Positions 1-64,000 of a stretch of 64,000 nt of DNA are shown here, piece after piece. A model generated the notes under the pieces. It saw only the letters and a list, made by a program, of their open reading frames with translations. It made no database searches and was not told where the DNA came from. The translations under genes were made by a program, and so were the position numbers. Every line of letters starts with the position of its first letter. Positions within the stretch are counted from its first letter, which is position 1. Source of the stretch: Larkinella rosea (lineage in GTDB: Bacteria > Bacteroidota > Bacteroidia > Cytophagales > Spirosomataceae); contig NZ_RQJO01000008.1 of assembly GCF_003858635.1 (NCBI RefSeq), positions 1,550,001 to 1,614,000 of the forward strand. Direction: 5' to 3'.

Positions 1-1
1 G

Positions 2-1273
2 TATCCGTTCCTGAAATCCAAACAGGCCGAAATCCACAGCGCGGAGAAAAGGGTACAATCCAGCCGGACCGAGTTTCTACCCAGCCTAATTGTGCAGGAT
101 CAGTATACCTACGCGACCAGCAACGCCCTGAACGGGTCGTTTTTTCCCAACGAAGGAACCTCCATTTCAACCTCCGGCGGCATTCGGCCCGATAATATTT
201 ACCGGGGCACGACCGGCAGTTTCGCCAGTGCCGTCATCGACTGGCGGATCGTCAATTTCGGGCGCGTGAAAGCCAGCGTTAAAGCCGCCGAAGCCGACCT
301 GAATCGTTCGCAAACCGATTATGAAAACGAGCTGTTTCAGCACCAGATCCGGATTGTCGATGCGTACCTGACGTTGCTCGTCAACCAGAAACTGGTGGAT
401 GTGCAGCGCGCGAACCTGCAACGGGCGCAAACGTTCAAAAACGTGGTCGATGCGGGCGTTCGGTCGGGCATGCGGGCGGGCGTCGATAGCTCACTGGCGA
501 CCGCCGAAGCCGTTCGGGCCCGGCTGCAACTGCTGGAGAGCGAGCAACGTGAACAGGTGCAGCGACTGCGGTTGTCGGAACTGGTCGGGAAAGTGCAGCC
601 CGGCATCCGGGTCGATAGCATGCGGTTTTATAACACCTTGCCCCAAACCAGTTTTCAGTCGGATTCCCTTTCGCCGAAAAACCCCGTTTTGCGGTTTTTC
701 CAATCCCAGATTAATCTGTCGTCCGCCCGGTCCGTCGCGCTGCAACGGTCCATGCTGCCGTCGATTTCGCTGGTGGGCGCGGGCTGGGCGCGGGGCTCCG
801 GTTTTACCAATGCCGACGATTCGTTTCGCATGGATTTTAATCAGGGCCTTGGTTATCAGGCGTATAACTATCTGTTCGGTGTCGTGGCCCGCTGGAACCT
901 GACCAACACGCTGCGGCTCAAACACGACTACCGCGCGGAACAATTTCAGGTCGAGCGGTTCCGGTACCTCTACAACGACCAGCAACTGCGGATCACCCGG
1001 CAAAACCGGGAAGCTGAAACGCAGCTCGTGCTCGGTCTGGAACAGGCCCGGCAGGCCCCCGTCCAACTCCGGGCCGCCCGGCAGGCCTACAGCCAGGCGC
1101 AGGCCCGTTACCAGAACGGTCTGGCCGACCTGCCCACGCTGCTGCAAAGTTTCGTCACCCTCAACCGGGCTGAAACCGACGGCTACGTCGCCACCAGCAA
1201 CGTCTGGCGTTTTCTCCTCCTGAAAGCGGCCGCCGAGGGAGATTTGTCGCTGTTTATGAATCAATTGAAGTAA
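2..1273 (+). CDS. TolC-family outer membrane efflux protein (5' partial)
   Basis: The reading frame is open from the left edge of the window and about 423 residues are visible, so the true start lies upstream; the ATG at 92 is internal. The product looks like the C-terminal part of a TolC/OEP trimeric outer-membrane channel: long amphipathic helices rich in Ala, Gln, Arg and Glu (an SVKAAEADLNRSQTDYE-type stretch, then EQARQAPVQLRAARQAYSQA near the end) alternate with beta-strand segments containing GWARGSGF. The last helical repeat with AQARYQNGLADLPTLLQ is typical of the family. An RND permease and adaptor follow on the same strand, so it should be the exit duct of that tripartite pump. An inverted repeat separates it from the permease gene. 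Confidence 0.9.
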   Translation, partial: YPFLKSKQAEIHSAEKRVQSSRTEFLPSLIVQDQYTYATSNALNGSFFPNEGTSISTSGGIRPDNIYRGTTGSFASAVIDWRIVNFGRVKASVKAAEADLNRSQTDYENELFQHQIRIVDAYLTLLVNQKLVDVQRANLQRAQTFKNVVDAGVRSGMRAGVDSSLATAEAVRARLQLLESEQREQVQRLRLSELVGKVQPGIRVDSMRFYNTLPQTSFQSDSLSPKNPVLRFFQSQINLSSARSVALQRSMLPSISLVGAGWARGSGFTNADDSFRMDFNQGLGYQAYNYLFGVVARWNLTNTLRLKHDYRAEQFQVERFRYLYNDQQLRITRQNREAETQLVLGLEQARQAPVQLRAARQAYSQAQARYQNGLADLPTLLQSFVTLNRAETDGYVATSNVWRFLLLKAAAEGDLSLFMNQLK

Positions 1274-1278
1274 TGTAT

Positions 1279-1398
1279 ACGGTTTTCGGTACGTACCCAC
1301 GGACTTTAGTCCGTGTGAGTTAATATGACCAATCAGATGGAATAAACTCAAAAAACACGGACTAAAGTCCGTGGGTACGTACCGAAAACCGAAAACCG
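1279..1398. repeat. Paired inverted repeat with TTTA-loop hairpins (copy 1)
   Basis: Two arms (about 1279-1316 and 1355-1398) are reverse complements separated by about 38 bases. Each arm contains a perfect smaller hairpin, CACGGAC-TTTA-GTCCGTG, at 1298-1315 on the left. The same core and the flanking GTACC occur in the element at 28747-28846. The right arm carries an extra 7-base GAAAACC unit. It lies between tolC and the RND gene. The layout resembles REP/BIME elements mobilised by RAYT transposases, but no such transposase gene is in this window. It could also act as a transcription attenuator. Confidence 0.85.
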
Positions 1399-1405
1399 TA
1401 AGATT

Positions 1406-4400
1406 ATGTATCAACTCATTCGTTCCGCGTTGCGGAAACCCATTTCGGTGGTGGTGCTGGTGCTCGGGATTCTGTTCTTTTCGGGGCTGTCGCTGGTGAC
1501 AATTCCGGTGGATATTTTCCCGAACCTGGATTTGCCGACGATTTACGTGGTGCAGCCCTACGGCGGGATGGCTCCCGACCAGATGGACGGTTTTATCGCC
1601 ACCCGCTACCAGGACCACTTTCTGTACGTTTCCGGGATTCGCGACATCGACGTGAAAACCATCCAGGGCTTGTCGCTCATCAAGCTCGCATTTTATCCGG
1701 GTACCGACATGGCCCAGGCGGCTGCCGAGGTCGCCAACAATGTTTCGAGGGCCAAGGCCTACATGCCGGAAGGAACCGTGCCGCCCCAGGTGGTACGGTT
1801 CGATGCCAGTTCGGTGCCGGTGGGGCAGTTGGTGTTCGAAAGCCAGAGCCGTTCGCTGAACGAAATTCAGGACTTTGCTTCGTCGCGGGTGCGGCCGATG
1901 TTCTCCCGGATTCCGGGCGTTTCGAGTCCTCCGCCGTTCGGGGGAAATCAGCGGACGGTCATTATCAAAGTCGATCCGCAGCGGGTGCGCAGCTATCAGC
2001 TGACCCCGGAAGAGGTTATCAAATCGATTGTGATCAACAACCAGCCCTCGCCCGCCGGGAACATCCGGATCGGCGACAAAGCGTTGATGACGCCGGTGAA
2101 TTCGCTGGTCAAAAGACCGGAAGACTTTCTGAACATCCCGATTCGGGTGGGTGCCGGACCGACGGTTTTTGTGCGGGACATTGGCACGGTGGAAGACGGT
2201 GCCGACGTAACGGTGAGTTACGCACTCGTCAACGGACGCCGGGCGGTGTACATTCCGGTCGTCAAAAAATCGGATGCCTCGACGCTCGATGTGGTGAACA
2301 ACATCCGCAAAGCCTTGCCCGAACTCCGGGCGGCCGTGCCGGAAGACGTCAAGATTTCGTACGAATTCGACCAGTCGGTGTACGTGACCAACGCCCTGAA
2401 AAGCCTGGTCACGGAAGGGATTCTGGGAGCGGTTTTGACCGGTTTGATGGTGTTACTCTTCCTGCGCGACTGGCGCAGTGTGATCATTGTGGTGGTGACG
2501 ATCCCGATCTCGATTCTGTCGGCGGTGATCATGCTTAACCTGTTCGGGCAAACCATCAACATCATGACGCTGTCGGGCCTGGCGCTGGCCATCGGGATTC
2601 TGGTGGACCAGGCCACGGTGACAATTGAAAACATTCACCAGCACCTCGAAATGGGCAAACCGAAAGCCGTTGCGATCTGGGATGCCTGCAAGGAAATCGT
2701 TTTCCCCGAATTCCTGATTCTGATGGCGATTCTGGCGGTTTTTGCTCCGGCTTTCGTGATGAGTGGGGTGCCGCGCTCGATGTTTCTGCCGCTGTCGCTG
2801 TCGGTCGGTTTTGCCATGATTGCGTCGTTCCTGCTCTCGCAAACGTTCGTGCCGGTGTTGGCCAACTGGCTGCTGAAGAGCCATCCTGAACACGAAGCGC
2901 CAACGCTGGCACTGGATGCCAATGAACGTCACGCGATTCTGGACGAAGCGGCTCATCCGGCCAAAGATCCGACCGGTTTTGATAAATTCAAGCAGCGGTA
3001 TTCCAAATCACTCGAGAAAATCCTGAACCGGCGCGGTCTGGTCGTGGGTGGTTACCTGGTTGGAAGTCTGGCGATTATCGTTGCGTGTTTCCTGTTTATC
3101 GGAACGGATATTCTGCCCCACGGCAACAGCCACCAGTTCCAGATGCGTCTGCGGATTCCCGACGGAACGCGGGTGGAACGGACGGAAATGGCGACGCTGA
3201 AAGTGCTGGATATCATCAAAGAATCGGTGGGCGCGGAGAACGTTGAAATTTCGTCGGCTTACGTCGGTACGGTGCCGTCGAGCTACGGAACGTCCAACAT
3301 TTTCGTCTTCAACAGCGGTCCGCACGAAGCGGTTTTGCAGGTTTCGCTGAGCGAAGAACATCCCGTGAAAATGGATGACCTGAAAGAGGAATTGCGGCAA
3401 CGGATTGCCAAAGCCCTGCCGACGGCCAGCATTTCCTTCGAACCGATCGAGTTGACCGAGAAAATCATGAGCCAGGGTGCTTCGACGCCGATTGAAGTGA
3501 CGGTGGCCGCCAAAGACCTGAATGAAGCCGGGCGGTTTGCCAACAAGATTAAGGCGGAAATGACGAAAATCGATTTCCTCCGCGACGTCCAGATTGCGCA
3601 ACCGCTGCAATACCCGATTCTGAACGTGACGATGAACCGCGAACGCGCCGGGCAACTGGGCGTGACGTCGACGCAGGTCGCCCGATCGATGGTGGCCGCG
3701 ACCTCGTCCAGCCGGTTTACGGACAAAAACCTCTGGCTCGACGAATCGAAAGGCTTAGCGTATCAGGTGCAGGTGCAGATTCCGGAATACAAAATGAGCA
3801 GTGCCAGCGATATTGGTAACATTCCACTGAAGAGTGGCGAAATGCGCCCGCTGTTGTCGGATGTGGCAACTTTTTCGGAAGGAACCGCCCCCGGCGAATA
3901 TGACCGCGCGGGTCCGAACCGGCTGGTGACGATCACCGCCAATTTGCAGAAAAAAGACCTGGGTTCGGCGCAGAAAGCCGTGGAGAAAGCAATTAAAGAC
4001 GCGGGTGATCCGCCCCGGGGCGTCCTGGTCGAACTGGGCGGACAAACCAGTCTGCTGACCGACACACTGAGCAGTTTGCAAACCGGTCTGCTCGTCGCCA
4101 TTGTGATCATCTTCCTGTTGCTGGCGGCTAATTACCAGTCATTTAAGCTGTCGCTCGTGATTCTGGCGGCTATTCCGGCGGTGGTGGCCGGGGCGCTGCT
4201 GATGCTGCTGGCCTGCGGGGCCACACTGAACCTGCAATCGTACATGGGCCTGATCATGTCCGTGGGCGTGTCGGTGGCGAATGCCATTCTGATGGTCACC
4301 AATGCCGAAAATCTGCGGCTGGAAATCGGCGATACGCGCAAAGCCGTGGTGCTGGCAGCCAACAGCCGGATCCGCCCGATTCTGATGACGAGTATCGCCA

Positions 4401-4633
4401 TGATTGCCGGGATGGTGCCGATGGCGTCGGGTTTTGGCGAAGGCGGTGACCAGATTGCCCCGCTCGGCCAGGCGGTTATCGGTGGCCTGATTGCCTCCAC
4501 CCTGGCTGCGTTGCTGATTCTGCCCTGCGTCTTTACGCAGTTCCAGACCAAAGCAACGCTTCAATCGGTATCCCTCGATCCGGAAGATCCGGATAGCAAA
4601 TTTTACCAACAATCCCTGACTTCTGTCGCATGA
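1406..4633 (+). CDS. RND-family efflux permease (HAE1/AcrB-like)
   Basis: A 1075-residue inner-membrane proton-driven transporter. The N-terminus has the usual cytoplasmic helix, the first membrane helix (VVVLVLGILFFSG) and the SLVTIPVDIFPNLDLP porter entry. Two repeats, each with one plus five membrane helices around a large periplasmic loop, are visible; TM4 has the essential acidic site in GILVDQATVTIEN (Asp about 401), and the second repeat has GVSVANAILMVTNAE. Length and layout fit the HAE1 hydrophobe-exporting group better than heavy-metal CzcA, though some annotation schemes lump these as CusA/CzcA. The stop overlaps the adaptor start by four bases (ATGA), indicating translational coupling. 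Substrate cannot be read from the sequence. Confidence 0.93.
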   Translation: MYQLIRSALRKPISVVVLVLGILFFSGLSLVTIPVDIFPNLDLPTIYVVQPYGGMAPDQMDGFIATRYQDHFLYVSGIRDIDVKTIQGLSLIKLAFYPGTDMAQAAAEVANNVSRAKAYMPEGTVPPQVVRFDASSVPVGQLVFESQSRSLNEIQDFASSRVRPMFSRIPGVSSPPPFGGNQRTVIIKVDPQRVRSYQLTPEEVIKSIVINNQPSPAGNIRIGDKALMTPVNSLVKRPEDFLNIPIRVGAGPTVFVRDIGTVEDGADVTVSYALVNGRRAVYIPVVKKSDASTLDVVNNIRKALPELRAAVPEDVKISYEFDQSVYVTNALKSLVTEGILGAVLTGLMVLLFLRDWRSVIIVVVTIPISILSAVIMLNLFGQTINIMTLSGLALAIGILVDQATVTIENIHQHLEMGKPKAVAIWDACKEIVFPEFLILMAILAVFAPAFVMSGVPRSMFLPLSLSVGFAMIASFLLSQTFVPVLANWLLKSHPEHEAPTLALDANERHAILDEAAHPAKDPTGFDKFKQRYSKSLEKILNRRGLVVGGYLVGSLAIIVACFLFIGTDILPHGNSHQFQMRLRIPDGTRVERTEMATLKVLDIIKESVGAENVEISSAYVGTVPSSYGTSNIFVFNSGPHEAVLQVSLSEEHPVKMDDLKEELRQRIAKALPTASISFEPIELTEKIMSQGASTPIEVTVAAKDLNEAGRFANKIKAEMTKIDFLRDVQIAQPLQYPILNVTMNRERAGQLGVTSTQVARSMVAATSSSRFTDKNLWLDESKGLAYQVQVQIPEYKMSSASDIGNIPLKSGEMRPLLSDVATFSEGTAPGEYDRAGPNRLVTITANLQKKDLGSAQKAVEKAIKDAGDPPRGVLVELGGQTSLLTDTLSSLQTGLLVAIVIIFLLLAANYQSFKLSLVILAAIPAVVAGALLMLLACGATLNLQSYMGLIMSVGVSVANAILMVTNAENLRLEIGDTRKAVVLAANSRIRPILMTSIAMIAGMVPMASGFGEGGDQIAPLGQAVIGGLIASTLAALLILPCVFTQFQTKATLQSVSLDPEDPDSKFYQQSLTSVA

Positions 4634-5766
4634 AACCGCTTTTAAACCTCGTTTGGCCCGTGGTGGCCGCAGCCGGTATGGCGGCTTGCACAAGCGCTGC
4701 CAGTGAAGAAAAGAAAACCGTCAAAGAACCTGAAGTCCAGCAGGTTGCTACGACGGAAGTGAAAACGATGCGTCCCAGCAAACAGATCGTGTTGCCGGGC
4801 GAACTGAAACCCTGGAACCGCGTGAGCCTGTATGCCAAGGTGAAAGGCTTCCTCCGCGAAATCCGGGTGGATCGGGGCTCCGTGGTCCGGAAAGGGCAGG
4901 TGCTGGCGATTCTCGACGCGCCGGAAGTGCTCTCGGAACTGAGTCAGGCGCAGGCGCAATTGCAGGCCCAGGAAGCGGTTTTGCAGGAACAGGCCGCCCG
5001 GTTTCGCGCCAGTCGGCTGACGTATAATCGCTTGACGCAAACCAGCAAGGTAGAAGGGGCGGTTTCGCTGCACGAACTCGATCAGGCGCAGGCAAGGATG
5101 CTGGCCGACAGCGCGATGGTGGCTGTGGCTACGGGAAATATTCAGGCCAGCCGCTCGAATTACCAGACGAAAAAAGAATTGCGGCAATACCTGACGATTG
5201 TGGCACCCTTCGATGGTGTAATCACCGAGCGGAACGTCAGTGCCGGGGCGCTGGTTGGCGCGGGCGACAGCAATTCCAAACCGTTGTTTGTGTTGGAAGA
5301 CAGCCGGACACTACGCCTGACGGTGGCGGTTCCGGAGACGTTTGCGAATCAGTTGCCCACCAAGAGTGCGGTTTCATTCACCGTAGGCGCCATGCCGGAG
5401 CAGCAGTTCAAGGCGAAACTGTCCCGGAGCGCCCAGAGTCTGGTGGAGGCAAACCGGTCGATGCTGGCCGAATTTGACGTGGACAACACGTCGCACCTGC
5501 TCAAATCCGGGATGTACGCCGAGGTGCGGCTGCCGGTGGAGCGAACGGCCCCAACGCTGTTTGTGCCGAAAACCGCCGTGGTCAGTTCCAGCGAAAAAAC
5601 GTTCGTGATTCGGGTGCGTGACAACCATGCGCAGTGGGTTTCGGTCGAAAAAGGCAACACGCTCGACAGTCTGGTCGAAGTATTTGGTGGTCTTCAGGCC
5701 GGAGAACCGATTGTGCGGATCGCGTCGGAAGAAATCCGCGATGGGCAGGCGGTGGTAAGAAAATAA
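4630..5766 (+). CDS. RND efflux periplasmic adaptor (membrane fusion protein), lipoprotein
   Basis: 378 residues. The N-terminus has a lipoprotein signal with cysteine in GMAAC at about residue 20, so it is probably anchored to the inner membrane. It bridges the permease to the TolC channel. The order is typical: barrel-sandwich first half (VKGFLREIRVDRGSVVRKGQ with a lipoyl-like turn), a long alpha-hairpin of Gln/Ala-rich helices (SQAQAQLQAQEAVLQEQAAR), the second lipoyl half (TIVAPFDGVITERNVSAGA), then the beta-barrel and membrane-proximal domains. It overlaps the permease gene by four bases and is the last gene of the tolC-RND-adaptor unit. A palindromic element follows directly. Confidence 0.93.
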   Translation: MKPLLNLVWPVVAAAGMAACTSAASEEKKTVKEPEVQQVATTEVKTMRPSKQIVLPGELKPWNRVSLYAKVKGFLREIRVDRGSVVRKGQVLAILDAPEVLSELSQAQAQLQAQEAVLQEQAARFRASRLTYNRLTQTSKVEGAVSLHELDQAQARMLADSAMVAVATGNIQASRSNYQTKKELRQYLTIVAPFDGVITERNVSAGALVGAGDSNSKPLFVLEDSRTLRLTVAVPETFANQLPTKSAVSFTVGAMPEQQFKAKLSRSAQSLVEANRSMLAEFDVDNTSHLLKSGMYAEVRLPVERTAPTLFVPKTAVVSSSEKTFVIRVRDNHAQWVSVEKGNTLDSLVEVFGGLQAGEPIVRIASEEIRDGQAVVRK

Positions 5767-5767
5767 G

Positions 5768-5846
5768 GATGACTTATAAATGACGGATGATGAATAGTAA
5801 CGTACTTGGGCACTTTCCATTCATCATCCGTCATTTATAAGTCATC
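5768..5846. repeat. Long inverted repeat between convergent genes
   Basis: Perfect 28-base arms at 5768-5795 and 5819-5846 (GATGACTTATAAATGACGGA at the outer end) flank a 23-base spacer. The element lies between the adaptor gene (+) and the VOC gene (-), both ending here. It could serve as a bidirectional terminator, but there is no clean run of T, and the arms are longer than a terminator needs. A mobile palindrome of the REP/MITE kind is equally possible. Confidence 0.75.
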
Positions 5847-5854
5847 ATTCCCCT

Positions 5855-6244
5855 TTAGGTTTCATACAACTCCAGCGGCAGCCCGTCCGGGTCGCTGAAA
5901 AACGTAAACCGTCGCCCGGTATGTGCATCGATTCGGATGGGTTCGGCTTCGATTCCGGCGGCTTCCAGGTTTTTTTTACCTTCCTCAACATCCGAAACCG
6001 CAAACGCCAGGTGGCGCAAGCCGAGGGCTTCGGGCCGCGATAATCGAGCGGGTGGATTTGGAAAAGAAAACAGTTCGATGATGTACTGGCCGTTCAGTTC
6101 CAGATCCAGTTTGTACGAATCACGCTCGGCACGGTATACTTCCCGAATGATTTTTAACCCCAGGATTTCGGTGTAAAACCGCTTCGATCGTTCATAATCC
6201 GAACAGATAATGGCAATGTGGTGAACGAAGGTGAGGTGTAGCAT
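5855..6244 (-). CDS. yaeR: VOC-superfamily protein, glyoxalase-like (YaeR type)
   Basis: 129 residues from the ATG at 6244. That start is chosen because MLHLTFVHHIAIICSDYE aligns with the usual beginning of YaeR proteins and leaves a 22-base gap from the upstream FKBP gene; an ORF extending to 6289 would overlap it. One vicinal-oxygen-chelate unit of two beta-alpha-beta-beta-beta modules is seen, with metal-ligand candidates His in VHHIAII, Glu in YIIELFSFP, His in GLRHLAF and Glu in GLPLELYE. The motif LNGQYIIELFSFPNPP is nearly diagnostic of the YaeR group. These resemble glyoxalase I, but the physiological reaction is not established for the group. Confidence 0.85.
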   Translation of the reverse strand: MLHLTFVHHIAIICSDYERSKRFYTEILGLKIIREVYRAERDSYKLDLELNGQYIIELFSFPNPPARLSRPEALGLRHLAFAVSDVEEGKKNLEAAGIEAEPIRIDAHTGRRFTFFSDPDGLPLELYET

Positions 6245-6266
6245 GATGTGTGCTGATTGCCGACCG

Positions 6267-6746
6267 TTAATTAACCCCGACCAGATCAATGGTGAAGATC
6301 AGGATGGAATTCGCCGGGATTCCACTAAGCGCCTGTTGGCCGTAAGCCAGACTCGGGGGAAGATACAAGGTAATGCTGCCACCGGGCGCCACCAGCGGAA
6401 TGCCTTCCTGCCAGCCGAGAATAAGCTGGTTCAGGCCAAAAGTAACTCCGCTGCCACTGTCAAAGGTGCTGCCATTGGTTAATTTGCCGGTGTAATTGAC
6501 CGTCACGGTCGAGCAAACCGTTGGCTTGGACCCCGAACCCGGCGCTTTGATGCTGTAATAAAAACCGCGATCATCGGCGGAGGCCGCAATGCGGTTGCTG
6601 TCGATAAACTGTTTTAGAGCCGTCACTTCAGCTTGTGGGGCTTTGACGCTGATTGGGGCTGGATCGCAGGGTGTTTGCTCGGTATTCGATAGACAACCGC
6701 CCATCAGAAGCACGCCAACCAATAGAATAAATCCGTATTTTTTCAT
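6267..6746 (-). CDS. FKBP-type peptidyl-prolyl isomerase, lipoprotein
   Basis: 159 residues from the ATG at 6746 (MKKYGFILLVGVLLMGGC). The signal peptide ends in a lipobox with Cys in LMGGC, so the protein is probably lipid-anchored outside the inner membrane. The C-terminal FKBP domain is clear: VTVNYTGKLTNGSTFDSG, then LILGWQEGIPLVAPGGS, PPSLAYGQQ and IPANSILIFTIDLVGV. It should speed proline isomerisation of secreted proteins. An upstream in-frame ATG at 6779 would spoil the signal peptide. It lies 35 bases after the antiporter gene and 22 before the VOC gene on the same strand, so the three may be cotranscribed. Confidence 0.92.
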   Translation of the reverse strand: MKKYGFILLVGVLLMGGCLSNTEQTPCDPAPISVKAPQAEVTALKQFIDSNRIAASADDRGFYYSIKAPGSGSKPTVCSTVTVNYTGKLTNGSTFDSGSGVTFGLNQLILGWQEGIPLVAPGGSITLYLPPSLAYGQQALSGIPANSILIFTIDLVGVN

Positions 6747-6781
6747 TGAATGAAGAACATTAACAGGCAAGCTACTCAATT

Positions 6782-8374
6782 TTATCGAATGGCGTGGTCG
6801 GTTTTTTCTTCTTCGAGATCCAATTGGGCCTCTATTTTTCGAATCACTTCCTCGTCAAATTCTTCCTGATGCCGAAGCCGCTCCAATTCCCGGCGTTTGA
6901 TCCGGTGGAGTTGGGCCAATGTTTGGTTGTAACGCGCCAGACGTTCTCCATCTTCGTCGGACGTCGTGAGCTGGTTGAGTAGTAACCCGCCTTCCAGCCG
7001 GTTTTTCAGGTTCGTCAGCAAATCGTTGTCACCCAACTGGTTCGTAAGATTCTGGTTCAGTTCAAGCAAAGCCGCTTCCTGCATCTGCCGATTGATAGCG
7101 GCCTCCTGTTGCTTTTCGGGTAAACGTGGAAACAGTTCGTTGGGATGCACCAAACGAATAATCAGCGGCAGCGTCAATCCCTGGAGCACCAGCGTAACCA
7201 GAATGACCACAAACGTGATGAATAAAATCAGCGATCGTTGGGGGAAAGGTTGTCTATCGGGCAGAGCCAGCGGAACCGACAGCGCGGCCGCCAGCGAAAC
7301 CACGCCCCGCATTCCGGCCCAACCGATTACAACCGGCCCCCGCCAGCCCACATTTCGCACGGCTACCGTTATAAAACGCCCCGCAAAATCCGTAAACGCC
7401 GAAGAAAACAAGGCAAACGCAACCCGAACCAGGATCACCAGCGCGGAAATAGCCAGACCGTATCCGATGGAACTCATCAGCGAATGACCGTCCAGGCCTT
7501 CTACCACAACGGGTAATTCAAGGCCAATCAGGACAAATACCAACCCGTTGATAATGAAAATTACCGTAGCCCACATCGACAGTCCCTGCACCCGCTCGGT
7601 GTGATTGAGCAATTGGGAACTGTGTTTGGACAGAAATACCCCCCCGCTGACGACGGCAATGACCCCCGAAAAATGAAACTCCTCGGCGGTTAAATACATG
7701 ATATAGGGCGCGATAAACGTCAGCAGAATACTGATGCGCGGCTGAATGGGCAACCAGCGATGAATGGCGTAGAATAAACCAGCCACTGCCAACCCGATGC
7801 CCGCTCCCATGATGGTAACCAGTACGAAACTGAGCGCAACGTCCTGCCAGATAAAGTTGCCCGAAATAATGGTGGACATGGCAAACTGAAAGACGATCAG
7901 GCTGGCTGCATCGTTGATCAGGCTTTCGCCTTCCAGAATGCTAATGGTACTTTTGGGAATGTTAACGCCTTTGAGCACCGAGGTTGCCGCCACGGCATCC
8001 GGGGGTGATATAATTCCGCCTAGCAAAAAACCGGTTGCCAGTGTAAAACCGGGGATGAAAGCGGCCGACGCATAACCTACCGCCGTTGCCGTCAGCATCA
8101 CCAGCCCGAAGGCCAGCACCAGGACTATGCGTCGCCAGCGCCAGAGTTCGCGCCAGGACATGAACCAGGCGGCTTCGTAAAGCAGCGGGGGGAGAAACAC
8201 CAGAAAAATAAGGTCCGGTTCGACATTCAGGTGAGGAACGCCCGGAATGAGGCTGGTGATCAAACCGCCGATGACCAGAAAAATCGGAGTCGGGATGCGC
8301 AGCCGATGGGCCAGCGTCGCCAGCAGCGCCATGCCCAACAGCAGGGTTAATCCCAGCAAAACCAGTTCACGCAT
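6782..8374 (-). CDS. CPA1-family Na+/H+ antiporter
   Basis: 530 residues from the ATG at 8374 (MRELVLLGLTLLLG); the ORF continues upstream to 8446, but the first 24 codons look non-coding. About twelve membrane helices are seen, with the family signatures LPPLLYEAAW, GGIISPPDAVAATSVLK and LEGESLINDAASLI, the last two carrying the ion-binding Asp residues. Roughly 110 residues of charged, helical cytoplasmic tail follow (EKQQEAAINRQMQEAALLEL and RIKRRELERLRHQEEFDEE), probably regulatory. It should exchange Na+ or K+ for protons at the inner membrane. The downstream FKBP and VOC genes share its strand. Confidence 0.92.
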   Translation of the reverse strand: MRELVLLGLTLLLGMALLATLAHRLRIPTPIFLVIGGLITSLIPGVPHLNVEPDLIFLVFLPPLLYEAAWFMSWRELWRWRRIVLVLAFGLVMLTATAVGYASAAFIPGFTLATGFLLGGIISPPDAVAATSVLKGVNIPKSTISILEGESLINDAASLIVFQFAMSTIISGNFIWQDVALSFVLVTIMGAGIGLAVAGLFYAIHRWLPIQPRISILLTFIAPYIMYLTAEEFHFSGVIAVVSGGVFLSKHSSQLLNHTERVQGLSMWATVIFIINGLVFVLIGLELPVVVEGLDGHSLMSSIGYGLAISALVILVRVAFALFSSAFTDFAGRFITVAVRNVGWRGPVVIGWAGMRGVVSLAAALSVPLALPDRQPFPQRSLILFITFVVILVTLVLQGLTLPLIIRLVHPNELFPRLPEKQQEAAINRQMQEAALLELNQNLTNQLGDNDLLTNLKNRLEGGLLLNQLTTSDEDGERLARYNQTLAQLHRIKRRELERLRHQEEFDEEVIRKIEAQLDLEEEKTDHAIR

Positions 8375-8953
8375 GTTTGCGAAGTTAATTTGTGAAAAGC
8401 GGAATGAGCCGCTCCGGAGTTTGAACGTCCAAATTACATTGTTCAAAGGGCGCTTCCAACGGGTTTTGAGCGGCTATTTCAAACATTTTTTATAACGATA
8501 AAGCAGATTTATTGAACAATTTGCTTTAGGTATTCAGAAGCTGGTTTTTCGGAATAAACCGGGTCGTGATTTCCGGAAAACCGCTCACTATGATGAACCA
8601 ATCTCACGGATGAATCGCAGACTCGCACGTAAAAACGGGCCGATACCCTCTGGCTGGAGTGTCACCCCAATAACCGCCAGACCGGTTTTCTTAGCCTCCA
8701 ATCCAGACGCTGTACCGACCGAAACCATCGATACCCTTCGGCTCCAGACCGCTTCACCGGGCATGAAAGCCCTCAATGTACAAACGTTCATCCAAAAAAG
8801 GATGGCCAACTGCCCTGAAAAAGCATTCGGGCGGTTTTTGCGTTCGCTGTAAACAACGATGGCCGAAACCGCTGTCGGTCGTGCTGCAACTCATTCGATA
8901 CCCCATAGAACCGGTTTCGAATCCGGAATTACAAACCCCCAACCTAGCTAGTT
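8375..8953. other. Intergenic region without a convincing gene
   Basis: About 580 bases between divergent genes. Short open frames exist on both strands (for example 8588-8809 minus and 8610-8852 plus), but none has a recognisable domain, and they overlap each other. The AT-rich part around 8480-8530 may hold the antiporter promoter. Two AAAACCG heptamers occur near 8576 and 8682. The stretch 8588-8940 has coding-like base composition but stops in the frames I followed, so it could be a decayed gene. Confidence 0.5.
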
Positions 8954-11900
8954 ATGTCACTACTAATTAGAATCAGTTCCCTTGTTATTGTCGGTGTCGC
9001 GTTCCTGCTGCATTCGAGCATGACAATCCGGATGGTCGATCCGGCCCGCATTCTGGTGTTTTCAAAAACCAAGGGCTGGAAACACAGCTCGATTCCGTTT
9101 GGAATTGCGGCTATTCAGAAACTCGGTCGCGAGAATAATTTCCTCGTGGATACGACGAAAGATGCCAGTGCGTTCACGGATGAAAATCTGAAAAAATACG
9201 CGACGGTGATCTTCAACAATACCACCGGCAACGTCCTGAACGGCGAGCAACAGGCGGCATTCGAACGCTACATTCAGGCGGGTGGAGGCTACGTCGGTAT
9301 TCACGCAGCGGCCGATACGGAATACGACTGGCCGTGGTACGGCAAGCTGATGGGAGCCCATTTTGCCAGCCATCCGCACAATTCCAACGTCCGCAAGGCG
9401 ACCGTTGATGTTACCGATAAATCGCATGTTTCGACCACTATGTTACCCGACCATTGGGAGCGTACGGACGAATGGTACAATTACCGCTCGTTCTATTCGG
9501 GCATCAAAGTGCTGGCCAATCTCGACGAAAACTCCTACGAAGGCGGGATCAACGGCGCCAATCACCCCATCAGCTGGTACCACGAATTCGACGGTGGGCG
9601 GGCGTTCTACACCGGCAACGGGCACACCGACGAGAGTTACAGCCAGCCGCTGTTTCTCAGTCACTTACTGGGTGGTATCCAATACGCCATTGGCGACGCC
9701 AAACCGCTGGATTACCAGAAATCGTACGCCAAAGTGACGCCGGAGCAAAACCGCTTTACAAAAACCATTCTGGTCAACGACCTGGCTTCACCAATGGAAC
9801 TGGCGGTGGCACCCGACGGACGGGTGTTTTTCTCCGAAATCCAGGGCAACCTGTCGGTTTATGATCCCAAAACACGCAAAAATGCACTGGTGCACAAGTT
9901 CCCGATTACGTACGTGGGCGGAACCGGTCTGATCGGCTTGACGATTGACCCGAATTTTTCGAAAACCCAGCAACTCTACGTTTATTATACGCCAGCCGGA
10001 CAAACCGAAGAACCGATTATTTTTCAGCTTTCGCGCTTCACGGTCAAGGCCAATAATACGCTCGATCTGAAGTCGGAGAAAATTCTGCTGAAAGTACCGG
10101 TCGAGAAAAACAGCGGTTCACACCACGGTGGCTCATTAGCCTGGGACAAAGATGGTAATCTGTATTTGTCGACCGGCGACAGTTCAAGCCCCTTTCCATC
10201 AGACGGTTATTCGCCGATGGACGAGCGTCCGGGGAAAGAGTTTTATAGTTTGGATGCGCAGCGGTCGGCGGCCAACACGAACGACCTGAAGGGGAAAGTA
10301 CTGCGGATTCACCCGGAACCGGACGGCACCTACACGATTCCGACCGGTAATTTATTCCCGAAAGGATCTGCCAAAACCCGGCCGGAAATCTACACGATGG
10401 GCTGCCGGAATCCGTACCGCATTGCCGTGAATCCGAAAACATCGGTTTTGTATTGGGGCGAAATCGGTCCCGATGCGGGCAAGGAGGGGGTGCAGGGGCC
10501 GCGTGGTTACGACGAATTCAATCAGGCAAAAAAAGCCGGTTATTTCGGCTGGCCGTATTTTGTCGGCAACAATTATCCGTATGTGAAATGGGATTTTGCG
10601 ACCAAAACCGCCGGTCCGAAATTTGACCCGGCCGCGCCCATCAACAATTCGCCGAACAATACCGGTTTGAACCAATTGCCCCCGGCGACGCCCCCAATAA
10701 TCTGGTATCCCTACGCGGCTTCGGAGGAGTTTCCGGAACTGGGGCAGGGTGGCCGCAGTGCGATGGCGGGTAAATTTTACACCTTTGATAAGAATTCAAA
10801 GTCTGCCAATAAATTCCCCGAATATTATGATGGCAAGCTATTCGTCTTCGACTGGATGCGCAACTGGGTGCTGGCGCTCACCTTCGACCAAAACGAGAAT
10901 TACGTTCGCAATGAGCCGTTTATGGCGAGCAATGGTGACTTTCGACGCCCGATCGATCTGGATTTTGGACCCGATGGCGCCATGTACATGCTGGAATACG
11001 GTTCAGTTTACGGAGCTGATAACGAAGATGCGCGTCTGGTAAAGATTGAATACAATACCGGAAACCGGGCACCGATTGCGATGGCGAGCGTGGCCGATAC
11101 GGCAGTGGAAAACCACCTCGACCGAACGGTTTTCCTAACGTCCGAACGCCGGAATTTCCCGATTTTGCGCGAAGCCGCCGGACGAGCCCCGCTGTCAGTT
11201 GCGTTCATGGGCCGGGGGTCGCGCGACCTCGACGACGACGATGAAGTGCGGTACGAATGGCTGTTCGATGGGAAAAACGTGGGAGCTAAAACGCTGAACG
11301 CCAACTATACGTATACCAAACCGGGGATCTACAAAGCCATTCTGAAAGTAACCGACCGGGCGGGCCTGACGAGTCGCGATACGGTTATCGTTCAAGTTGG
11401 CAATAGCAAACCGTCGGTAACGATTGCGAGTACCGACAACAAAACTTTTTTCTGGGAAGGAAAACCGTTCACGTATTCGGTGAAGGTGCAGGATCAGGAA
11501 GATGGGAACGTCGATCCGAAGCGAATCAAAGTGCTTTATGCGTACAATCCGCAGCCCAGCACTGCCGATCCGAACGCGCCGAAGTCGCCCACATCCGTGC
11601 TGGTGAGCAATCCGCCGGGCAAAATGCTGATGGACGCCAGCGATTGCAAAGCCTGTCACACGGTTGACAAGGTGTCGGTGGGGCCGTCGCTGTTGTCAGT
11701 CGCGCAAAAATACAAAACCCAGACCGGGGCGCTGGACCAGTTGGCGACGAAAATCATCACCGGCGGTGGTGGCAACTGGGGAACGGTGCATGTGATGAGT
11801 GCCCACCCGCAGGTTTCGGTTACCGATGCGCAGGAAATGGTGCGTTATATTTTCTCATTAACCGACAAACCGCGCGCCCAGAAAACCGTACCGCTGCAAG

Positions 11901-12403
11901 GTTCGCTGACGTTGAACGATCACCAGAAAGACGAGTTGCGGGGGCAATACACGCTTCTGGCTTCGTATACCGACAAGGGCGGGCAGGTGGTTGGGCCGTT
12001 GACGGGTACGGATGCGGTTTCGCTGCGCAATGCCAAAGTGAGGGCGGTTTACACGGATGCCCAGTCCGGTTTTCCCCGGTTTGGCGTCAATCTATCGCAG
12101 GGCGGCCACAAGGCGTATGTGCTGCTGAAAAACATCGACTTAACCCACATCAAACAATTTACGTACGAGTACGCGTCACTGGATCAGCCCGGCGAAATTC
12201 AGGTCCGGATCGACTCCCAGGCGGGTCCGATCATTAGCACCACGGCGTACCAGCCAACGGGTGCCTGGAATACGAACAAGGAAGTTACCGGTACGATCAA
12301 TAAACCGGTGAGTGGTAAACACGACGTTTACTTTTATGCGATAAAGCGTACCAAACCCAACGACGCCATTCTCAAGTTTGTGACGATTCAGTTTCAGGAG
12401 TGA
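8954..12403 (+). CDS. Secreted ThuA / PQQ-type sugar dehydrogenase / PKD / cytochrome c / CBM multidomain protein
   Basis: 1149 residues with an N-terminal hydrophobic export signal. In order: a ThuA-like glutamine-amidotransferase fold at about 35-245 (ILVFSKTKGWKHSS, GGGYVGIHAAADTEYDWPWY), a glucose/sorbosone-dehydrogenase beta-propeller at about 265-700 (LASPMELAVAPDGRVFFSEI, HHGGSLAWDKDGNLYLSTGD, YTMGCRNPYRIAVNP), a PKD domain at about 745-815, a class I cytochrome c with CKACH at 898-902 and a candidate distal Met in HVMSAHP, and a C-terminal CBM6-like beta-sandwich from about 1020. Such fusions are known in Bacteroidota and Planctomycetota. It probably oxidises a sugar or polysaccharide end outside the inner membrane and passes electrons to its own haem. 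The exact substrate is unknown. Confidence 0.9.
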   Translation: MSLLIRISSLVIVGVAFLLHSSMTIRMVDPARILVFSKTKGWKHSSIPFGIAAIQKLGRENNFLVDTTKDASAFTDENLKKYATVIFNNTTGNVLNGEQQAAFERYIQAGGGYVGIHAAADTEYDWPWYGKLMGAHFASHPHNSNVRKATVDVTDKSHVSTTMLPDHWERTDEWYNYRSFYSGIKVLANLDENSYEGGINGANHPISWYHEFDGGRAFYTGNGHTDESYSQPLFLSHLLGGIQYAIGDAKPLDYQKSYAKVTPEQNRFTKTILVNDLASPMELAVAPDGRVFFSEIQGNLSVYDPKTRKNALVHKFPITYVGGTGLIGLTIDPNFSKTQQLYVYYTPAGQTEEPIIFQLSRFTVKANNTLDLKSEKILLKVPVEKNSGSHHGGSLAWDKDGNLYLSTGDSSSPFPSDGYSPMDERPGKEFYSLDAQRSAANTNDLKGKVLRIHPEPDGTYTIPTGNLFPKGSAKTRPEIYTMGCRNPYRIAVNPKTSVLYWGEIGPDAGKEGVQGPRGYDEFNQAKKAGYFGWPYFVGNNYPYVKWDFATKTAGPKFDPAAPINNSPNNTGLNQLPPATPPIIWYPYAASEEFPELGQGGRSAMAGKFYTFDKNSKSANKFPEYYDGKLFVFDWMRNWVLALTFDQNENYVRNEPFMASNGDFRRPIDLDFGPDGAMYMLEYGSVYGADNEDARLVKIEYNTGNRAPIAMASVADTAVENHLDRTVFLTSERRNFPILREAAGRAPLSVAFMGRGSRDLDDDDEVRYEWLFDGKNVGAKTLNANYTYTKPGIYKAILKVTDRAGLTSRDTVIVQVGNSKPSVTIASTDNKTFFWEGKPFTYSVKVQDQEDGNVDPKRIKVLYAYNPQPSTADPNAPKSPTSVLVSNPPGKMLMDASDCKACHTVDKVSVGPSLLSVAQKYKTQTGALDQLATKIITGGGGNWGTVHVMSAHPQVSVTDAQEMVRYIFSLTDKPRAQKTVPLQGSLTLNDHQKDELRGQYTLLASYTDKGGQVVGPLTGTDAVSLRNAKVRAVYTDAQSGFPRFGVNLSQGGHKAYVLLKNIDLTHIKQFTYEYASLDQPGEIQVRIDSQAGPIISTTAYQPTGAWNTNKEVTGTINKPVSGKHDVYFYAIKRTKPNDAILKFVTIQFQE

Positions 12404-12422
12404 TATCGGTTTACGGTATTCC

Positions 12423-12484
12423 GTTTACGGTGGCTGACGCCTTCAAGCTCAAATGTAAATCAGCTTGCGTCAGCCACCGTAAAC
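12423..12484 (+). terminator. Hairpin after the ThuA multidomain gene
   Basis: Perfect 18-base arms (GTTTACGGTGGCTGACGC at 12423-12440 and its complement at 12467-12484) begin 20 bases after the stop codon. The spacer is 26 bases, with a partial inner pairing of AAGCT and AGCTT. There is no strong T-run, so it may be a palindromic repeat acting as a terminator rather than a classical intrinsic terminator. Confidence 0.6.
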
Positions 12485-12615
12485 CTTGCTGCGCAATTTT
12501 ATTTCGACTATTTGGCATTTAAACGGTTTTTACTTGTATATATCGCAAATCGTCCGTTTTTTATTTATGTATTAACGATTAATGCTGTTATTTTACCATT
12601 CGATAACAATCGGGT

Positions 12616-13227
12616 ATGTTGGACCACCGGCAGCGCATAATCGAGGAGAACACCTACTTACTGGAACTCTGGCAGCGATCAAAGGCCGGAGAGAAGGTGG
12701 CTTTTTGCCAATTGGCCGAGCTGCAATACCGTTCGCTGTTCAGTTATGCGACCAACTTTACGACCGATCGCGAATTTATTAAAGATTCCATTCAGGAAAT
12801 TTTCATCAACATCTGGGAGAAACGCCAGACCCTAACGATCCAGGTTGTCTCCATTTATCTGTTCAAATCGCTCCGGAATCAGCTTTTGCAGGAATTTCGC
12901 CGGAACAAAAATGCGGTTTCGGTTCCCTACTTTCAGGAAATAAATCACCTGTCGGATTGGGAAACGGTGGAAACCGCCATCGAGAAAAATGAGGTCGAGT
13001 CGGAAAACCAGCGCAAGGTCCGTCAGGCCATCGATTCGCTCCCCAAACGGCAGCAGGAAGTGGTTTTTCTGAAATTCTACAAAGGATTGGAAAATGAACA
13101 GATTGCGGAATTGATGGATATCAACCGCCAGTCTGTCGCCAATCTGCTCTACAAAGCGTTGTCTGCTCTCAAAAATCAGGTTTCATTTTTCAAGTATTGG
13201 CTGGTGGTGCTGTGCTTTTTACAGTAA
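12616..13227 (+). CDS. ECF-type RNA polymerase sigma factor
   Basis: 203 residues. Region 2 is seen at about 20-95 (YRSLFSYATNFTTDREFIKD followed by SIQEIFINIWEKR) and region 4 at about 140-190 (IDSLPKRQQEVVFLKFYKGL and IAELMDINRQSVANLLYKA, a helix-turn-helix). It directs RNA polymerase to a specific promoter set. The start ATG at 12616 gives a normal N-terminus. A hydrophobic tail (FFKYWLVVLCFLQ) ends the protein, as in some Bacteroidota paralogs. No FecR-like anti-sigma or SusC gene sits next to it, so its signal partner is not evident. A response-regulator gene follows 74 bases downstream. Confidence 0.92.
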   Translation: MLDHRQRIIEENTYLLELWQRSKAGEKVAFCQLAELQYRSLFSYATNFTTDREFIKDSIQEIFINIWEKRQTLTIQVVSIYLFKSLRNQLLQEFRRNKNAVSVPYFQEINHLSDWETVETAIEKNEVESENQRKVRQAIDSLPKRQQEVVFLKFYKGLENEQIAELMDINRQSVANLLYKALSALKNQVSFFKYWLVVLCFLQ

Positions 13228-13301
13228 CGAACCGAGCCAGCGGTTTTCCGGAACAATCCCAGGTGTCGGTGGTTCTTCCATAGTACCCGATTTCCCTGCG
13301 T

Positions 13302-13979
13302 ATGAAAATTTTAGTCGTTGAAGACGAACCCAAAACCCTGAACGCCATCCGACAGGGGCTGGAAGAAACCCAGTATGAAGTTGATATTGCGTATGATGGG
13401 CTGATTGCCAAGCGATTAGCATTGAAGAATTCGTATGCGGCCATCATTACGGATGTGATCATTCCGGGTCTGAATGGGTTTGAACTGATTCGCCAATTGC
13501 GGGCGCAGGGCATCACCACGCCGATTTTGCTGCTGACGGCCCTGGGCGAATCCAGCGATAAAGTGATGGGATTTGATGCCGGTACGGACCAATACCTGAC
13601 CAAACCGTTCCAGTTTGCCGAATTGCTGGCGCGGGTTCGGTCGTTGACCAAACGCAGTTCGCAGGTGGCCATGACGGCCCAGATGCTTCGGTTTGCCGGT
13701 ATTGAAATGAATCTGGATGCTAAAACGGTTCATCGCAACGGGCAACCGGTCGATTTGACGGCCCGCGAGTTTGCCCTGCTCGAATACCTGTTGCGAAACC
13801 AGGGTCGGGTACTCTCAAAAGTCGATATTGCGGAACGCGTCTGGGGGCTGAATTTTGATGCCGGGACCAATGTGGTGGAAGTGTATATCAATTATTTACG
13901 GAAGAAAATCGATAAAGATTTTCCGAAGAAGCTCATTCACACGCAGTTTGGGATGGGGTATGTACTGAAAGAAGAGTAG
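13302..13979 (+). CDS. OmpR/PhoB-family response regulator
   Basis: 225 residues. The N-terminal receiver domain has the acidic pocket in VVEDEP, phosphoacceptor Asp51 in IITDVIIPG and Lys101 in YLTKPF. The C-terminal winged helix has AREFALLEYLLRNQGRVLSK, a VWGLNFDAGTNVVEVYINYLRKK recognition region and the usual HTQFGMGYVLKEE ending. It resembles the CusR/heavy-metal branch. The histidine kinase at 14294 is the probable partner, but a hairpin and a small membrane protein gene lie between, so the two may be transcribed separately. Confidence 0.94.
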   Translation: MKILVVEDEPKTLNAIRQGLEETQYEVDIAYDGLIAKRLALKNSYAAIITDVIIPGLNGFELIRQLRAQGITTPILLLTALGESSDKVMGFDAGTDQYLTKPFQFAELLARVRSLTKRSSQVAMTAQMLRFAGIEMNLDAKTVHRNGQPVDLTAREFALLEYLLRNQGRVLSKVDIAERVWGLNFDAGTNVVEVYINYLRKKIDKDFPKKLIHTQFGMGYVLKEE

Positions 13980-13995
13980 AGCTGTTGCCGGAAGA

Positions 13996-14051
13996 AGCGG
14001 TTTTCTAAGTAAATTCTAAGCAATTACTTAATTCGATTTAAGAAAACCGCT
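13996..14051 (+). terminator. Hairpin after the response-regulator gene
   Basis: AGCGGTTTTCT at 13996-14006 pairs with AGAAAACCGCT at 14041-14051, with an AT-rich loop of 34 bases. Both arms contain the AAAACCG heptamer that recurs throughout the window. It lies 16 bases past the regulator stop and may reduce read-through into the kinase unit. Confidence 0.5.
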
Positions 14052-14090
14052 CCAGCTTTGTGGACATGGCCTGTTTTCCAGTACCTGAAT

Positions 14091-14285
14091 ATGACCACTA
14101 ACTTGCGATACCGCCACACCTTTGAACCGGATTCGGGGCCGTTGAACGGACCAAAACGGAGTTTGCGATCACCGAATCGGCGCGAACCCCGACAGCCCGA
14201 CTGGCTGATGATTTTAATGATTAGCTTTTTTGTGTTGACATTGCTGATAGCCTGGCTGGTCGATATTCCCGCCCTGTTGCGCTAA
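14091..14285 (+). CDS. Small single-pass membrane protein, unknown
   Basis: 64 residues from the ATG at 14091 (MTTNLRYRHTFEPDSG); the frame also opens at 14058, but that part looks untranslated. The first half is polar and rich in Arg and Pro (NGPKRSLRSPNRREPRQPDW); residues about 42-60 form one membrane helix (LMILMISFFVLTLLIAWLV). The Arg-rich side should be cytoplasmic. It ends eight bases before the sensor kinase start and is probably cotranslated with it. I do not recognise the family. A small kinase-modulating membrane protein is possible by position only. Confidence 0.55.
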   Translation: MTTNLRYRHTFEPDSGPLNGPKRSLRSPNRREPRQPDWLMILMISFFVLTLLIAWLVDIPALLR

Positions 14286-14293
14286 TCCGGTTT

Positions 14294-15670
14294 ATGACCA
14301 TTCGCACCCGACTGACTCTCCGCTTCACGGGTTTGGTTTCGGCCATTCTGGCGTTGGCTTTTGCCTGTCTCTATGCGTTTTGCTCCTACTTTATTTCGTC
14401 GGATTTTTACCGTCGGCTCGAGCGAAAAGCGGATACCGTCGGCGAATTCCTGATCCATCAGCGCATGTCTCCGCAGTTACTGGGGCAATTCAGCCGACTG
14501 CGCAAAGACCAGCTGCCGGCGCAGAAAATAGCGGTTTACGACGGTAAAAATAGCCCGGTTTTTATTACCAATGAGCAAATACCGCTGGCCGTTTCCACGA
14601 AGGTGCTGGACGAAATCCGGAGCCGGAAAAACCGGAAATTCCGGCAAGGGGCAGCCTTTGTCACCGGTATTCAATATGCCACGGCCAATGGGCAATACAT
14701 CGTGCTCGCCAGCGCCGAGAACCGCTATGGCGACCAGTTTCTGCTCCGGATGTTGGGCGTTCTGATCGGTTTGTTCGGGGGAATTGTCGGGATTGTGGCC
14801 TTTTCGGGCTGGCTTTATGCGGGCGAAGCGCTTCGGCCGATGCAGCGCATGGAGCAGCAACTGAACCATATTTTTCCGAATACCCTGCCGGAGCGGCTGC
14901 CGGTCAGCACGGAAAACGACGAAATCAGCCGACTGTCCATCACCATCAACCGCCTGCTCGACCGGATCGACGAGTCGTTTCGGCTGCAGCGCATGTTCGT
15001 GGCCAATGTTTCGCACGAACTGAAAAATCCGCTGACCCAGATCAGCTCCCAACTGGAAGTGGCCCTGCTCAATCGCCGGGAATCGACGACCTACCAGGAA
15101 ACCATTCGTTCCGTACTGGACGATGTCCACGAATTATCAACGCTGACGCGCGAATTGCTGCAACTTTCGCAGGTTAATCAGGAATCGGCGGTGGGTTTGT
15201 TAACGGATTCGGTGCGGCTGGACGAAGTGGTATGGGACGTTTGGGAAGATGTCAGCGAAACAAATCCCCATTACGATGTTATTGTTCATTTTGAGGAATT
15301 ACCCGACGATTTCAATCAGGTAACCGTGCCGGGAAATACCGCCCTGCTCCGAACCGCCCTGAAAAACCTGACCGAAAACGCCTGTAAATTTTCCAGCGAC
15401 GGTAATGCGCTCATTCAGGTCAGTTTCAGCAAAACCGCCGTCCGGATTAGCATTCAAAACGTCGGCAGCCCCATTCCGGCCGACGAACTACCCTACATTT
15501 TCGAACCTTTTTACCGGGGTCGGCAAACCGCCGAAGTCCGGGGAAATGGCGTTGGCCTGTCGCTGGTGAAACGCATTGTCCAGCTTCACCAGGGAACCAT
15601 AACCGTTACCTCGGACGAAGGCCAGCCGACGGTTTTCCAACTGGAGCTGGTGCGGGAATTTAGTCGCTGA
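14294..15670 (+). CDS. Membrane sensor histidine kinase (HAMP-HisKA-HATPase)
   Basis: 458 residues. The first membrane helix is at about 11-35, a periplasmic sensor segment follows at 36-150, and the second helix is at about 153-175. A HAMP-like linker leads to the DHp helix with phosphoacceptor His241 in NVSHELKNPLTQ. The ATP-binding domain has the N box (LRTALKNLTENACKFS), F box (YIFEPFYRG) and G2 box (GNGVGLSLVKRI). It should phosphorylate the OmpR-type regulator encoded just upstream (13302-13979). The signal is unknown; the sensor segment is about 115 residues with no domain I recognise. Confidence 0.92.
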   Translation: MTIRTRLTLRFTGLVSAILALAFACLYAFCSYFISSDFYRRLERKADTVGEFLIHQRMSPQLLGQFSRLRKDQLPAQKIAVYDGKNSPVFITNEQIPLAVSTKVLDEIRSRKNRKFRQGAAFVTGIQYATANGQYIVLASAENRYGDQFLLRMLGVLIGLFGGIVGIVAFSGWLYAGEALRPMQRMEQQLNHIFPNTLPERLPVSTENDEISRLSITINRLLDRIDESFRLQRMFVANVSHELKNPLTQISSQLEVALLNRRESTTYQETIRSVLDDVHELSTLTRELLQLSQVNQESAVGLLTDSVRLDEVVWDVWEDVSETNPHYDVIVHFEELPDDFNQVTVPGNTALLRTALKNLTENACKFSSDGNALIQVSFSKTAVRISIQNVGSPIPADELPYIFEPFYRGRQTAEVRGNGVGLSLVKRIVQLHQGTITVTSDEGQPTVFQLELVREFSR

Positions 15671-15696
15671 TGCTGAGAAGGATATCAGCGGTTTCG

Positions 15697-16368
15697 TTAT
15701 CTCTTTGCCAGTTCGATTATCTCTTTCCCTTCCAGAATATTCTTTTCGTATCCCTTCGTCACCGTGTTGATCATGGCCAGGCCGATCTCTTTCAGCGTAC
15801 AAAAACCGTTGGGATACAGCGCCCGGCCGATGGGGTAGAGCCACAGAAGATAGCGGTACATTTTCAGCGTATTTTTCAAGCCTTCAGTGGGCTTAATAAA
15901 GCCGGGCCGGAAGTTATATTCCTGTTTGAAAGGCAGTTTCGTCAAATCGTTCTCGGTTTTGCCTTTTACCCGGGCCCACATCGACCGGCCTTTTTCCGTA
16001 CTGTCGGTGCCGCCCCCCGACACGTAACAGAAGGTCATATCGGGGTTCAGTTTGCTCAGCGTCGTTGCGACGTGCATGGTCAGTGTATACGTGAGCTTAT
16101 AATATTCCGGTTCTTTCATGCCCACCGACGAAACACCGAGGCAGAAAAAGCACGCGTTATAGCCAACCAGCTGGTTTTCAATGGCCGAAAAGTTGAAAAA
16201 GTCTTTATGGATGATTTCCGTCAACTTGGGGTGTTTTAGGCCATACGGTTTTCGATTGATGATCAGGACGGCTTCGACGTCGGGATGTTGCAGGCATTCG
16301 TGCAATACGCCTTCACCGACCATGCCGGTCGTTCCGGTGATAATAGCTCTGATTTTGTTCGATGTCAT
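15697..16368 (-). CDS. NAD(P)-binding Rossmann-fold protein (atypical SDR / epimerase-like)
   Basis: 223 residues. The N-terminal dinucleotide motif is TGTTGMVGEGVLHEC. Later segments (CFFCLGVSS, CYVSGGGTDSTEKGRSMWARVKGKTE) fit the atypical short-chain dehydrogenase group near NmrA/HTATIP2-like proteins, with a Ser and Lys in the usual active-site area. The fold is confident but the reaction is not. Its start overlaps the stop of the TetR regulator gene by four bases (ATGA), so the regulator and oxidoreductase are cotranslated and the regulator probably controls both. It converges with the kinase gene, with 26 bases between. Confidence 0.82.
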   Translation of the reverse strand: MTSNKIRAIITGTTGMVGEGVLHECLQHPDVEAVLIINRKPYGLKHPKLTEIIHKDFFNFSAIENQLVGYNACFFCLGVSSVGMKEPEYYKLTYTLTMHVATTLSKLNPDMTFCYVSGGGTDSTEKGRSMWARVKGKTENDLTKLPFKQEYNFRPGFIKPTEGLKNTLKMYRYLLWLYPIGRALYPNGFCTLKEIGLAMINTVTKGYEKNILEGKEIIELAKR

Positions 16369-16949
16369 TGGGCTTCGGAGTTTGCGATCAGTGTCCAGGA
16401 TAATTCAAAGACGTCGTTGATCCATTTTTGTTGCTTCTCGACCGGTTCGGTGTGGGTAGTCAGATACTGATACAATCCATTGATCTGTTGGACAAAAAGC
16501 GAAGCAATCAACTCCAGGGGTAATGGTTTCAACACCTTCGCCGACTGTGCTTCCTGAAGCAAATTCATTGACAACTCGCTTTGTTGCTGAATGACTCCGG
16601 CGGGCACCAGTTCCAGATGCGGTGAAAAATGAAACTGCTGAAGGAAGTAAAAGGCATCCCGGTTTTCCAACGCCCAGGCCACGGAATACGTGAACAGACT
16701 CCTGAATTTCTCTTTAATGCTGTCCTTTTCGTTGATTTTTAGCGCCAGATACTGATTCAGCTCACTTTTAAGGGAGGTATATAGCGATACGACCAGTTCG
16801 TCTTTCGTCTTGAAATAATGAAAAAGCGTTCCGTTGGAAACCCCGGCTTCACTGGCAATTTTGCTCGTTGGCGTTCCGTGAAAACCGTATTCGACGAAGA
16901 GTTGGAGCGCAGTTGCCAGTATTCTTTCGGGTTTATCAAACTTATCCAT
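16365..16949 (-). CDS. TetR/AcrR-family transcription regulator
   Basis: 194 residues from the ATG at 16949 (MDKFDKPERILATALQLF); an upstream in-frame start at 17000 adds 17 residues unlike the family. The helix-turn-helix is clear at about 10-55: ALQLFVEYGFHGTPTSKIAS, then EAGVSNGTLFHYFKTKDELV. The C-terminal ligand-binding half is all-helical and close to the many Bacteroidota regulators that pair with oxidoreductases. It probably represses its own two-gene unit with the downstream Rossmann protein until a small molecule binds. I do not see a clear operator in the intergenic region. Confidence 0.9.
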   Translation of the reverse strand: MDKFDKPERILATALQLFVEYGFHGTPTSKIASEAGVSNGTLFHYFKTKDELVVSLYTSLKSELNQYLALKINEKDSIKEKFRSLFTYSVAWALENRDAFYFLQQFHFSPHLELVPAGVIQQQSELSMNLLQEAQSAKVLKPLPLELIASLFVQQINGLYQYLTTHTEPVEKQQKWINDVFELSWTLIANSEAQ

Positions 16950-17162
16950 TCGGTAGGATTGACTGATCACTCCATAAAGATAACCTGAAAATCCGACCAT
17001 TCAACGGGCATTGGCGGTTTTTGATCAATTATATATCAATTCCGTTTCATGGAACCACTTCCCGGTTTCAGGCCTTTTTTCTACCGTTTTGCCCCGGTCG
17101 TCCCCGGCCCTTTTGCGGGTGTCGCCCAACTTTGCAGCCGTTATTCACACTTACTTTTTACC

Positions 17163-17627
17163 ATGACAACTTCACAGACAAAAACCGGTGTTCAGGCCGG
17201 CGATGTTCGGATGCACCACGGACATTTGATGAATTTTCGCGTTACGACTGAACAAACCAACGGTACATTTTCATTGATCGAAGCGGAACTCCGGCGGGGG
17301 TTTGAACCGCCAAAACACATTCACGAACGCGAGGATGAGCTTTTTTACATTCAGGAAGGCAACATGCGTTTCACGCTGGGCGAGCAGACAATCGACGCCA
17401 AACCGGGCGATACCATTTTCCTGCCCCGGATGATTCCGCACGCTTTCGAGGTGTTGACACCGACTGCCAAAGTGCTGTTGTATCTGACCCCCGGTTATTT
17501 TGAAGGGTTCTTTTACGAACTGAGTGAAGAGGTTTCGGAAGCGGTTTTGCCGCAGGGGCCGCCCCCGGCTGAAGTTATGAACGTGATTCTGGAAACGTCG
17601 GCGCGCTACGGAATCCGGTACGTGTAA
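17163..17627 (+). CDS. Cupin-domain protein
   Basis: 154 residues from the ATG at 17163 (MTTSQTKTGVQAGDVRMHHG). The ORF opens earlier, at 17049, but that part reads as leader sequence. One beta-barrel cupin is seen with metal-ligand candidates in PKHIHEREDELFYIQEG (His, His, Glu) and IPHAFEVL (His). The C-terminal portion (GYFEGFFYELSEE) is common in small quercetin-dioxygenase-like cupins. The reaction cannot be assigned. It is a single gene ending at a terminator shared with the convergent dehydratase gene. Confidence 0.85.
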   Translation: MTTSQTKTGVQAGDVRMHHGHLMNFRVTTEQTNGTFSLIEAELRRGFEPPKHIHEREDELFYIQEGNMRFTLGEQTIDAKPGDTIFLPRMIPHAFEVLTPTAKVLLYLTPGYFEGFFYELSEEVSEAVLPQGPPPAEVMNVILETSARYGIRYV

Positions 17628-17634
17628 GTCAACT

Positions 17635-17673
17635 AAAACCGGGTGTCAGGCCGTTGCCAAACACCCGGGTTTT
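17635..17673. terminator. Bidirectional terminator between cupin and dehydratase genes
   Basis: AAAACCGGGTGT at 17635-17646 pairs with ACACCCGGGTTTT at 17661-17673 (one unpaired C). The A/T ends on both sides give a U-tract in either direction. It sits just after the cupin stop and touches the stop codon of the minus-strand enolase-superfamily gene. Confidence 0.75.
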
Positions 17674-18803
17674 CAATAACTGCGGCCTTTGATGACCTCG
17701 ACGGTGTGCTTGTCGAGCCACTCCCAATCCAGTTCGACGCCCAGCCCCGGCCCGGTCGGGCAGTGCTGGTAACCATCCGAACCAACCTCCAGCGGATCAT
17801 TTTTCAACCCAAACCGGAACATCGGGTGGTGGCTTTCGACAAACCGCGACAGGCGCGTGGCGCATCCGACGTGCAGGTTGGCCACGTCGAGCAGGGGGGC
17901 GGCTGCGGTATGAAGTTCCAGTTCAAAACCCATCATTTCGCACATGCCGAGCGCTTTCAGAATGCCGGTAATCCCGCTTTTGTGGTGAACGTCGCCCCGG
18001 ACAATGTCAATGGCCCCTTCGGTCATGTAGTGCGGCAGTTCGAACAACCCAACAGTTTCGGCGGCCAGAACCGGGGTCCGAATGGCTTCGGCCAGTTTCT
18101 TTAATTGCAGAATGTGGGCATCGGGAAAGGGTTCTTCAAACCACTCGTAATGTAGTTCGTCGAGTTCGTAGCCAATTTTCAGCGCATCTTCGAACGACAA
18201 AACCGCCGACGAATCCACCATCAGCGGAAAGTCCGACCCAACGATGTCGCGGGCCATGCGCAGCCGCGGAATGTCGAGCGCCGAGCCACCGGACAGTTGC
18301 AGTTTGATGCCCCGAAAACCGTGTTCCTTTTTGAGCCGCACCTGTTCGGCCACTTCCTCCACCGTCGTAATGGTTTGGGGCGGACAGGTCGAATACGCCG
18401 GTACTTTGTCGCGGTATTGACCCAGTAATTTCGCAATCGGCAAACCGGCCACTTTTCCTTTGATATCCCACAACGCCACATCCAGATTTCCCCAGATCGC
18501 TTCGCGGAAATTGTACAAATGCCGCTGCTTTTGCCGGAAACATTGCCAGATCGCTTCGTGGTTCAGCGGGTCTTTCCCGACCAGATCATGGTAATAAATG
18601 TCGTGCACGGCGTAGGCCGACGCCCGGCCCTGACCCAGCGGGCAGTAGTCCATCGTGTAACCTTCCAGTCCCGGCTGGTCGGTGTGGAGAATCGTCAGTG
18701 GAAAGTCGAAATGGGGCGGATAGCCGGGTGGAATTTTCCCGGAACCATACCAAAGCTCCGACGACTGGCGAATCAGGTGGGTCGTAATCTCGGTAATAAT
18801 CAT
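17673..18803 (-). CDS. Enolase-superfamily dehydratase (mandelate racemase / muconate-lactonizing type)
   Basis: 376 residues from the ATG at 18803. This start overlaps the upstream sialidase-like gene stop by four bases (ATGA) and gives the normal MIITEITTHLIR beginning; the ORF to 18938 is spurious. The barrel ligands appear as Asp197 (LMVDSSA), Glu223 (EWFEEPF) and Glu249 (LAAETVG); a catalytic His298 candidate lies in LELHTAAAP, and Lys167 in GIKLQL stands where a KxK pair is usual, with Gln169 replacing the second Lys. Many relatives dehydrate acid sugars to 2-keto-3-deoxy acids. It is the last gene of the sialic-acid-type locus, which suggests an acid-sugar substrate, but specificity is not readable. 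Confidence 0.85.
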   Translation of the reverse strand: MIITEITTHLIRQSSELWYGSGKIPPGYPPHFDFPLTILHTDQPGLEGYTMDYCPLGQGRASAYAVHDIYYHDLVGKDPLNHEAIWQCFRQKQRHLYNFREAIWGNLDVALWDIKGKVAGLPIAKLLGQYRDKVPAYSTCPPQTITTVEEVAEQVRLKKEHGFRGIKLQLSGGSALDIPRLRMARDIVGSDFPLMVDSSAVLSFEDALKIGYELDELHYEWFEEPFPDAHILQLKKLAEAIRTPVLAAETVGLFELPHYMTEGAIDIVRGDVHHKSGITGILKALGMCEMMGFELELHTAAAPLLDVANLHVGCATRLSRFVESHHPMFRFGLKNDPLEVGSDGYQHCPTGPGLGVELDWEWLDKHTVEVIKGRSY

Positions 18804-20125
18804 AACTTTAATTGGGCTTTGGTGGGGCATTTGCCTAAATCTGCTTCCGGCACGCGCAGGTACAAAACCCGCTCCCAGCGATGGGGCACGAACAGATGTA
18901 ACTGACCATTGTCGACAAACAGGTCGATGTAGGAACACTGGTAATTGCGAAACGGAGCCGCAAACCCTTCGCCCAGCGCGTTGACGAACAGCAACCGCGA
19001 TTCACTCCAGGTTACGCCTTCATCAGTAGAAGTGGAAAACCAGACTTCCGAGCGATCCTGCATCTGTTTTTTGTTGCTACCACTCAGTTCGGGATTATTC
19101 GGGTCGCTGTGCCGGTTGTGGTGGAACGCGATGAGTGTTTTGTTGTCCGACAAATGAAACAGCATCGGCGGAGCATCGGGGTGAACGAGCGGGGTCGGTT
19201 TGGGATACGGCCAGGTTAACCCGTCGTCGGTGCTGCGACTGCTCCACAGGTGACCTTCGGCGGTGCGCATCATAAACAGCACGTTGTTGCCACCGAGCGC
19301 AATCGGGCGGCCTTCGTCCATGCGGTTAAAGCCTTTCGCGTGCCAGCCGCCGTGTCGTTTTCCCGGTAGCAACGTCCAGGTTTGACCCTTGTCGTCCGAC
19401 CGCAGTAAATACAGCCGCGTCATGAGCGGTTTGTACGACCAGTCGCCCTCGTGCGTGCCCAAAAGCCAGGTTCCGTTGGCGGTTTCGGTCATCCGCATCA
19501 CCGACATGCCGAGGTAACCCGGATCATTTTTGGGCCGAATCAGCCGGACTTCCGACCAGGTCAGGCCGTCATTGTCGGAATACCGGTAGCCGATCGGGGC
19601 GTTTTCCTGAAGCCCATCCTCCCGGCTGTAGGTTCCCCAGACAGGTTGCGTTCCGAACGCGTAAATCCGTTTGGAACCTCTGGGAATGAATGGGATAAAG
19701 CCGTGCTGGTTGTAGTCGATGTCAAAAGCGACGGTCGGCCCCTGCCACGTTTTGCCCTTGTCTTTGGAACGATACGCCAGCATATCGTTCGTTTTGGTCT
19801 TACCGTGACCGTAATGTCCGCCGTCGGGAAACATGAGCAGGTAGTCGCCGTTTGGGGTGACGGTTGCCCGCGTTTCGTACAAACCGCCCTGCCGGTTTCG
19901 GGCGCGATGAATAATCTGTCCCTGCAGCGAAGGGAGGGTGGTGGCAATGCCCAGTTCGGCTCGCACGGTGAGCGGTTTTGGCAATTGCGCGATCGCAAAA
20001 TCGCGGCCCGCCAGGTTGATCGTGTGCGCCAGCGTATCGGGCGACTGGGCGGCTGCGGGCAGAACCGCCGTTGTCAACATCAGCAAACAGCCGATCCGGT
20101 TGAGTTTAGAGGACACGGTTTTCAA
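18800..20125 (-). CDS. BNR-repeat sialidase-family protein, secreted (third paralog)
   Basis: 441 residues with a signal peptide ending near AAAQS at about 27. Five Asp boxes are visible (SKDKGKTW, SDNDGLTW, SDDKGQTW, STDDGLTW, STDEGVTW), so it is a beta-propeller of the sialidase clan. Candidate active-site residues by eye are Arg in YETRATV, Glu in DEGRPI, Arg in FMMRTAEG and Tyr near YQCSYIDL. The canonical FRIP motif is absent, so exo-sialidase activity is uncertain. It overlaps the start of the enolase gene by four bases and the end of the 2-hydroxyacid dehydrogenase gene by 20, so it is embedded in the operon. Confidence 0.82.
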   Translation of the reverse strand: MKTVSSKLNRIGCLLMLTTAVLPAAAQSPDTLAHTINLAGRDFAIAQLPKPLTVRAELGIATTLPSLQGQIIHRARNRQGGLYETRATVTPNGDYLLMFPDGGHYGHGKTKTNDMLAYRSKDKGKTWQGPTVAFDIDYNQHGFIPFIPRGSKRIYAFGTQPVWGTYSREDGLQENAPIGYRYSDNDGLTWSEVRLIRPKNDPGYLGMSVMRMTETANGTWLLGTHEGDWSYKPLMTRLYLLRSDDKGQTWTLLPGKRHGGWHAKGFNRMDEGRPIALGGNNVLFMMRTAEGHLWSSRSTDDGLTWPYPKPTPLVHPDAPPMLFHLSDNKTLIAFHHNRHSDPNNPELSGSNKKQMQDRSEVWFSTSTDEGVTWSESRLLFVNALGEGFAAPFRNYQCSYIDLFVDNGQLHLFVPHRWERVLYLRVPEADLGKCPTKAQLKL

Positions 20126-21059
20126 GGGGTTGTTCGGTTAAATAGTGGTTTAAGTTTCGACTTGTCAATTGGCAAAACCGCTCGGTATGATTCGAAGATA
20201 AGCCGGCTGAATGTCCGGTAATTAGTACATGGTCGCCGAGCGTCCACAATGGATTGTTTTCGGGTAAGGGTTCAACCGTCGTTACGTCCAGACCGGCTCC
20301 GGCGAGTTTACCATCCCGCAGAAATTCAAAAAGGGCCTGTTCATCGACGGTTGTCCCGCGTGAAAGATTGTACAGATAAGCCGACGGTTTCATCCACGCC
20401 AATACATCCCGGCTGAACAGATTGAGGTTTTCGGCACTACCGGGCATCGTTAAGAAAACATGATCGGCCTGCTGCAAACCGGTTTTCAGATCGGGCAGCA
20501 GTACCCATTCGTCTACCCAATCGGATTGATTAGCAGGTCGCCGGACAACGGCAATGACCTTCATTTCCAGTCCTTTGCACCGCTTCGCCAGTTCGGTGCC
20601 AATGTCCCCCAGACCAACGATGAGCGCCGTCGATCCGGTTATTTCAGTGGGATAGGGGAGATGGCGCCGGAATTTTCGTTCGTCTTTATCGTGAACGTGC
20701 GTTGGAATGCGCCGAACCAATGCCATCATCATCCCGATTGCGTGTTCGGCCACACCCACTGAATAAATACCCCGGCCGTTGCAGAGCGTAATCCCGTGTT
20801 CTGGCAAGCCCTTGTTCTGGTAATCGTCCCAACCCGACGAACCAATTTGCAGGAATTTCACCGGCGTTTTCAATAACCACTCGGCTTTCGGCCAGCCGAC
20901 AACGACATCGGCGTGGAGCAACGCTGCCCGGTATTTCGGTTCGGGGGCATTTTGCGGAATAACGACCAACTCGGCCCGGTCGTCCACGGTTTTTCGGAGG
21001 TGGTCGAGGTGACTGGCACTGAAGTCATCGATGGCAATGAGAATACGTCTAGGCGACAT
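20106..21059 (-). CDS. D-2-hydroxyacid dehydrogenase, NAD-dependent
   Basis: 317 residues from the ATG at 21059 (MSPRRILIAIDDF); a longer start at 21077 is possible and increases the overlap with the upstream aldolase gene. The NAD-binding motif is IVGLGDIGTELAKR. The catalytic triad fits the family: Arg in LSRGTTVDE, Glu in TVEPLPENNPLW and His in ITGHSAG. It should interconvert a 2-keto acid and a D-2-hydroxy acid using NAD(P)H in the cytoplasm. Lying between a DHDPS-family aldolase and a sialidase-like gene, it may reduce pyruvate or a sugar-derived keto acid. The substrate is unknown. Confidence 0.88.
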   Translation of the reverse strand: MSPRRILIAIDDFSASHLDHLRKTVDDRAELVVIPQNAPEPKYRAALLHADVVVGWPKAEWLLKTPVKFLQIGSSGWDDYQNKGLPEHGITLCNGRGIYSVGVAEHAIGMMMALVRRIPTHVHDKDERKFRRHLPYPTEITGSTALIVGLGDIGTELAKRCKGLEMKVIAVVRRPANQSDWVDEWVLLPDLKTGLQQADHVFLTMPGSAENLNLFSRDVLAWMKPSAYLYNLSRGTTVDEQALFEFLRDGKLAGAGLDVTTVEPLPENNPLWTLGDHVLITGHSAGLSSNHTERFCQLTSRNLNHYLTEQPLENRVL

Positions 21060-22044
21060 ACGGGGAGCGGTTTTCATTCGTGGGAAAAAACTCCGGGATC
21101 AGGCGTTGGGCTGCTTCCCGAACGCGCCCGGCTTCGGTTTCCGGAATAAACCGGTACGGCCAGCGCAGCCGACTCCCGACAGTTGCCCAGCCTCCAACGA
21201 CCGCCAGCAGCTTGTCGCAGGCCGGATTCGGATACCGATGTTCGGTGATGTAGGGAGCGATGAACTCATTCATGAATTGCTGAATGCGAGCTTCCCATTC
21301 CAGCGCAGTTTCCAGATCGGTTTGCATTAGGTTGTACCAGTCCTGAGCGACTTGGGGATGCAGACAAGCCACGTTCGAATACGCTCCGTGCGCTCCTTCC
21401 CGCACACCCGTCGCCAGAACATGACCCGGAACAAAAACCGATAATTTAATCATGTATTGCCGCATTTGAGCATACCAATCGGCCGATCCGCCGGGTACTT
21501 TTACGCCGACCAATTGCGGAACAGCGTCTTTCAGCCGACCAAATTCTTCGGGCGTCAAACGGACTTTGGCGTGGGGCGGATTGTAAAGCACCAGCCGCAC
21601 GGTTTCCGAAACAGCCGCCATTTTGCGCAGAAACGCGATCTGTTCGGCTTCGATGGTCGGAAACCAGTCGGGCAGAATGACCTGCACGGCGCCCGGTTCC
21701 CACTTTAAACTCCGTTTCAGCCGTTCGAGCGACAGCACCGGACTCATGTGACTGACGCCAATCTGAAACGGCATTCCGGCCGCGTGGCACTTCTGCGCGA
21801 GCAATTCATGAATCCGATCGAACTCGGTTTCGGTCTGGTTATAAAACTCGCCCGCCGTACCATTGGAATAAATACCGTCGACGCCAAAACCGATCAGCGC
21901 GTCGATTTCGTCCGCCAGTCGCGCAAAATGGATGCTTTCATCGTCGTCGATGGGGAGCATGAGCGTCGCCCAATTGCCCCGGATGTCGGCGGCTTCGAGC
22001 GGTTTTCCAGCGATCCGATTTCGGGCGGGTTTTTCCATTATCAT
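21049..22044 (-). CDS. DHDPS/NAL-family aldolase (second copy)
   Basis: 331 residues. A TIM-barrel class I pyruvate-aldolase family member: GTAGEF at 62-67 stands for the carboxylate-binding loop, Tyr154 lies in LVLYNPPHA and the Schiff-base Lys182 in VGVKVPGGS. It differs clearly from the N-acetylneuraminate lyase at 25418-26365. The C-terminal stretch (PYITEHRYPNPACDKLLAVV) matches a group of uncharacterised DHDPS-like proteins. It would cleave or form a 2-keto-3-deoxy acid through pyruvate. Its start overlaps the PhyH stop by four bases, tying it to the sialic-acid-type operon. Substrate inference: a 2-keto-3-deoxy acid made by the nearby enolase-superfamily enzyme. Confidence 0.88.
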   Translation of the reverse strand: MIMEKPARNRIAGKPLEAADIRGNWATLMLPIDDDESIHFARLADEIDALIGFGVDGIYSNGTAGEFYNQTETEFDRIHELLAQKCHAAGMPFQIGVSHMSPVLSLERLKRSLKWEPGAVQVILPDWFPTIEAEQIAFLRKMAAVSETVRLVLYNPPHAKVRLTPEEFGRLKDAVPQLVGVKVPGGSADWYAQMRQYMIKLSVFVPGHVLATGVREGAHGAYSNVACLHPQVAQDWYNLMQTDLETALEWEARIQQFMNEFIAPYITEHRYPNPACDKLLAVVGGWATVGSRLRWPYRFIPETEAGRVREAAQRLIPEFFPTNENRSPYVA

Positions 22045-22814
22045 GCAGTTGTATCGGTTCTAGCGCGCAGTTCGGCGGCTAATTGCATCTGGTAAGCCTG
22101 TTTGCGAGTCATATCTTCTTTCGCCCGCTCGGCGTAGTAAATAAAGCCTAATGCCTTGCGGGTGCGGTTTTCGCTCGCATTGCCGTCGGCGCGGTGAATG
22201 GTCAGGGAGTGATGCACGAGCAGGTCGCCGGGTTGGGTCGGGAAGTATACTTCATTGGCCAGATCGTCCGGCGTTCCGAAGTCGGTCATGCCCTGCGAGA
22301 AGCCCAGCACGCCGGTCCGGCCGTGTGGGCGCAAACCCCGAAGATGCGAGCCCCGCACGTAGCGAACGCAGCCGTTTTCTTCGTCCACCGGTTCCAGCGC
22401 CATCCACATCGTGACGGCTTCGTTCGGTTCCAGCATGAAATAATAGCCGTCCTGATGGGCGGGTGTCGGCTTACCGATTTTTGGCGGTTTGTTGAAATAC
22501 TGCATATTCTGCCCCGTTACGGCATCGTCCAGTAAAACCGCTGCCAGATTTTCAAACCGGCTTCCGAACATCATTTGGTGAAAAAACGGGTCGTAACTGA
22601 ACAGCGTCTGCAACTGCTTAAGCGTCGAAGGATCATCCCGGTTTTCGTAAAACGCGTGTTCGGGCGGCATGGTTGGCACCACTTCCCGAATCAGTTTTTC
22701 CAGTTGCGCATTGACGTCGTTCACCTCCTCGGGCGATAAAAAACCAGGTAAAAACACGAAGCCATCCCGCCGGAAAGCCTGGCAGAGGATTTCTTTTTCG
22801 GTAATTGATTCCAT
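22041..22814 (-). CDS. Phytanoyl-CoA dioxygenase (PhyH) family protein
   Basis: 257 residues. A jelly-roll Fe(II)/2-oxoglutarate oxygenase: facial triad His120-x-Asp122 in AHQDGYYF and distal His207 in LTIHRAD, with a following Arg in the SENRTRKALGF region as likely 2-oxoglutarate anchor. Members hydroxylate or demethylate small molecules. Bacterial versions in sugar loci are mostly uncharacterised. It lies 11 bases after the kelch-symporter gene and overlaps the aldolase gene, so it probably acts on a carbohydrate derivative imported by that symporter. That assignment is inference from position. Confidence 0.85.
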   Translation of the reverse strand: MESITEKEILCQAFRRDGFVFLPGFLSPEEVNDVNAQLEKLIREVVPTMPPEHAFYENRDDPSTLKQLQTLFSYDPFFHQMMFGSRFENLAAVLLDDAVTGQNMQYFNKPPKIGKPTPAHQDGYYFMLEPNEAVTMWMALEPVDEENGCVRYVRGSHLRGLRPHGRTGVLGFSQGMTDFGTPDDLANEVYFPTQPGDLLVHHSLTIHRADGNASENRTRKALGFIYYAERAKEDMTRKQAYQMQLAAELRARTDTTA

Positions 22815-22825
22815 ACTTTTTGTCG

Positions 22826-25405
22826 TTATTCAATGGCCGAAACCGGCTTTCGTTGGGGTTGTTTCTCGGGAAAAACCGGGCTGAACAGTAAGCCGAACAC
22901 CACGCAGCCGACGATGCCGATACCGGGGTACAGAAAGAAGTGAACCCAGCTATTGGTCTGAACGAAATAGAGCAAAACCGCACTCAGCAGAAAACCGGTC
23001 AACAGACCGCCACTCGTGATTTGCCGGAAGAAAATGCCCGCGATAAACATCCCCGCCAGACAACCACCGAACATGCCGGTCAATTTCAGGTACTGGTCCC
23101 AGATCGAATTGTTCTGCAAATACACCAGCCAGACCGCAATGCCGACGCCCGCCAGACCCAGCCCTAGCGTCGAAAACCGGGCGAACCGGAACCGCTGTCC
23201 GTCCGTGGCTTTCGGTCGGGCGAACTGGTAAAAATCCGTCGTCAACACCGTCGCGATGGAATTCATGCTCGACGAAATGGTGGACATCGTGGCGGCAAAT
23301 AAACCGGCAATGACAAGGCCCCGCAAACCGGCGGGTAACTGCGTGGAGATATAGAACGGAAAGATGTCGTCGGTGCGGCCATTGACGTTGAGCTGCCCGG
23401 GATTGTGGCTGAAGAAGACCCAGAGGGCGGTTCCGGCCATGAAAAACATCAGCGTTGCGGGAATCGCCAGGAGTGCGTTGGTCCAGATCGACTGCCGGGC
23501 TTCGGCTTCGGTTGCCGTGGTCAGGTAACGTTGCACCACCACCTGATCGGACGAATAGGTGGTGAGCTGCGACAGGAAATTCCCGACCAGCACCACCCAC
23601 AAAACCGGTTCGGTCATGGCAAAACCGGAGTTGATCAGGTTAAATTTTCCGGCCTGACTGGCTTCTTCGATCATCGGGCCAAAACCCCCGACCGAACTGG
23701 CCATGAAATAGAGGCTGAAAAACGCTCCACCCATCAACACCACGACCTGCATGACTTCCGTCCAGACGACGGCTTCGATGCCGCCCGAAATAGTGTAAGC
23801 CGTTGTGATCAAACTGATTAAGCCAATGCAAAGCAGTAAATTGATGCCTGTTACCGTACTGAGAACCAATGCGGGCAGATAAATGACGATGCCGAGCCGC
23901 CCGATTTGAAACAGGACAAACGTCAGACTGCCCAACAGCTTGACGCGTATGTCAAACCGCCGTTCCAGAAATTCGTAGACGCTGGTGATCCGGATTTTTC
24001 GGTAATACGGCAGGAAAAAATACACCACCACCGGCGCTACCAATACGATACACACATTCGCCAGAATGTAGGTCCAGTCGGTCGCGTAGGATTTGGCGGG
24101 AATGGCAATGAAGGTCAGTGCGCTCAGTTTGGAACCGAAAATGCTGAGTCCGGCGGCCCACCACGGAATGTTGCGTCCGCCCAGAAAAAAATCGTCGGTG
24201 GACGCTTTCATTTTGCTGGCTACGTAGGTGCTGATGCCCACGACGAGCAGGAAATAGAGCCCGACGACGCCCCAGTCGAAACCGCCAAACGTTCCGCTGC
24301 GCTGCGTCGGTTCCGCCGTTAAAATCCGGTTCGTCCGCACGCCGGGCCGCACCTCACCACCGGGCAGAACGACCTGACCGTGCCAGACCACCAGCGGGGT
24401 GGTGACGGGGGCCCACGTGCTGGCGGACGGGTTGGCAACGGCATCCGGTTTTTTATCCACCGAAACCTGCCCCACTTCCGCCCAGGTGTTGGTCAGGGTG
24501 TGATAGGCCAAGATTTCGTTCCGAAAACCGGGGTGGTTTTCTTTCAGAATCAGGTTCTCGGCGGCTTTGCTGCCGTCGTCACCGCCCATCACGAGCAGGT
24601 GCGATTGGCCGGCAGCAAAAGCAGGTGACGGAGCCGCCACCGCCGGATGGGGCAGATCCGCCAGCTTCGACCAGGTGTTTTTCATTGGATTATAGGCGTA
24701 AGCATCAGCCAGATACGTCCGTCGGATACCGCCTGTTTTCGAATCTTGAGCGACTTCCGTGCCGCTGAACAGGAAGAATTTCCCGTCCTGCGCCCCGGCA
24801 ACGGCCAGCATCCGGCCGGGTCCCGGCCAGCTTTCCAGCCGTTGCCATTGGGCATTCGGTTTGGAAAAATCCAGCCGGAAAAAGAGCTTCTCGGCGGTTG
24901 TGTCCGTCGGCGTTTCGATGCCGCCGGCGATGTACACCGAACCGTTCAGAACTGCTCCGGATGCGTTCGCCAGCGGTGTTGGGAGGGAAGGGAATAGCTT
25001 TTTGGTGACGGTTCCGTTCGCGTAATTCAGCAAAAAAACGTCGTCATAATGCCGGTCGCCGTCGGCTCCGCCGATGAACAGAATGCCTTCCGGTGTGGTC
25101 AGCGAAACGCCGTAACCCATCGGGCGCGGCAGTTTGCCCACTTTTTTCCATTGGCCATCGGGTTTGTCGAGGGCGTAAATGGCGTCGTACCAGGTCTTTT
25201 TGGTGGTTCCCCACGGCCCCACGTTGTCGGGGAAATTGGCACCACCGGCCACCAGCAACGCGCCGTTGCTGACGCCCGCGTAGGAACCGGCAAAACCGAC
25301 CGGGTCGGGCAGCGCGGGAAGCTGACTCCAATTGAACGAGTTAGGTTGAGCGAGGCTCATCGAAGTCAGGAAAAGGAGGGTTAGGAATAGCCAGGGTGTT
25401 CGCAT
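22826..25405 (-). CDS. Kelch mutarotase (NanM-like) fused to sodium:solute symporter
   Basis: 859 residues. After a signal peptide (ending near SLAQ) comes a periplasmic kelch beta-propeller at about 22-365 with repeats such as GALLVAGGANFPDN, GILFIGGADGDRHYDD, GSVYIAGGIETP and HLLVMGGDDG, as in N-acetylneuraminate epimerase and cyclically permuted mutarotases. From about 375 a full SSS-family transporter follows (GVVGLYFLLVVGISTYVASK, FFLGGRNIPWWAAGLSIFGS), about 13 membrane helices. It would convert alpha to beta sialic acid at the outer face and import it with Na+. Such fusions are known from Bacteroidota and Planctomycetota. The lyase gene lies 12 bases upstream. Confidence 0.92.
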   Translation of the reverse strand: MRTPWLFLTLLFLTSMSLAQPNSFNWSQLPALPDPVGFAGSYAGVSNGALLVAGGANFPDNVGPWGTTKKTWYDAIYALDKPDGQWKKVGKLPRPMGYGVSLTTPEGILFIGGADGDRHYDDVFLLNYANGTVTKKLFPSLPTPLANASGAVLNGSVYIAGGIETPTDTTAEKLFFRLDFSKPNAQWQRLESWPGPGRMLAVAGAQDGKFFLFSGTEVAQDSKTGGIRRTYLADAYAYNPMKNTWSKLADLPHPAVAAPSPAFAAGQSHLLVMGGDDGSKAAENLILKENHPGFRNEILAYHTLTNTWAEVGQVSVDKKPDAVANPSASTWAPVTTPLVVWHGQVVLPGGEVRPGVRTNRILTAEPTQRSGTFGGFDWGVVGLYFLLVVGISTYVASKMKASTDDFFLGGRNIPWWAAGLSIFGSKLSALTFIAIPAKSYATDWTYILANVCIVLVAPVVVYFFLPYYRKIRITSVYEFLERRFDIRVKLLGSLTFVLFQIGRLGIVIYLPALVLSTVTGINLLLCIGLISLITTAYTISGGIEAVVWTEVMQVVVLMGGAFFSLYFMASSVGGFGPMIEEASQAGKFNLINSGFAMTEPVLWVVLVGNFLSQLTTYSSDQVVVQRYLTTATEAEARQSIWTNALLAIPATLMFFMAGTALWVFFSHNPGQLNVNGRTDDIFPFYISTQLPAGLRGLVIAGLFAATMSTISSSMNSIATVLTTDFYQFARPKATDGQRFRFARFSTLGLGLAGVGIAVWLVYLQNNSIWDQYLKLTGMFGGCLAGMFIAGIFFRQITSGGLLTGFLLSAVLLYFVQTNSWVHFFLYPGIGIVGCVVFGLLFSPVFPEKQPQRKPVSAIE

Positions 25406-25417
25406 GAACGAATCCGG

Positions 25418-26365
25418 TTAAGAGTTGGCACCCAGCACCGCCGTTGGCCGCTGCGTGGTTAACGACTGGAGAAAACCAATCTGCTCCAGCTCCGTTTTAA
25501 GCTGCGTGTATTGCCCGTTGGTAAGTTGCGTCAGCGGCAGGCGGCAGGGACCGAGGTCAAAACCGAGCATGTGCATGATGGCCCGTTGCGCCGGAATCGG
25601 CGGGAATTTTACAAAAACCCGGACCATATTGACCAGATTGATCATCAATTGCTGCGCCCGTTCCTGCTGGCCCGAGCGGTAGGCCGCCATGACGTCGAGG
25701 TAGAGCGGAGCCGCAAAATTGTAGGTGCTGCCGATGGCTGCTTTCGCCCCGACGCTCAGGGCAGGGAGCAGCATTTCGTCAAAACCGTACAACACGTCAA
25801 ACCGCCCCTGCGCGTAGTTCAGGCACGCCTGGTATTCCCAGATGGTTGTGGCGGTGTATTTGATGCCCTGCAAATTCGGAATAACCGCTTCGCCCAGCCG
25901 CAGAAACTCCGTCATGTCCATGCCGACGCCCGTGAGGGTGGGAATATGGTAGTAATAAAACGGAAAATCCGGCGCGGCCGACGCAATTTCGCTCATGCAA
26001 TCCACCAGATTCTGGACCGACGACGGTTTGAAGTAAAAAGCCGCCACCGACGACGCGGCATCAGCGCCAATGTCGCGGGCGTGGCGCATTAAATCCTGGG
26101 ACTCGCGGATGCTGGAATGTCCAACGTGTACCCATATACGCAGTCGCCCTGCCGATGCCCGAACGAAAGCTTCGGCCACGGCTTTGCGCTCTTCTGACGT
26201 CATGTTTGGCCCCTCGCCGTTGCTACCGCAGACAAACGCGCCGGTGACGCCATCCGCAATCATTTTGTCAACCAAGGCTGGAATCAAGTGCAGGTTCAGT
26301 GACCCGTCCGTGTGAAAAGGGGTAAACGGAGCCGTTAAAAGGCCCTCAGTTTTTTTAAAATTCAT
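25418..26365 (-). CDS. nanA: N-acetylneuraminate lyase
   Basis: 315 residues, a TIM-barrel pyruvate aldolase. Signatures of the N-acetylneuraminate lyase subgroup are GSNGEGPNMTSEER (48-60), Tyr139 in YYYHIPTLTGV and Schiff-base Lys169 in LQGIKYTATT. The reaction cleaves N-acetylneuraminate to pyruvate and N-acetylmannosamine in the cytoplasm. The neighbours support this: sialidases upstream, kelch-symporter 12 bases downstream. No nanE or nanK gene is present in the window, so N-acetylmannosamine processing must be encoded elsewhere or follow another route. Confidence 0.9.
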   Translation of the reverse strand: MNFKKTEGLLTAPFTPFHTDGSLNLHLIPALVDKMIADGVTGAFVCGSNGEGPNMTSEERKAVAEAFVRASAGRLRIWVHVGHSSIRESQDLMRHARDIGADAASSVAAFYFKPSSVQNLVDCMSEIASAAPDFPFYYYHIPTLTGVGMDMTEFLRLGEAVIPNLQGIKYTATTIWEYQACLNYAQGRFDVLYGFDEMLLPALSVGAKAAIGSTYNFAAPLYLDVMAAYRSGQQERAQQLMINLVNMVRVFVKFPPIPAQRAIMHMLGFDLGPCRLPLTQLTNGQYTQLKTELEQIGFLQSLTTQRPTAVLGANS

Positions 26366-26393
26366 GGTCGATTATGGAGATAGTATTATTCTA

Positions 26394-27497
26394 CTAAAGC
26401 ATTTTGTCAAACTCTTCGAGCTTAAAACGCACGGAGACAACGGAATGCTTTTTCTTACCTGGTTCATATTTAATGTAGGTGGTAGCCACCAGCGTGCCAT
26501 CCGGCAGTAATTCCAAACCCGGATATCCACAATCCGGACCCGCAAAACTATGTAGTAACTTGACGCGGTATTGACCGGACAACCCATTTATGATATCCGA
26601 ATAAGTGCCTACCCAAGCCACAAAATGGCCTTTTGTTGGACTGTTGGGAGCCATATCCCGGAAAACCGAAACAATTCGTCCATCCGGCATATAGCGCACC
26701 ATATGCCGATCACCAGTCAGGCCCCAGGGTGCTTCCACCGGCTTCGACCACGTTGTACCTTCATCATTCGAAACCATCATCAGGGACCGGCCTTTCCGCT
26801 GGTTTTCACGCATGATACACAGGAGCTCTTTGCCGTTTGGTGAGCGAAATACGGCGGGTTCACACGGCGAACGACCTTCCATTTCTCCCACCATAACGGA
26901 TTCTCCCCAGGTAACTCCGCCATCCTTTGAAATCGACTGCCAGATTTTTAAAGGTGAGCGGTCTTTGTCATCCGGCCCCCGGTGGTATAAGCCCAGGTAG
27001 TCGCCATTTTGCAACTTCACAATGCTTGAAAAAGCCATCACGCACGGTTTGCCCAGGCTTTTGATCGGTGTCCAGGTTTTTCCGCCATCCTCACTCCAGG
27101 TTTGTGACATGCCCGGACGGGCGGCAAACACCATCAGGCGAGACTTTCCGTTCTTGTCTTCCAGGTTATAAATACTGGGGCAGTTAAAAGCCGTGCTCCA
27201 ATCGGCAGGCGTCGAAATCGCTTCCCATTTCAACCCGCCGTCCGTACTTTTTGCCAACGGGCCGCATTTTCCACCATGATCAAATGACCACACACAAAAT
27301 AGGGTTTTGCCATCCGGCATCAAAACCGTGGTTGGATGGCCCTGATAGGTTTCTTCCGTCCCTCTGGCGATCACGATATGCCGGTTTTTCTCGCTCGACA
27401 CATCGAGAATCGGCAAATTCGGCTGATACGTTTGTGCTTTAGCCGCTACGAAGAGACAGGCAGTAAGCGCAGCCATTACCACTCTTTTTTTCAACAT
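26394..27497 (-). CDS. BNR-repeat sialidase-family protein, secreted (second paralog)
   Basis: 367 residues from the ATG at 27497 (MLKKRVVMAALTACLFVAAKAQ, a signal peptide); an alternative ATG at 27515 adds six residues, and the ORF beyond overlaps the next gene. Four Asp boxes (STDGGLKW, SEDGGKTW, SKDGGVTW, SNDEGTTW) show a sialidase-type propeller. Glu in SPCEPAVF, Arg in CIMREN and Tyr in CGYPGLEL fit active-site positions, but the first triad Arg of the FRIP motif is replaced by His-Pro (YQGHPTTVL). It may be an altered-specificity or inactive paralog. It lies 28 bases before nanA. Confidence 0.82.
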   Translation of the reverse strand: MLKKRVVMAALTACLFVAAKAQTYQPNLPILDVSSEKNRHIVIARGTEETYQGHPTTVLMPDGKTLFCVWSFDHGGKCGPLAKSTDGGLKWEAISTPADWSTAFNCPSIYNLEDKNGKSRLMVFAARPGMSQTWSEDGGKTWTPIKSLGKPCVMAFSSIVKLQNGDYLGLYHRGPDDKDRSPLKIWQSISKDGGVTWGESVMVGEMEGRSPCEPAVFRSPNGKELLCIMRENQRKGRSLMMVSNDEGTTWSKPVEAPWGLTGDRHMVRYMPDGRIVSVFRDMAPNSPTKGHFVAWVGTYSDIINGLSGQYRVKLLHSFAGPDCGYPGLELLPDGTLVATTYIKYEPGKKKHSVVSVRFKLEEFDKML

Positions 27498-27523
27498 TTT
27501 TGGGTCAGCTTGCATACTTTTAA

Positions 27524-28723
27524 TCAGTGTATTTTTTTCGCTTCGGCCTGCCCGTCCATCAGCCAGGCCATGTTGAATTTTTTGAGCACGACGCGGTATT
27601 TCCAGGTTCCGCCCGAGTTCTGGTTCGTTTCGTAGAGGCAATAGATGGTTCCGTCGGGACCAACGGCCAGGTCCGAATAACCCGCCGATTCTGGTTCCAG
27701 CACTTTTTTGATTGACCAGCTTTGGCCCTCGTCGAAGCTGACTTTCGCCATCAGATTCTGTCGTTTACGGAAATTATTGGCCACATTCAGCATCGAAGGA
27801 TCGGCCTGGCTGTCGGGGTTGACAAACAGCAGGGCGGTTTTGTGGGTGCGGTCGCCGGGAATCCGGATCAGGCTGGCCATGCAAACCGGGTCGAACAGTT
27901 CGTCGTCAAAAACCGGTTTGGTCCAGTTGGAAATGCCGTCGGGGCTGTAGGCCACCAGTCGCTGGTGCGGGGCCGATTCGCTGCGGATGTTGAGCATCAC
28001 GCGCCCGTCCGTCAGCTCCACAGCCACATTTTCGCTCGGATTGACCATTTCGGGCGAGTTATTGACCACGATGGCCCCCCGCTTCCAGGTTTTGCCCGCA
28101 TCGTCACTGTAAACCGTGGCCACGCACGACGGCCGGTGATCACCGCCCGGGATTTTCGGATTCGGTTCGCAGAGCCAGATCGGAATCACGATTCGCCCTT
28201 TGTTTTTGCCTTTTTCGAGCTGAATGGCGTGACCGGGGCCGGGCGCCAGCACTTTCCAGTTGTATTCGGGCCGGAATTGCTCAAAAGCGTAGGTGATGTC
28301 CTTCGGTTCCGTCCAGGTTTTGCCTTCGTCGGTGGATTTGATGTAATACGCATTGGCGTAATTCCGCTGGTAGAGCAGGTGAATGGTTTTGCCGTCGCGG
28401 TCGACAATCGGCGTAATGTTGCTGGTGGGCCGCTTGGCTTCGCGGGGCGCGATCACCACCGGTTCTTCCCAGGTTTTGCCACCATCGGCACTCCGGCGCA
28501 TCAGCAGATCGATGTCGGCCCAGTCGCCGGCACCCGTGACGCGGGCTTCGCAGAACGCCAGCAAAGTTCCTTTTTTGGTACAAACCAAAGCCGGAATTCG
28601 GGTGGTTGCGTAGGTCGTGCCGGGATCAAAAACCGGTATTTGCTCCGGTGTCGATTGCGCAAATACTGAAAACGCGGTTAGCAGGCTGAGCAGGGGGTAA
28701 AGGAAGAAGTGTCTGTTTTTCAT
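27524..28723 (-). CDS. nanH: Exo-alpha-sialidase, GH33 type, secreted
   Basis: 399 residues with a signal peptide (to about residue 22, FSVFAQS). It has the FRIP-like TTRIPALV with the first triad Arg, Asp boxes RSADGGKTW, STDEGKTW, SDDAGKTW and SFDEGQSW, a Glu in NPSENVAVEL, Arg in MLNIRSE and nucleophile-type Tyr in SAGYSDLAV. The set fits a catalytic GH33 sialidase that releases terminal sialic acid from glycans outside the inner membrane. Of the three BNR proteins here, this one best keeps the full active site. It follows susD after the palindromic element. Confidence 0.87.
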   Translation of the reverse strand: MKNRHFFLYPLLSLLTAFSVFAQSTPEQIPVFDPGTTYATTRIPALVCTKKGTLLAFCEARVTGAGDWADIDLLMRRSADGGKTWEEPVVIAPREAKRPTSNITPIVDRDGKTIHLLYQRNYANAYYIKSTDEGKTWTEPKDITYAFEQFRPEYNWKVLAPGPGHAIQLEKGKNKGRIVIPIWLCEPNPKIPGGDHRPSCVATVYSDDAGKTWKRGAIVVNNSPEMVNPSENVAVELTDGRVMLNIRSESAPHQRLVAYSPDGISNWTKPVFDDELFDPVCMASLIRIPGDRTHKTALLFVNPDSQADPSMLNVANNFRKRQNLMAKVSFDEGQSWSIKKVLEPESAGYSDLAVGPDGTIYCLYETNQNSGGTWKYRVVLKKFNMAWLMDGQAEAKKIH

Positions 28724-28746
28724 AAGTTTTGCGGTTTTTGGTGCCC

Positions 28747-28846
28747 GACGTACCCACGGACTTTAGTCCGTGTTTTTACCTTTCCTGACGAAATCTGTTA
28801 ACTCATTAATGGAAATAAAACACGGACTAAAGTCCGTGGGTACGTC
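28747..28846. repeat. Paired inverted repeat with TTTA-loop hairpins (copy 2)
   Basis: Perfect 30-base arms at 28747-28776 and 28817-28846 flank a 40-base spacer. Each arm holds CACGGAC-TTTA-GTCCGTG next to GTACC, identical to the core at 1298-1315. It sits between susD and the sialidase gene on the minus strand, where it could attenuate transcription so that SusC/SusD transcripts exceed sialidase transcripts. Confidence 0.88.
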
Positions 28847-28852
28847 AGCGGT

Positions 28853-30289
28853 TCAGTATCCCTGCGTTTGTTTGATCTGATTATTGAGTGACAATACCCG
28901 CGTGGCAACCGGCCAGTAGAGCGGAACGGTTTTGCCTTTGAGATTCGGAACAACCTGATACACATCGATCGTGCCGCCTTTGTGGAAGCGCACCAGATCC
29001 CACCAGCGTTTGGATTCGTCGAAGAGTTCGCGGCCGCGTTCGTCGAGAATGGCTTTTTCGAGGGCGGTTTTTTCCGTAATCGTTACGTCGGGAATCCCGG
29101 CCCGTTTGCGGATTTTGTTCAGTTCCACCAGCGCATCCGCCGACCGACCGAGGGCGGCCAGGGCTTCGGCTTTCAACAGAATGATGTCGGCAAAACGGTA
29201 GACAATCAGGTCGTCGTCGGCCACGCGGTCGTCGGAATATTTGGTGCCCCGGAATTTATTGGGCCAGGTGTAAATCACTTTACCCCCCTGCAATTCATCG
29301 ATGTACGTCGCCGGAATGCGTTTGTCCTGCGGATTGGCCGCAAACAGTGCCTTCACCGCCGGACTGGTGGCGTAACCCGCCTGAGCATAAAGAGGATCGT
29401 TGCTCAGTGGCAGATCAGCCGCGTTGTCGGCCTTGGCCGAATACGTATTCAGCGGCAGCGAAGCAAACGCGTACATGTTGGGTGTTTCGCTGCGGTTGAA
29501 ATATAGTGAAAAAATGATCTCGTTATTCAGTCGAACGGTAATGTCGCGGAAATTGGCCAGCAGCGTGACGCCGGATTTTTCGACTTCGGCAATGGCCGCC
29601 AGAGCCGCCGTAAAATCCGGTTCGCCCCCGGCCAGCACCTTCGCCGACCACAGTTTGACATCGGCTTTGAGCGCATTCACCGCCGGTTTGGACAGGCGGT
29701 TTTTGCTGATAAACCCGGCTTCGGGAAAAAGCGAAATCGACTGATCAATATCCGCGTTAATTTGCTTGAACACGTCGGCCACCGGCGAACGGGCAATGAG
29801 CGGCACATTTTCGTCCACGATTGGCGTCAGCATCAGAGGCAGATCGCCCCAGATTTTGGCCATGTAAAAATACATGGCCGCCCGCAGTGCCAGCGCTTCG
29901 GCTTTGATGCGGTTTTTCGTCGCGGGCGTCGCAAAAGTGAATCCCTCGATCTGGCTCAGCAGCAGGTTAATGTGGCCGATGGTGCCGTAATACGACGTCC
30001 AGTCGCGGGCGTTTTCGGGCGTGAGCACCTGCGCCCAGTAGACCGATAGCCGGGAATTGACACCCGATACGAACGATTCGCTGCGGTCTTCGCCAAACGA
30101 CAGATCGTTCATCTGCGTGCGGAAACTGCTGTAAACGCCATTCAGATAGGCCGCATAATCGTCTTCACTCTGCCAGAATACCTGATTGGTGATTTGCGAG
30201 CGGGGCGTTACTTCCAGAATTTCCTTACAGGAAGAGCCAATGCCCATCAACAGAGCCAGCAAGGGGATGGTTAAATTTATCTTTTTCAT
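28853..30289 (-). CDS. SusD/RagB-family nutrient-binding outer membrane lipoprotein
   Basis: 478 residues from the ATG at 30289 (MKKINLTIPLLALLMGIGSSC), with a lipobox-like Cys in GIGSSC; the frame extends to 30313 but adds nothing family-like. SusD features are visible: LEVTPRSQITNQVFW near the N-terminus, AEALALRAAMYFYMAKIWGDLPL (TPR-like helix), VYRFADIILLKAEALAALGRS, and the conserved C-terminal RGRELFDESKRWWDLVRF. It binds glycan at the cell surface and closes over the SusC channel. It lies 24 bases after susC. Gene context points to sialylated or ulosonic-acid glycans. Confidence 0.95.
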   Translation of the reverse strand: MKKINLTIPLLALLMGIGSSCKEILEVTPRSQITNQVFWQSEDDYAAYLNGVYSSFRTQMNDLSFGEDRSESFVSGVNSRLSVYWAQVLTPENARDWTSYYGTIGHINLLLSQIEGFTFATPATKNRIKAEALALRAAMYFYMAKIWGDLPLMLTPIVDENVPLIARSPVADVFKQINADIDQSISLFPEAGFISKNRLSKPAVNALKADVKLWSAKVLAGGEPDFTAALAAIAEVEKSGVTLLANFRDITVRLNNEIIFSLYFNRSETPNMYAFASLPLNTYSAKADNAADLPLSNDPLYAQAGYATSPAVKALFAANPQDKRIPATYIDELQGGKVIYTWPNKFRGTKYSDDRVADDDLIVYRFADIILLKAEALAALGRSADALVELNKIRKRAGIPDVTITEKTALEKAILDERGRELFDESKRWWDLVRFHKGGTIDVYQVVPNLKGKTVPLYWPVATRVLSLNNQIKQTQGY

Positions 30290-30313
30290 AAATGTCGGAT
30301 AGTGGATGAACAA

Positions 30314-33300
30314 TCAGAACCGGATGGTAGCACCGAGTGTGAACTGGCGGGGGCGTGGGAATGCGCCTTCATCGAACCCTTTGTACACTTCCGGATTCAG
30401 ACCCTTGTAAGCCGTCAGATAGCCCAGGTTATACACGCCCGCATTCAACTGAATCGAACCGGCGGAAATTTTGCGGCTGATCAACTGCGGCACCTGATAC
30501 GACAGCGACAGTTCGCGGAAGGCCAGAAAATCGCCTTTGGAATAGTAAATCGAGTTATCCACGCCGTAGGAGTCATCCAGTCCGACGCCGGTATACCCGG
30601 TCACAAAGCGAAGGTGGTTTTTATACCCCACATCGGCATCGCCCATGCTGAACCGCGGATACAATTTCCCCGCATCGCCCGAATTCATCCAGACATCGGG
30701 GCCGAGGGCTTCGGCCGGAGCACCTTCGTTAAAGGCCCGACCCTGGCCCATCGCCCGCGCCAGTGCCCCGTTGCTGATGACGTGCCCCATCGCGTAGTCC
30801 ATCGTAAACCGAAGCGTTAAGCCTTTGAACGAGAAGGTATTCTGCATGCCGCCAATTTTGTCCGGCACGCGATATCCCATGAAAACGAGGTCTTTGTTGT
30901 CGATAATTTTATCCCCGTTCAGGTCGGCCCAGTTCACATCACCACCGTGCTTGGGCTTGTTCAGGTTCCCCGCCGTTACCTGCAGGTCGTTGGGTGCGCC
31001 TTTGGCGGCTTCGTCGGTGGCAAAGATGCCGTTCGACTGCCAAGCCCACAGCCCCAGCGGGCGCTCGCCTTCGGCATACCCGCCGACTTCCATCTCCTTG
31101 CCGGTCGCCGGATCGAAGACGAGTCCGCCGTTGATGCGGTTTTTCGCCCGGCCGTTGGTCGGCAGTTTCACCACCGTGGTTCGGTTGAAGGCAAAGGAAA
31201 AATTCGTGTTCCAGCTAAACTTCCCGATTTTCAAAACCGTCGCGTTCAGCTCAACTTCCAGCCCCCGGTTTCGCAACTGGCCGATGTTGTACTTGATGCT
31301 CGTGAATCCCGATTCGGCCGCCAGCGGCAGATTATCCAGGCGGTTTCGGGTCAGTTTATTATAGACGTCCACCAGCAGATTGAGCCGACCGTTGAACAGC
31401 CCGATGTCGACCCCGCCATCGACGGTTTCGGTGGTTTCCCACAACAGGTTCGGGTTGGCCAGATTGCTCCGCAAAATACCAGCACCAGTGGCGTAAGCCG
31501 TTGATCCATAGCCGCCATACGTATCGGTATAGCCCAGACTATTCAACCCCGCCTGCCCGTAACTGCCCCGGATTTTAAACTGATTGACGAACTTGACCTT
31601 CCAGAAATCTTCCCGGTGGAGATTCCAGCCCGCCGAAACCGACGGAAACAGGGCGTACTGGTTGTTGGGTGCGAAGTTGGAAAAACCGTCGTAACGCAGG
31701 GACGCACCCAGCAGGTATTTTCCGTCGAAATCGTAGTTGACCTGACCAAAATAGCTGGCGGTTTTGGATTCATTGAGCGAAGAACTCACACTCTGATTCG
31801 GCTGAACCGTGCCGTTGATAATCGTACTGATCGGATCGCCGGTGAAAGTGAACAGGTAGTCCGTCGCCGACCGTTGCCCCGCGCCGGTCAGGTTTAAATA
31901 GGTGTTTCGGGTGAAGTTGAAACCGGCCAAAACCGTCAGGTTGTGGCGCGTGGCGAAGGTGCGGTCGAACTGCAGAATATGGTCCGTCATGATCTGCCGG
32001 TTGTTGTTCAGCGCTTCACTTTTATCCCGCGGCCGGGCCTGCTGCGCGAAGAACTTTTCGAAGTACAGGTTCTGCGAATTATCAAAATAAATGGACGCCG
32101 AAGGCCGGTAGTGCAAGCCCGGAATGATTTCGTAATCCCCCGCCACGCGAATGGTGGTCTGGTCGGTATTTGCCTTCCGATCCTGGTAATACAGCTCGTG
32201 CAGGCGGTTCCGAACGGTCAGGTTTTCACCGAATTGCGGTTTTCCATCGTCGTTATACAGCCGGAGCAGGTCCGGAATCCGGGTCGAGCGGGTCAGCGTT
32301 GCCTGCGAGTTGTCGATGTATTTGTTGTCGTTCCAGAGGTAGGACATATTCAGGTCGAGCCTAAACTTCTCGCTTACTTTGTAACCCGCGTTCAGCAAGC
32401 CGCTGAGCCGTTTGTAACCGGTTCCGAGAAATACCCCGCCCTGATCGACGTAACCGAACGACAGATTATAGTTGGCCCGTTCGGTGCCACCATCCACACT
32501 CACGTTGTAGTTTTTGGTTTGGGCCGTATTCCACAGAACGTCCTGATAGTGTGTGTCTTTGAAAATAATCGTTTTGCCGGGATTGACCGGATCGTCGATG
32601 GTTTCCCAGCCGTTTTTCATCAGATTGTCCACGTAGGGTTGCCCTTCCACGGCCACCAGATTGTCCACGTACGCGGGCGTCCACTTGGCATAACCGTACT
32701 GCCCGGCGGCCGTGTAGGTCGGCACCGTTGCGGAATTCCCGGCTACATACAACCGCTGATTGATGTCGAAATTGTCGATGCCCCGCGCCCAGGTTTTCCG
32801 TGCCAGTACTAAATAGTCCCGGGCACTGAGGTAGTTGTATTTCCGCGCCTGCGTTTCAAAACCGTGCTGGTAGCGAAAGGTCACGTTGGCTTTGCCGGTC
32901 GATCCTTTCCCGGATTTGGTCTTGATCACGATAACGCCATTAGCGCCCCGCGCGCCGTAAACCGCCGTCGAAGCGGCATCTTTCAGCACCTGTAGCGACT
33001 CGATATCGTCGGGATTGACGTCGTTGAACCGCCGGAAAACACCGTCCACAATGACCAGCGGGCCGCTATCCTCCCGGTTTTGCACTTCTTTGCCAGCGCT
33101 GTTCGGGCTTCCCGTTCCGTAGGGATTCAGGGTGGTTCCACCCCGGATCACGATGCTGGCACTGGCGCCCGGTTGCCCCGACAAAACCGGTACCGAAACC
33201 CCCGCCATCTTGCCTTGCAGCGCCTGAACGGGGCTGGTCGATGGAATGTTGCGCAGTTCTTTGGAGTCTAGTTTGGTGACTGAAGCCGTTGTTTTCGCGC

Positions 33301-33670
33301 GGGATTGTTCAGCGTACCCCACCACCACAACTTCGTTGAGCGATTTGGAATCGGTGAGGAGCTTGATGTCCAGCTGCGATCGGTCGCCAACGGCGAGTTC
33401 CTGGCTGATGTAACCGATGAAGGAGATCACCAGCGTGCTGTTGCGGTCCGGCACCGGAAGGCTGTACTGGCCATTGACATCCGTAGTGGTTCCTTTGTTG
33501 GTGCCTTTCAGCAGGATGCTGACGCCGGGCAGCGCTTCACCCGCATCCGACGTGACTTTGCCCTGAACGGTCTGCGAAGTTTGGCTAAACACGCTCGGGC
33601 TGGCCACCACAAGGAACAGGAACCAGAAGGTAAAGACACCTACCCGGTTTTTGTGTAGTCCTGTAATCAT
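30314..33670 (-). CDS. SusC/RagA-family TonB-dependent outer membrane receptor
   Basis: 1118 residues. The signal peptide ends at about residue 30 (VVASPSVFSQ). A carboxypeptidase-like CarbopepD_reg_2 domain follows (VQGKVTSDAGEALPGVSILL to ELAVGD), then the TonB-box area (LNEVVVVGYAEQSR), plug domain (TSPVQALQGKMAGVSV, IVIRGGTTLNPYGTG, VLKDAASTAVYGARGANGVI) and a beta-barrel to the terminal Phe (FTLGATIRF). It imports oligosaccharide across the outer membrane with TonB energy and works with the SusD protein downstream. A candidate GntR operator lies 32-42 bases upstream of the start. Confidence 0.96.
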   Translation of the reverse strand: MITGLHKNRVGVFTFWFLFLVVASPSVFSQTSQTVQGKVTSDAGEALPGVSILLKGTNKGTTTDVNGQYSLPVPDRNSTLVISFIGYISQELAVGDRSQLDIKLLTDSKSLNEVVVVGYAEQSRAKTTASVTKLDSKELRNIPSTSPVQALQGKMAGVSVPVLSGQPGASASIVIRGGTTLNPYGTGSPNSAGKEVQNREDSGPLVIVDGVFRRFNDVNPDDIESLQVLKDAASTAVYGARGANGVIVIKTKSGKGSTGKANVTFRYQHGFETQARKYNYLSARDYLVLARKTWARGIDNFDINQRLYVAGNSATVPTYTAAGQYGYAKWTPAYVDNLVAVEGQPYVDNLMKNGWETIDDPVNPGKTIIFKDTHYQDVLWNTAQTKNYNVSVDGGTERANYNLSFGYVDQGGVFLGTGYKRLSGLLNAGYKVSEKFRLDLNMSYLWNDNKYIDNSQATLTRSTRIPDLLRLYNDDGKPQFGENLTVRNRLHELYYQDRKANTDQTTIRVAGDYEIIPGLHYRPSASIYFDNSQNLYFEKFFAQQARPRDKSEALNNNRQIMTDHILQFDRTFATRHNLTVLAGFNFTRNTYLNLTGAGQRSATDYLFTFTGDPISTIINGTVQPNQSVSSSLNESKTASYFGQVNYDFDGKYLLGASLRYDGFSNFAPNNQYALFPSVSAGWNLHREDFWKVKFVNQFKIRGSYGQAGLNSLGYTDTYGGYGSTAYATGAGILRSNLANPNLLWETTETVDGGVDIGLFNGRLNLLVDVYNKLTRNRLDNLPLAAESGFTSIKYNIGQLRNRGLEVELNATVLKIGKFSWNTNFSFAFNRTTVVKLPTNGRAKNRINGGLVFDPATGKEMEVGGYAEGERPLGLWAWQSNGIFATDEAAKGAPNDLQVTAGNLNKPKHGGDVNWADLNGDKIIDNKDLVFMGYRVPDKIGGMQNTFSFKGLTLRFTMDYAMGHVISNGALARAMGQGRAFNEGAPAEALGPDVWMNSGDAGKLYPRFSMGDADVGYKNHLRFVTGYTGVGLDDSYGVDNSIYYSKGDFLAFRELSLSYQVPQLISRKISAGSIQLNAGVYNLGYLTAYKGLNPEVYKGFDEGAFPRPRQFTLGATIRF

Positions 33671-33701
33671 TTAGGGTTCTGGATTTAGAGGGAATGTAAA
33701 T

Positions 33702-33712
33702 ATGTAGTACAT
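33702..33712. promoter_or_regulatory. Candidate FadR/GntR operator upstream of susC
   Basis: ATGTAGTACAT is a palindrome apart from its central base, of the GT-N3-AC form bound by FadR-type GntR regulators. It lies 32-42 bases upstream of the susC ATG. The related AAGTAGTACAT occurs upstream of the GntR gene (34671-34681). I found no other copy by eye. Confidence 0.5.
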
Positions 33713-33911
33713 AATTACTTGTTTCTTTTCCTCCTGTCAAGCATTTGCGTGAATTTTTTTATACTCTATGGTTGAATAATTACATTACGAATAGAAATAA
33801 AAAAAGATGCCCTCATCAGGCATCCGGATATATACTTCATACTATACTAAAACCCTACAGTTTTTAGGTGTGGAGTTTTGTATTATTCGGTGAAATAGTT
33901 TTTTGACGAAA

Positions 33912-34610
33912 TCAGAGAAACAGGAAATGCGGATCGAGGTGTTTCTTCATGGCTTCCCGAAAACTGGTGGGATCGCCATGGCGGAGGATTGCCAGCAAAC
34001 CCGCGTGGGAGACGGCACCAACGGCGGTTTGGCCATCGGGACCGGCTTCGTTTTCGATGATGTACTGAAACATCGGAACCAGCAGTTTCTGAAACCGCCC
34101 AAGCGTTTCGTTGCCCGTCATGCGGTAGAGCGTGCCGTGAAACCGAATGTCGCACTCGACCCGTTCGACGTGTGAAGTAGCCTTCAATTCATCTTCCACA
34201 ATTTGCTGGAGAATCTGCAAATCCGTTTCTTTACGGCGCATAAAGAGCAAATCACCCATGCCGATTTCCAGGACCAGCCGGAGTTCGAAAAGCTGTTTCA
34301 TGACGTCTTTTCCCAGTAATTGCGGGTCCAGCAACCGTTCCAGACCGCTCAGCACGTCGGGCTCGGCCAGAATCATGCCCCGGCGCTTCCTGGTTTCAAT
34401 CATGCCCAGCATGCGCAGCCGACTCAGGGCTTCCCGCACGACGTTCCGGCTCACCTGAAGGGCTTCAGCCAGTTCGACTTCTTTGGGCAATGCGTCGCCG
34501 GGCGAAAAACCTTTATCCCGAAAATAGGTTCGTAATTTCTCCTCAACAACATCCGCCATTGTGGTCGACAGAATTGGCTCTATCTCAGGAAACGCATTCG
34601 ATACGGTCAT
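33912..34610 (-). CDS. FadR-subfamily GntR transcription regulator
   Basis: 232 residues. The winged helix is at about 18-85 (GFSPGDALPKEVELAEALQV, SRNVVREALSRLRMLGMIET, RRGMILA). The all-helical FCD ligand domain follows (LFELRLVLEIGMGDLLF, DIRFHGTLYRMTGN, SHAGLLAILRHGD) with Asp/His residues that usually bind a metal and an organic acid effector. NanR regulators of sialic acid genes belong to this subfamily, which suits the position upstream of susC; orthology to NanR is inference. It probably represses the locus and itself through the two GT-N3-AC sites. The 241 bases between it and susC hold the susC promoter region. Confidence 0.9.
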   Translation of the reverse strand: MTVSNAFPEIEPILSTTMADVVEEKLRTYFRDKGFSPGDALPKEVELAEALQVSRNVVREALSRLRMLGMIETRKRRGMILAEPDVLSGLERLLDPQLLGKDVMKQLFELRLVLEIGMGDLLFMRRKETDLQILQQIVEDELKATSHVERVECDIRFHGTLYRMTGNETLGRFQKLLVPMFQYIIENEAGPDGQTAVGAVSHAGLLAILRHGDPTSFREAMKKHLDPHFLFL

Positions 34611-34648
34611 GTAAGCTTACGGATAAAAAACGCTGATTGGATTCTTAG

Positions 34649-34681
34649 CAAAGATACTTGATAAATAGATAAGTAGTACAT
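34649..34681 (-). promoter_or_regulatory. Promoter -7 box and candidate operator of the GntR gene
   Basis: On the minus strand TATCTTTG (34656-34649) fits the Bacteroidota -7 consensus TAnnTTTG. The GT-N3-AC site AAGTAGTACAT (34671-34681) lies 14 bases further upstream, across the usual -33 region. No good TTG box is seen there. The overlap suits autorepression by the GntR regulator. Confidence 0.45.
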
Positions 34682-34695
34682 ATCTGAATCGGCTG

Positions 34696-34728
34696 TTTGG
34701 TCCGGCAATGAACTAATCGGCAGCTTTG
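34696..34728 (+). promoter_or_regulatory. Candidate promoter of the LLM oxidoreductase gene
   Basis: TTTG at 34696-34699 and CAGCTTTG at 34721-34728 (7 of 8 to TAnnTTTG) are 21 bases apart, the usual range for the Bacteroidota housekeeping sigma factor. The leader to the ATG at 34803 would be about 65 bases. Confidence 0.4.
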
Positions 34729-34802
34729 AAAGTAATACAAGCATCATTCCAGTTCTGAAAGTAGGAAAACCGCTTTCAGAAGACATTTAAACGCAATTAA
34801 AA

Positions 34803-35843
34803 ATGGAGTTAGGTATTAGCAGTTTCGGTGAAGTTTTGCCGGATGGCGTCGCCGGAAAAGCCGTCAACGCGCACGTACGCATGCAGCAGTTGCTGGCCGA
34901 AATCAAGCTGGCCGACGAAGTTGGGCTGGACGTTTTTGCGCTGGGCGAACACCACCGCCCGGATTTTATGGTGTCGGCCCCGGAGGTGATTCTGGCGGCT
35001 GCGGCTGCCATCACTAAAAAGATCCGCTTGTCGAGTTCGGTGACTGTGCTGAGTTCCGCCGATCCGGTTCGGGTGTTTCAGAATTTTGCTTCGCTGGACC
35101 TGATTTCCAGCGGCCGCGCCGAAATCATGGCCGGGCGCGGTTCGTTCATCGAATCGTTTCCGCTGTTTGGTTACAACCTGAAAGATTACGATGAGCTGTT
35201 TACCGAAAAGCTGGATTTACTCGTTGCCATCAACAAAAGCGAGCGCGTAACCTGGCAGGGGAAATTTCGGGCGGCTATCCATGATCTGGGCGTTTATCCG
35301 CGTCCGTACCAATCGGAACTCCCGATCTGGCTCGCCGTCGGTGGGACCCCCGCATCGGCGGTTCGGGCCGGAACGATGAATCTGCCGATGACGCTGGCGA
35401 TGCTGGGCGGTTCACCCGACCGGTTTGTGCCGTTTGTGAATCTGTTCCGGCAGTCGGCCCAGAAAGCCGGGCACGATGTTTCGAAACTACCGCTGGCGAT
35501 CAATTCGCATTTTTACATCGCCGATAATGCCCAGCAGGCTTCGGATGAGCTCTTTCCGTCGTACGAACAGATGATGAACCGCATCGGCCGCGAACGCGGT
35601 TGGTCGCCCATTGGCCGCGAGCATTTTGAGTACATGCGCCAATCCGGGCCGCTGCTGGTGGGCAGTCCGCAGCAGGCCATCGACAAGATTTTACATTTTC
35701 ACGAACTGTTCAACAATACCCGGTATCTGGCCCAATTGATTGGCAGTCATCAGCTTCCGCACGCTAAAGTGCTGCACGCCATTGAGTTGTTTGGAACCAA
35801 GGTGGCGCCGGTGGTTCGGAAGGAATTAGCATCGAAGAAATAA
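34803..35843 (+). CDS. LLM-class flavin-dependent oxidoreductase
   Basis: 346 residues. Bacterial-luciferase-like TIM barrel: [15 protein letters not shown] start, [53 protein letters not shown] and [18 protein letters not shown] are typical of the group. It should use reduced FMN to oxidise a small molecule in the cytoplasm. The substrate is not readable. It is divergently placed from the GntR gene, 192 bases away, and is followed by a GTTGTCGCT palindrome, so it appears to be a single-gene unit. Confidence 0.9.
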
Positions 35844-35863
35844 GGAATCTTTACCCATGGACC

Positions 35864-35897
35864 TCCGTTGTCGCTCGCGACACGCAGCGACAACGGA
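35864..35897. repeat. GTTGTCGCT palindrome (copy 1)
   Basis: TCCGTTGTCGCT (35864-35875) pairs with AGCGACAACGGA (35886-35897) around the ten-base loop CGCGACACGC. The reverse complement of this element, with almost the same loop, occurs at 58328-58356. It starts 20 bases after the LLM gene stop and could terminate its transcript. Confidence 0.75.
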
Positions 35898-36032
35898 AAA
35901 GTTAAAAACCGGGTCGGTATTGGACCGAACGCTCCGCATTCCGGCCCGATCTTCGACCGTGAATTCAACCAGAAAGCCATTTTTCAGTGGCTGGGGCTGT
36001 ATTTGAAGGGAGGTTGGTGACGGTCGGGACGG

Positions 36033-37313
36033 TTAAAACACTTCGCCCAGGTTAAAATAAATCCCCCGCGAACCGTGTGTGCCGAGGCTGTAGTCGAGGG
36101 CCAGGTTCGTGCGCGACAGCTTGTTCATCCGAAACCGCAGACCCAAACCGGTAGCCGGAGCCATGCGACCGAACTGGAGCTTATGTTCGGTCGAAGCGGT
36201 GCCCGGATTCGTATTGCTGACGGTTTGCGAATTGGCAAAAACGACCCCGCCCAACAACCGGTTGGCCGTGATGCCAAACCGAAATTCCGTTTCGGCATAC
36301 AACAAATCCTTCCCCCGGTAACGGCCCTGAATATACCCGCGTCCCATGTTGCCGTAGGTATCCCAGGCCGTGGCCGGTAGATCCAGAAAAGGCGGATTTC
36401 CGTTGATTGTCAATGCGTTGTATGACCAGAAAGCCAGAACGTTTTCCGGTTTATGATTGGATACGGATACGTACTTTCGCAGATCGAGCAGCAGCGACTG
36501 ATAATGCGTATCGCTGCCGAGCCAGGTGACGTTATCCCGAAAAAGGACGCTGATGTATTCACCCCCGAGCGGGCTAATTGAGTTGGGGCGGTTGTCGTAC
36601 AGCAGGTTGAGGATCGGGCCGGACGAAACCGAGCGGCCCGAAATGCCGTTTGTATACCCCGAAATACTGACCTGTTCGTGTCCGGCGTCCCAGGACCGAA
36701 TGTTCCAGTGCAAGTCGAGTTGCAGCCCCAGCCCACCGTATAAATTTGGAGCCAGGCGCCGAAGCAGCGTCGCGTGTGCCCGCAGGTAGTTGTAATCCAT
36801 GTCGATCACGTGGTCGGTGCTGGTATTCATGCCTAAACCGTAGGAAGCCTGCGGGTAGTGCATCACCCGAAGATCGGAGGTGAGATTCCAGGTGTTGTGC
36901 GGAAACCAGTAATTCAGGGTGCTGGTCAGCAACTGCTGGTTGTTGGCCGTATAGATGACCGACGAAACCAGGGTCGACACATTGGCCGATGCCCGTCGGA
37001 TGGCGATATTTCCCAGCACCTGCGCCTGAAAACTGGTTTGGATCGTGTAACCGATTTGCGGAATAATCCAGACCAGCGGCCGCCCGGCCTGCAATTTTGT
37101 CGTGTCGCGTTCTTTCAAAAAACGGCCTGGAAAAACCGCCCGCACCAGATCCAGTATGTCGCGCTCGGGAACCGCGGGCCGATCGGTCGATGCAGTAGCA
37201 TCGGTTTGGGTGGAGCCGGTCCCGGCGGTTTGGGCAATGGATTGGCTCAGGCCGCCGGATAACCCCAGCGGTATCACCATAAGAACGTATTTAGCCAATT
37301 TCCAAAAGTACAT
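36033..37313 (-). CDS. Omp85/BamA-like surface antigen outer membrane protein
   Basis: 426 residues from the ATG at 37313 (MYFWKLAKYVLMVIPLGLSG, signal peptide to about SIAQT); an open frame to 37424 begins at TTG and runs into the terminator. The body is a beta-barrel: alternating strands such as LTSTLNYWFPHNTWNLTSDL, GLGLQLDLHWNIRS, GPILNLLYDNRPNSISPLGG, and a C-terminal GLGLRFRMNKLSRTNLALDY ending in Phe. The segment LLYDNRPNSISPLGGEYISV matches the D15/bacterial surface antigen family. No POTRA domains are seen, so it is not BamA itself. It may be a patatin-barrel-like or transport porin; function unknown. Confidence 0.8.
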   Translation of the reverse strand: MYFWKLAKYVLMVIPLGLSGGLSQSIAQTAGTGSTQTDATASTDRPAVPERDILDLVRAVFPGRFLKERDTTKLQAGRPLVWIIPQIGYTIQTSFQAQVLGNIAIRRASANVSTLVSSVIYTANNQQLLTSTLNYWFPHNTWNLTSDLRVMHYPQASYGLGMNTSTDHVIDMDYNYLRAHATLLRRLAPNLYGGLGLQLDLHWNIRSWDAGHEQVSISGYTNGISGRSVSSGPILNLLYDNRPNSISPLGGEYISVLFRDNVTWLGSDTHYQSLLLDLRKYVSVSNHKPENVLAFWSYNALTINGNPPFLDLPATAWDTYGNMGRGYIQGRYRGKDLLYAETEFRFGITANRLLGGVVFANSQTVSNTNPGTASTEHKLQFGRMAPATGLGLRFRMNKLSRTNLALDYSLGTHGSRGIYFNLGEVF

Positions 37314-37399
37314 TTCGGACAGACGCGAACGAACTGGTTTATACCGTAAATACGAAAACCGAGCGGTTTTCGTATCGAAACGTGTGAATGAATCAGGTA

Positions 37400-37453
37400 A
37401 AATCACGACCGGTTTTGTAGACAACCCATCAGCTACAAAACCGGTCGTGATTT
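37400..37453. terminator. Bidirectional terminator hairpin
   Basis: Perfect 21-base arms at 37400-37420 and 37433-37453 (core CGACCGGTTTTGTAG) enclose a 12-base loop. A/T ends on both sides would give U-tracts. It lies 12 bases after the stop of the minus-strand gene at 37465-38859 and upstream of the Omp85-like gene, so it separates the two transcripts. Both arms contain AAAACCG. Confidence 0.8.
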
Positions 37454-37464
37454 ACGTTAGTTTC

Positions 37465-38859
37465 TTATCGACGGCCACCGCCGTGAAAACCACCTCCCCG
37501 AAAACCGCCACTGGTAAATCCGTGGTTGCTGAATCCGCCCCATCCCTGGGCGTGGTACACATTGGCGTTCGGATGGCTGAAGGTACTTACCCGCGCCCCG
37601 GCCTGATTCTGGATTCCGGCCGGGCGGCTGAATGCCCCGGGCGAGGTCAGGAAGTTGAGCCGACCGCTCGCATTGGGGTTGTAGTGACGCTGAGCCACCC
37701 GCATAAAACCGCTGTTGACCGACCCCAGCACCCGGTTTTGGGCGACGTTATGCTGGTAATAACTGCCGAACTGGCGGTAGAGGTGCGGGTAGCTGCGGTA
37801 GTAGCCGCGGTTGAAAAACCAGTTTGAAAACCCGTAGGTCGGGAAACCGTACAAGCCGTACGTACCCAGGCCGAAGCCAAACCCGAAACCGGCCCAATAC
37901 GCCCCCGGATACCACAGCGGAGAACCGTACCAGCCCGGATACCCGAACCAGTAGGAATACGGATTGGCGAAATAATTATAACTGTAGGTCGTCGTGGGCG
38001 TGTTGTCGGCGGGCACGGGCGGAATGATGTAGCCGTTGCTTTTGGCGTAATCCTGAGCCGCCTGATTCAGTTCCTGCCCGGCCTGCGGATTGTCCGCGAG
38101 TTCCTGCTGGAATGCCGACACTTCGTACTGATCCTGAACGGACAGGCTGTCGTGCAAAGCGGTCAGTTGCTGCACCAGCGCCGGGCCTTCGGCCCGGTAT
38201 TGATCGCCCAGCTGCCGGGTCAGATCGAGTTGATCGGTCAGCAAGGTCATCACATCGGGCAGGCTGATCAACTGGCGAAAGGCATCCTGCACCGGCGCAT
38301 CGAGCGGCTGAATGACCTGCTCAAACGTTTGCCCGGCCTGTTGATTGAGCTGATCGGCCTGCACCAGATCCGCATGGTGGTTGTGGTACAGCTTCCAGGC
38401 TGCGGTTTTCAATTCGTCCGTAGCACTTTTGGGTAACAGGTTTTCCACCGCTGCGGTACTCAGATTCGTTGGTTCGCTGGCCAGCGTGTGCAGCACGTCG
38501 GGGTACCGGGTCAGTTCGTAAAACCAGCCTTGTTTGGTCTGGTTAAAACCGCCGACCAGATTTTGAAACGCCTGTTGCGTCTGGGTGCGGTTTTGCTGAA
38601 GCTGACTCAGGATTTCGGGATATTGACTGGCCGACAAAATTGCCTGACGAACCGTCGCGCTATACGGGGCAATCGATGCGGCAACGGATTGATCGCGACC
38701 GGTTTGGGCAAAAACCGCCGGTTGGAATACACTAAACAGAAGGCTAAATACGAGCAAAGCCCGTGACAACGGACCGCGCAACAGCCCGCTTTTTAGTGAC
38801 GACACGACCGGATCGACTGCATGAGGGGCGGTGGTGGGGAAATTCAGATTCGTTTTCAT
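37465..38859 (-). CDS. Secreted protein with Tyr/Gly-rich C-terminal region, unknown
   Basis: 464 residues. A long N-terminal leader has a membrane or signal helix at about 30-52 (LSRALLVFSLLFSVFQPAVFAQ). Residues 53-285 are helical and Gln-rich with repeated patterns (YPEILSQLQQNRTQTQQAFQ, YPDVLHTLASEPTNLSTAAV, LPDVMTLLTDQLDLTRQLG), suggesting degenerate helical repeats. Residues 295-380 are very rich in Tyr, Trp, Phe, Gly and Pro, and the protein ends in a Gly/His/Arg-rich tail (SGGFRGGGFHGGGRR). I do not recognise a family with certainty; DUF3300-like and adhesive matrix proteins have similar composition. It is a single gene bounded by terminator and spacer. Confidence 0.75.
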   Translation of the reverse strand: MKTNLNFPTTAPHAVDPVVSSLKSGLLRGPLSRALLVFSLLFSVFQPAVFAQTGRDQSVAASIAPYSATVRQAILSASQYPEILSQLQQNRTQTQQAFQNLVGGFNQTKQGWFYELTRYPDVLHTLASEPTNLSTAAVENLLPKSATDELKTAAWKLYHNHHADLVQADQLNQQAGQTFEQVIQPLDAPVQDAFRQLISLPDVMTLLTDQLDLTRQLGDQYRAEGPALVQQLTALHDSLSVQDQYEVSAFQQELADNPQAGQELNQAAQDYAKSNGYIIPPVPADNTPTTTYSYNYFANPYSYWFGYPGWYGSPLWYPGAYWAGFGFGFGLGTYGLYGFPTYGFSNWFFNRGYYRSYPHLYRQFGSYYQHNVAQNRVLGSVNSGFMRVAQRHYNPNASGRLNFLTSPGAFSRPAGIQNQAGARVSTFSHPNANVYHAQGWGGFSNHGFTSGGFRGGGFHGGGRR

Positions 38860-38957
38860 GGCATGAAGGAATTAAAACCGGGTACGGAAACGGGCATCCT
38901 GAACCCGCCATTCCGCCGGTGTTATGTGGCCAAATGGCGGGTTGAACACAAATTCAC

Positions 38958-39515
38958 TTAGACTCTGATTTTTTTGACTTTGCGCAAAACCGTTCCGTTG
39001 TTGTCGAAAAACACCTTTTCCCGCGCCCGGCCCTTCGCCAATTCAACGCGGTAATAGTTGGAGGTCGATTTACCGTACTGGATTCGTTCCTGATCGCCCA
39101 CGATTTTCCAGTTCGCAAACTGATTGCTGATGGTTTTGGTAACGGCATCCGGCAGAAGCGCCTGTTTAACGATTTCCTTGAAACTGAGTAGTTTGCCATC
39201 TTTGTTGTAAACGGCGGTGTAGTTCAGGGTTGGGCTGTTGGCGGCCACCCGGTAATACAGAATATCGACGTTTTCGTCCGTGTTTTTGTGTTCACTGACC
39301 GCCCATTCGTGGCCATAGAGCGCGTGCGGCAGAAAGGCCACATCCGTAACAATCGAGTTGGGGAAATCGGCTTTGACTGCATCCATCACTTGCTGCGGTT
39401 CTTCGCCTTTCTTGACGTGGGTGATGGTGACGGATTGATCTTCCAGGGGGCTTTGTGCCTGAGTGGCTCCAAGTGACAAGCCGGTGAGTAGCAGGGCAAT
39501 ACTTAACGTTTTCAT
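38958..39515 (-). CDS. Secreted PepSY-like protein
   Basis: 185 residues with signal peptide (MKTLSIALLLTGLSLGATQAQ). Two or more PepSY/BLIP-like repeats can be seen: VMDAVKADFPNSIVTDVAFL and AVTKTISNQFANWKIVGDQE, each followed by beta strands and KDGKLLSFKE or NNGTVLRKVKK. Such proteins are common in Bacteroidota envelopes, with unclear function. It is transcribed toward the Tyr/Gly-rich gene, 98 bases apart. Confidence 0.75.
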   Translation of the reverse strand: MKTLSIALLLTGLSLGATQAQSPLEDQSVTITHVKKGEEPQQVMDAVKADFPNSIVTDVAFLPHALYGHEWAVSEHKNTDENVDILYYRVAANSPTLNYTAVYNKDGKLLSFKEIVKQALLPDAVTKTISNQFANWKIVGDQERIQYGKSTSNYYRVELAKGRAREKVFFDNNGTVLRKVKKIRV

Positions 39516-39680
39516 GGTTGTTCAAGAATTAAATGGGTGACGATTGGTTGACTGAAACAAAGGTCGGCGCAGGCGATTCCCCGCAGCCTGCCCGTCGGCA
39601 GGGGTTTTTACTGATTGTGGTCAGGGTTTGCGGGCAGAGGTATTTTTCCGCCGGTTGGGTGGTAAAGCGGGTTTGTGAAT

Positions 39681-40856
39681 TTAGCGGGGGCGGATGGGAA
39701 GGCGGAGGATGAAGGTGGCTCCGGCGTTGGGGCGGCCTTCGTAGTGGAGGCTGGCGCCGAGTTGGTCGGCGTATTCTTTGGCGATGGACAACCCCAAACC
39801 GGATGACGATTCGCCCGCCGTGGGCCGGGGGCTCAACACCGTAAACCGCCCGAAAAGCCGGGTTTGTTCGTCGGCGGGAATACCGGGACCTTCGTCGGCA
39901 ACGTCGATTTGGAGCGCGTGCGCGTCCGAATGCACCGTCAGCCGCACCGTTTTGCCGCCGGGCGAAAACTTGATGGCGTTGGAAATCAGGTTTTCCACAA
40001 TTTCGGTGAGGTAGGCCGGGTCGGTAAACGCGCGCCCTTCGGACTGTTCGCTCAAAAGCCGCAGGCGGATGGCCTTGCGCTCGGCCAGGTACGTAAACCG
40101 GTTGAGGAGTTCGGCCAGCAGGGGCAACACATCCACGTCGGCGAACTGGGGCGCATTGGCATTGCGCTCGATGCGGTTGACGTCCAGCGTTTGTTGGATC
40201 AGTTCGCCCATGTGCCGAGCGGTTTCGTCCATTTCTTCCACCCACTGAGCCTGGCGGGTTGTCAGCGTTTCAGCAGTTTTGCGGAACTTGGCCGCCAGCA
40301 TGCGGAGGTTGGTAATGGGGTTTTGCAGGTCGTGCGCAACGACCCCGATGAAGCGGTTTTTGGTTTGATTGAGCGCAAAAAGCTGTTCGTTAAGAGAATT
40401 CAACTCTTCGTTTTTCTGGAAAATCTGGTCTTCCAGCGCCTGTTGCACGGTCAGATCGAGCACCACCGTGCGGGTCATCAGAAACCGGCCGTCTTCGTCG
40501 TAAATGGCCGTATCGTTGAGCAGAATCGGGAAATGGCTACCGTCCTGCCGTTCGAGCGTAAACCGAAGGTCTTTCACCACCCCGGTTTTCTTGAACAGTT
40601 CAAATTGTTCCGTAAAAAAAGCCCGCTGGTCAGGAGCGAGCAGTTCGGAAAAGAAACGGCGGCCAATCACTTCCTCGCGCGAATACCCCAGCCACCGGAG
40701 TTCGGTTTCGTTGATGAGCAAAAACCGGCCGTCGGCGTCCAGCGAATGATACCCAACCGGCGCATAATGGTACAAATCCTGCAGCACAACTGGTTCGAGT
40801 TGCTGGAACAGATCGGCAGTAACCGGCGGGGGCGAAGACGGTTTCATGGTTGACAA
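39681..40856 (-). CDS. Soluble PAS-domain sensor histidine kinase
   Basis: 391 residues, no membrane helices. A PAS domain at about 25-140 (YHSLDADGRFLLINETELRW, LGYSREEVIGRRFFSELL) is followed by a short coiled coil (EDQIFQKNEELNSLNEQLFA). The DHp helix has His175 in GVVAHDLQNPITN, and the ATPase domain has LTEIVENLISNAIKFSPGG, DEGPGIPADEQ and SSSGLGLSIAKEY. It probably senses a cytoplasmic or redox signal. No response regulator lies on the same strand. The divergent PAS-HisKA/REC-CRP pair starts 174 bases away, so this complete kinase may supply phosphate to that pair. Confidence 0.92.
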   Translation of the reverse strand: MSTMKPSSPPPVTADLFQQLEPVVLQDLYHYAPVGYHSLDADGRFLLINETELRWLGYSREEVIGRRFFSELLAPDQRAFFTEQFELFKKTGVVKDLRFTLERQDGSHFPILLNDTAIYDEDGRFLMTRTVVLDLTVQQALEDQIFQKNEELNSLNEQLFALNQTKNRFIGVVAHDLQNPITNLRMLAAKFRKTAETLTTRQAQWVEEMDETARHMGELIQQTLDVNRIERNANAPQFADVDVLPLLAELLNRFTYLAERKAIRLRLLSEQSEGRAFTDPAYLTEIVENLISNAIKFSPGGKTVRLTVHSDAHALQIDVADEGPGIPADEQTRLFGRFTVLSPRPTAGESSSGLGLSIAKEYADQLGASLHYEGRPNAGATFILRLPIRPR

Positions 40857-41030
40857 ACTACGGCATTACAAGGTAACTTACAACGCTCATACGCCAAAAT
40901 CAACGCGGCCGTGGCAGCTGGTGGACCGAGCGGTACTTTTAATGATGCGAAATAGAAAATAGTACTGACCACCGTCAGTAATTCGCCCGCCAATCCTGCC
41001 TATTTTTGCGTATGCCAAATTCGCTACGCC

Positions 41031-41672
41031 ATGTTAACCGATGCTACCCTCGGCCGTCTGTTCACCCTGTTTACCAACGATTCCGACTCGTTTTTCGGGA
41101 TTTTTGACCGGGCCACACTGCAGCCGCTGCGGATCAATCCGGCGGGTCTGGCCCTGCTCGATCTTAATTCGCTGGCGGATTATCAAACTTTTTATCCCAG
41201 CGGTTTTTTGAAAGACGGTTTTTGGCTGGATCAACTTTCGGACCGCTTCGAATCGCTCTGGCGGGAGGGAAGCTGGCGGGGGCGGGTCGAGTGGCGACGG
41301 CATACGACGGGCGAGGTGTTCTGGGTCTGGACGCGAATGATGATCGACGAAGCTGACGACCCAGGTTACCTCCTGATTCTGGCAACTTTACTGGATCAGG
41401 AGTACGCGTTGAGCCACCGGAAATCGGAGTTTATCTCGGCGATTTCGCACGAGTTTCGGACGCCCCTGGCCATCATGCAAACGGCGGTGGCCCTGCTGCC
41501 CCGGCTTGGTAATTTACAAAAACAGCAAGAACAGAGTCTGGTCATTCAGGCTCAGATTCAGCACCTGACCGAACTGCTCGATACCTTGTTACAACAAGCC
41601 TTGCACGGGGAAAAACTGAGTGCCCGCGAGGTTCACGAAACCGCCAATGGCTTAAAAAATACGAACGGATGA
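41031..41672 (+). CDS. PAS-HisKA protein lacking the ATPase domain
   Basis: 213 residues. A PAS-like domain at about 15-120 (DSFFGIFDRATLQPLRINPA, EWRRHTTGEVFWVWTRMMID) is followed by a HisKA dimerisation helix with His140 in SAISHEFRTPLAI. The protein stops at about residue 213, after the second DHp helix, with no N, G or F box, so it cannot autophosphorylate. The gene is not obviously frameshifted: its stop overlaps the next start by four bases (ATGA), which argues for an intact short form. It may be a phosphotransfer or phosphatase partner of the REC-CRP regulator that follows. Confidence 0.85.
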   Translation: MLTDATLGRLFTLFTNDSDSFFGIFDRATLQPLRINPAGLALLDLNSLADYQTFYPSGFLKDGFWLDQLSDRFESLWREGSWRGRVEWRRHTTGEVFWVWTRMMIDEADDPGYLLILATLLDQEYALSHRKSEFISAISHEFRTPLAIMQTAVALLPRLGNLQKQQEQSLVIQAQIQHLTELLDTLLQQALHGEKLSAREVHETANGLKNTNG

Positions 41673-42730
41673 CCGCCCGAAAACTATTGCTGATCGAAGA
41701 CGAACCCCAACTGCGGCTCAATACCGCCGATCTGCTCGAACTCTCGGGCTATCAGGTGCAAACCGCTGGGTCGGGCAAGGAAGGCGTACAACTGGCGCTG
41801 ACCGACAAACCGGATCTGGTGTTGTGCGACGTGATGATGCCCGGCATGGACGGCTACGGCGTGCTGCAGATTTTCAGTCATCACCCGGATCTGATGAACA
41901 TTCCGTTTATTTTTCTGACCGCCAAAGCCGAGCGCGCCGACCTCCGGAAAGGCATGGAACTCGGCGCCGATGATTATTTGACTAAACCGTTTGGCGAAGC
42001 GGAACTGATCGGCGCCATCGAAACCCGGCTGCGGCTGGCCGATCAACGGCGGTCATTGGTCAACACTTCTCATACGCTGGGCGATTTTCTGAATGATGTT
42101 CAGCACCGCGACGGGCTGGCTTCGCTGGCGGCCAACCGCGTCACGCATCCGATCAAGCGCCGGAAAGTCATTTATGCCGAAGGCGACGATCCGACGAAGA
42201 TTTATTTTGTTCAAAGTGGCAAGGTCCGCACGCAACGCGAAAACGCCGAGGGCAAGGAACTGGTCACGGGATTGTACGGCCCCGGTGATTTTTTCGGGTA
42301 TACCGCGCTGCTCGAAAACCGGTCGTACGAAGACACCGCGCTGGCCCTGGAAGATTCGATGCTGTGTTACATTCCCAAAGACGATTTTCTGAATCTGCTG
42401 TTTTGCCACGCCGATGTGGCACGGTCATTCATCAAACTCCTCGCCAACACCATTGCCGATCAGGAGCGGCAACTGCTCGGATTGGCTTATAATTCACTGC
42501 GGAAACGCGTCGCCAGCGGTTTGCTGAAGTACGTCCGGCGGTTTCAGGCCGAATCCGGCACCGCCCTGACGGTTTCGCTCACCCGCGAAGAACTGGGCAT
42601 GCTCTCCGGCACCGCCACCGAATCGTTGATCCGCACACTGGGGGATTTTCGGGAGGAGGGTGTCATTGACTTACGCGACGGCAAAATCGTCGTGGCCGAT
42701 CCGGCCAGACTCGAACGGCTGAAATGGTGA
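41669..42730 (+). CDS. Response regulator with CRP/FNR output (REC-cNMP-HTH)
   Basis: 353 residues. The receiver domain (1-125) has DEP acidic residues, phosphoacceptor Asp54 in VLCDVMMPG, Thr in FLTAK and Lys106 in YLTKPFG. A cyclic-nucleotide-type beta-roll follows at about 150-265 (YAEGDDPTKIYFVQSGKVR, GLYGPGDFFGYTALLENRSY), and a Crp-type winged helix at about 285-345 (VSLTREELGMLSGTATESLIR). This fusion makes a CRP-type regulator responsive to phosphorylation. The cAMP pocket Arg/Ser pattern is not obvious. It is cotranslated with the ATPase-less PAS-HisKA protein. Confidence 0.92.
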   Translation: MTARKLLLIEDEPQLRLNTADLLELSGYQVQTAGSGKEGVQLALTDKPDLVLCDVMMPGMDGYGVLQIFSHHPDLMNIPFIFLTAKAERADLRKGMELGADDYLTKPFGEAELIGAIETRLRLADQRRSLVNTSHTLGDFLNDVQHRDGLASLAANRVTHPIKRRKVIYAEGDDPTKIYFVQSGKVRTQRENAEGKELVTGLYGPGDFFGYTALLENRSYEDTALALEDSMLCYIPKDDFLNLLFCHADVARSFIKLLANTIADQERQLLGLAYNSLRKRVASGLLKYVRRFQAESGTALTVSLTREELGMLSGTATESLIRTLGDFREEGVIDLRDGKIVVADPARLERLKW

Positions 42731-43095
42731 GGAGGGAAGATGCGCTGACTAGTGAAACCGTTTTCATTCGTCCTATTTCCTATTCATTGTTTTTTTCTGA
42801 ACCGGGTGATGACTGGCTAAAACCGGTATTAACCAGGGTATGAATAAGTCCTGTAGCCGGCCATAAAAACCGGGTACGTATAACCGTTCAGTAAGTGGTG
42901 GAAGGCAACCCTCGGTTCCTTGAAAAACCGGTCGTATCTTTCGCTTCCCTTTCAGAGGATAACAGCACAAAGGACACACTTCCCCCAGAAAAAAGAATCA
43001 CCGAAATCCGTGATTTTAGGTCACTGAATTCCGTGATTTTTCCAGATACGCGTCTGTAGATAGACAGAAATGGTTCAAACCGTTTAGTGAATGCC
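42731..43095. other. Intergenic region upstream of the TPR kinase
   Basis: 365 bases with no credible gene. It contains three AAAACCG heptamers (42819-42825, 42866-42872, 42924-42930) and, near its end, two tandem palindromic sites described separately. The promoter of the TPR kinase gene must be here, but I see no clear -33/-7 pair. Confidence 0.6.
42998..43036 (+). promoter_or_regulatory. Tandem palindromic operator-like repeats
   Basis: TCACCGAAATCCGTGA (42998-43013) and TCACTGAATTCCGTGA (43021-43036) share a TCACnGAAwTCnGTGA dyad and are both followed by TTTT. Their starts are 23 bases apart, about two helical turns, so a dimeric regulator could bind both on one face. They end 59 bases before the kinase ATG. 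Confidence 0.5.
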
Positions 43096-45207
43096 ATGAA
43101 TTTTTTACGAAGAGGAATGCTGCTTCTGGGCTGGCTGAGTATCAGTATCGCGCTGCAGGCCCAAAGTTACGAAACGCCACCGTTCAACTTCGACCGGGGC
43201 ATGGACCGGGCCTATGTCGACAGTTTGCTGCGGTTGGCCCGGACCCGTTTGGCCCGAATTGCTACGCTGCCGGTGAAACCCACGACCGATACGGCCCGGA
43301 TGGAATACATGCACTTTATGGCTTCCGTGCATTACAACGGGATGGTGCATCGCGACAGTGCGCTGCTGGTGGCGAATCAACTCATCCGGCTGGCGGAACG
43401 AAAAAAGAACGTCAAATACCAGATCAAAGGACTGCTGCTGAGCGAACGTTATTACCGGGATTTCAAAACCGATTACCCGCAGTCCATTAAACTGAACTAC
43501 CAGTTGTTGGCGCTGATCGATACATCGCCCGATTTGTACGGGATGTATTTGTGGCGGATTTACCGGAATCTCGGTAAGATCAGCACCATCGTAGGGGAGT
43601 ATGGCGAGGCCGTTTCGTATCTGCAGAAAAGTATTACCTGGTTTGGAAAAGACAGGAAAATTGAGCCGATTCACCTGGCCAGCCTGCACCAGTACCTGGC
43701 TGAAGCCTACAAAGGACAAAACGACTTGCAGAAGGCCGAAGCGCAGTATATGCTGGCCTGGGATATTCTGGACCGGAACAACGCAGCAATCTCGAACAAG
43801 GCCTTTCTGACCAACGACATCGGGGTTTTGTTTAACAGCCAGCAGAAGTTTGCCCAGGCGATTCCGTATCTGAAACAATCGGTGGCGTATTGGGAACAAC
43901 TCAAATCGCCCCTGCCGCAGGCCGACGCGCTGGCTGATCTGGCGGAGTCGTACCTTGGTCTGGGCCGAAATGCCGAAGCCATTGCCAGCGCCAAAGAAGC
44001 ATTAGCCAAAAATCAGAAATATTACGCGCCCATGCTGACGGCGTATGCCGTGTTGATCCGGGCTTACGAACACCAGCAGGACTGGAAAAATGCCTTTGCT
44101 TATCAACGGCTCTACAACGCTAAAAGAGAGGAGCATCAGAAATCCATCAACCAAACCGAAAGCCTGCGAATCAAGGCAAAATTTGACCGCGAACGGCTGG
44201 AAACCGCTTACCGACAGGAACAGTTGCTCCAGAATCAACGCTACCAGACCCTGGCCAAGCAGGCGGAAATCGACCGACTCAGCAATAAATACAAGACGGA
44301 AGAAATCCTGCGGACCAATCTGAAACACCAACTCGAAACCCAGCAGCTTAGAAACGCATCGGCCCAGAAACAGGCCCGGCAGCAGGCCACCATCAAGCAA
44401 CTCCACATCGAACAGCTGCGGCTGGGGTTGTCGGCGCAAAAAGGGTTGCGGGATCAGTTGTTTATCGGGATTGCCATCATCAGTTTGCTGGGACTGCTGC
44501 TGCTGTATTACAGTTTACGGCTCCAGCGCACGAATAGCGCGTTGCGGACCAAAAACCGGGAGATCGAAATGGCGCTGATCAAAGGGCAGACAATTGAACG
44601 CAAACGCGTTGCGACCGAACTGCACGACCGGGTGAGCAGTTTGCTCGGCGCGACCAAAATGACGTTCCAGACGATGGATGCAAATATTTTGTCTCCGCGC
44701 AACAAGAAACTCTACGAAAACAGCCTGAATCTGCTCGACGATGCCGCCACGCAGGTCCGTCAGCTATCGCGCAATCTCGTTCCGGATCAGTTGTTGCAGC
44801 AGGATCTGGTGGTGTCACTCAAAAGTCTGGTCGCTAAATTGAATCTGACGGGAAAAACCGTGTTTTCGATTACCTACGAACCCGAAGACAATTTTCCGCT
44901 CACGCAGGAAGCGAAGTTCAATCTGTACGTTATTTGCCTGGAACTTTGCACCAACATTTTGCGCCACGCCCACGCCCGGCGCGCCCACATCAATCTGGTT
45001 CGGCTCGGCGACGCCCTGGCGGTGGAGCTGAACGACGACGGCGTGGGCCTGACCCAGTCGGCAAGCATGGGAATGGGGCTGCACAACATTCGGGAGCGGG
45101 CCGAAACGATTGGTGCGCGGTTTTGGATGGAGTCGGGCAACGGGAGCGGCACGCAAGCCCACATTACGCTACCGCTGACGTATTCGGGCGATTTGGCCGA
45201 TGCCTGA
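43096..45207 (+). CDS. TPR-containing sensor histidine kinase (HisKA_3 type)
   Basis: 703 residues from the ATG at 43096 (MNFLRRGMLLLGWLSISIAL, signal peptide); an in-frame GTG lies three codons upstream. Residues about 30-350 form TPR repeats in the periplasm (VSYLQKSITWFGKDRKIEPI, LHQYLAEAYKGQNDLQKAEA, DALADLAESYLGLGRNAEAI). A coiled coil (350-455) leads to one membrane helix (FIGIAIISLLGLLLLYYSL). The cytoplasmic HisKA_3 module has His510 in RVATELHDRVSSLLG, and the ATPase domain has NILRHAHARRA and MGMGLHNIRERAETIG. Such kinases normally pair with a LuxR-type regulator encoded next door; none is found here, so it is an orphan in this window. Confidence 0.9.
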   Translation: MNFLRRGMLLLGWLSISIALQAQSYETPPFNFDRGMDRAYVDSLLRLARTRLARIATLPVKPTTDTARMEYMHFMASVHYNGMVHRDSALLVANQLIRLAERKKNVKYQIKGLLLSERYYRDFKTDYPQSIKLNYQLLALIDTSPDLYGMYLWRIYRNLGKISTIVGEYGEAVSYLQKSITWFGKDRKIEPIHLASLHQYLAEAYKGQNDLQKAEAQYMLAWDILDRNNAAISNKAFLTNDIGVLFNSQQKFAQAIPYLKQSVAYWEQLKSPLPQADALADLAESYLGLGRNAEAIASAKEALAKNQKYYAPMLTAYAVLIRAYEHQQDWKNAFAYQRLYNAKREEHQKSINQTESLRIKAKFDRERLETAYRQEQLLQNQRYQTLAKQAEIDRLSNKYKTEEILRTNLKHQLETQQLRNASAQKQARQQATIKQLHIEQLRLGLSAQKGLRDQLFIGIAIISLLGLLLLYYSLRLQRTNSALRTKNREIEMALIKGQTIERKRVATELHDRVSSLLGATKMTFQTMDANILSPRNKKLYENSLNLLDDAATQVRQLSRNLVPDQLLQQDLVVSLKSLVAKLNLTGKTVFSITYEPEDNFPLTQEAKFNLYVICLELCTNILRHAHARRAHINLVRLGDALAVELNDDGVGLTQSASMGMGLHNIRERAETIGARFWMESGNGSGTQAHITLPLTYSGDLADA

Positions 45208-45249
45208 ACAATTAATCCGCCAGCCATGCTAAAAATCGACGAAGTCGGC

Positions 45250-45406
45250 ATTTATCAGCCCACTGCTTTAGCTGTGGGTTAGGGAAAAAACAGCTGATGA
45301 CGAGGAACCGTTTTAACGGTTTTCTGGACGTAGAAACCGTTAAAACGGTTATTCCCAATCGGTTTCTTTTCGTTTTACCCACAGCTAAAGCAGTGGGCTG
45401 ATAAAT
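45250..45406. repeat. Nested inverted repeat with TTTA-loop hairpins
   Basis: Outer 30-base arms at 45250-45279 and 45377-45406 each contain CCCACTGC-TTTA-GCTGTGGG or its complement. Inside lies a second inverted repeat (45306-45324 with 45333-45350) built from AACCGTTTTAACGGTT. The outer hairpin has the same C-TTTA-G loop as the elements at 1298 and 28757, although stem bases differ. It sits after the TPR kinase gene. Confidence 0.85.
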
Positions 45407-45438
45407 GGTATAATCTTAATTCGGTCCTCACCTTATGC

Positions 45439-45481
45439 AAAAACCGGTCAGCAGGTTGGCGAAACCTGCTGACCGGTTTTT
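45439..45481 (+). terminator. Strong intrinsic-type terminator
   Basis: Perfect 19-base arms 45439-45457 and 45463-45481 (AACCGGTCAGCAGGTT core) around a five-base loop, with an A-run before and a T-run after. It would end transcription from the TPR kinase side and insulate the DeoR operon. Confidence 0.85.
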
Positions 45482-45728
45482 CTATTTTCGATACTACCAA
45501 CTCTGGAAAAATTAACTATTTTTTACTATTTATTTCTTTTGTTTTCTTTTTATCGAATATTGCCTACTTTTGGTCAGTATTTATTTTGATTTATTTGGTA
45601 TTATTTCCAGATAAGCCACCAGCTAGTCCGCTTTATATGCGTTCTGTCCAAAAGCAAGGCGGTTTTCAGCTTTCGTTTGTTTTGGTATTTATTCTGAAAA
45701 GTAAAAATAATAAGAAGTTTTACGGAAA
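45482..45728. promoter_or_regulatory. AT-rich promoter region of the sugar operon
   Basis: The stretch is strikingly AT-rich compared with its surroundings. TTTTG at 45537-45541 and TACTTTTG at 45565-45572 (a full TAnnTTTG match) are separated by 23 bases and may be the -33 and -7 elements. That would leave a leader of about 145 bases before the DeoR start, long enough to hold regulatory sites. No riboswitch fold is recognised. Confidence 0.5.
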
Positions 45729-46493
45729 ATGCTAGCCAATCGGCGCCGGGATAAAATACTGGAATTGCTCAAGGAAGACGGTTCGGCCAAAGTGATCGAT
45801 CTGGCAAAACTCTTTAAGGTAACCGAAGTAACGATTCGTCAGGATCTGGAAAAGCTGGAAAAAGACGGGCTGGTGACCAAAGAACACGGGGGCGCTTTTC
45901 TGAAAAACGTGGAAAATCAGGTGCGCACGTTTTCGCTGGGGAACCAGGAAAACATCGACAAAAAAGAACGGATTGCGGCCAAATGCCTGGAATACATCGA
46001 AAGTGGCGACACCATTATTCTGGATTCGGGTTCGACCACGACCGAAATAGCCCGGAAATTAATCGGTATTAAAAACCTGACTGTCATCACCAACGCCCTG
46101 AATATCGCCCTGATTCTGGGCGCCGAACCGGGCATCGAGGTGATCATGACCGGTGGCGAATTCAAACCGCCGACGCTCTCACTCACCGGCCAGAAAGCCG
46201 CCGACTTTTTCAAGGGGCTGAATGTGCAAAAGCTGTTTCTGGCCACCGCCGGTATTTCGCTGAAATCCGGGCTGACCTACCCAAGCATCAGCGACCTGGT
46301 CGTCAAAAAAGCCATGATCGATGCCGCCGACACGACCTATCTGGTGGCCGATTCGACCAAAATCGGGAAGAGCGCGTTCGCTAGCCTGGGTGCTTTGTCG
46401 CTGATCGATTACATCATCACCGATGCCGGAATCGAAGAAAAAGATAAACAGGTTTTTCACGACAACGAAATTGAATTACTCATTGCCAGTTGA
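45729..46493 (+). CDS. DeoR/GlpR-family transcription regulator
   Basis: 254 residues. The N-terminal helix-turn-helix has the DeoR signature (RRDKILELLKEDGSAKVIDL, VTEVTIRQDLEKLEKDGLV, EHGGAFL). The sugar-phosphate-binding C-terminal domain follows (DTIILDSGSTTTEIARKL, LTVITNALNIALIL, VADSTKIGKSAFASLG). It probably represses the downstream operon until a phosphorylated sugar intermediate, perhaps the product of the FGGY kinase, binds. It is the first gene, six bases before the isomerase-like gene, so it autoregulates. Confidence 0.93.
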   Translation: MLANRRRDKILELLKEDGSAKVIDLAKLFKVTEVTIRQDLEKLEKDGLVTKEHGGAFLKNVENQVRTFSLGNQENIDKKERIAAKCLEYIESGDTIILDSGSTTTEIARKLIGIKNLTVITNALNIALILGAEPGIEVIMTGGEFKPPTLSLTGQKAADFFKGLNVQKLFLATAGISLKSGLTYPSISDLVVKKAMIDAADTTYLVADSTKIGKSAFASLGALSLIDYIITDAGIEEKDKQVFHDNEIELLIAS

Positions 46494-46499
46494 CTCACT

Positions 46500-47918
46500 A
46501 TGACCAGAAAAGAAAGCGCGCCCATCAGTCTGGGTGTCATTATTGGAAACCGTGACTTTTTTCCGGACCGGCTGGTGGCGGAATCACGGGTCGAAATCAT
46601 CGATATTCTGAAAAAACACAATATTAATCCGATTCTGTTAGGCACGGAAGATACCAAGCTGGGCGGAGTGGAAACATTTCAGGACGCGCGAAAATGTGCG
46701 GATCTGTTCCGGAACCACCGCGATGAAATCAGTGGCATTCTGGTGGTTCTGCCCAATTTTGGCGATGAACGTGGCGTGGCCGAAACGCTGAAACTGGCCG
46801 GTCTGGAAGTGCCGGTTTTGATCCAGGCGTACCCCGATGACCTGAACAAACTGGACGTCGCCCGCCGACGCGATTCGTGGTGTGGCAAGATTTCGGTCAG
46901 CAATAACCTCTACCAGTTTGGCATCAAATACTCGCTGACGACGAAGCACGTGGTGCATCCGACCGACGCCAGCTTTACGCAGGATCTGCTGAATTTCATC
47001 GGCGTCTGCCGGGTGGTGCGCGGTTTGCGGAAGGTTCGAATTGGCGCGGTGGGCGCGCGGCCGGGCGGTTTTAATACGGTTCGGTACAGCGAAAAAATTC
47101 TGCAGCGCAACGGGATCTCGGTGGTCACCATCGACTTATCCGAAATTCTGGGCAATGCTGACAAACTGACCAAAGACGACGCCAGCGTGAAAGCCCGGCT
47201 GGAAGCCATCAAAGCGTATACGCCGACGGGCCGCACGCCGGACGATAAGCTGGTGCAGATTGCCAAACTCGATGTGGTGTTGAACGACTTCGTGGAACAA
47301 AATTCGCTCGATGCCACCGCCATTCAGTGCTGGACCTCAATTCAGCAGAATTACGGCTGCAACGTCTGTACGAGCATGAGCATGATGAGCGAAAACATGC
47401 TGCCGAGCGCGTGCGAGGTCGATGTAACCGGTACGCTGAGCATGTACGCCATGCAACTGGCCTCGGGCTCCCCGAGTGCACTGGTCGACTGGAACAACAA
47501 TTACGCCGACGACGAAAACAAGTGCGTGCTGTTTCACTGTGGCAACTGGGCGAAGTCGTTTTTGCCGGACATCGAAATCAGCACCGCGCCCATTCTGGGC
47601 ACCACCGTCGGGGAGGAAAACACGTACGGAGCGTTGTCGGGCCGAACCCCGGCGTCTCCGCTGACGTACGGACGCATCAGCACCGACGATTCCAAAGGCA
47701 TTATCAAAGCGTACGTCGGCGAAGGCCGCTTGACCGACGATGCGTTGAATACGTTCGGAAACCGGGCGGTGGCCGACATCCCGAATTTGCAGGGCCTGAT
47801 GCAATATGTTTGCCGCAACGGGTTTGAACACCACGTCGTAATGAACGCTTCGAAAACCGCCGGGATTCTGAAAGAAGCGCTCGGAAATTACATGGGCTGG
47901 GAAGTCTACGAACATTAA
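46500..47918 (+). CDS. L-fucose/L-arabinose isomerase-family protein
   Basis: 472 residues, shorter than FucI (about 590) and close to the short FucI-like group. Recognisable parts: SLGVIIGNRDFFPDRLV at the start, GILVVLPNFGDERGVAETLK, PVLIQAYPDDLNK, KVRIGAVGARPGGFNTVRYS, TAIQCWTSIQQNYGCNVC, NMLPSACEVDVTGTLSMYA and WNNNYADDENKCVLFHCGNW. Glu in ACEVD, Asp and His residues match the metal-binding site of aldose-ketose isomerases. It should convert an aldose to a ketose in the cytoplasm ahead of the FGGY kinase and transketolase. The sugar is not known. It is five bases before the transketolase gene. Confidence 0.88.
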   Translation: MTRKESAPISLGVIIGNRDFFPDRLVAESRVEIIDILKKHNINPILLGTEDTKLGGVETFQDARKCADLFRNHRDEISGILVVLPNFGDERGVAETLKLAGLEVPVLIQAYPDDLNKLDVARRRDSWCGKISVSNNLYQFGIKYSLTTKHVVHPTDASFTQDLLNFIGVCRVVRGLRKVRIGAVGARPGGFNTVRYSEKILQRNGISVVTIDLSEILGNADKLTKDDASVKARLEAIKAYTPTGRTPDDKLVQIAKLDVVLNDFVEQNSLDATAIQCWTSIQQNYGCNVCTSMSMMSENMLPSACEVDVTGTLSMYAMQLASGSPSALVDWNNNYADDENKCVLFHCGNWAKSFLPDIEISTAPILGTTVGEENTYGALSGRTPASPLTYGRISTDDSKGIIKAYVGEGRLTDDALNTFGNRAVADIPNLQGLMQYVCRNGFEHHVVMNASKTAGILKEALGNYMGWEVYEH

Positions 47919-47923
47919 AAGTT

Positions 47924-48751
47924 ATGACTGATAAGGAGTTAGCATTGAAGTCGGTCGAGTATCGCAGGAAAATTCTGAAGTACATTGTCGAGGCCAAAGC
48001 CGGGCATACGGGCGGCAGTCTGTCGTGCGTAGACATTCTGAATGTGCTGTATAACCACGTGATGAATGTCAGCCCGGAGAACTTCAGATCGCCGGTACGC
48101 GACCGGTATATTCAGAGCAAAGGCCATACGGTGGAGGCTCTGTACGTGGTGCTGGCCGACCAGGGTTTTTTCCCGGAATCGGATTTGCTGACGCTCTGTA
48201 AATACGGTTCGCACTACATCGGTCACCCGACGAAAAAGGTCAACGGCATTGAACAGAATACCGGATCGCTCGGACATGGGATGTCGCTCAGCGTTGGAAC
48301 CGCACTGGCCGCCAAGCTGGATGGGCTGGCGTACCGAGTCTTTACACTGCTGGGCGACGGCGAACTGCCCGAAGGCTCGAACTGGGAAGGAGCGTTATTG
48401 GCGTCTCATTATCAACTGGATAACCTGTGCGCCATTGTCGATAAAAATGGGTTGCAGATTTCAGGGCCAACTACCGACGTGTGCAACACCGATCCGCTCG
48501 ACCGCAAATTTGAAGCATTCGGCTGGGAAGTCCGGCACGTGGACGGGCACGATTTCGGTGCGTTAAAAGAGGCCTTTGCGGCTTTGCCGTTTGCGCCCGG
48601 AAAACCGAGCCTGATCATTGCCCACACCGTCAAAGGTCGGGGTATCAGCTACATGGAAAATCAATTAAAGTGGCACCACGGCGTTCCAAATGCCGAGCAG
48701 TATGCCCAGGCTTTGGAAGAGTTGGAGGAGGCTACGGCAGTCCTCCGCTGA
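47924..48751 (+). CDS. Transketolase, N-terminal (TPP-binding) subunit
   Basis: 275 residues, about 40 percent of a full transketolase. The thiamine-diphosphate pyrophosphate domain is clear: AGHTGGSLSCVDILNVLY, SKGHTVEALYVVLADQG, NTGSLGHGMSLSVGTALA, the metal motif LLGDGELPEGSNWEGAL and DKNGLQISG, ending with HTVKGRGISYMENQLKWH. The other half is the next gene, 21 bases downstream, so the enzyme is a heteromer. Split forms occur in pentose and branched-sugar pathways, for example apulose-4-phosphate transketolase (AptA/AptB) and the sulfoquinovose transketolase. Its place in this operon suggests a dedicated sugar rather than the general pentose phosphate pathway. Confidence 0.93.
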   Translation: MTDKELALKSVEYRRKILKYIVEAKAGHTGGSLSCVDILNVLYNHVMNVSPENFRSPVRDRYIQSKGHTVEALYVVLADQGFFPESDLLTLCKYGSHYIGHPTKKVNGIEQNTGSLGHGMSLSVGTALAAKLDGLAYRVFTLLGDGELPEGSNWEGALLASHYQLDNLCAIVDKNGLQISGPTTDVCNTDPLDRKFEAFGWEVRHVDGHDFGALKEAFAALPFAPGKPSLIIAHTVKGRGISYMENQLKWHHGVPNAEQYAQALEELEEATAVLR

Positions 48752-48772
48752 AAAACGAAAGGTGACACAATT

Positions 48773-49747
48773 ATGGCAGAAATGACGCAAAACGAACGCG
48801 CTACGTACAAAGCGAATCTCGACGTTTTTTCCGGGACACTTCAGGACCTGGCCAGTACCGACCGCACGATTCTGGTGGTGACCAGCGACTCGCGGGGCTC
48901 CGGGAAACTGGTGCCTTTCGGTCAGAAATACCCCGCTCAAATCGTTGAAATTGGGATTGCCGAACAAAATCTGGTGGGCGTCGCGGCCGGTCTGGCGTCG
49001 ACGGGCAAGAAAGTTTTTGCGGTTTCGCCCGCCTGTTTTCTAACAGCCCGTTCGTTCGAACAGATCAAAACCGATGTGGCGTATTCGGATAATCCGGTGA
49101 AACTCATCGGCATCAGTGCGGGGGTGAGCTACGGCGCGCTGGGTTCGACGCACCACAGTCTGCACGATTTTGCGGCTTTGCGGGCGGTGCATAACCTGAT
49201 CGTGGTGGCACCCGCCGATAATTTTGAAGCCGAACACGCCATCCGGCTGGCGGCTGAAACCGATCATCCAATCTACATCCGGTTTGGCAAAAAAGCGATG
49301 CCTTACCTGACCGAAGATCCCAGCCGCCGGTTTGAATTTGGCAAAGGAAGCGTCGTTCGGGAAGGCGGTGATCTGGCCATCATTGGCACGGGCGAAACGG
49401 TTTATCCGGCGGTTCTGGCGGCTAATCGGCTGGAAAACGTCTACGGAATCCGGGCGACGGTGGTCAGTATGCACACCATCAAACCGCTGGATTACGAACT
49501 GCTGGCGAAACTGGCCGAAACCGGTGCGCCCATCATCACGGCGGAGGAACACAGTATTTATGGCGGTTTGGGCGAAGCCTGCGCGTCGTTCCTGTTGCAG
49601 AACGGTTTTCGTAACCCGTTCAAAATCATGGGGATTCCGGATGAATACACCGTCACCGGTTCGCAAATCGAAATCCTTAATCACTACGGTTTGTCGGAAG
49701 AAGGAATTGCCGAAACCGGGTTGAAACTGGTACAGAAACAGGCTTAA
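48773..49747 (+). CDS. Transketolase, C-terminal (pyrimidine-binding) subunit
   Basis: 324 residues. It holds the pyrimidine domain ([40 protein letters not shown] with the catalytic Glu in [26 protein letters not shown]) and the C-terminal transketolase domain ([54 protein letters not shown]). With the preceding gene it makes a complete enzyme moving a two-carbon ketol unit. It ends two bases before the Sde182-like gene, so all are cotranscribed. Confidence 0.93.
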
Positions 49748-49749
49748 AA

Positions 49750-51177
49750 ATGAAAAATAAACCCTTTTTTCAACTGGCTTTTGCGCTGATTTTAACGGGC
49801 GGTTTTTATTCGATAATGTATGGCCAAACGCCGGAAACCGCTCAGAAACGACGGGTTTTGGTACTGACCGATATTGAAAATGAGCCGGATGATGCCCAGT
49901 CGATGGTGCGGTTTCTAACCTATTGCAATCAGTGGGATGTGGAAGGACTGATCGCGACGACCTCGGTGCATCAGCGCAACCGGGTGGCCCCGGAACGGAT
50001 TCGGCAGATCGTGGAAGCGTACGGCAAAGTGCGCAACAATCTCCTGCTGCACGAAAAAGGCTATCCCGAAACGAGCTATTTACTCAGCATTATCAAAGCC
50101 TCGTACCCGAATTACGGCCTGGAAGCAGTCGGCCCCGGTAAAGATTCGGAGGGTTCGGAACACCTCATTGCCGTGGTGGATCGGAAAGACGACCGCCCGG
50201 TCTGGATTCCGGTTTGGGGAGGAGCCAACTGCCTGGCGCAGGCGCTGTGGAAAGTCCGCCAGACCCGCACGCCGGAAGAACTCGACCGGTTTATTGCTAA
50301 AATTCGCGTCTATACGATCTCGGATCAGGACGACGCCGGGCCGTGGCTCCGCAAGACATTCCCCAACCTGTTTTTCATCGCCAGCCCCGGTTTTCACGAC
50401 GGGGGAGCGTATCATTACGGGGCCTGGACCGGCATCAGCGGGGATAAATTTCACGGGCGGTTTACGGGTGCCGATTTTAGTCTGGTCGATAATCCGTGGC
50501 TCAACGAACACATTCGGAAAAACCACGGGCCGCTGGGTGCCGAACACCCGGAAACCAAATTTCTGATGGAAGGCGACACTCCCTCGTTTTTCTTCCTGAT
50601 TAACAATGGCTTGAGCGATCCGGAACACCCGAATTACGGCAGTTGGGGTGGCCGCTACGAGTTTTATACCCCCCGGACGCGCAAGTGGTTTCACGACCCG
50701 GAAACGCGCCCATTCTGGGCCGACGCCGAAGACGAAGTGCTGGGCGTCGACGGCAATTACCACACCAGCAACAAAGCCACGATCTGGCGGTGGCGGCAGG
50801 CGTATCAGCACGATTTTGCCGCCCGCATCGACTGGACCATCAAACCGTATAAGGAAGCCAATCACCCGCCCGTTGCCGTACTGAAACATGCTAATCAATT
50901 GCGGGTAAAAAGTGGTGATAAGGTGGTTTTAAGTGCCGAAGGCTCAACGGATCCCGACGGCAATGAACTGGCCTACGAATGGATTTATTACCGCGAACCG
51001 GGCACTTACGACAGCAACCGACCACTGGAAGTGCAGGATAAACAGCAGAAAACCGCCTTTATCATGGCGCCCAGGGTGACAAAACCGGAAATGATCCACG
51101 TCATTCTGGCCGTGACCGACAACGGAAAACCGGCCCTGACGCGTTACCAGCGGGTGATTATCACGGTATTCCCGTAG
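49750..51177 (+). CDS. Secreted Sde182-type (DUF1593) nucleoside-hydrolase-like protein, copy 1
   Basis: 475 residues with a signal peptide (to about YGQTPE). The N-terminal domain resembles nucleoside hydrolases: the acidic loop [19 protein letters not shown] replaces the usual DxDxxxDD calcium site, and further conserved parts are [58 protein letters not shown] and [19 protein letters not shown]-terminal Ig/PKD-like module has [20 protein letters not shown]. It probably hydrolyses a pentofuranoside-like glycoside outside the inner membrane. Direct evidence on substrate is lacking. It sits between transketolase and importer genes. Confidence 0.85.
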
Positions 51178-51212
51178 GGCTCTACAACATCTTTGAACCG
51201 ATTGTGTATCGA

Positions 51213-52190
51213 ATGAACAAGCTGATGAAGTACAAGATCATACCGGTTTTTCTGCTGCTGATCGGCTTGCTCATGGCCGGTAGTTGCCAAAAATCGTCCG
51301 GTGAACAAGGCCCGAAAAAGGTGGCGGTTATCATTTCGACACTCAACAATCCGTGGTTTGTGGTGCTGGCCGAAACGGCGGCTGCGCAGGCCAAATCATT
51401 GGGGTATGAAGCGAAAATCTTTGATTCGCAGAACAATACCGCTTTGGAAACCGACCATTTCGAGAACGCCATCGTTTCCGGTTTCGACGCCATTCTGTTC
51501 AATCCGACGGATGCCGATGGTTCGGTGGTCAACGTTCTGAAAGCCAAAGAAGCGGGTATTCCGGTTTTTTGCATGGACCGCGAAGTCAACTCGGCCAAAG
51601 CCGCCACGTCTCAGATTCTGTCCGATAACTACGCCGGTTGCGTGGCCATCGGAAAATACTTTGTGCAAACGATGCCGAAAAAAGCCGCCGGAACAACGAT
51701 CAACTACGTCGAAATTCTGGGTCTGGTGGGCGACAACAACACCTGGAACCGCTCGAAGGGTTTTCACAGTGTGGTCGATCTGTACCCGAATTTGAAGATG
51801 GTGGCGCAGCAAAGTGCGGATTTTGACCGGAATAAGGCGCTGGAAGTGGTCGAGTCCATTTTACAGGCGCATCCGGAAATCGAAGGAATTTTCTGCGGGA
51901 ATGATGCGATGGCGATGGGTGCGTACCAGGCCGTGATGGCCGCCGGAAAAGCGAAGGAAATCAAGGTATACGGTTTCGACGGTGCGCAGGATGTGATCGA
52001 GTCGATCAGTAACGGAAAAATCATGGCAACGGGTTTGCAATCGCCCCAGACGATGGCGAAAACCGCTGCCATTTATGCCGACGAATTTTTTAAGGGGAAA
52101 CGGGATTTTCCGCCGAAAATGCCGGTAGCCGTCGAACTGGTTTCGCAGGCCAACATCACCGATTACAGCGCATTGACCAAACGAAATTGA
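51213..52190 (+). CDS. Rbs-type ABC transporter sugar-binding lipoprotein
   Basis: 325 residues from the ATG at 51213; an in-frame GTG is three codons upstream. The leader ends in LLMAGSCQKS, a lipoprotein signal. The periplasmic-binding-protein type 1 fold is clear: VAVIISTLNNPWFVVLAETA, FDAILFNPTDADGSVVNVLK, IPVFCMDREVNSAKAATSQI, IEGIFCGNDAMAMGAYQAVM and IKVYGFDGAQDVIESISNGK. It delivers a small sugar to the permease. It starts 35 bases after the Sde182 gene and ends one base before the DUF2291 gene. Confidence 0.92.
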   Translation: MNKLMKYKIIPVFLLLIGLLMAGSCQKSSGEQGPKKVAVIISTLNNPWFVVLAETAAAQAKSLGYEAKIFDSQNNTALETDHFENAIVSGFDAILFNPTDADGSVVNVLKAKEAGIPVFCMDREVNSAKAATSQILSDNYAGCVAIGKYFVQTMPKKAAGTTINYVEILGLVGDNNTWNRSKGFHSVVDLYPNLKMVAQQSADFDRNKALEVVESILQAHPEIEGIFCGNDAMAMGAYQAVMAAGKAKEIKVYGFDGAQDVIESISNGKIMATGLQSPQTMAKTAAIYADEFFKGKRDFPPKMPVAVELVSQANITDYSALTKRN

Positions 52191-52191
52191 A

Positions 52192-52806
52192 ATGAAGAGG
52201 AACGGTTTGAAATACGGTGTTCTGGTTTTGTTGCTGGCGGTCGTGGCTTATAACTCCGTCTATTTCAGGAAATTGGACGAGGTGAAAGCGAAGGGCGCTA
52301 CCTCAAAATTCGATGCGGCTGCCTACGCCGAAGCGTTCTGGAAAACCAAGTTGCTGCCGGATTCGGGGAAAGCCGTTGAGCTGATTGCGCTGATTCAGCA
52401 GTTGAAAACCGATAAAGACAAAGCCTTCGAGGCTCATTCCCACGCGCTGAGCATTGGCAATCTGCGGTATTTCCTGGTGCGGGGAACCGGGAAAATAACC
52501 GCTATTGGCGACCACGACGTAACGGTTATGCTGTCCAACGGCTCAGAAATCACCATTGCCACAGAATACGTTTTCGGGAATGCCGCCCGTGATGCGTCGG
52601 GATTGATCAGCCTGACGGAATTTGACAACACGATGGATCTGAACAATGTGTCGGCGGAACTCAACAAAATTATTCGAAACCGGGTGGTGGCGCCGTTCAA
52701 AGCCAGTGCCAAAACCGGTCAGCAGATCCGCTTTATCGGAGCGGTCGAATTGAATCGGGAACACCTGCACACCGACGCCATCGAAGTGATTCCGATCCGT
52801 ATCTAG
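52192..52806 (+). CDS. DUF2291-family membrane-anchored periplasmic protein
   Basis: 204 residues. One N-terminal anchor (GLKYGVLVLLLAVVAYNSVY) precedes a periplasmic domain with FDAAAYAEAFWKTKLLPDSG, AHSHALSIGNLRYFLVRGTG, ATEYVFGNAARDASGLI and LTEFDNTMDLNNVSAELNKI, matching DUF2291. These proteins are regularly encoded next to Rbs-type ABC importers for pentoses and polyols, and probably assist the transporter or act as an accessory binding component. The biochemical role is unproven. It is tightly packed: one base after the binding protein and two before the ATPase gene. Confidence 0.85.
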   Translation: MKRNGLKYGVLVLLLAVVAYNSVYFRKLDEVKAKGATSKFDAAAYAEAFWKTKLLPDSGKAVELIALIQQLKTDKDKAFEAHSHALSIGNLRYFLVRGTGKITAIGDHDVTVMLSNGSEITIATEYVFGNAARDASGLISLTEFDNTMDLNNVSAELNKIIRNRVVAPFKASAKTGQQIRFIGAVELNREHLHTDAIEVIPIRI

Positions 52807-52808
52807 CC

Positions 52809-54311
52809 ATGTTAATAGCGGAAAACATAACGAAACGGTTTGCGGGCGTTACGGCGCTGGAGAACGTCTGTCTGGAATTTCAGGCCGGAAAAGTGAACGC
52901 GGTTATTGGTGAAAATGGGGCCGGAAAATCCACACTGATGAAGATTCTTTCGGGCGTTTACCCGGATTACGAAGGCCGGATTCTTTTCAAAGGGCAACCG
53001 GTTCGGTTTGCTTCCCCGCGCGAGGCTCAGGATGGCGGCATTGCTATTATTCACCAGGAACTCAACCTGATTCCGTACCTGAGCATCACCGAAAACATTT
53101 TTCTGGGCCGCGAACTGACAACCCAGTGGGGAATGCTCGACAGGAAGGCGATGCGGTTGCGGACGCAGCAGTTGCTGGATCGACTGAAGCTGACAGTGAG
53201 TCCCGAGACGCTGGTAGCCGAACTGAAAGTCGGGCAGCAACAGGTCGTCGAAATTGCCAAGGCGCTGCTGATCGATTCGGAGGTGATCATCATGGACGAA
53301 CCGACCTCGGCCATCAGCGAAAGCGAAGTAGAGGTGCTGTTTTCGATCATTGCAGACTTGAAAAAGGCGAATAAAACCATCGTGTACATCTCGCATAAAC
53401 TGGACGAACTGTTCAAAATGGCCGACCGGTTTGTGGTGTTGCGCGACGGCAAATCCATCGAATCCGGCGACATGCGCGGCATGACGCACGACGACATCAT
53501 CCGCAAAATGGTCGGTCGGTCGGTTCATGCCATTCGGCGAAAAGTTGGCTCCGAACTTGTAAAACCGCTGTTAACCGTTAAAAATCTCTGTTTGAAACAC
53601 CCCGTTCGGACGCAGGAAAACCTGCTGAAAAACATTTCGTTTCAGGTCGGGCGGGGTGAAATTGTCGGGATTTTCGGCTTGATGGGCGCTGGCCGGACCG
53701 AATTGCTGGAAACGCTTTTCGGCCTGCATCCGAAACGAACCAGCAGTACGATTGAACTGAACGGGCAGAAAATAAAGGTGAACAAACCCGCCGATGCCAT
53801 CGAAGCCGGTTTGGCGCTGGTGCCCGAAGATCGGAAAAAAGACGGTTTGGTGCTGGGGCTGGACGTTCGCACGAACATCAGCCTGACCAACCTCAGAAGT
53901 CTCGAACAGGGCGGTTTTCTGAATAAAACGAAAGAAACCGCGCTGGCGAAAAAGTACGTGGCTGACCTGAAAATCAAGACGTCGTCGGAGAAACAGACCG
54001 CGCGGAACCTGAGTGGCGGCAACCAGCAGAAAATCGTGCTGTCGAAATGGCTGGCGACCAATCCCAAACTGCTGATGCTCGACGAACCCACGCGCGGCAT
54101 CGACGTCAACGCCAAGAATGAAATCTATAAACTGATTTTACAACTCGCCGACGAAGGCATGGGCATTCTGGTGGTTTCGTCGGAACTGCCGGAAATTCTG
54201 GCCATTTCCGACCGGATTCTGGTCATGAGCGAAGGGTGCCTGACGTCGGAACTGTCCGTCGATGCCTCCGAAGACGAGATTCTGAAAGCCGCTATTCCGC
54301 AAACCCTTTAA
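52809..54311 (+). CDS. Rbs-type ABC transporter ATPase (two ABC domains)
   Basis: 500 residues. The first nucleotide-binding domain has Walker A GENGAGKST at 34-42, a signature-like ELKVGQQQVVEIAKALL and Walker B VIIMDEPTSAI. The second domain has the degenerate Walker A GLMGAGRTELLETLF typical of carbohydrate-uptake type 2 ATPases, LSGGNQQKIVLSKWL and LMLDEPTRGIDV. It drives uptake of the sugar bound by the lipoprotein. The stop overlaps the permease ATG by one base (TAATG). Nothing in it identifies the sugar; ribose would be only one option. Confidence 0.95.
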   Translation: MLIAENITKRFAGVTALENVCLEFQAGKVNAVIGENGAGKSTLMKILSGVYPDYEGRILFKGQPVRFASPREAQDGGIAIIHQELNLIPYLSITENIFLGRELTTQWGMLDRKAMRLRTQQLLDRLKLTVSPETLVAELKVGQQQVVEIAKALLIDSEVIIMDEPTSAISESEVEVLFSIIADLKKANKTIVYISHKLDELFKMADRFVVLRDGKSIESGDMRGMTHDDIIRKMVGRSVHAIRRKVGSELVKPLLTVKNLCLKHPVRTQENLLKNISFQVGRGEIVGIFGLMGAGRTELLETLFGLHPKRTSSTIELNGQKIKVNKPADAIEAGLALVPEDRKKDGLVLGLDVRTNISLTNLRSLEQGGFLNKTKETALAKKYVADLKIKTSSEKQTARNLSGGNQQKIVLSKWLATNPKLLMLDEPTRGIDVNAKNEIYKLILQLADEGMGILVVSSELPEILAISDRILVMSEGCLTSELSVDASEDEILKAAIPQTL

Positions 54312-55303
54312 TGCCGACATTCATGCAGATTCCGTTGCAAACCTACCGACCCGTTCTCCTGAAATTTCAATCGCTGATTGCGCTGCTGATTCTCTGCGTC
54401 GCGATCGGCCTGCTTTCCGATAAGTTTTTTACCGTCGCCAACGGCTGGAACGTGCTGCGACAAATCTCCGTCAACGTCTGTATTTCCGTCGGCATGACGC
54501 TGGTGGTGCTCACCGCCGGAATCGATCTCTCGGTGGGATCGGTGCTGGCGCTTTCCGGGGCTATTGCGGCCGGTTTGCTCCGAAACGGCATCGAGTTACC
54601 CGCCAATAATCTCTACATCGGTTTCACGGTTTTCGGGGCCATTGTCGCCGGACTGCTGACCGGCAGTGTGCTGGGCGGGTTCAACGGCTGGGCCATCACG
54701 CGGTTTAACTTACCGCCATTTGTGGCCACACTCGCCATGCTGACCATCGCCCGCGGGCTGACGATGCTCTGGACCGAAGGCTTTCCGATCACCGGTTTGG
54801 GCGACTCATTTACCTTCCTCGGAACGGGCTGGTTTCTGGGCATTCCGCTGCCAGTCTGGATTTCCGGCGGCATTGTGCTTGTGGTGGTTTTGCTGATGGA
54901 CCAGACCCGGTTTGGGCGGTACGTCTACGCCATTGGCGGCAGCGAAAGCGCGGCCCGGCTTTCGGGGGTCAATATTAATCGCATCAAAATGCTGGTCTAC
55001 ACGATAGCGGGCGGGCTGGCCGCCGTGGGCGGTTTGCTGGTTACTTCGCGACTGGATTCGGCTCAGCCCAACGCCGGAACGAGCTACGAACTGGACTCCA
55101 TTGCGGCCGTGGTCATCGGTGGAACCTCGCTTTCGGGTGGGCGGGGCAGCATTCTGGGAACGGTGCAGGGTGCAGTAATCATTGGTGTTTTGAACAACGG
55201 ACTGGTGTTATTGAATGTCTCGCCGTTCTGGCAGCAGGTCGTCAAAGGCATCGTGATTCTGCTGGCGGTTATTATCGACAAATCCAGTTCGCGGAACGAC
55301 TAA
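54311..55303 (+). CDS. Rbs-type ABC transporter permease
   Basis: 330 residues from the ATG at 54311, chosen because it overlaps the ATPase stop by one base and gives a normal RbsC-like start (MPTFMQIPLQTYRPVLLKFQ). The frame opens further back at 54236, inside the ATPase gene. About eight to ten membrane helices and the family signatures SVNVCISVGMTLVVLTAGID, LSVGSVLALSGAIAAGLL, NLPPFVATLAMLTIARGLT and GTSLSGGRGSILGTVQGAVI are seen. It forms the inner-membrane channel with the two-domain ATPase. The kinase gene follows after four bases. Confidence 0.94.
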   Translation: MPTFMQIPLQTYRPVLLKFQSLIALLILCVAIGLLSDKFFTVANGWNVLRQISVNVCISVGMTLVVLTAGIDLSVGSVLALSGAIAAGLLRNGIELPANNLYIGFTVFGAIVAGLLTGSVLGGFNGWAITRFNLPPFVATLAMLTIARGLTMLWTEGFPITGLGDSFTFLGTGWFLGIPLPVWISGGIVLVVVLLMDQTRFGRYVYAIGGSESAARLSGVNINRIKMLVYTIAGGLAAVGGLLVTSRLDSAQPNAGTSYELDSIAAVVIGGTSLSGGRGSILGTVQGAVIIGVLNNGLVLLNVSPFWQQVVKGIVILLAVIIDKSSSRND

Positions 55304-55307
55304 CGCT

Positions 55308-56795
55308 ATGGAACATTCCTATATTCTGGCGATCGATCAGGGCACGAGCAGCACGAAAACGCTGCTGTTTGACGAAAAAGGCGAAGTTGCCGCCCGCGCT
55401 TCGGAGCCGCTTCGAACCCGCTATTACGGTGATGGTTACGTCGAGCAGGACCCCGACGAAATCTACCGGAACGTGTTGACGTCCGTTGGAAAATGCCTGG
55501 ACGGTTTTGCGGCTCAGGGCGGGGATTTTCAGTCCATTCGGGTCTGCGGCATTTCGAACCAGCGCGAAACATTCGTGGTCTGGGACGAAACCGGAAAACC
55601 GCTCCACAACGCCATCGTCTGGCAGTGTAAACGCTCGATCGACGTTTGCGAACGACTCAAATCCGACGGTCTGGAAGAAGTCGTCAGGGCCAAAACCGGT
55701 TTGTTCATCGATCCGTATTTTTCCGGCACTAAGCTGATCTGGCTGTATGAAAACAACGAAAAAGTCCGGCAGGCCGTCGATGCCGGGAAGGCGTATTTCG
55801 GCACGGTCGATACGTGGCTGCTGTATAAGCTAACGAACGGACAACGCTATTTGACCGATTACACCAACGCATCCCGAACGCTGTTTTTCAACCTGAAAAC
55901 GCTGGATTGGGACCCGGATTTACTGACCGTTTTCGGATTGTCCCGGCTGAATCTGCCGCAACCCGGGCCGTCGGCTTTTGGGTTTGGCGAATCGAATTTC
56001 AACGGATTGTTCGATCATAACCTGCCAATTACAAGTCTGATCGGCGATTCGCACGCGGCTGCTTTTGGGGAGGGCTGTTTCACGCCCGGCACGGCCAAAG
56101 CGACGCTGGGAACCGGCTGCTCGATCATCATGAACATTGGTCCGGAGCTGAAAGAGTCGAAGCAGGGCATGGTGACGACCGTTTGCTGGAGCACCGAAAA
56201 CCGGGTCGATTACGCGCTGGAAGGTGTGATTGTGACCTGCGGAGCGACCATCGAATGGCTGAAAAATACGCTGAATCTATTCGCTGAAAGCTGGGAAACC
56301 GAAGCGATGGCAACGGCGGTTTCCGACAACGGCGGGGTGTATATCGTTCCGGCATTCAGCGGGTTGGGTGCGCCCCACTGGCAAATGTCGCGGAAGGCGA
56401 CGATCTCCGGTTTAACGTTCGGGTCCAGTAAGAACCACCTCGTTCGGGCCGCGCTCGAATCCATCCCGTACCAGATCAAAGATGTTATCGTGGCGATGGA
56501 AAGCGATACCGGGATTAATTTACAGGAACTCATGGTGAACGGAGGAATGACCGCCAACGGTTTTATCCTGCAATTTCTGGCGGATTTACTTGGGAAAACC
56601 GTCGTTAACGGCGGCATGCCGGACGTCTCGGCATTGGGTGCCGCTTACCTTGCCGGTTTAAAAGCCGGTATTTACCGCGACCTGGATTACCTGAAAAGCC
56701 TGAACGTAGGAAAGTTATTCATCCAGCCTGAAAAGGAAAATGACACTGTTCAAACCGGGTATGCAGGCTGGAAAACCGCTCTTCAAACGCCTTAA
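55308..56795 (+). CDS. FGGY-family carbohydrate kinase, glycerol-kinase-like
   Basis: 495 residues. Phosphate-binding loop IDQGTSSTKTLLF at about 9-21; NQRETFVVWDETGKPLHNAI, QCKRSIDVCERLKSDGLEE, DYTNASRTLFFNLKTLDWD, GDSHAAAFGEGCFTPGTAKA, LGTGCSIIMNIGPE and the ATP-side VNGGMTANGFILQFLADLLG. It is closest by eye to glycerol kinase, but the operon (isomerase, transketolase, importer) points to a ketose such as a pentulose. The conserved Arg-Glu of GISNQRET is kept. It follows the permease by four bases. Expected product: a ketose phosphate used by the split transketolase. Confidence 0.9.
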   Translation: MEHSYILAIDQGTSSTKTLLFDEKGEVAARASEPLRTRYYGDGYVEQDPDEIYRNVLTSVGKCLDGFAAQGGDFQSIRVCGISNQRETFVVWDETGKPLHNAIVWQCKRSIDVCERLKSDGLEEVVRAKTGLFIDPYFSGTKLIWLYENNEKVRQAVDAGKAYFGTVDTWLLYKLTNGQRYLTDYTNASRTLFFNLKTLDWDPDLLTVFGLSRLNLPQPGPSAFGFGESNFNGLFDHNLPITSLIGDSHAAAFGEGCFTPGTAKATLGTGCSIIMNIGPELKESKQGMVTTVCWSTENRVDYALEGVIVTCGATIEWLKNTLNLFAESWETEAMATAVSDNGGVYIVPAFSGLGAPHWQMSRKATISGLTFGSSKNHLVRAALESIPYQIKDVIVAMESDTGINLQELMVNGGMTANGFILQFLADLLGKTVVNGGMPDVSALGAAYLAGLKAGIYRDLDYLKSLNVGKLFIQPEKENDTVQTGYAGWKTALQTP

Positions 56796-56808
56796 GCAAT
56801 CCCAATCG

Positions 56809-58311
56809 ATGCGAAAATCAGGGTCACTGGTGGTACTGGCGTTGGGAATTTCGGCATCAGCCATCGCCCAGTTTCCCTCGACCAAACCGCGCACCATCGT
56901 GACGACCGATGGCGAAGTGGACGATGTCGATACGTTTATCCGGATGTTGCTCTACAGCAACGAGTTCGACATTGTCGGGTTGGTCTACAGCAGTTCGCAG
57001 TGGCACTACAAGGGCGATGGGAAAGGGACCAAATTTACCTCCGAAATGCCTAATACGGCCAAACGATACGGCGAACGCACCGAACTTCGCTGGCCCGGCA
57101 CCACCTGGATGGAGGAATACATTGACAAATACGCCAACGTCTATCCGAACCTGATCAAACACGCCAAAGGCTACCCGACGCCCGACTATCTGAAGAGTCT
57201 GGTACGGGTCGGAAATATTGATTTTGAGGGCGAAATGAGCCGCGATACCGAAGGTTCCGATTTCATCAAGAAGATTCTGCTAGATAACACCAGCAGTCCG
57301 GTTTATCTGCAAATCTGGGGAGGAACGAACACCGTCGCCCGCGCTTTGAAATCCATTGAGGATCAGTACAAAAACTCAGCCGACTGGGCGAAAATTGCTA
57401 AGAAAGTCTCCGACAAAGCCATCATTTATGCGGTTCTGGATCAGGATGCGACCTATCAGAAATACATTGCTCCCAACTGGCCGCAGATCAAGGTGCTGTA
57501 TAATTCGGATCAGTTCTGGAGCTTTGCGTATCTGTGGCCCCGCGTGGTTCCGGCGGAGCTAAAACCGTACCTGGGCGGAAAATGGTTTGCCGAAAACATC
57601 CGGTTTGGGCACGGCCCCTTGCTGGAATCTTATTATTTGTGGGGTGATGGCAAGAAGCTCCCCGGCGACCCCGAACACACGCACGGCGACCCGGAAGAAG
57701 CTAAAAAGTACGGATTGAGCCAGTATGATTTCATCTCGGAAGGCGATTCGCCCGCCTTTTTTTACCTCATCGACGTTGGATTGCGGAGCATGGAAGACGT
57801 GGCCTACGGCGGTTGGGGTGGCCGCATGGTGAAATCGCCCACGAATCCGTACCGCTGGGAGGATGGGAAAACCGTTACCGACTACAATCCGTACACCCAA
57901 AAAGCCGATGCGGCCTACCCGCAGACGCGCTGGATTCCGGTGTTGCAGAGCGATTTTGCCGCCCGCGCCGATTGGTGCGTCAAGCCCTACAACGAAGCCA
58001 ATCATCCGCCCGTCGTGAAGCTCAATCACGCGCCGAATCTTCGGGTCAAACCGGGTCAGAACGTGACGCTCAGCGGTTCGGCCACCGATCCGGATGGTGA
58101 TGCGTTGAGCTACCGCTGGTGGCAGTACGAAGAAGTGGGCTCGTATTCGGGAAAAGTGGCAATTCAGAACGGGAATCAGGCTAAATCGGCTTTTACGGTT
58201 CCGAAAGATGCGAAATCCGGGAACAAGATTCACCTGATTCTGGAGGTGACGGATGCCAAAGCGCCCCGTTTGACGCGCTACCAGCGGGTGATTGCGACGG
58301 TTGCGGAGTGA
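56809..58311 (+). CDS. Secreted Sde182-type (DUF1593) protein, copy 2 (divergent)
   Basis: 500 residues from the ATG at 56809 (MRKSGSLVVLALGISASAIA, signal peptide); the frame opens at 56740 inside the kinase gene. The acidic loop reads TIVTTDGEVDDVDTFIRML, nearer to classical nucleoside hydrolases in spacing than copies 1 and 3. Other shared parts: LQIWGGTNTVARALKSIEDQ, VLDQDATYQKYIAPNWPQIK, EGDSPAFFYLIDVGL, GGWGGRMV and the C-terminal SATDPDGDALSYRWWQYEEV. An insert at about 240-300 (YLWPRVVPAELKPYLGGKWF) is not in the other copies. It starts 13 bases after the kinase gene. Confidence 0.85.
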   Translation: MRKSGSLVVLALGISASAIAQFPSTKPRTIVTTDGEVDDVDTFIRMLLYSNEFDIVGLVYSSSQWHYKGDGKGTKFTSEMPNTAKRYGERTELRWPGTTWMEEYIDKYANVYPNLIKHAKGYPTPDYLKSLVRVGNIDFEGEMSRDTEGSDFIKKILLDNTSSPVYLQIWGGTNTVARALKSIEDQYKNSADWAKIAKKVSDKAIIYAVLDQDATYQKYIAPNWPQIKVLYNSDQFWSFAYLWPRVVPAELKPYLGGKWFAENIRFGHGPLLESYYLWGDGKKLPGDPEHTHGDPEEAKKYGLSQYDFISEGDSPAFFYLIDVGLRSMEDVAYGGWGGRMVKSPTNPYRWEDGKTVTDYNPYTQKADAAYPQTRWIPVLQSDFAARADWCVKPYNEANHPPVVKLNHAPNLRVKPGQNVTLSGSATDPDGDALSYRWWQYEEVGSYSGKVAIQNGNQAKSAFTVPKDAKSGNKIHLILEVTDAKAPRLTRYQRVIATVAE

Positions 58312-58327
58312 TCCGATCTCAATGAAC

Positions 58328-58356
58328 GTTGTCGCTTGCGTGTCGCGAGCGACAAC
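58328..58356. repeat. GTTGTCGCT palindrome (copy 2)
   Basis: GTTGTCGCT (58328-58336) pairs with AGCGACAAC (58348-58356) around TGCGTGTCGCG. It is the reverse complement of the element at 35864-35897, with almost the same loop. A related short palindrome GGTCGC-GTA-GCGACC follows at 58388-58402. Both lie after the second Sde182 gene. Confidence 0.7.
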
Positions 58357-58437
58357 AATGATTAAATAGGAAACCGATGGACTGTTTGGTCGCGTAGCGA
58401 CCGAATGTTTGTAGAAAAGGCGAATTTTAGGGTATAT

Positions 58438-58488
58438 GCGTGCCTTTAGGTACGCAACAGTTGGTTCATTGCGTACCTAAAGGCACGC
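58438..58488. repeat. Inverted repeat with TTTA-loop hairpins (short spacer)
   Basis: Perfect 20-base arms at 58438-58457 and 58469-58488 flank 11 bases. Each arm folds as GCGTGCC-TTTA-GGTACGC (one G-T pair) or its complement, the same C-TTTA-G loop as the elements near 1298, 28757 and 45258 with other stem bases. It lies in the 291-base gap between the second and third Sde182 genes, where a small GTGCC-GAT-GGCAC hairpin also occurs at 58528-58540. Confidence 0.8.
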
Positions 58489-58602
58489 CGTCCGCGTCTA
58501 TCAATACATTATTGCTACAAACATTGCGTGCCGATGGCACTTAATCGGCTTTTCCAACATCGGTCATTGAATCCCAAATTTGACGATAAACTAGCACTTG
58601 AA

Positions 58603-60078
58603 ATGAAAAAATGGCGTCTTCTGATTCCTCTGCAACTTCTGCTTTTCAGCCCTCTATTTCTCCTGGCCCAGCCGGAGCCCAAGGTTCGGGTGCTGGTGTT
58701 GACGGACATCGAAGCCGACCCCGACGATGCGCAATCGCTGGTGCGGTTTCTGGCGTATGCCAACGAATTTGAGGTGGAAGGACTGATTGCCACCACCTCG
58801 ACGCACCAGCGAAACCGGGTCGCGCCCGAAACGATTCACCGGATTCTGACGGCGTACGGCAAAGTGCAGCCCAATTTGCTGAAACACGCGAAAGGCTATC
58901 CAACGGCAGCGGAACTGAAAACGAAAGTCAAAAAAGGGCGGGCGGTTTACGGCATGGAAGGTGTTGGCGGAGGCCAGGATTCGGAAGGGTCGGAGTGGAT
59001 TATCAAGACGCTGGAAAAACCGGATGCGCGCCCGTTGTGGATACCGGTTTGGGGCGGTCCGAACTGCCTGGCGCAGGCGTTGTGGAAAATACAGAAAACC
59101 AAAACCGCTGCGGATGCCGCCCGGCTGTACGCCAAACTGCGTGTGTACACCATTTCCGATCAGGATGATTCCGGGCCGTGGATTCGGAAAACGTTTCCCG
59201 GAATTTTCTTCATTGTGAGTCCCGGCAGCTACCGGAATGCGACCTGGTCGGGGATTACCCGCAACTTTCCCGGTGCCAATAACGAGGTCAATAGCAACGA
59301 CTGGATTGCCCGGAACATTCAGCAGGGCCACGGGCCGCTGGGCACGGAATACCCGGATGTCGCTTACGGAATGGAAGGCGATACGCCCTCGTTCATGAAT
59401 CTGATTCCCAATGGCTTGAATGTGCCGGAACACCCGGAATATGGCGGTTGGGGCGGTCGGTATGAATTGTATACGCCGAAGGCCGAACCCCGGCCGACGG
59501 CAGCCCCCACCCCGGTTCGGACGCAGGGTGGACAACTGGTGACCGGCCCGGTTTCAGACCCGGAAACCCGTCCGATCTGGACGAATGCCGAGGATACGTA
59601 TTCGCCACTGGTGGCGTCGCGCTGGGGACGGCCTTTTGTGACGGATACCGCTAAATACAAAAGTAGTCAGGTGACGTTGTGGCGCTGGCGGGAGGATTTT
59701 CAGCACGATTTTGCCGCCCGGATGGACTGGATGGTGAGCGAATACAGGAACGCCAACCACCCGCCGGTTCCGAAAGTGGCCCACCCGGAGGGGCTGAAAG
59801 TGAAATCGGGGGACATTTTTGGTCTGAACGCAACGGGGACGTATGATCCCGACGGCGATGCGCTGAGTTATTACTGGTTCCAGTACCCCGAAGCCGGAAC
59901 GTATAAAGAACGGGTTTCGTTTGCTCCGTTTTCGCCCAATCTGGCGAACCTGCACACCGTCAAAGCACCGGAAGTTTCCAGCCCTCAAACCGTTCATTTT
60001 ATCCTGGAAGTGACTGATAAAGGCTCGCCCGCACTGACGCGCTACAAACGGGTGATTGTCGAGGTTTCACCGAAATAG
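58603..60078 (+). CDS. Secreted Sde182-type (DUF1593) protein, copy 3
   Basis: 491 residues from the ATG at 58603 (MKKWRLLIPLQLLLFSPLFL, signal peptide); the open frame back to 58528 runs into palindromic DNA. It is close to copy 1: acidic loop [94 protein letters not shown]. The C-terminal module has GTYDPDGDALSYYWFQYPEA. A Pro/Thr-rich insert (EPRPTAAPTPVRTQGG) sits at about residues 299-314. It is 291 bases after copy 2, beyond palindromes, so may have separate expression. Confidence 0.86.
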   Translation: MKKWRLLIPLQLLLFSPLFLLAQPEPKVRVLVLTDIEADPDDAQSLVRFLAYANEFEVEGLIATTSTHQRNRVAPETIHRILTAYGKVQPNLLKHAKGYPTAAELKTKVKKGRAVYGMEGVGGGQDSEGSEWIIKTLEKPDARPLWIPVWGGPNCLAQALWKIQKTKTAADAARLYAKLRVYTISDQDDSGPWIRKTFPGIFFIVSPGSYRNATWSGITRNFPGANNEVNSNDWIARNIQQGHGPLGTEYPDVAYGMEGDTPSFMNLIPNGLNVPEHPEYGGWGGRYELYTPKAEPRPTAAPTPVRTQGGQLVTGPVSDPETRPIWTNAEDTYSPLVASRWGRPFVTDTAKYKSSQVTLWRWREDFQHDFAARMDWMVSEYRNANHPPVPKVAHPEGLKVKSGDIFGLNATGTYDPDGDALSYYWFQYPEAGTYKERVSFAPFSPNLANLHTVKAPEVSSPQTVHFILEVTDKGSPALTRYKRVIVEVSPK

Positions 60079-60258
60079 GTTCGCGTACCGGGTCAGGCAA
60101 AATCGCTCCGATTCCGGTACTTGAAGCCAGCGGATGACGGTTTCTGTCGTCAGAACTACAAACCGGGCTGCTCCTGCGTCGACCCGGAGTTGTTCCCGCA
60201 CATTGAATTGCCCGGACTGATTCGGCTAAATATCAAATTTAGTAACCACAGATGCTGC

Positions 60259-60285
60259 TTATTTAGACTGAATCTTATTAATTTG
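60259..60285 (+). promoter_or_regulatory. Candidate metal-responsive operator over a -7 box
   Basis: The 23 bases at 60259-60281 (core TTTAGACTGAATCT) form an imperfect dyad with about 16 of 23 positions symmetric. The form recalls DtxR/Fur-like boxes of Bacteroidota iron genes. It overlaps TTAATTTG (60278-60285), 7 of 8 to the TAnnTTTG -7 consensus. The leader to the ATG at 60352 would be about 60 bases. Confidence 0.4.
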
Positions 60286-60351
60286 CACCCTGTTTCGGGA
60301 TTATGAAAACCCGAAACCCATTGTCTCAGCATTTTAACTCAAAAATATCGG

Positions 60352-61824
60352 ATGAGAAAACTACTCATTGTCCTTCTGGTCGGCATCGCAGTCTCCGCTC
60401 AGGCCCAGAAAAACGTGCTGCTGGAACCGTCGTTCTGGCAGGGAAAACCGGACGTGAATCAGGTGAAGGCGGAAATCGAAAAGGGAAATAGTCCATCGCA
60501 GTTCAATCCCGCCAGTTTTGATCCCGTTGTGATGGCGATCAACGCTCAGGCGCCCAACGAAACGATCCAATATCTGCTGACTCAACCGGGCAATGACGTG
60601 AACAAAATCACCCACGACAGCCGGATCTACCTGCACTGGGCGGCCATCCGGGGCAATGTGGAGCTGATGGAGTACCTGCTCGCGAAAGGCTCCAAAACCA
60701 ACGTCGTCGACAGCCACGGCATGACGGTTCTGAATTTTGCGGCCGGTGCCGGTCAGCCGAACACGCAGGTCTATGACTTGTGCCTCAGGAACGGGGCTGA
60801 CCTGAAAAAGGACCTCAATCCGGACGGCGCCAATGCCTTACTGATTGCGATTGCGAATGACAAGGATTTCAAGTTGACCGATTATTTTATATCGAAAGGA
60901 CTGGATCTGAAAAGCACGGATGCGGTTGGCAACAACGCGTTCAGTTATGCGGCCCGGAGTGGCAACATCGACCTCCTGAAAGCACTGCTGCAACGGGGCG
61001 TTCCGGCTACCGACAATGCCCTGATCATGGCCAGCCAGGGCGGGCGCCAGGGTGCGAATAGCCTCGAGTTCTTTCAATACCTGGAAAGCCTGAAACTCAA
61101 ACCGACGGCGGTTAATAAAGCCGGTGAAAACGTCCTGCACGCGCTGGTTCGCCGACCCAAGCAGAACGAAATCATTCGGTATTTTCTGAACAAAGGCGTC
61201 GATGTCAATCAGGCCGACGACGAAGGCAATACGGTTTTTATGTACGCGGCCGCTTCCAACCGGGACCTTGCTGTTTTGGAAATGCTGCAACCGAACGTGA
61301 AAAACGTCAACCAGCGCAACGAGAAGGGCGCAACGGCACTGGCGCTGGCAGTTCGGGGCAATTCGCCCGAAGTCGTGGGGTTTCTGTTGAGCAAAGGAGC
61401 CGATGTGAAGGTGACGGACAAAACCGGTGATAACCTGATCGCTTACCTGGTTCAGTCCTATAATCCGGCACGGGCCGAAGAGTTTGATGCGAAATTGAAA
61501 CTGCTACAGGACAAAGGGCTGGATAGCAAAGCTGCGCAGAAAAACGGCAACACGCTGTATCATCTGGCGGTTGCCAAAAACGACCTGTCGCTGGTGAAAC
61601 GGCTGGAACCCCTCCAGATCGATGTGAACAGCAAAAACAAGGAAGGCATTACGGCGCTGCACAAAGCGGCCATGCTATCGAAGGACGATGCCATGCTGAA
61701 ATACCTGTTGTCCATCGGGGCCAAGAAGGACATTGCGACCAACTTTAAAGAAACCGCTTACGATCTGGCGAGCGAAAATGAATCGCTTTCGAAAAGCAAT
61801 GTATCCGTTAACTTCCTGAAATAG
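60352..61824 (+). CDS. Secreted ankyrin-repeat protein
   Basis: 490 residues with signal peptide (MRKLLIVLLVGIAVSAQAQ). Roughly ten ankyrin repeats fill the protein, for example RIYLHWAAIRGNVELMEYLL, GNNAFSYAARSGNIDLLKAL, GATALALAVRGNSPEVVGFL, GNTLYHLAVAKNDLSLVKRL and GITALHKAAMLSKDDAMLKY. It should be a periplasmic protein-binding scaffold. In Bacteroidota such genes often precede DUF2271 and PepSY-flavoreductase genes, as here (stop two bases before the DUF2271 start). The binding partner is unknown. The start is chosen over an upstream ATG at 60303 in another frame. Confidence 0.9.
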   Translation: MRKLLIVLLVGIAVSAQAQKNVLLEPSFWQGKPDVNQVKAEIEKGNSPSQFNPASFDPVVMAINAQAPNETIQYLLTQPGNDVNKITHDSRIYLHWAAIRGNVELMEYLLAKGSKTNVVDSHGMTVLNFAAGAGQPNTQVYDLCLRNGADLKKDLNPDGANALLIAIANDKDFKLTDYFISKGLDLKSTDAVGNNAFSYAARSGNIDLLKALLQRGVPATDNALIMASQGGRQGANSLEFFQYLESLKLKPTAVNKAGENVLHALVRRPKQNEIIRYFLNKGVDVNQADDEGNTVFMYAAASNRDLAVLEMLQPNVKNVNQRNEKGATALALAVRGNSPEVVGFLLSKGADVKVTDKTGDNLIAYLVQSYNPARAEEFDAKLKLLQDKGLDSKAAQKNGNTLYHLAVAKNDLSLVKRLEPLQIDVNSKNKEGITALHKAAMLSKDDAMLKYLLSIGAKKDIATNFKETAYDLASENESLSKSNVSVNFLK

Positions 61825-61825
61825 T

Positions 61826-62317
61826 ATGACTTGTTTGCGTAAAATAGGCTGGCTGGTTCTGGCCCTGACGTTGTTCGGATCATCGGTTTCGGTGGCGCAG
61901 TCGGGTACTACCCAGTACAAGTGCATGATTCAGATGACCAATTACATGGGCGAAAAAGCATACATCGCCGTTTCGCTGATGGATGGACAGGGCGCTTATG
62001 AGAAAACGTTGTACGTACTCGGTTCCGATAAAAAATGGTACAAGGACGTCAAGGCCTGGTACAGGGCGCTGGGTAAAAAAACGCCCAACATCAGCGCCAT
62101 TTCCGGGGCGTCGGTGGCGGGGGGTGATCGCAGCGTGATCGTGCTGGAGATCGACAATGCGAAGCTCAACAAGGATTACAAACTGCGGTTCGAAAGTGCG
62201 GTGGAAGATAAAGAGGATCACGCCAAAGACATCGAAATTCCGCTCACGACGGCAGGACTTTCCGCCAGGAGCGAAGGCACCGGTTTCATTCGGTACGTAC
62301 GGTTCAGCCCCAATTAA
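61826..62317 (+). CDS. DUF2271-family periplasmic protein
   Basis: 163 residues with a signal peptide (to about SVSVAQSG). The DUF2271 pattern is recognisable: AYIAVSLMDGQGAYEKTLYV, LGSDKKWYKDVKAWYRAL and SVIVLEIDNAKLNKDYKLRF. These proteins commonly accompany PepSY-type membrane flavoreductases and FAD:protein FMN transferases, suggesting a role in periplasmic electron transfer or iron uptake. The function is not proven. It starts one base after the ankyrin gene stop and is followed after 14 bases by the PepSY reductase gene. Confidence 0.82.
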   Translation: MTCLRKIGWLVLALTLFGSSVSVAQSGTTQYKCMIQMTNYMGEKAYIAVSLMDGQGAYEKTLYVLGSDKKWYKDVKAWYRALGKKTPNISAISGASVAGGDRSVIVLEIDNAKLNKDYKLRFESAVEDKEDHAKDIEIPLTTAGLSARSEGTGFIRYVRFSPN

Positions 62318-62331
62318 TCGCAACCGGATTT

Positions 62332-64000
62332 ATGACCATTTCGGTATGGAGATACAGCCACCTGGCGTTGGCGGTATCTTCTTTTCTTTTATTGGTACTG
62401 GCGTCGGTAACGGGAATTATTCTGGCGTTTGAACCGGTATTGCAGAAAAGCCAGCCGTATCGTTCCGACAAGTTTAACGAGCTTACCCTGGCCCAGACGC
62501 TGCCGGTTTTGAAAAAAAACGATGCAGAAATCAGTGAACTGAGCGTCGACGCCAACCAGTTTGTGCAAATCAAAGGCAGCGATGCCAACGGCAAAAACCT
62601 GACCGCTTACATTGATCCGCAGACGGGTAAAATGCTGGGCGTTCCCACTCCGCAAACTGAATTTTTTCAGTGGGTAACGGCGCTGCACCGCTCGCTGTTT
62701 TTGCACGAAGCCGGGCGGTTTTTTATCGGGCTGACGGCGTTTCTGCTGCTGCTGATTACGGTTTCCGGCACCCTGCTGATCATCCAGCGTCAACGCGGTG
62801 TGAAGCGGTTTTTTACCCGGATTGTCCGGGAAAATTTTGCCCCGTATTACCACGTCGTGCTGGGGCGCTTGTCGCTGATTCCGATTTTCATCATGGCGCT
62901 TTCGGGGACCTACCTCTCCCTGGCCCGGTTTGGACTGGTGGCAACGGAGAAAGTGTCTCCTAAAATCGATTTCGACGCCATTCGGTCAAAACCGGAACGA
63001 ACCCTGGCCGATTTTGCGGTTTTTCAGAACACCCGACTGGCGGACGTACAAACCATCGAATTTCCGTTTTCGGAAGACGTCGAGGATTACTACACGCTGA
63101 AACTCAAGGACCGCGAACTGACCGTGAACCAGCTAACGGGCGACATTCTCAGCGAAAACCACTACCCAACCGCCGTTTTGCTGACGAACCTGAGCCTGGA
63201 TTTGCATACCGGTCGGACGAGTGCCATCTGGGCGCTCATTCTGGCCGTGGCTTCCGCGAATATTCTCTTTTTCATCTATTCCGGTTTTGCCATTTCCTGG
63301 AAACGCCTGAAAAACCGGGTGAAAAAAAATACGTATTCGGCCGACGAAAGCCGGTTTATCATCCTGGTTGGTTCGGAGAACGGTAGCACGTTTCGGTATG
63401 CGCAATTCATTCATCAACAGTTACTTACGTTGGGTGAGAAATCATTCCTGACTGAATTGAATAAGTATGCGGTTTTTCCCAAAGCCGAGCATCTGATTGC
63501 CTTAACCGCTACCTACGGGCTGGGCGACGCGCCGACGAATGCGACCCGGTTTGTCGATCTGGTTGAAAAATACCCGCAGCCGCAACCGGTGCGGTTTTCG
63601 GTGCTCGGTTTTGGATCACATGCTTATCCTGATTTCTGTAAGTTCGCTTTCGAGGTAAATCAGTTGCTGGCGCGGCAATCGTGGGCGGTTCCGCTGGTGG
63701 ATATTCATACGGTGAATGACAAGTCGCCGACCGATTTTGGCTTATGGGCCGAAGCCTGGTCGCAGCAAACCGATCTGCCGATGCCGGTTTCGCTGGAGTT
63801 GCTGAAAGCGCCAACCCCTGACCTTGAAACACTGGTTGTCACCAGTACCACTAAAACCGCTCAGCCCGACGGCACGTTTTTAATTCGGTTACAGAACAGT
63901 CACAATCAGCGCGTTACCTCGGGCGATTTGCTCGCAATTTATCCGGCTAACGACCACCGCGAACGGCTCTATTCGATTGGCGTTGTAAACAACGAACTTC
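62332..64000 (+). CDS. PepSY membrane protein fused to flavodoxin and FAD-binding reductase (3' partial)
   Basis: The frame runs from the ATG at 62332 to the window end with no stop; about 556 residues are seen. Four membrane helices (about 10-30, 125-148, 175-195, 295-315) with PepSY segments between (AYIDPQTGKMLGVPTPQTEF, LTVNQLTGDILSENHYPTAV) are followed by a flavodoxin domain at about 342-480 (ILVGSENGSTFRYAQFIHQQ, ALTATYGLGDAPTNATRF) and the start of a sulfite-reductase-type FAD domain with RLYSIG. It would move electrons from cytoplasmic NADPH through flavins across the membrane, plausibly to reduce ferric siderophore or another periplasmic acceptor. The C-terminal NADP domain should lie beyond the window. 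Confidence 0.88.
   Translation, partial: MTISVWRYSHLALAVSSFLLLVLASVTGIILAFEPVLQKSQPYRSDKFNELTLAQTLPVLKKNDAEISELSVDANQFVQIKGSDANGKNLTAYIDPQTGKMLGVPTPQTEFFQWVTALHRSLFLHEAGRFFIGLTAFLLLLITVSGTLLIIQRQRGVKRFFTRIVRENFAPYYHVVLGRLSLIPIFIMALSGTYLSLARFGLVATEKVSPKIDFDAIRSKPERTLADFAVFQNTRLADVQTIEFPFSEDVEDYYTLKLKDRELTVNQLTGDILSENHYPTAVLLTNLSLDLHTGRTSAIWALILAVASANILFFIYSGFAISWKRLKNRVKKNTYSADESRFIILVGSENGSTFRYAQFIHQQLLTLGEKSFLTELNKYAVFPKAEHLIALTATYGLGDAPTNATRFVDLVEKYPQPQPVRFSVLGFGSHAYPDFCKFAFEVNQLLARQSWAVPLVDIHTVNDKSPTDFGLWAEAWSQQTDLPMPVSLELLKAPTPDLETLVVTSTTKTAQPDGTFLIRLQNSHNQRVTSGDLLAIYPANDHRERLYSIGVVNNEL

Follow-up and report, generated by a model that had tools for sequence, protein, structure and literature searches.

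Apiose is an uncommon branched sugar found in plants. The non-oxidative route of D-apiose utilization is already known from other bacteria, and the chemistry of its steps (isomerase, apulose kinase and transketolase) was reportedly described by Carter et al. in 2018. In E. coli clusters of the SE15/ST131 type, the split transketolase AptAB and an FGGY kinase are encoded together with RbsB, DUF2291, RbsA and RbsC. According to PMC13001218, D-apiose supports growth of Escherichia strains with this cluster (SE15 not among them) as their only source of carbon, and the position of the two Escherichia oxidoreductases is taken by apsI in the Pectobacterium cluster. Clusters from Rahnella (CP042359), Sodalis (NZ_CP006570) and Klebsiella (CP110761), found in a plasmid collection, contain RbsB-DUF2291-RbsA-RbsC, a split transketolase, an FGGY kinase and, between aptB and the kinase gene, a FucI-type isomerase; we take them to match the Pectobacterium apsI-aplK-aptA-aptB cluster. 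A literature search that left aside CAZy, UniProt and subscription papers returned no work on apiose catabolism in Bacteroidota among the matches listed, as judged by title and start of abstract.

Here we describe an operon in a 64,000-nucleotide stretch of the Larkinella rosea genome, called the window below (GCF_003858635.1, NZ_RQJO01000008.1, forward strand 1,550,001-1,614,000; coordinates are window positions). Comparison of its genes indicates that it very probably serves D-apiose utilization of the known non-oxidative kind. The window encodes counterparts of the importer, split transketolase, FGGY kinase and FucI-type isomerase listed above. It differs from the E. coli cluster in having an isomerase in place of two short-chain dehydrogenases, which PMC13001218 proposes to be substitutes for the isomerase. 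Compared with the Rahnella, Sodalis and Klebsiella clusters, it has a DeoR protein instead of a sugar-binding transcriptional regulator and a kinase of another lineage; in addition it has Sde182-type genes, none of which is annotated in the stretches of these clusters that were covered.

A further arrangement occurs in another Bacteroidota genome (locus L203 of G352). One strand encodes an Sde182-type protein (54% identity to protein 1 of the window), both transketolase subunits (N-terminal 53%, C-terminal 47%), an FGGY kinase, DUF2291, an RbsA-type ATPase, an RbsC-type permease and a binding protein. Unlike in the window, the FucI-type isomerase is missing from this locus; a TIM barrel resembling xylose isomerase (PF01261) takes its place, and the locus additionally encodes a protein of 444 aa and two proteins of the AHSA1 type. 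The start of the same variant is present in L202 of G219, which is masked past the transketolase start. In both genomes, the Sde182-type gene adjoins a transketolase with a different isomerase type. The pathway hence appears to be modular: its first step would be carried out by an enzyme of the FucI type in some loci, by a TIM barrel in others and, according to a proposal in PMC13001218, by dehydrogenases in Escherichia.

Organization and conservation of the operon

The twelve genes at 45729-60078 all lie on the plus strand (Table 1), as the earlier note had stated. With the likeliest ATG starts, the gaps from 5' to 3' are 6, 5, 21, 2, 35, 1, 2, -1, 4, 13 and 291 bases. The spacing of 0-35 bases claimed there for nearly all genes is thus correct: ten of eleven gaps measure -1 to 35 bases, and the 291-base gap isolates the last gene. 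The Pfam scan covered ten of the twelve proteins, the ATPase and the second Sde182-type protein being identified otherwise. It returned DeoR domains, Fucose_iso_C, Transketolase_N, Transket_pyr with Transketolase_C, Sde182_NH-like with Sde0182_C, Peripla_BP_4, DUF2291, BPD_transp_2 and FGGY_N/C.

Table 1. Features of the L. rosea operon and its upstream flank (window positions).
Feature	Position	Strand	Basis
Intrinsic-terminator-like hairpin with T-rich tail, 5' of operon	45439..45481	+	19-bp perfect stem
DeoR/GlpR-family regulator	45729..46493	+	Pfam DeoRC, HTH_DeoR
FucI/AraA-fold aldose-ketose isomerase	46500..47918	+	Pfam Fucose_iso_C; AlphaFold2 model/Foldseek; clade
Transketolase N-terminal (TPP-binding) subunit, AptA-like	47924..48751	+	Pfam; AptA clade
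Transketolase pyrimidine/C-terminal subunit, AptB-like	48773..49747	+	Pfam Transket_pyr, Transketolase_C
Sde182-type protein 1, candidate furanosidase	49750..51177	+	Pfam Sde182_NH-like, Sde0182_C; signal peptide by eye
Rbs-type sugar-binding protein	51213..52190 (ORF opens 51204)	+	Pfam Peripla_BP_4; lipobox by eye
DUF2291 protein of importer	52192..52806	+	PF10054
RbsA-type ABC ATPase	52809..54311	+	42% identity to E. coli apiose-cluster ATPase
RbsC-type permease	54311..55303 (ORF open from 54236)	+	BPD_transp_2
FGGY kinase	55308..56795	+	Pfam FGGY; Ser at both GlpK Q246 and F270 positions
Sde182-type protein 2, divergent subfamily	56809..58311	+	PF07632, 236 bits (G000:C11:1606890); signal peptide by eye
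Sde182-type protein 3	58603..60078	+	PF07632, 369 bits; Sde182_NH-like, Sde0182_C; signal peptide by eye

The neighborhood analysis of the FucI-like isomerase that the earlier note had suggested showed that the operon core recurs in 80 loci, which were fetched via the isomerase (437 relatives found); the gene order is therefore beyond chance. The counts are lower bounds, since a simple ORF caller was used and many loci are clipped by a contig end or flank. The isomerase was found in at least 79 loci, the N- and C-terminal transketolase subunits in at least 78 and 75, the binding protein in at least 69, DUF2291 in at least 67, RbsA in at least 69, RbsC in at least 61, the kinase in at least 56 and DeoR in at least 50. 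The complete eight-gene core is present in at least 47 of the 80. This distribution places a likely D-apiose route across a wide range of Bacteroidota.

The DeoR/GlpR-family protein probably controls the operon. The upstream DNA of five loci gave no useful alignment, and we therefore propose no operator. A scan for terminator-like sites, such as the hairpin upstream of the operon, found 20 in total compared with a shuffled mean of 22.4, so that there is no excess overall.

The isomerase and the transketolase group with enzymes of apiose-type clusters

Foldseek matched the AlphaFold2 model of the isomerase to L-arabinose and L-fucose isomerases. A phmmer search against solved structures found no relative at E 0.001, and no information came from comparing the isomerase alignment, as a profile, with E. 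coli FucI. The sequence is 54.3-54.7% identical to the isomerases of the Rahnella, Sodalis and Klebsiella clusters. This identity alone is insufficient to fix the substrate, because Bacteroidota paralogs exist at 50-52% identity and the two with the best-annotated surroundings (L125 and L132) resemble L-arabinose loci.

Trees of the isomerase and of the transketolase N-terminal subunit were computed with the window and 10 of 22 operon loci. The Larkinella-type isomerases and those of the three enterobacterial clusters form one clade (support 100/99), which is separate from the paralogs, including those of the L-arabinose-type loci. The isomerase is most likely a D-apiose isomerase (ApsI-like), the identification with ApsI resting on synteny. 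The earlier note had read the FucI/AraA fold as a possible sign of a variant route or of another pentose. This doubt is probably unfounded: the same type of enzyme, sister to that of the window, is found inside enterobacterial clusters with aptAB, kinase, Rbs and DUF2291 genes.

A route for L-arabinose or another straight pentose, in which the isomerase would form L-ribulose and the kinase L-ribulose 5-phosphate, is very unlikely. It would fit the setting of the paralogs, which in L125 and L132 are accompanied by a sodium symporter, an FGGY kinase and an AraD-like class II aldolase/epimerase, and in L132 also by a GH127 beta-L-arabinofuranosidase. However, in the tree the window isomerase falls with its aptAB-cluster counterparts and not with these paralogs, no epimerase was recognized in the operon or the conserved core, and the kinase belongs to the GlpK/AplK type, unlike the AraB-like kinase of L125. 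A private transketolase would also be superfluous on such a route.

Among the NCBIfam models, the isomerase matches only that of the sulfoquinovose isomerase SftI. The sulfo-TK type of the sulfoquinovose pathway uses a transketolase, and the kinase could then act on freed glycerol. The score of 95.9 bits is far under the cut-off of 700, and we rejected SftI as the identity of the isomerase. Moreover, the scanned operon proteins gave no other match to a sulfosugar enzyme, and the kinase is without two glycerol-kinase contact residues (see below). We consider a sulfoquinovose pathway extremely improbable.

The transketolase subunits are 48% (N-terminal, to AptA) and 41% (C-terminal, to AptB) identical to their E. 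coli counterparts. The N-terminal subunit falls inside the AptA clade (100/99), distinct from generic split transketolases; the tree covers the AptA side only. This clade also contains, on a long branch, another subunit of the same genome (C10:1140k), which has epimerase and glycosyltransferase genes as neighbors. The pair is thus predicted to be a split apulose-4-phosphate transketolase of the AptA/AptB type.

The kinase carries serines at two glycerol-kinase positions

The window kinase is more similar to E. coli GlpK (44% identity) than to E. coli AplK (36%). With the TIGR01311 glycerol kinase model it reaches 544 bits, under the cut-off of 590, and with the broader NF000756 GlpK subfamily 562 bits, over the cut-off of 498. 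A tree with long outgroups places it outside the AplK clade and apart from both GlpK and AplK. E. coli GlpK has Gln and Phe at positions 246 and 270, which we take to be glycerol-contact residues (Q246 and F270). In contrast, Ser occupies both positions in all 27 kinases aligned, 20 of the window operon type and seven from other aptAB-like clusters, including the window kinase and E. coli AplK. All 20 kinases of the window operon type retain R83, E84, W103, Y135 and D245. Two kinase lineages thus carry the same active-site change, and the window enzyme is most likely a D-apulose kinase and not a glycerol kinase.

The importer and the proposed pathway

As in the E. coli cluster, the importer is an Rbs-type ABC system with DUF2291. 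The permease is 42% identical to its E. coli apiose-cluster counterpart, the binding protein only 30%. The best solved relative of the latter is the ribose-binding protein 2fn8, presumably from Thermotoga, followed by 4ry0 and 5ibq. Its nearest solved structures are thus annotated as ribose-binding, and the Sde182-type proteins have a nucleoside hydrolase fold. One could therefore imagine that these proteins free ribose from nucleosides, which after Rbs uptake would be converted by the isomerase and kinase to ribulose 5-phosphate. Yet ribose should require neither such an isomerase nor its own transketolase, and both enzymes cluster with those of aptAB clusters. Furthermore, according to PMC8910321, Sde_0182 of Saccharophagus degradans is inactive on purine and pyrimidine nucleosides, and an interaction with furanoses is proposed. 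We regard a ribose route as highly improbable.

The gene content and folds, the isomerase and AptA clades, the Ser/Ser signature of the kinase and the conserved neighborhood give the apiose reading good comparative support, and from them we infer the following reactions and substrates. Apiosidase-like enzymes whose genes lie elsewhere, perhaps together with the three Sde182-type proteins, would free D-apiose outside the cell, and the Rbs/DUF2291 importer would take it up. The isomerase would convert it to D-apulose and the kinase would form D-apulose 4-phosphate. The two-subunit transketolase would then transfer a two-carbon unit to an acceptor from housekeeping metabolism, and dihydroxyacetone phosphate would remain.

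Sde182-type proteins and apiosidase-like genes

The Sde182-type proteins combine PF07632 matches over the curated cut-off with a nucleoside hydrolase fold. In the Foldseek top 50 for protein 1, this fold is represented only by 2yhg and, weakly, by 4kl0, most other matches being PKD, Ig and cadherin-type domains; nucleoside hydrolases appear after VIA-align re-ranking. In 2yhg, which is Sde_0182, the unit is placed after three carbohydrate-binding domains, unlike in the window proteins (PMC8910321). The motifs are TDGEVDD, WGGTN, LDQD and EGDSP in protein 2 and TDIEADPDD, WGGPN, SDQD and EGDTP in protein 3. True nucleoside hydrolases have the fingerprint DxDxxxDD, and His (group I), Trp (II) or Cys (III) precedes their last calcium-binding Asp, some active enzymes being without such a residue (PMC8910321). 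The Sde182-type motif DIENEPDD has Glu for the second Asp of the fingerprint. Gly precedes the Asp in EGDTP, which from the motifs may be the equivalent of the last calcium-binding Asp.

The literature search found no enzymatic activity of the Sde182 family and no paper under DUF1593, and none naming Sde182 among the matches listed.

All three Sde182-type genes of this 8.2-Mb genome lie within the operon. The 73 other carriers have 40 high-scoring Sde182 genes, of which 29 (the sum across 33 listed genomes) are inside the fetched loci, i.e. at most 10 kb around the isomerase, and 11 are outside; 49 Sde182 genes were counted as near in this survey, and 15 of the 73 carriers have none. At least 31 of the 80 loci hold an Sde182 gene (simple ORF caller). 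The copies of L037, L040, L052, L061, L064, L065 and L069 are divergent and fall outside the motif patterns used. An Sde182 gene also occurs in 28 of 390 non-carriers, which rules the family out as an exclusive marker of apiose loci. Ten ORFs neighboring Sde182 genes were scanned; they included glucuronoyl esterase, GH3, sialate-esterase-type, aminotransferase, oxidoreductase, ATP-synthase and other domains and the TIM barrel of L202.

The suggestion in the earlier note that these proteins could be the matching glycosidases is supported by their location in the operon, in the carriers' loci and in the TIM-barrel variants; the glycosidase activity itself is putative. The window proteins may be apiofuranosidases. 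For the family as a whole, we tentatively put forward, as a possible though on balance doubtful function, that its members are secreted D-apiofuranosidases or other apiose-furanoside hydrolases, in which a nucleoside hydrolase fold would act on O-glycosides with a calcium ion gripping the apiose cis-diol, beside or instead of PF13204 apiosidases. Apiose is a directly testable substrate for this family, which has a solved structure without an assigned activity in the sources found.

PF13204 matches over the cut-off occur in four of five carriers (the exception being G158) as compared with 43 of 390 non-carriers in a sample of one phylum. They also occur in 17 of 18 further carriers, a non-random choice that included 16 genomes whose locus holds Sde182. 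This genome has two strong PF13204 genes outside the operon, and in L083 a PF13204 protein is encoded inside it.

Conservation of the operon

The operon in the window is most likely an ordinary, well-conserved member of the already known D-apiose route, with one testable family attached. Its twelve genes lie on one strand with successive gaps of 6, 5, 21, 2, 35, 1, 2, -1, 4, 13 and 291 bases, and the families found for them agree with those assigned in the earlier note. An inverted repeat directly ahead of a terminator-like hairpin resembles REP-type elements or mobile hairpins. The host genome has 8.17 Mb; among named organisms, Larkinella terrae is closest to it (isomerase identity 97%).

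Coordinates of features in the window and in fetched loci (L numbers)
Sequence	Positions	Feature
Window	45249-45407	Inverted repeat, 74 nt, arms 81% complementary, 11 nt between
Window	45439-45481	Perfect 19-bp hairpin with T-rich tail, ahead of the operon
Window	45729-60078	Operon, + strand
L037	14820-15854	PF01156 (IU_nuc_hydro-type) protein
L169	12001-13777	Erwinia plasmid, aptAB and regulator
L202 (genome G219)	3192-7316	Apiose-type operon with TIM-barrel isomerase
L203 (genome G352)	97-13471	Apiose-type operon with TIM-barrel isomerase
L226 (host contig C10, near 1140 kb)	8076-11967	Second split transketolase of the host

Relatives of the isomerase were sought in one genome per species; 437 were found, and the best 80 of these (78-97% identical) were kept. 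One of the 80 records is labelled Williamsia, and the rest are named as Bacteroidota, e.g. Spirosoma, Dyadobacter, Mucilaginibacter, Niastella and Flavobacterium. The recurring order is DeoR, isomerase, the two transketolase subunits (TkN, TkC), binding protein, DUF2291, RbsA, RbsC and kinase. A simple ORF caller detected the full set of eight core genes in at least 47 of the 80 loci, many of which are truncated; the importer is absent from some (L092, L101, L103, L106, L107). In the phylum sample, 44 of 395 genomes gave any isomerase match: five of the operon type (≥73% identity, window counted), 14 at about 50-52% and 25 weak. Two of the weak matches are 27-29% identical over most of their length; the others are short stretches or lower.

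A PF01156 protein occurs in or beside the operon at L037, L039, L040, L041, L048, L072 and L085. Its fingerprint is altered, reading DNDLSGDPDG or DNDFSGDPDG in Spirosoma-type loci.

Comparison with known apiose clusters

The apiose cluster of E. coli SE15 was found via locus tags given in PMC13001218, which also reports D-apiose growth for other cluster-positive strains and, in Pectobacterium, apsI in place of Escherichia's two dehydrogenases. The SE15 cluster contains AptA, AptB, the kinase AplK, RbsB, DUF2291, RbsA, RbsC, a regulator and the two dehydrogenases. The window proteins match it with identities of 48% (TkN-AptA), 41% (TkC-AptB), 36% (kinase), 42% (RbsA), 42% (RbsC) and 30% (binding protein); the window DUF2291 had no match in this cluster at E 1e-5. 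The Rhizobium and Caballeronia clusters combine aptAB-like genes with an FGGY kinase and dehydrogenases. On the Erwinia plasmid, isomerase, kinase and Rbs importer are absent from the 24.8 kb examined.

In the TkN tree one clade of 23 rows (100/99) unites the operon subunits with E. coli AptA, the TIM-type rows and those from Rhizobium and Caballeronia, with generic split transketolases outside. This clade also includes L142, L164 and the host's own second copy, whose N-terminal subunit sits on a long branch. The neighbours of that copy are epimerase and glycosyltransferase genes, and it probably serves surface-sugar synthesis.

Isomerase

E. coli AptA and the window isomerase each served as query against plasmid-collection records. 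Both queries converge on the same places in Rahnella, Sodalis and Klebsiella; the Klebsiella sequence is a linear record of 11.6 kb. At these places AptA is 78-79% identical to that of E. coli. There the isomerase, 54.3-54.7% identical to the window's, directly follows AptB and the kinase comes next. In a tree rooted with two distant relatives, for which the program warns of long branches, the 11 operon isomerases and these three enterobacterial ones form a single clade (100/99); 14 paralogs (50-52% identity) fall outside. The earlier note had taken the FucI/AraA fold as a hint of a variant route or another rare pentose; given this shared type and clade, that doubt was probably misplaced.

The best annotated paralog loci (L125, L132; genomes G003, G228) carry a sodium symporter, an FGGY kinase and an AraD-like class II aldolase, L132 also GH127, and probably represent a route for L-arabinose that employs this family of isomerases. 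At L123 an FGGY kinase and a symporter are present. The paralog loci are not uniform, since in L122 an oxidoreductase adjoins the isomerase.

The AlphaFold2 model of the window isomerase (mean pLDDT 73, pTM 0.81, weak at 276-306) matched L-arabinose isomerases best (best E 1.9e-18, rmsd 5.6, TM normalised to the query 0.72), followed by D-arabinose/L-fucose isomerases. In L202 and L203 a xylose-isomerase-like TIM barrel replaces the FucI-type enzyme, and Sde182-type genes are retained. L203 also encodes a 444-aa protein without Pfam match between isomerase and transketolase.

Kinase

GlpK, enterobacterial AplK, Rhizobium and G352 kinases cluster (100/100), separate from the operon kinases and Caballeronia; the tree therefore does not support orthology of the window kinase to AplK. 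Where E. coli GlpK has Gln/Phe (Q246 and F270, residue numbers matched to its sequence), Ser/Ser occurs in all 20 operon kinases (window counted), four enterobacterial AplK-type kinases, Rhizobium, Caballeronia and G352. This speaks against glycerol and argues for the substrate of AplK as that of the window kinase, judged from sequence. Apiose, the substrate proposed earlier, is probably right.

Possible apiose release

PF13204 (Apiosidase), a family linked to GH140, is above cut-off in 47 of the 395 sample genomes: 4/5 operon carriers versus 43/390 non-carriers. It was also found in 17 of 18 further named carriers, chosen genomes of which 16 have Sde182 in the locus. Of the host's three copies, two are strong and distant from the operon; the third is weak. 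Upstream of the isomerase L082 encodes GH43-like and BT_1020-like proteins; further neighbours include GH88 (L061), a rhamnosidase (L045), GH3 (L067) and an alpha-L-fucosidase (L096). These genes fit pectin degradation but leave apiose unproven. In L083 a PF13204 protein lies inside the operon (53 bits, cut-off 26.5). Its cluster is present in nine loci, in the operon for some only, L083 being the sole member domain-scanned; 4n0r, labelled putative glycoside hydrolase, is the one solved structure related to the L083 protein at E 0.01.
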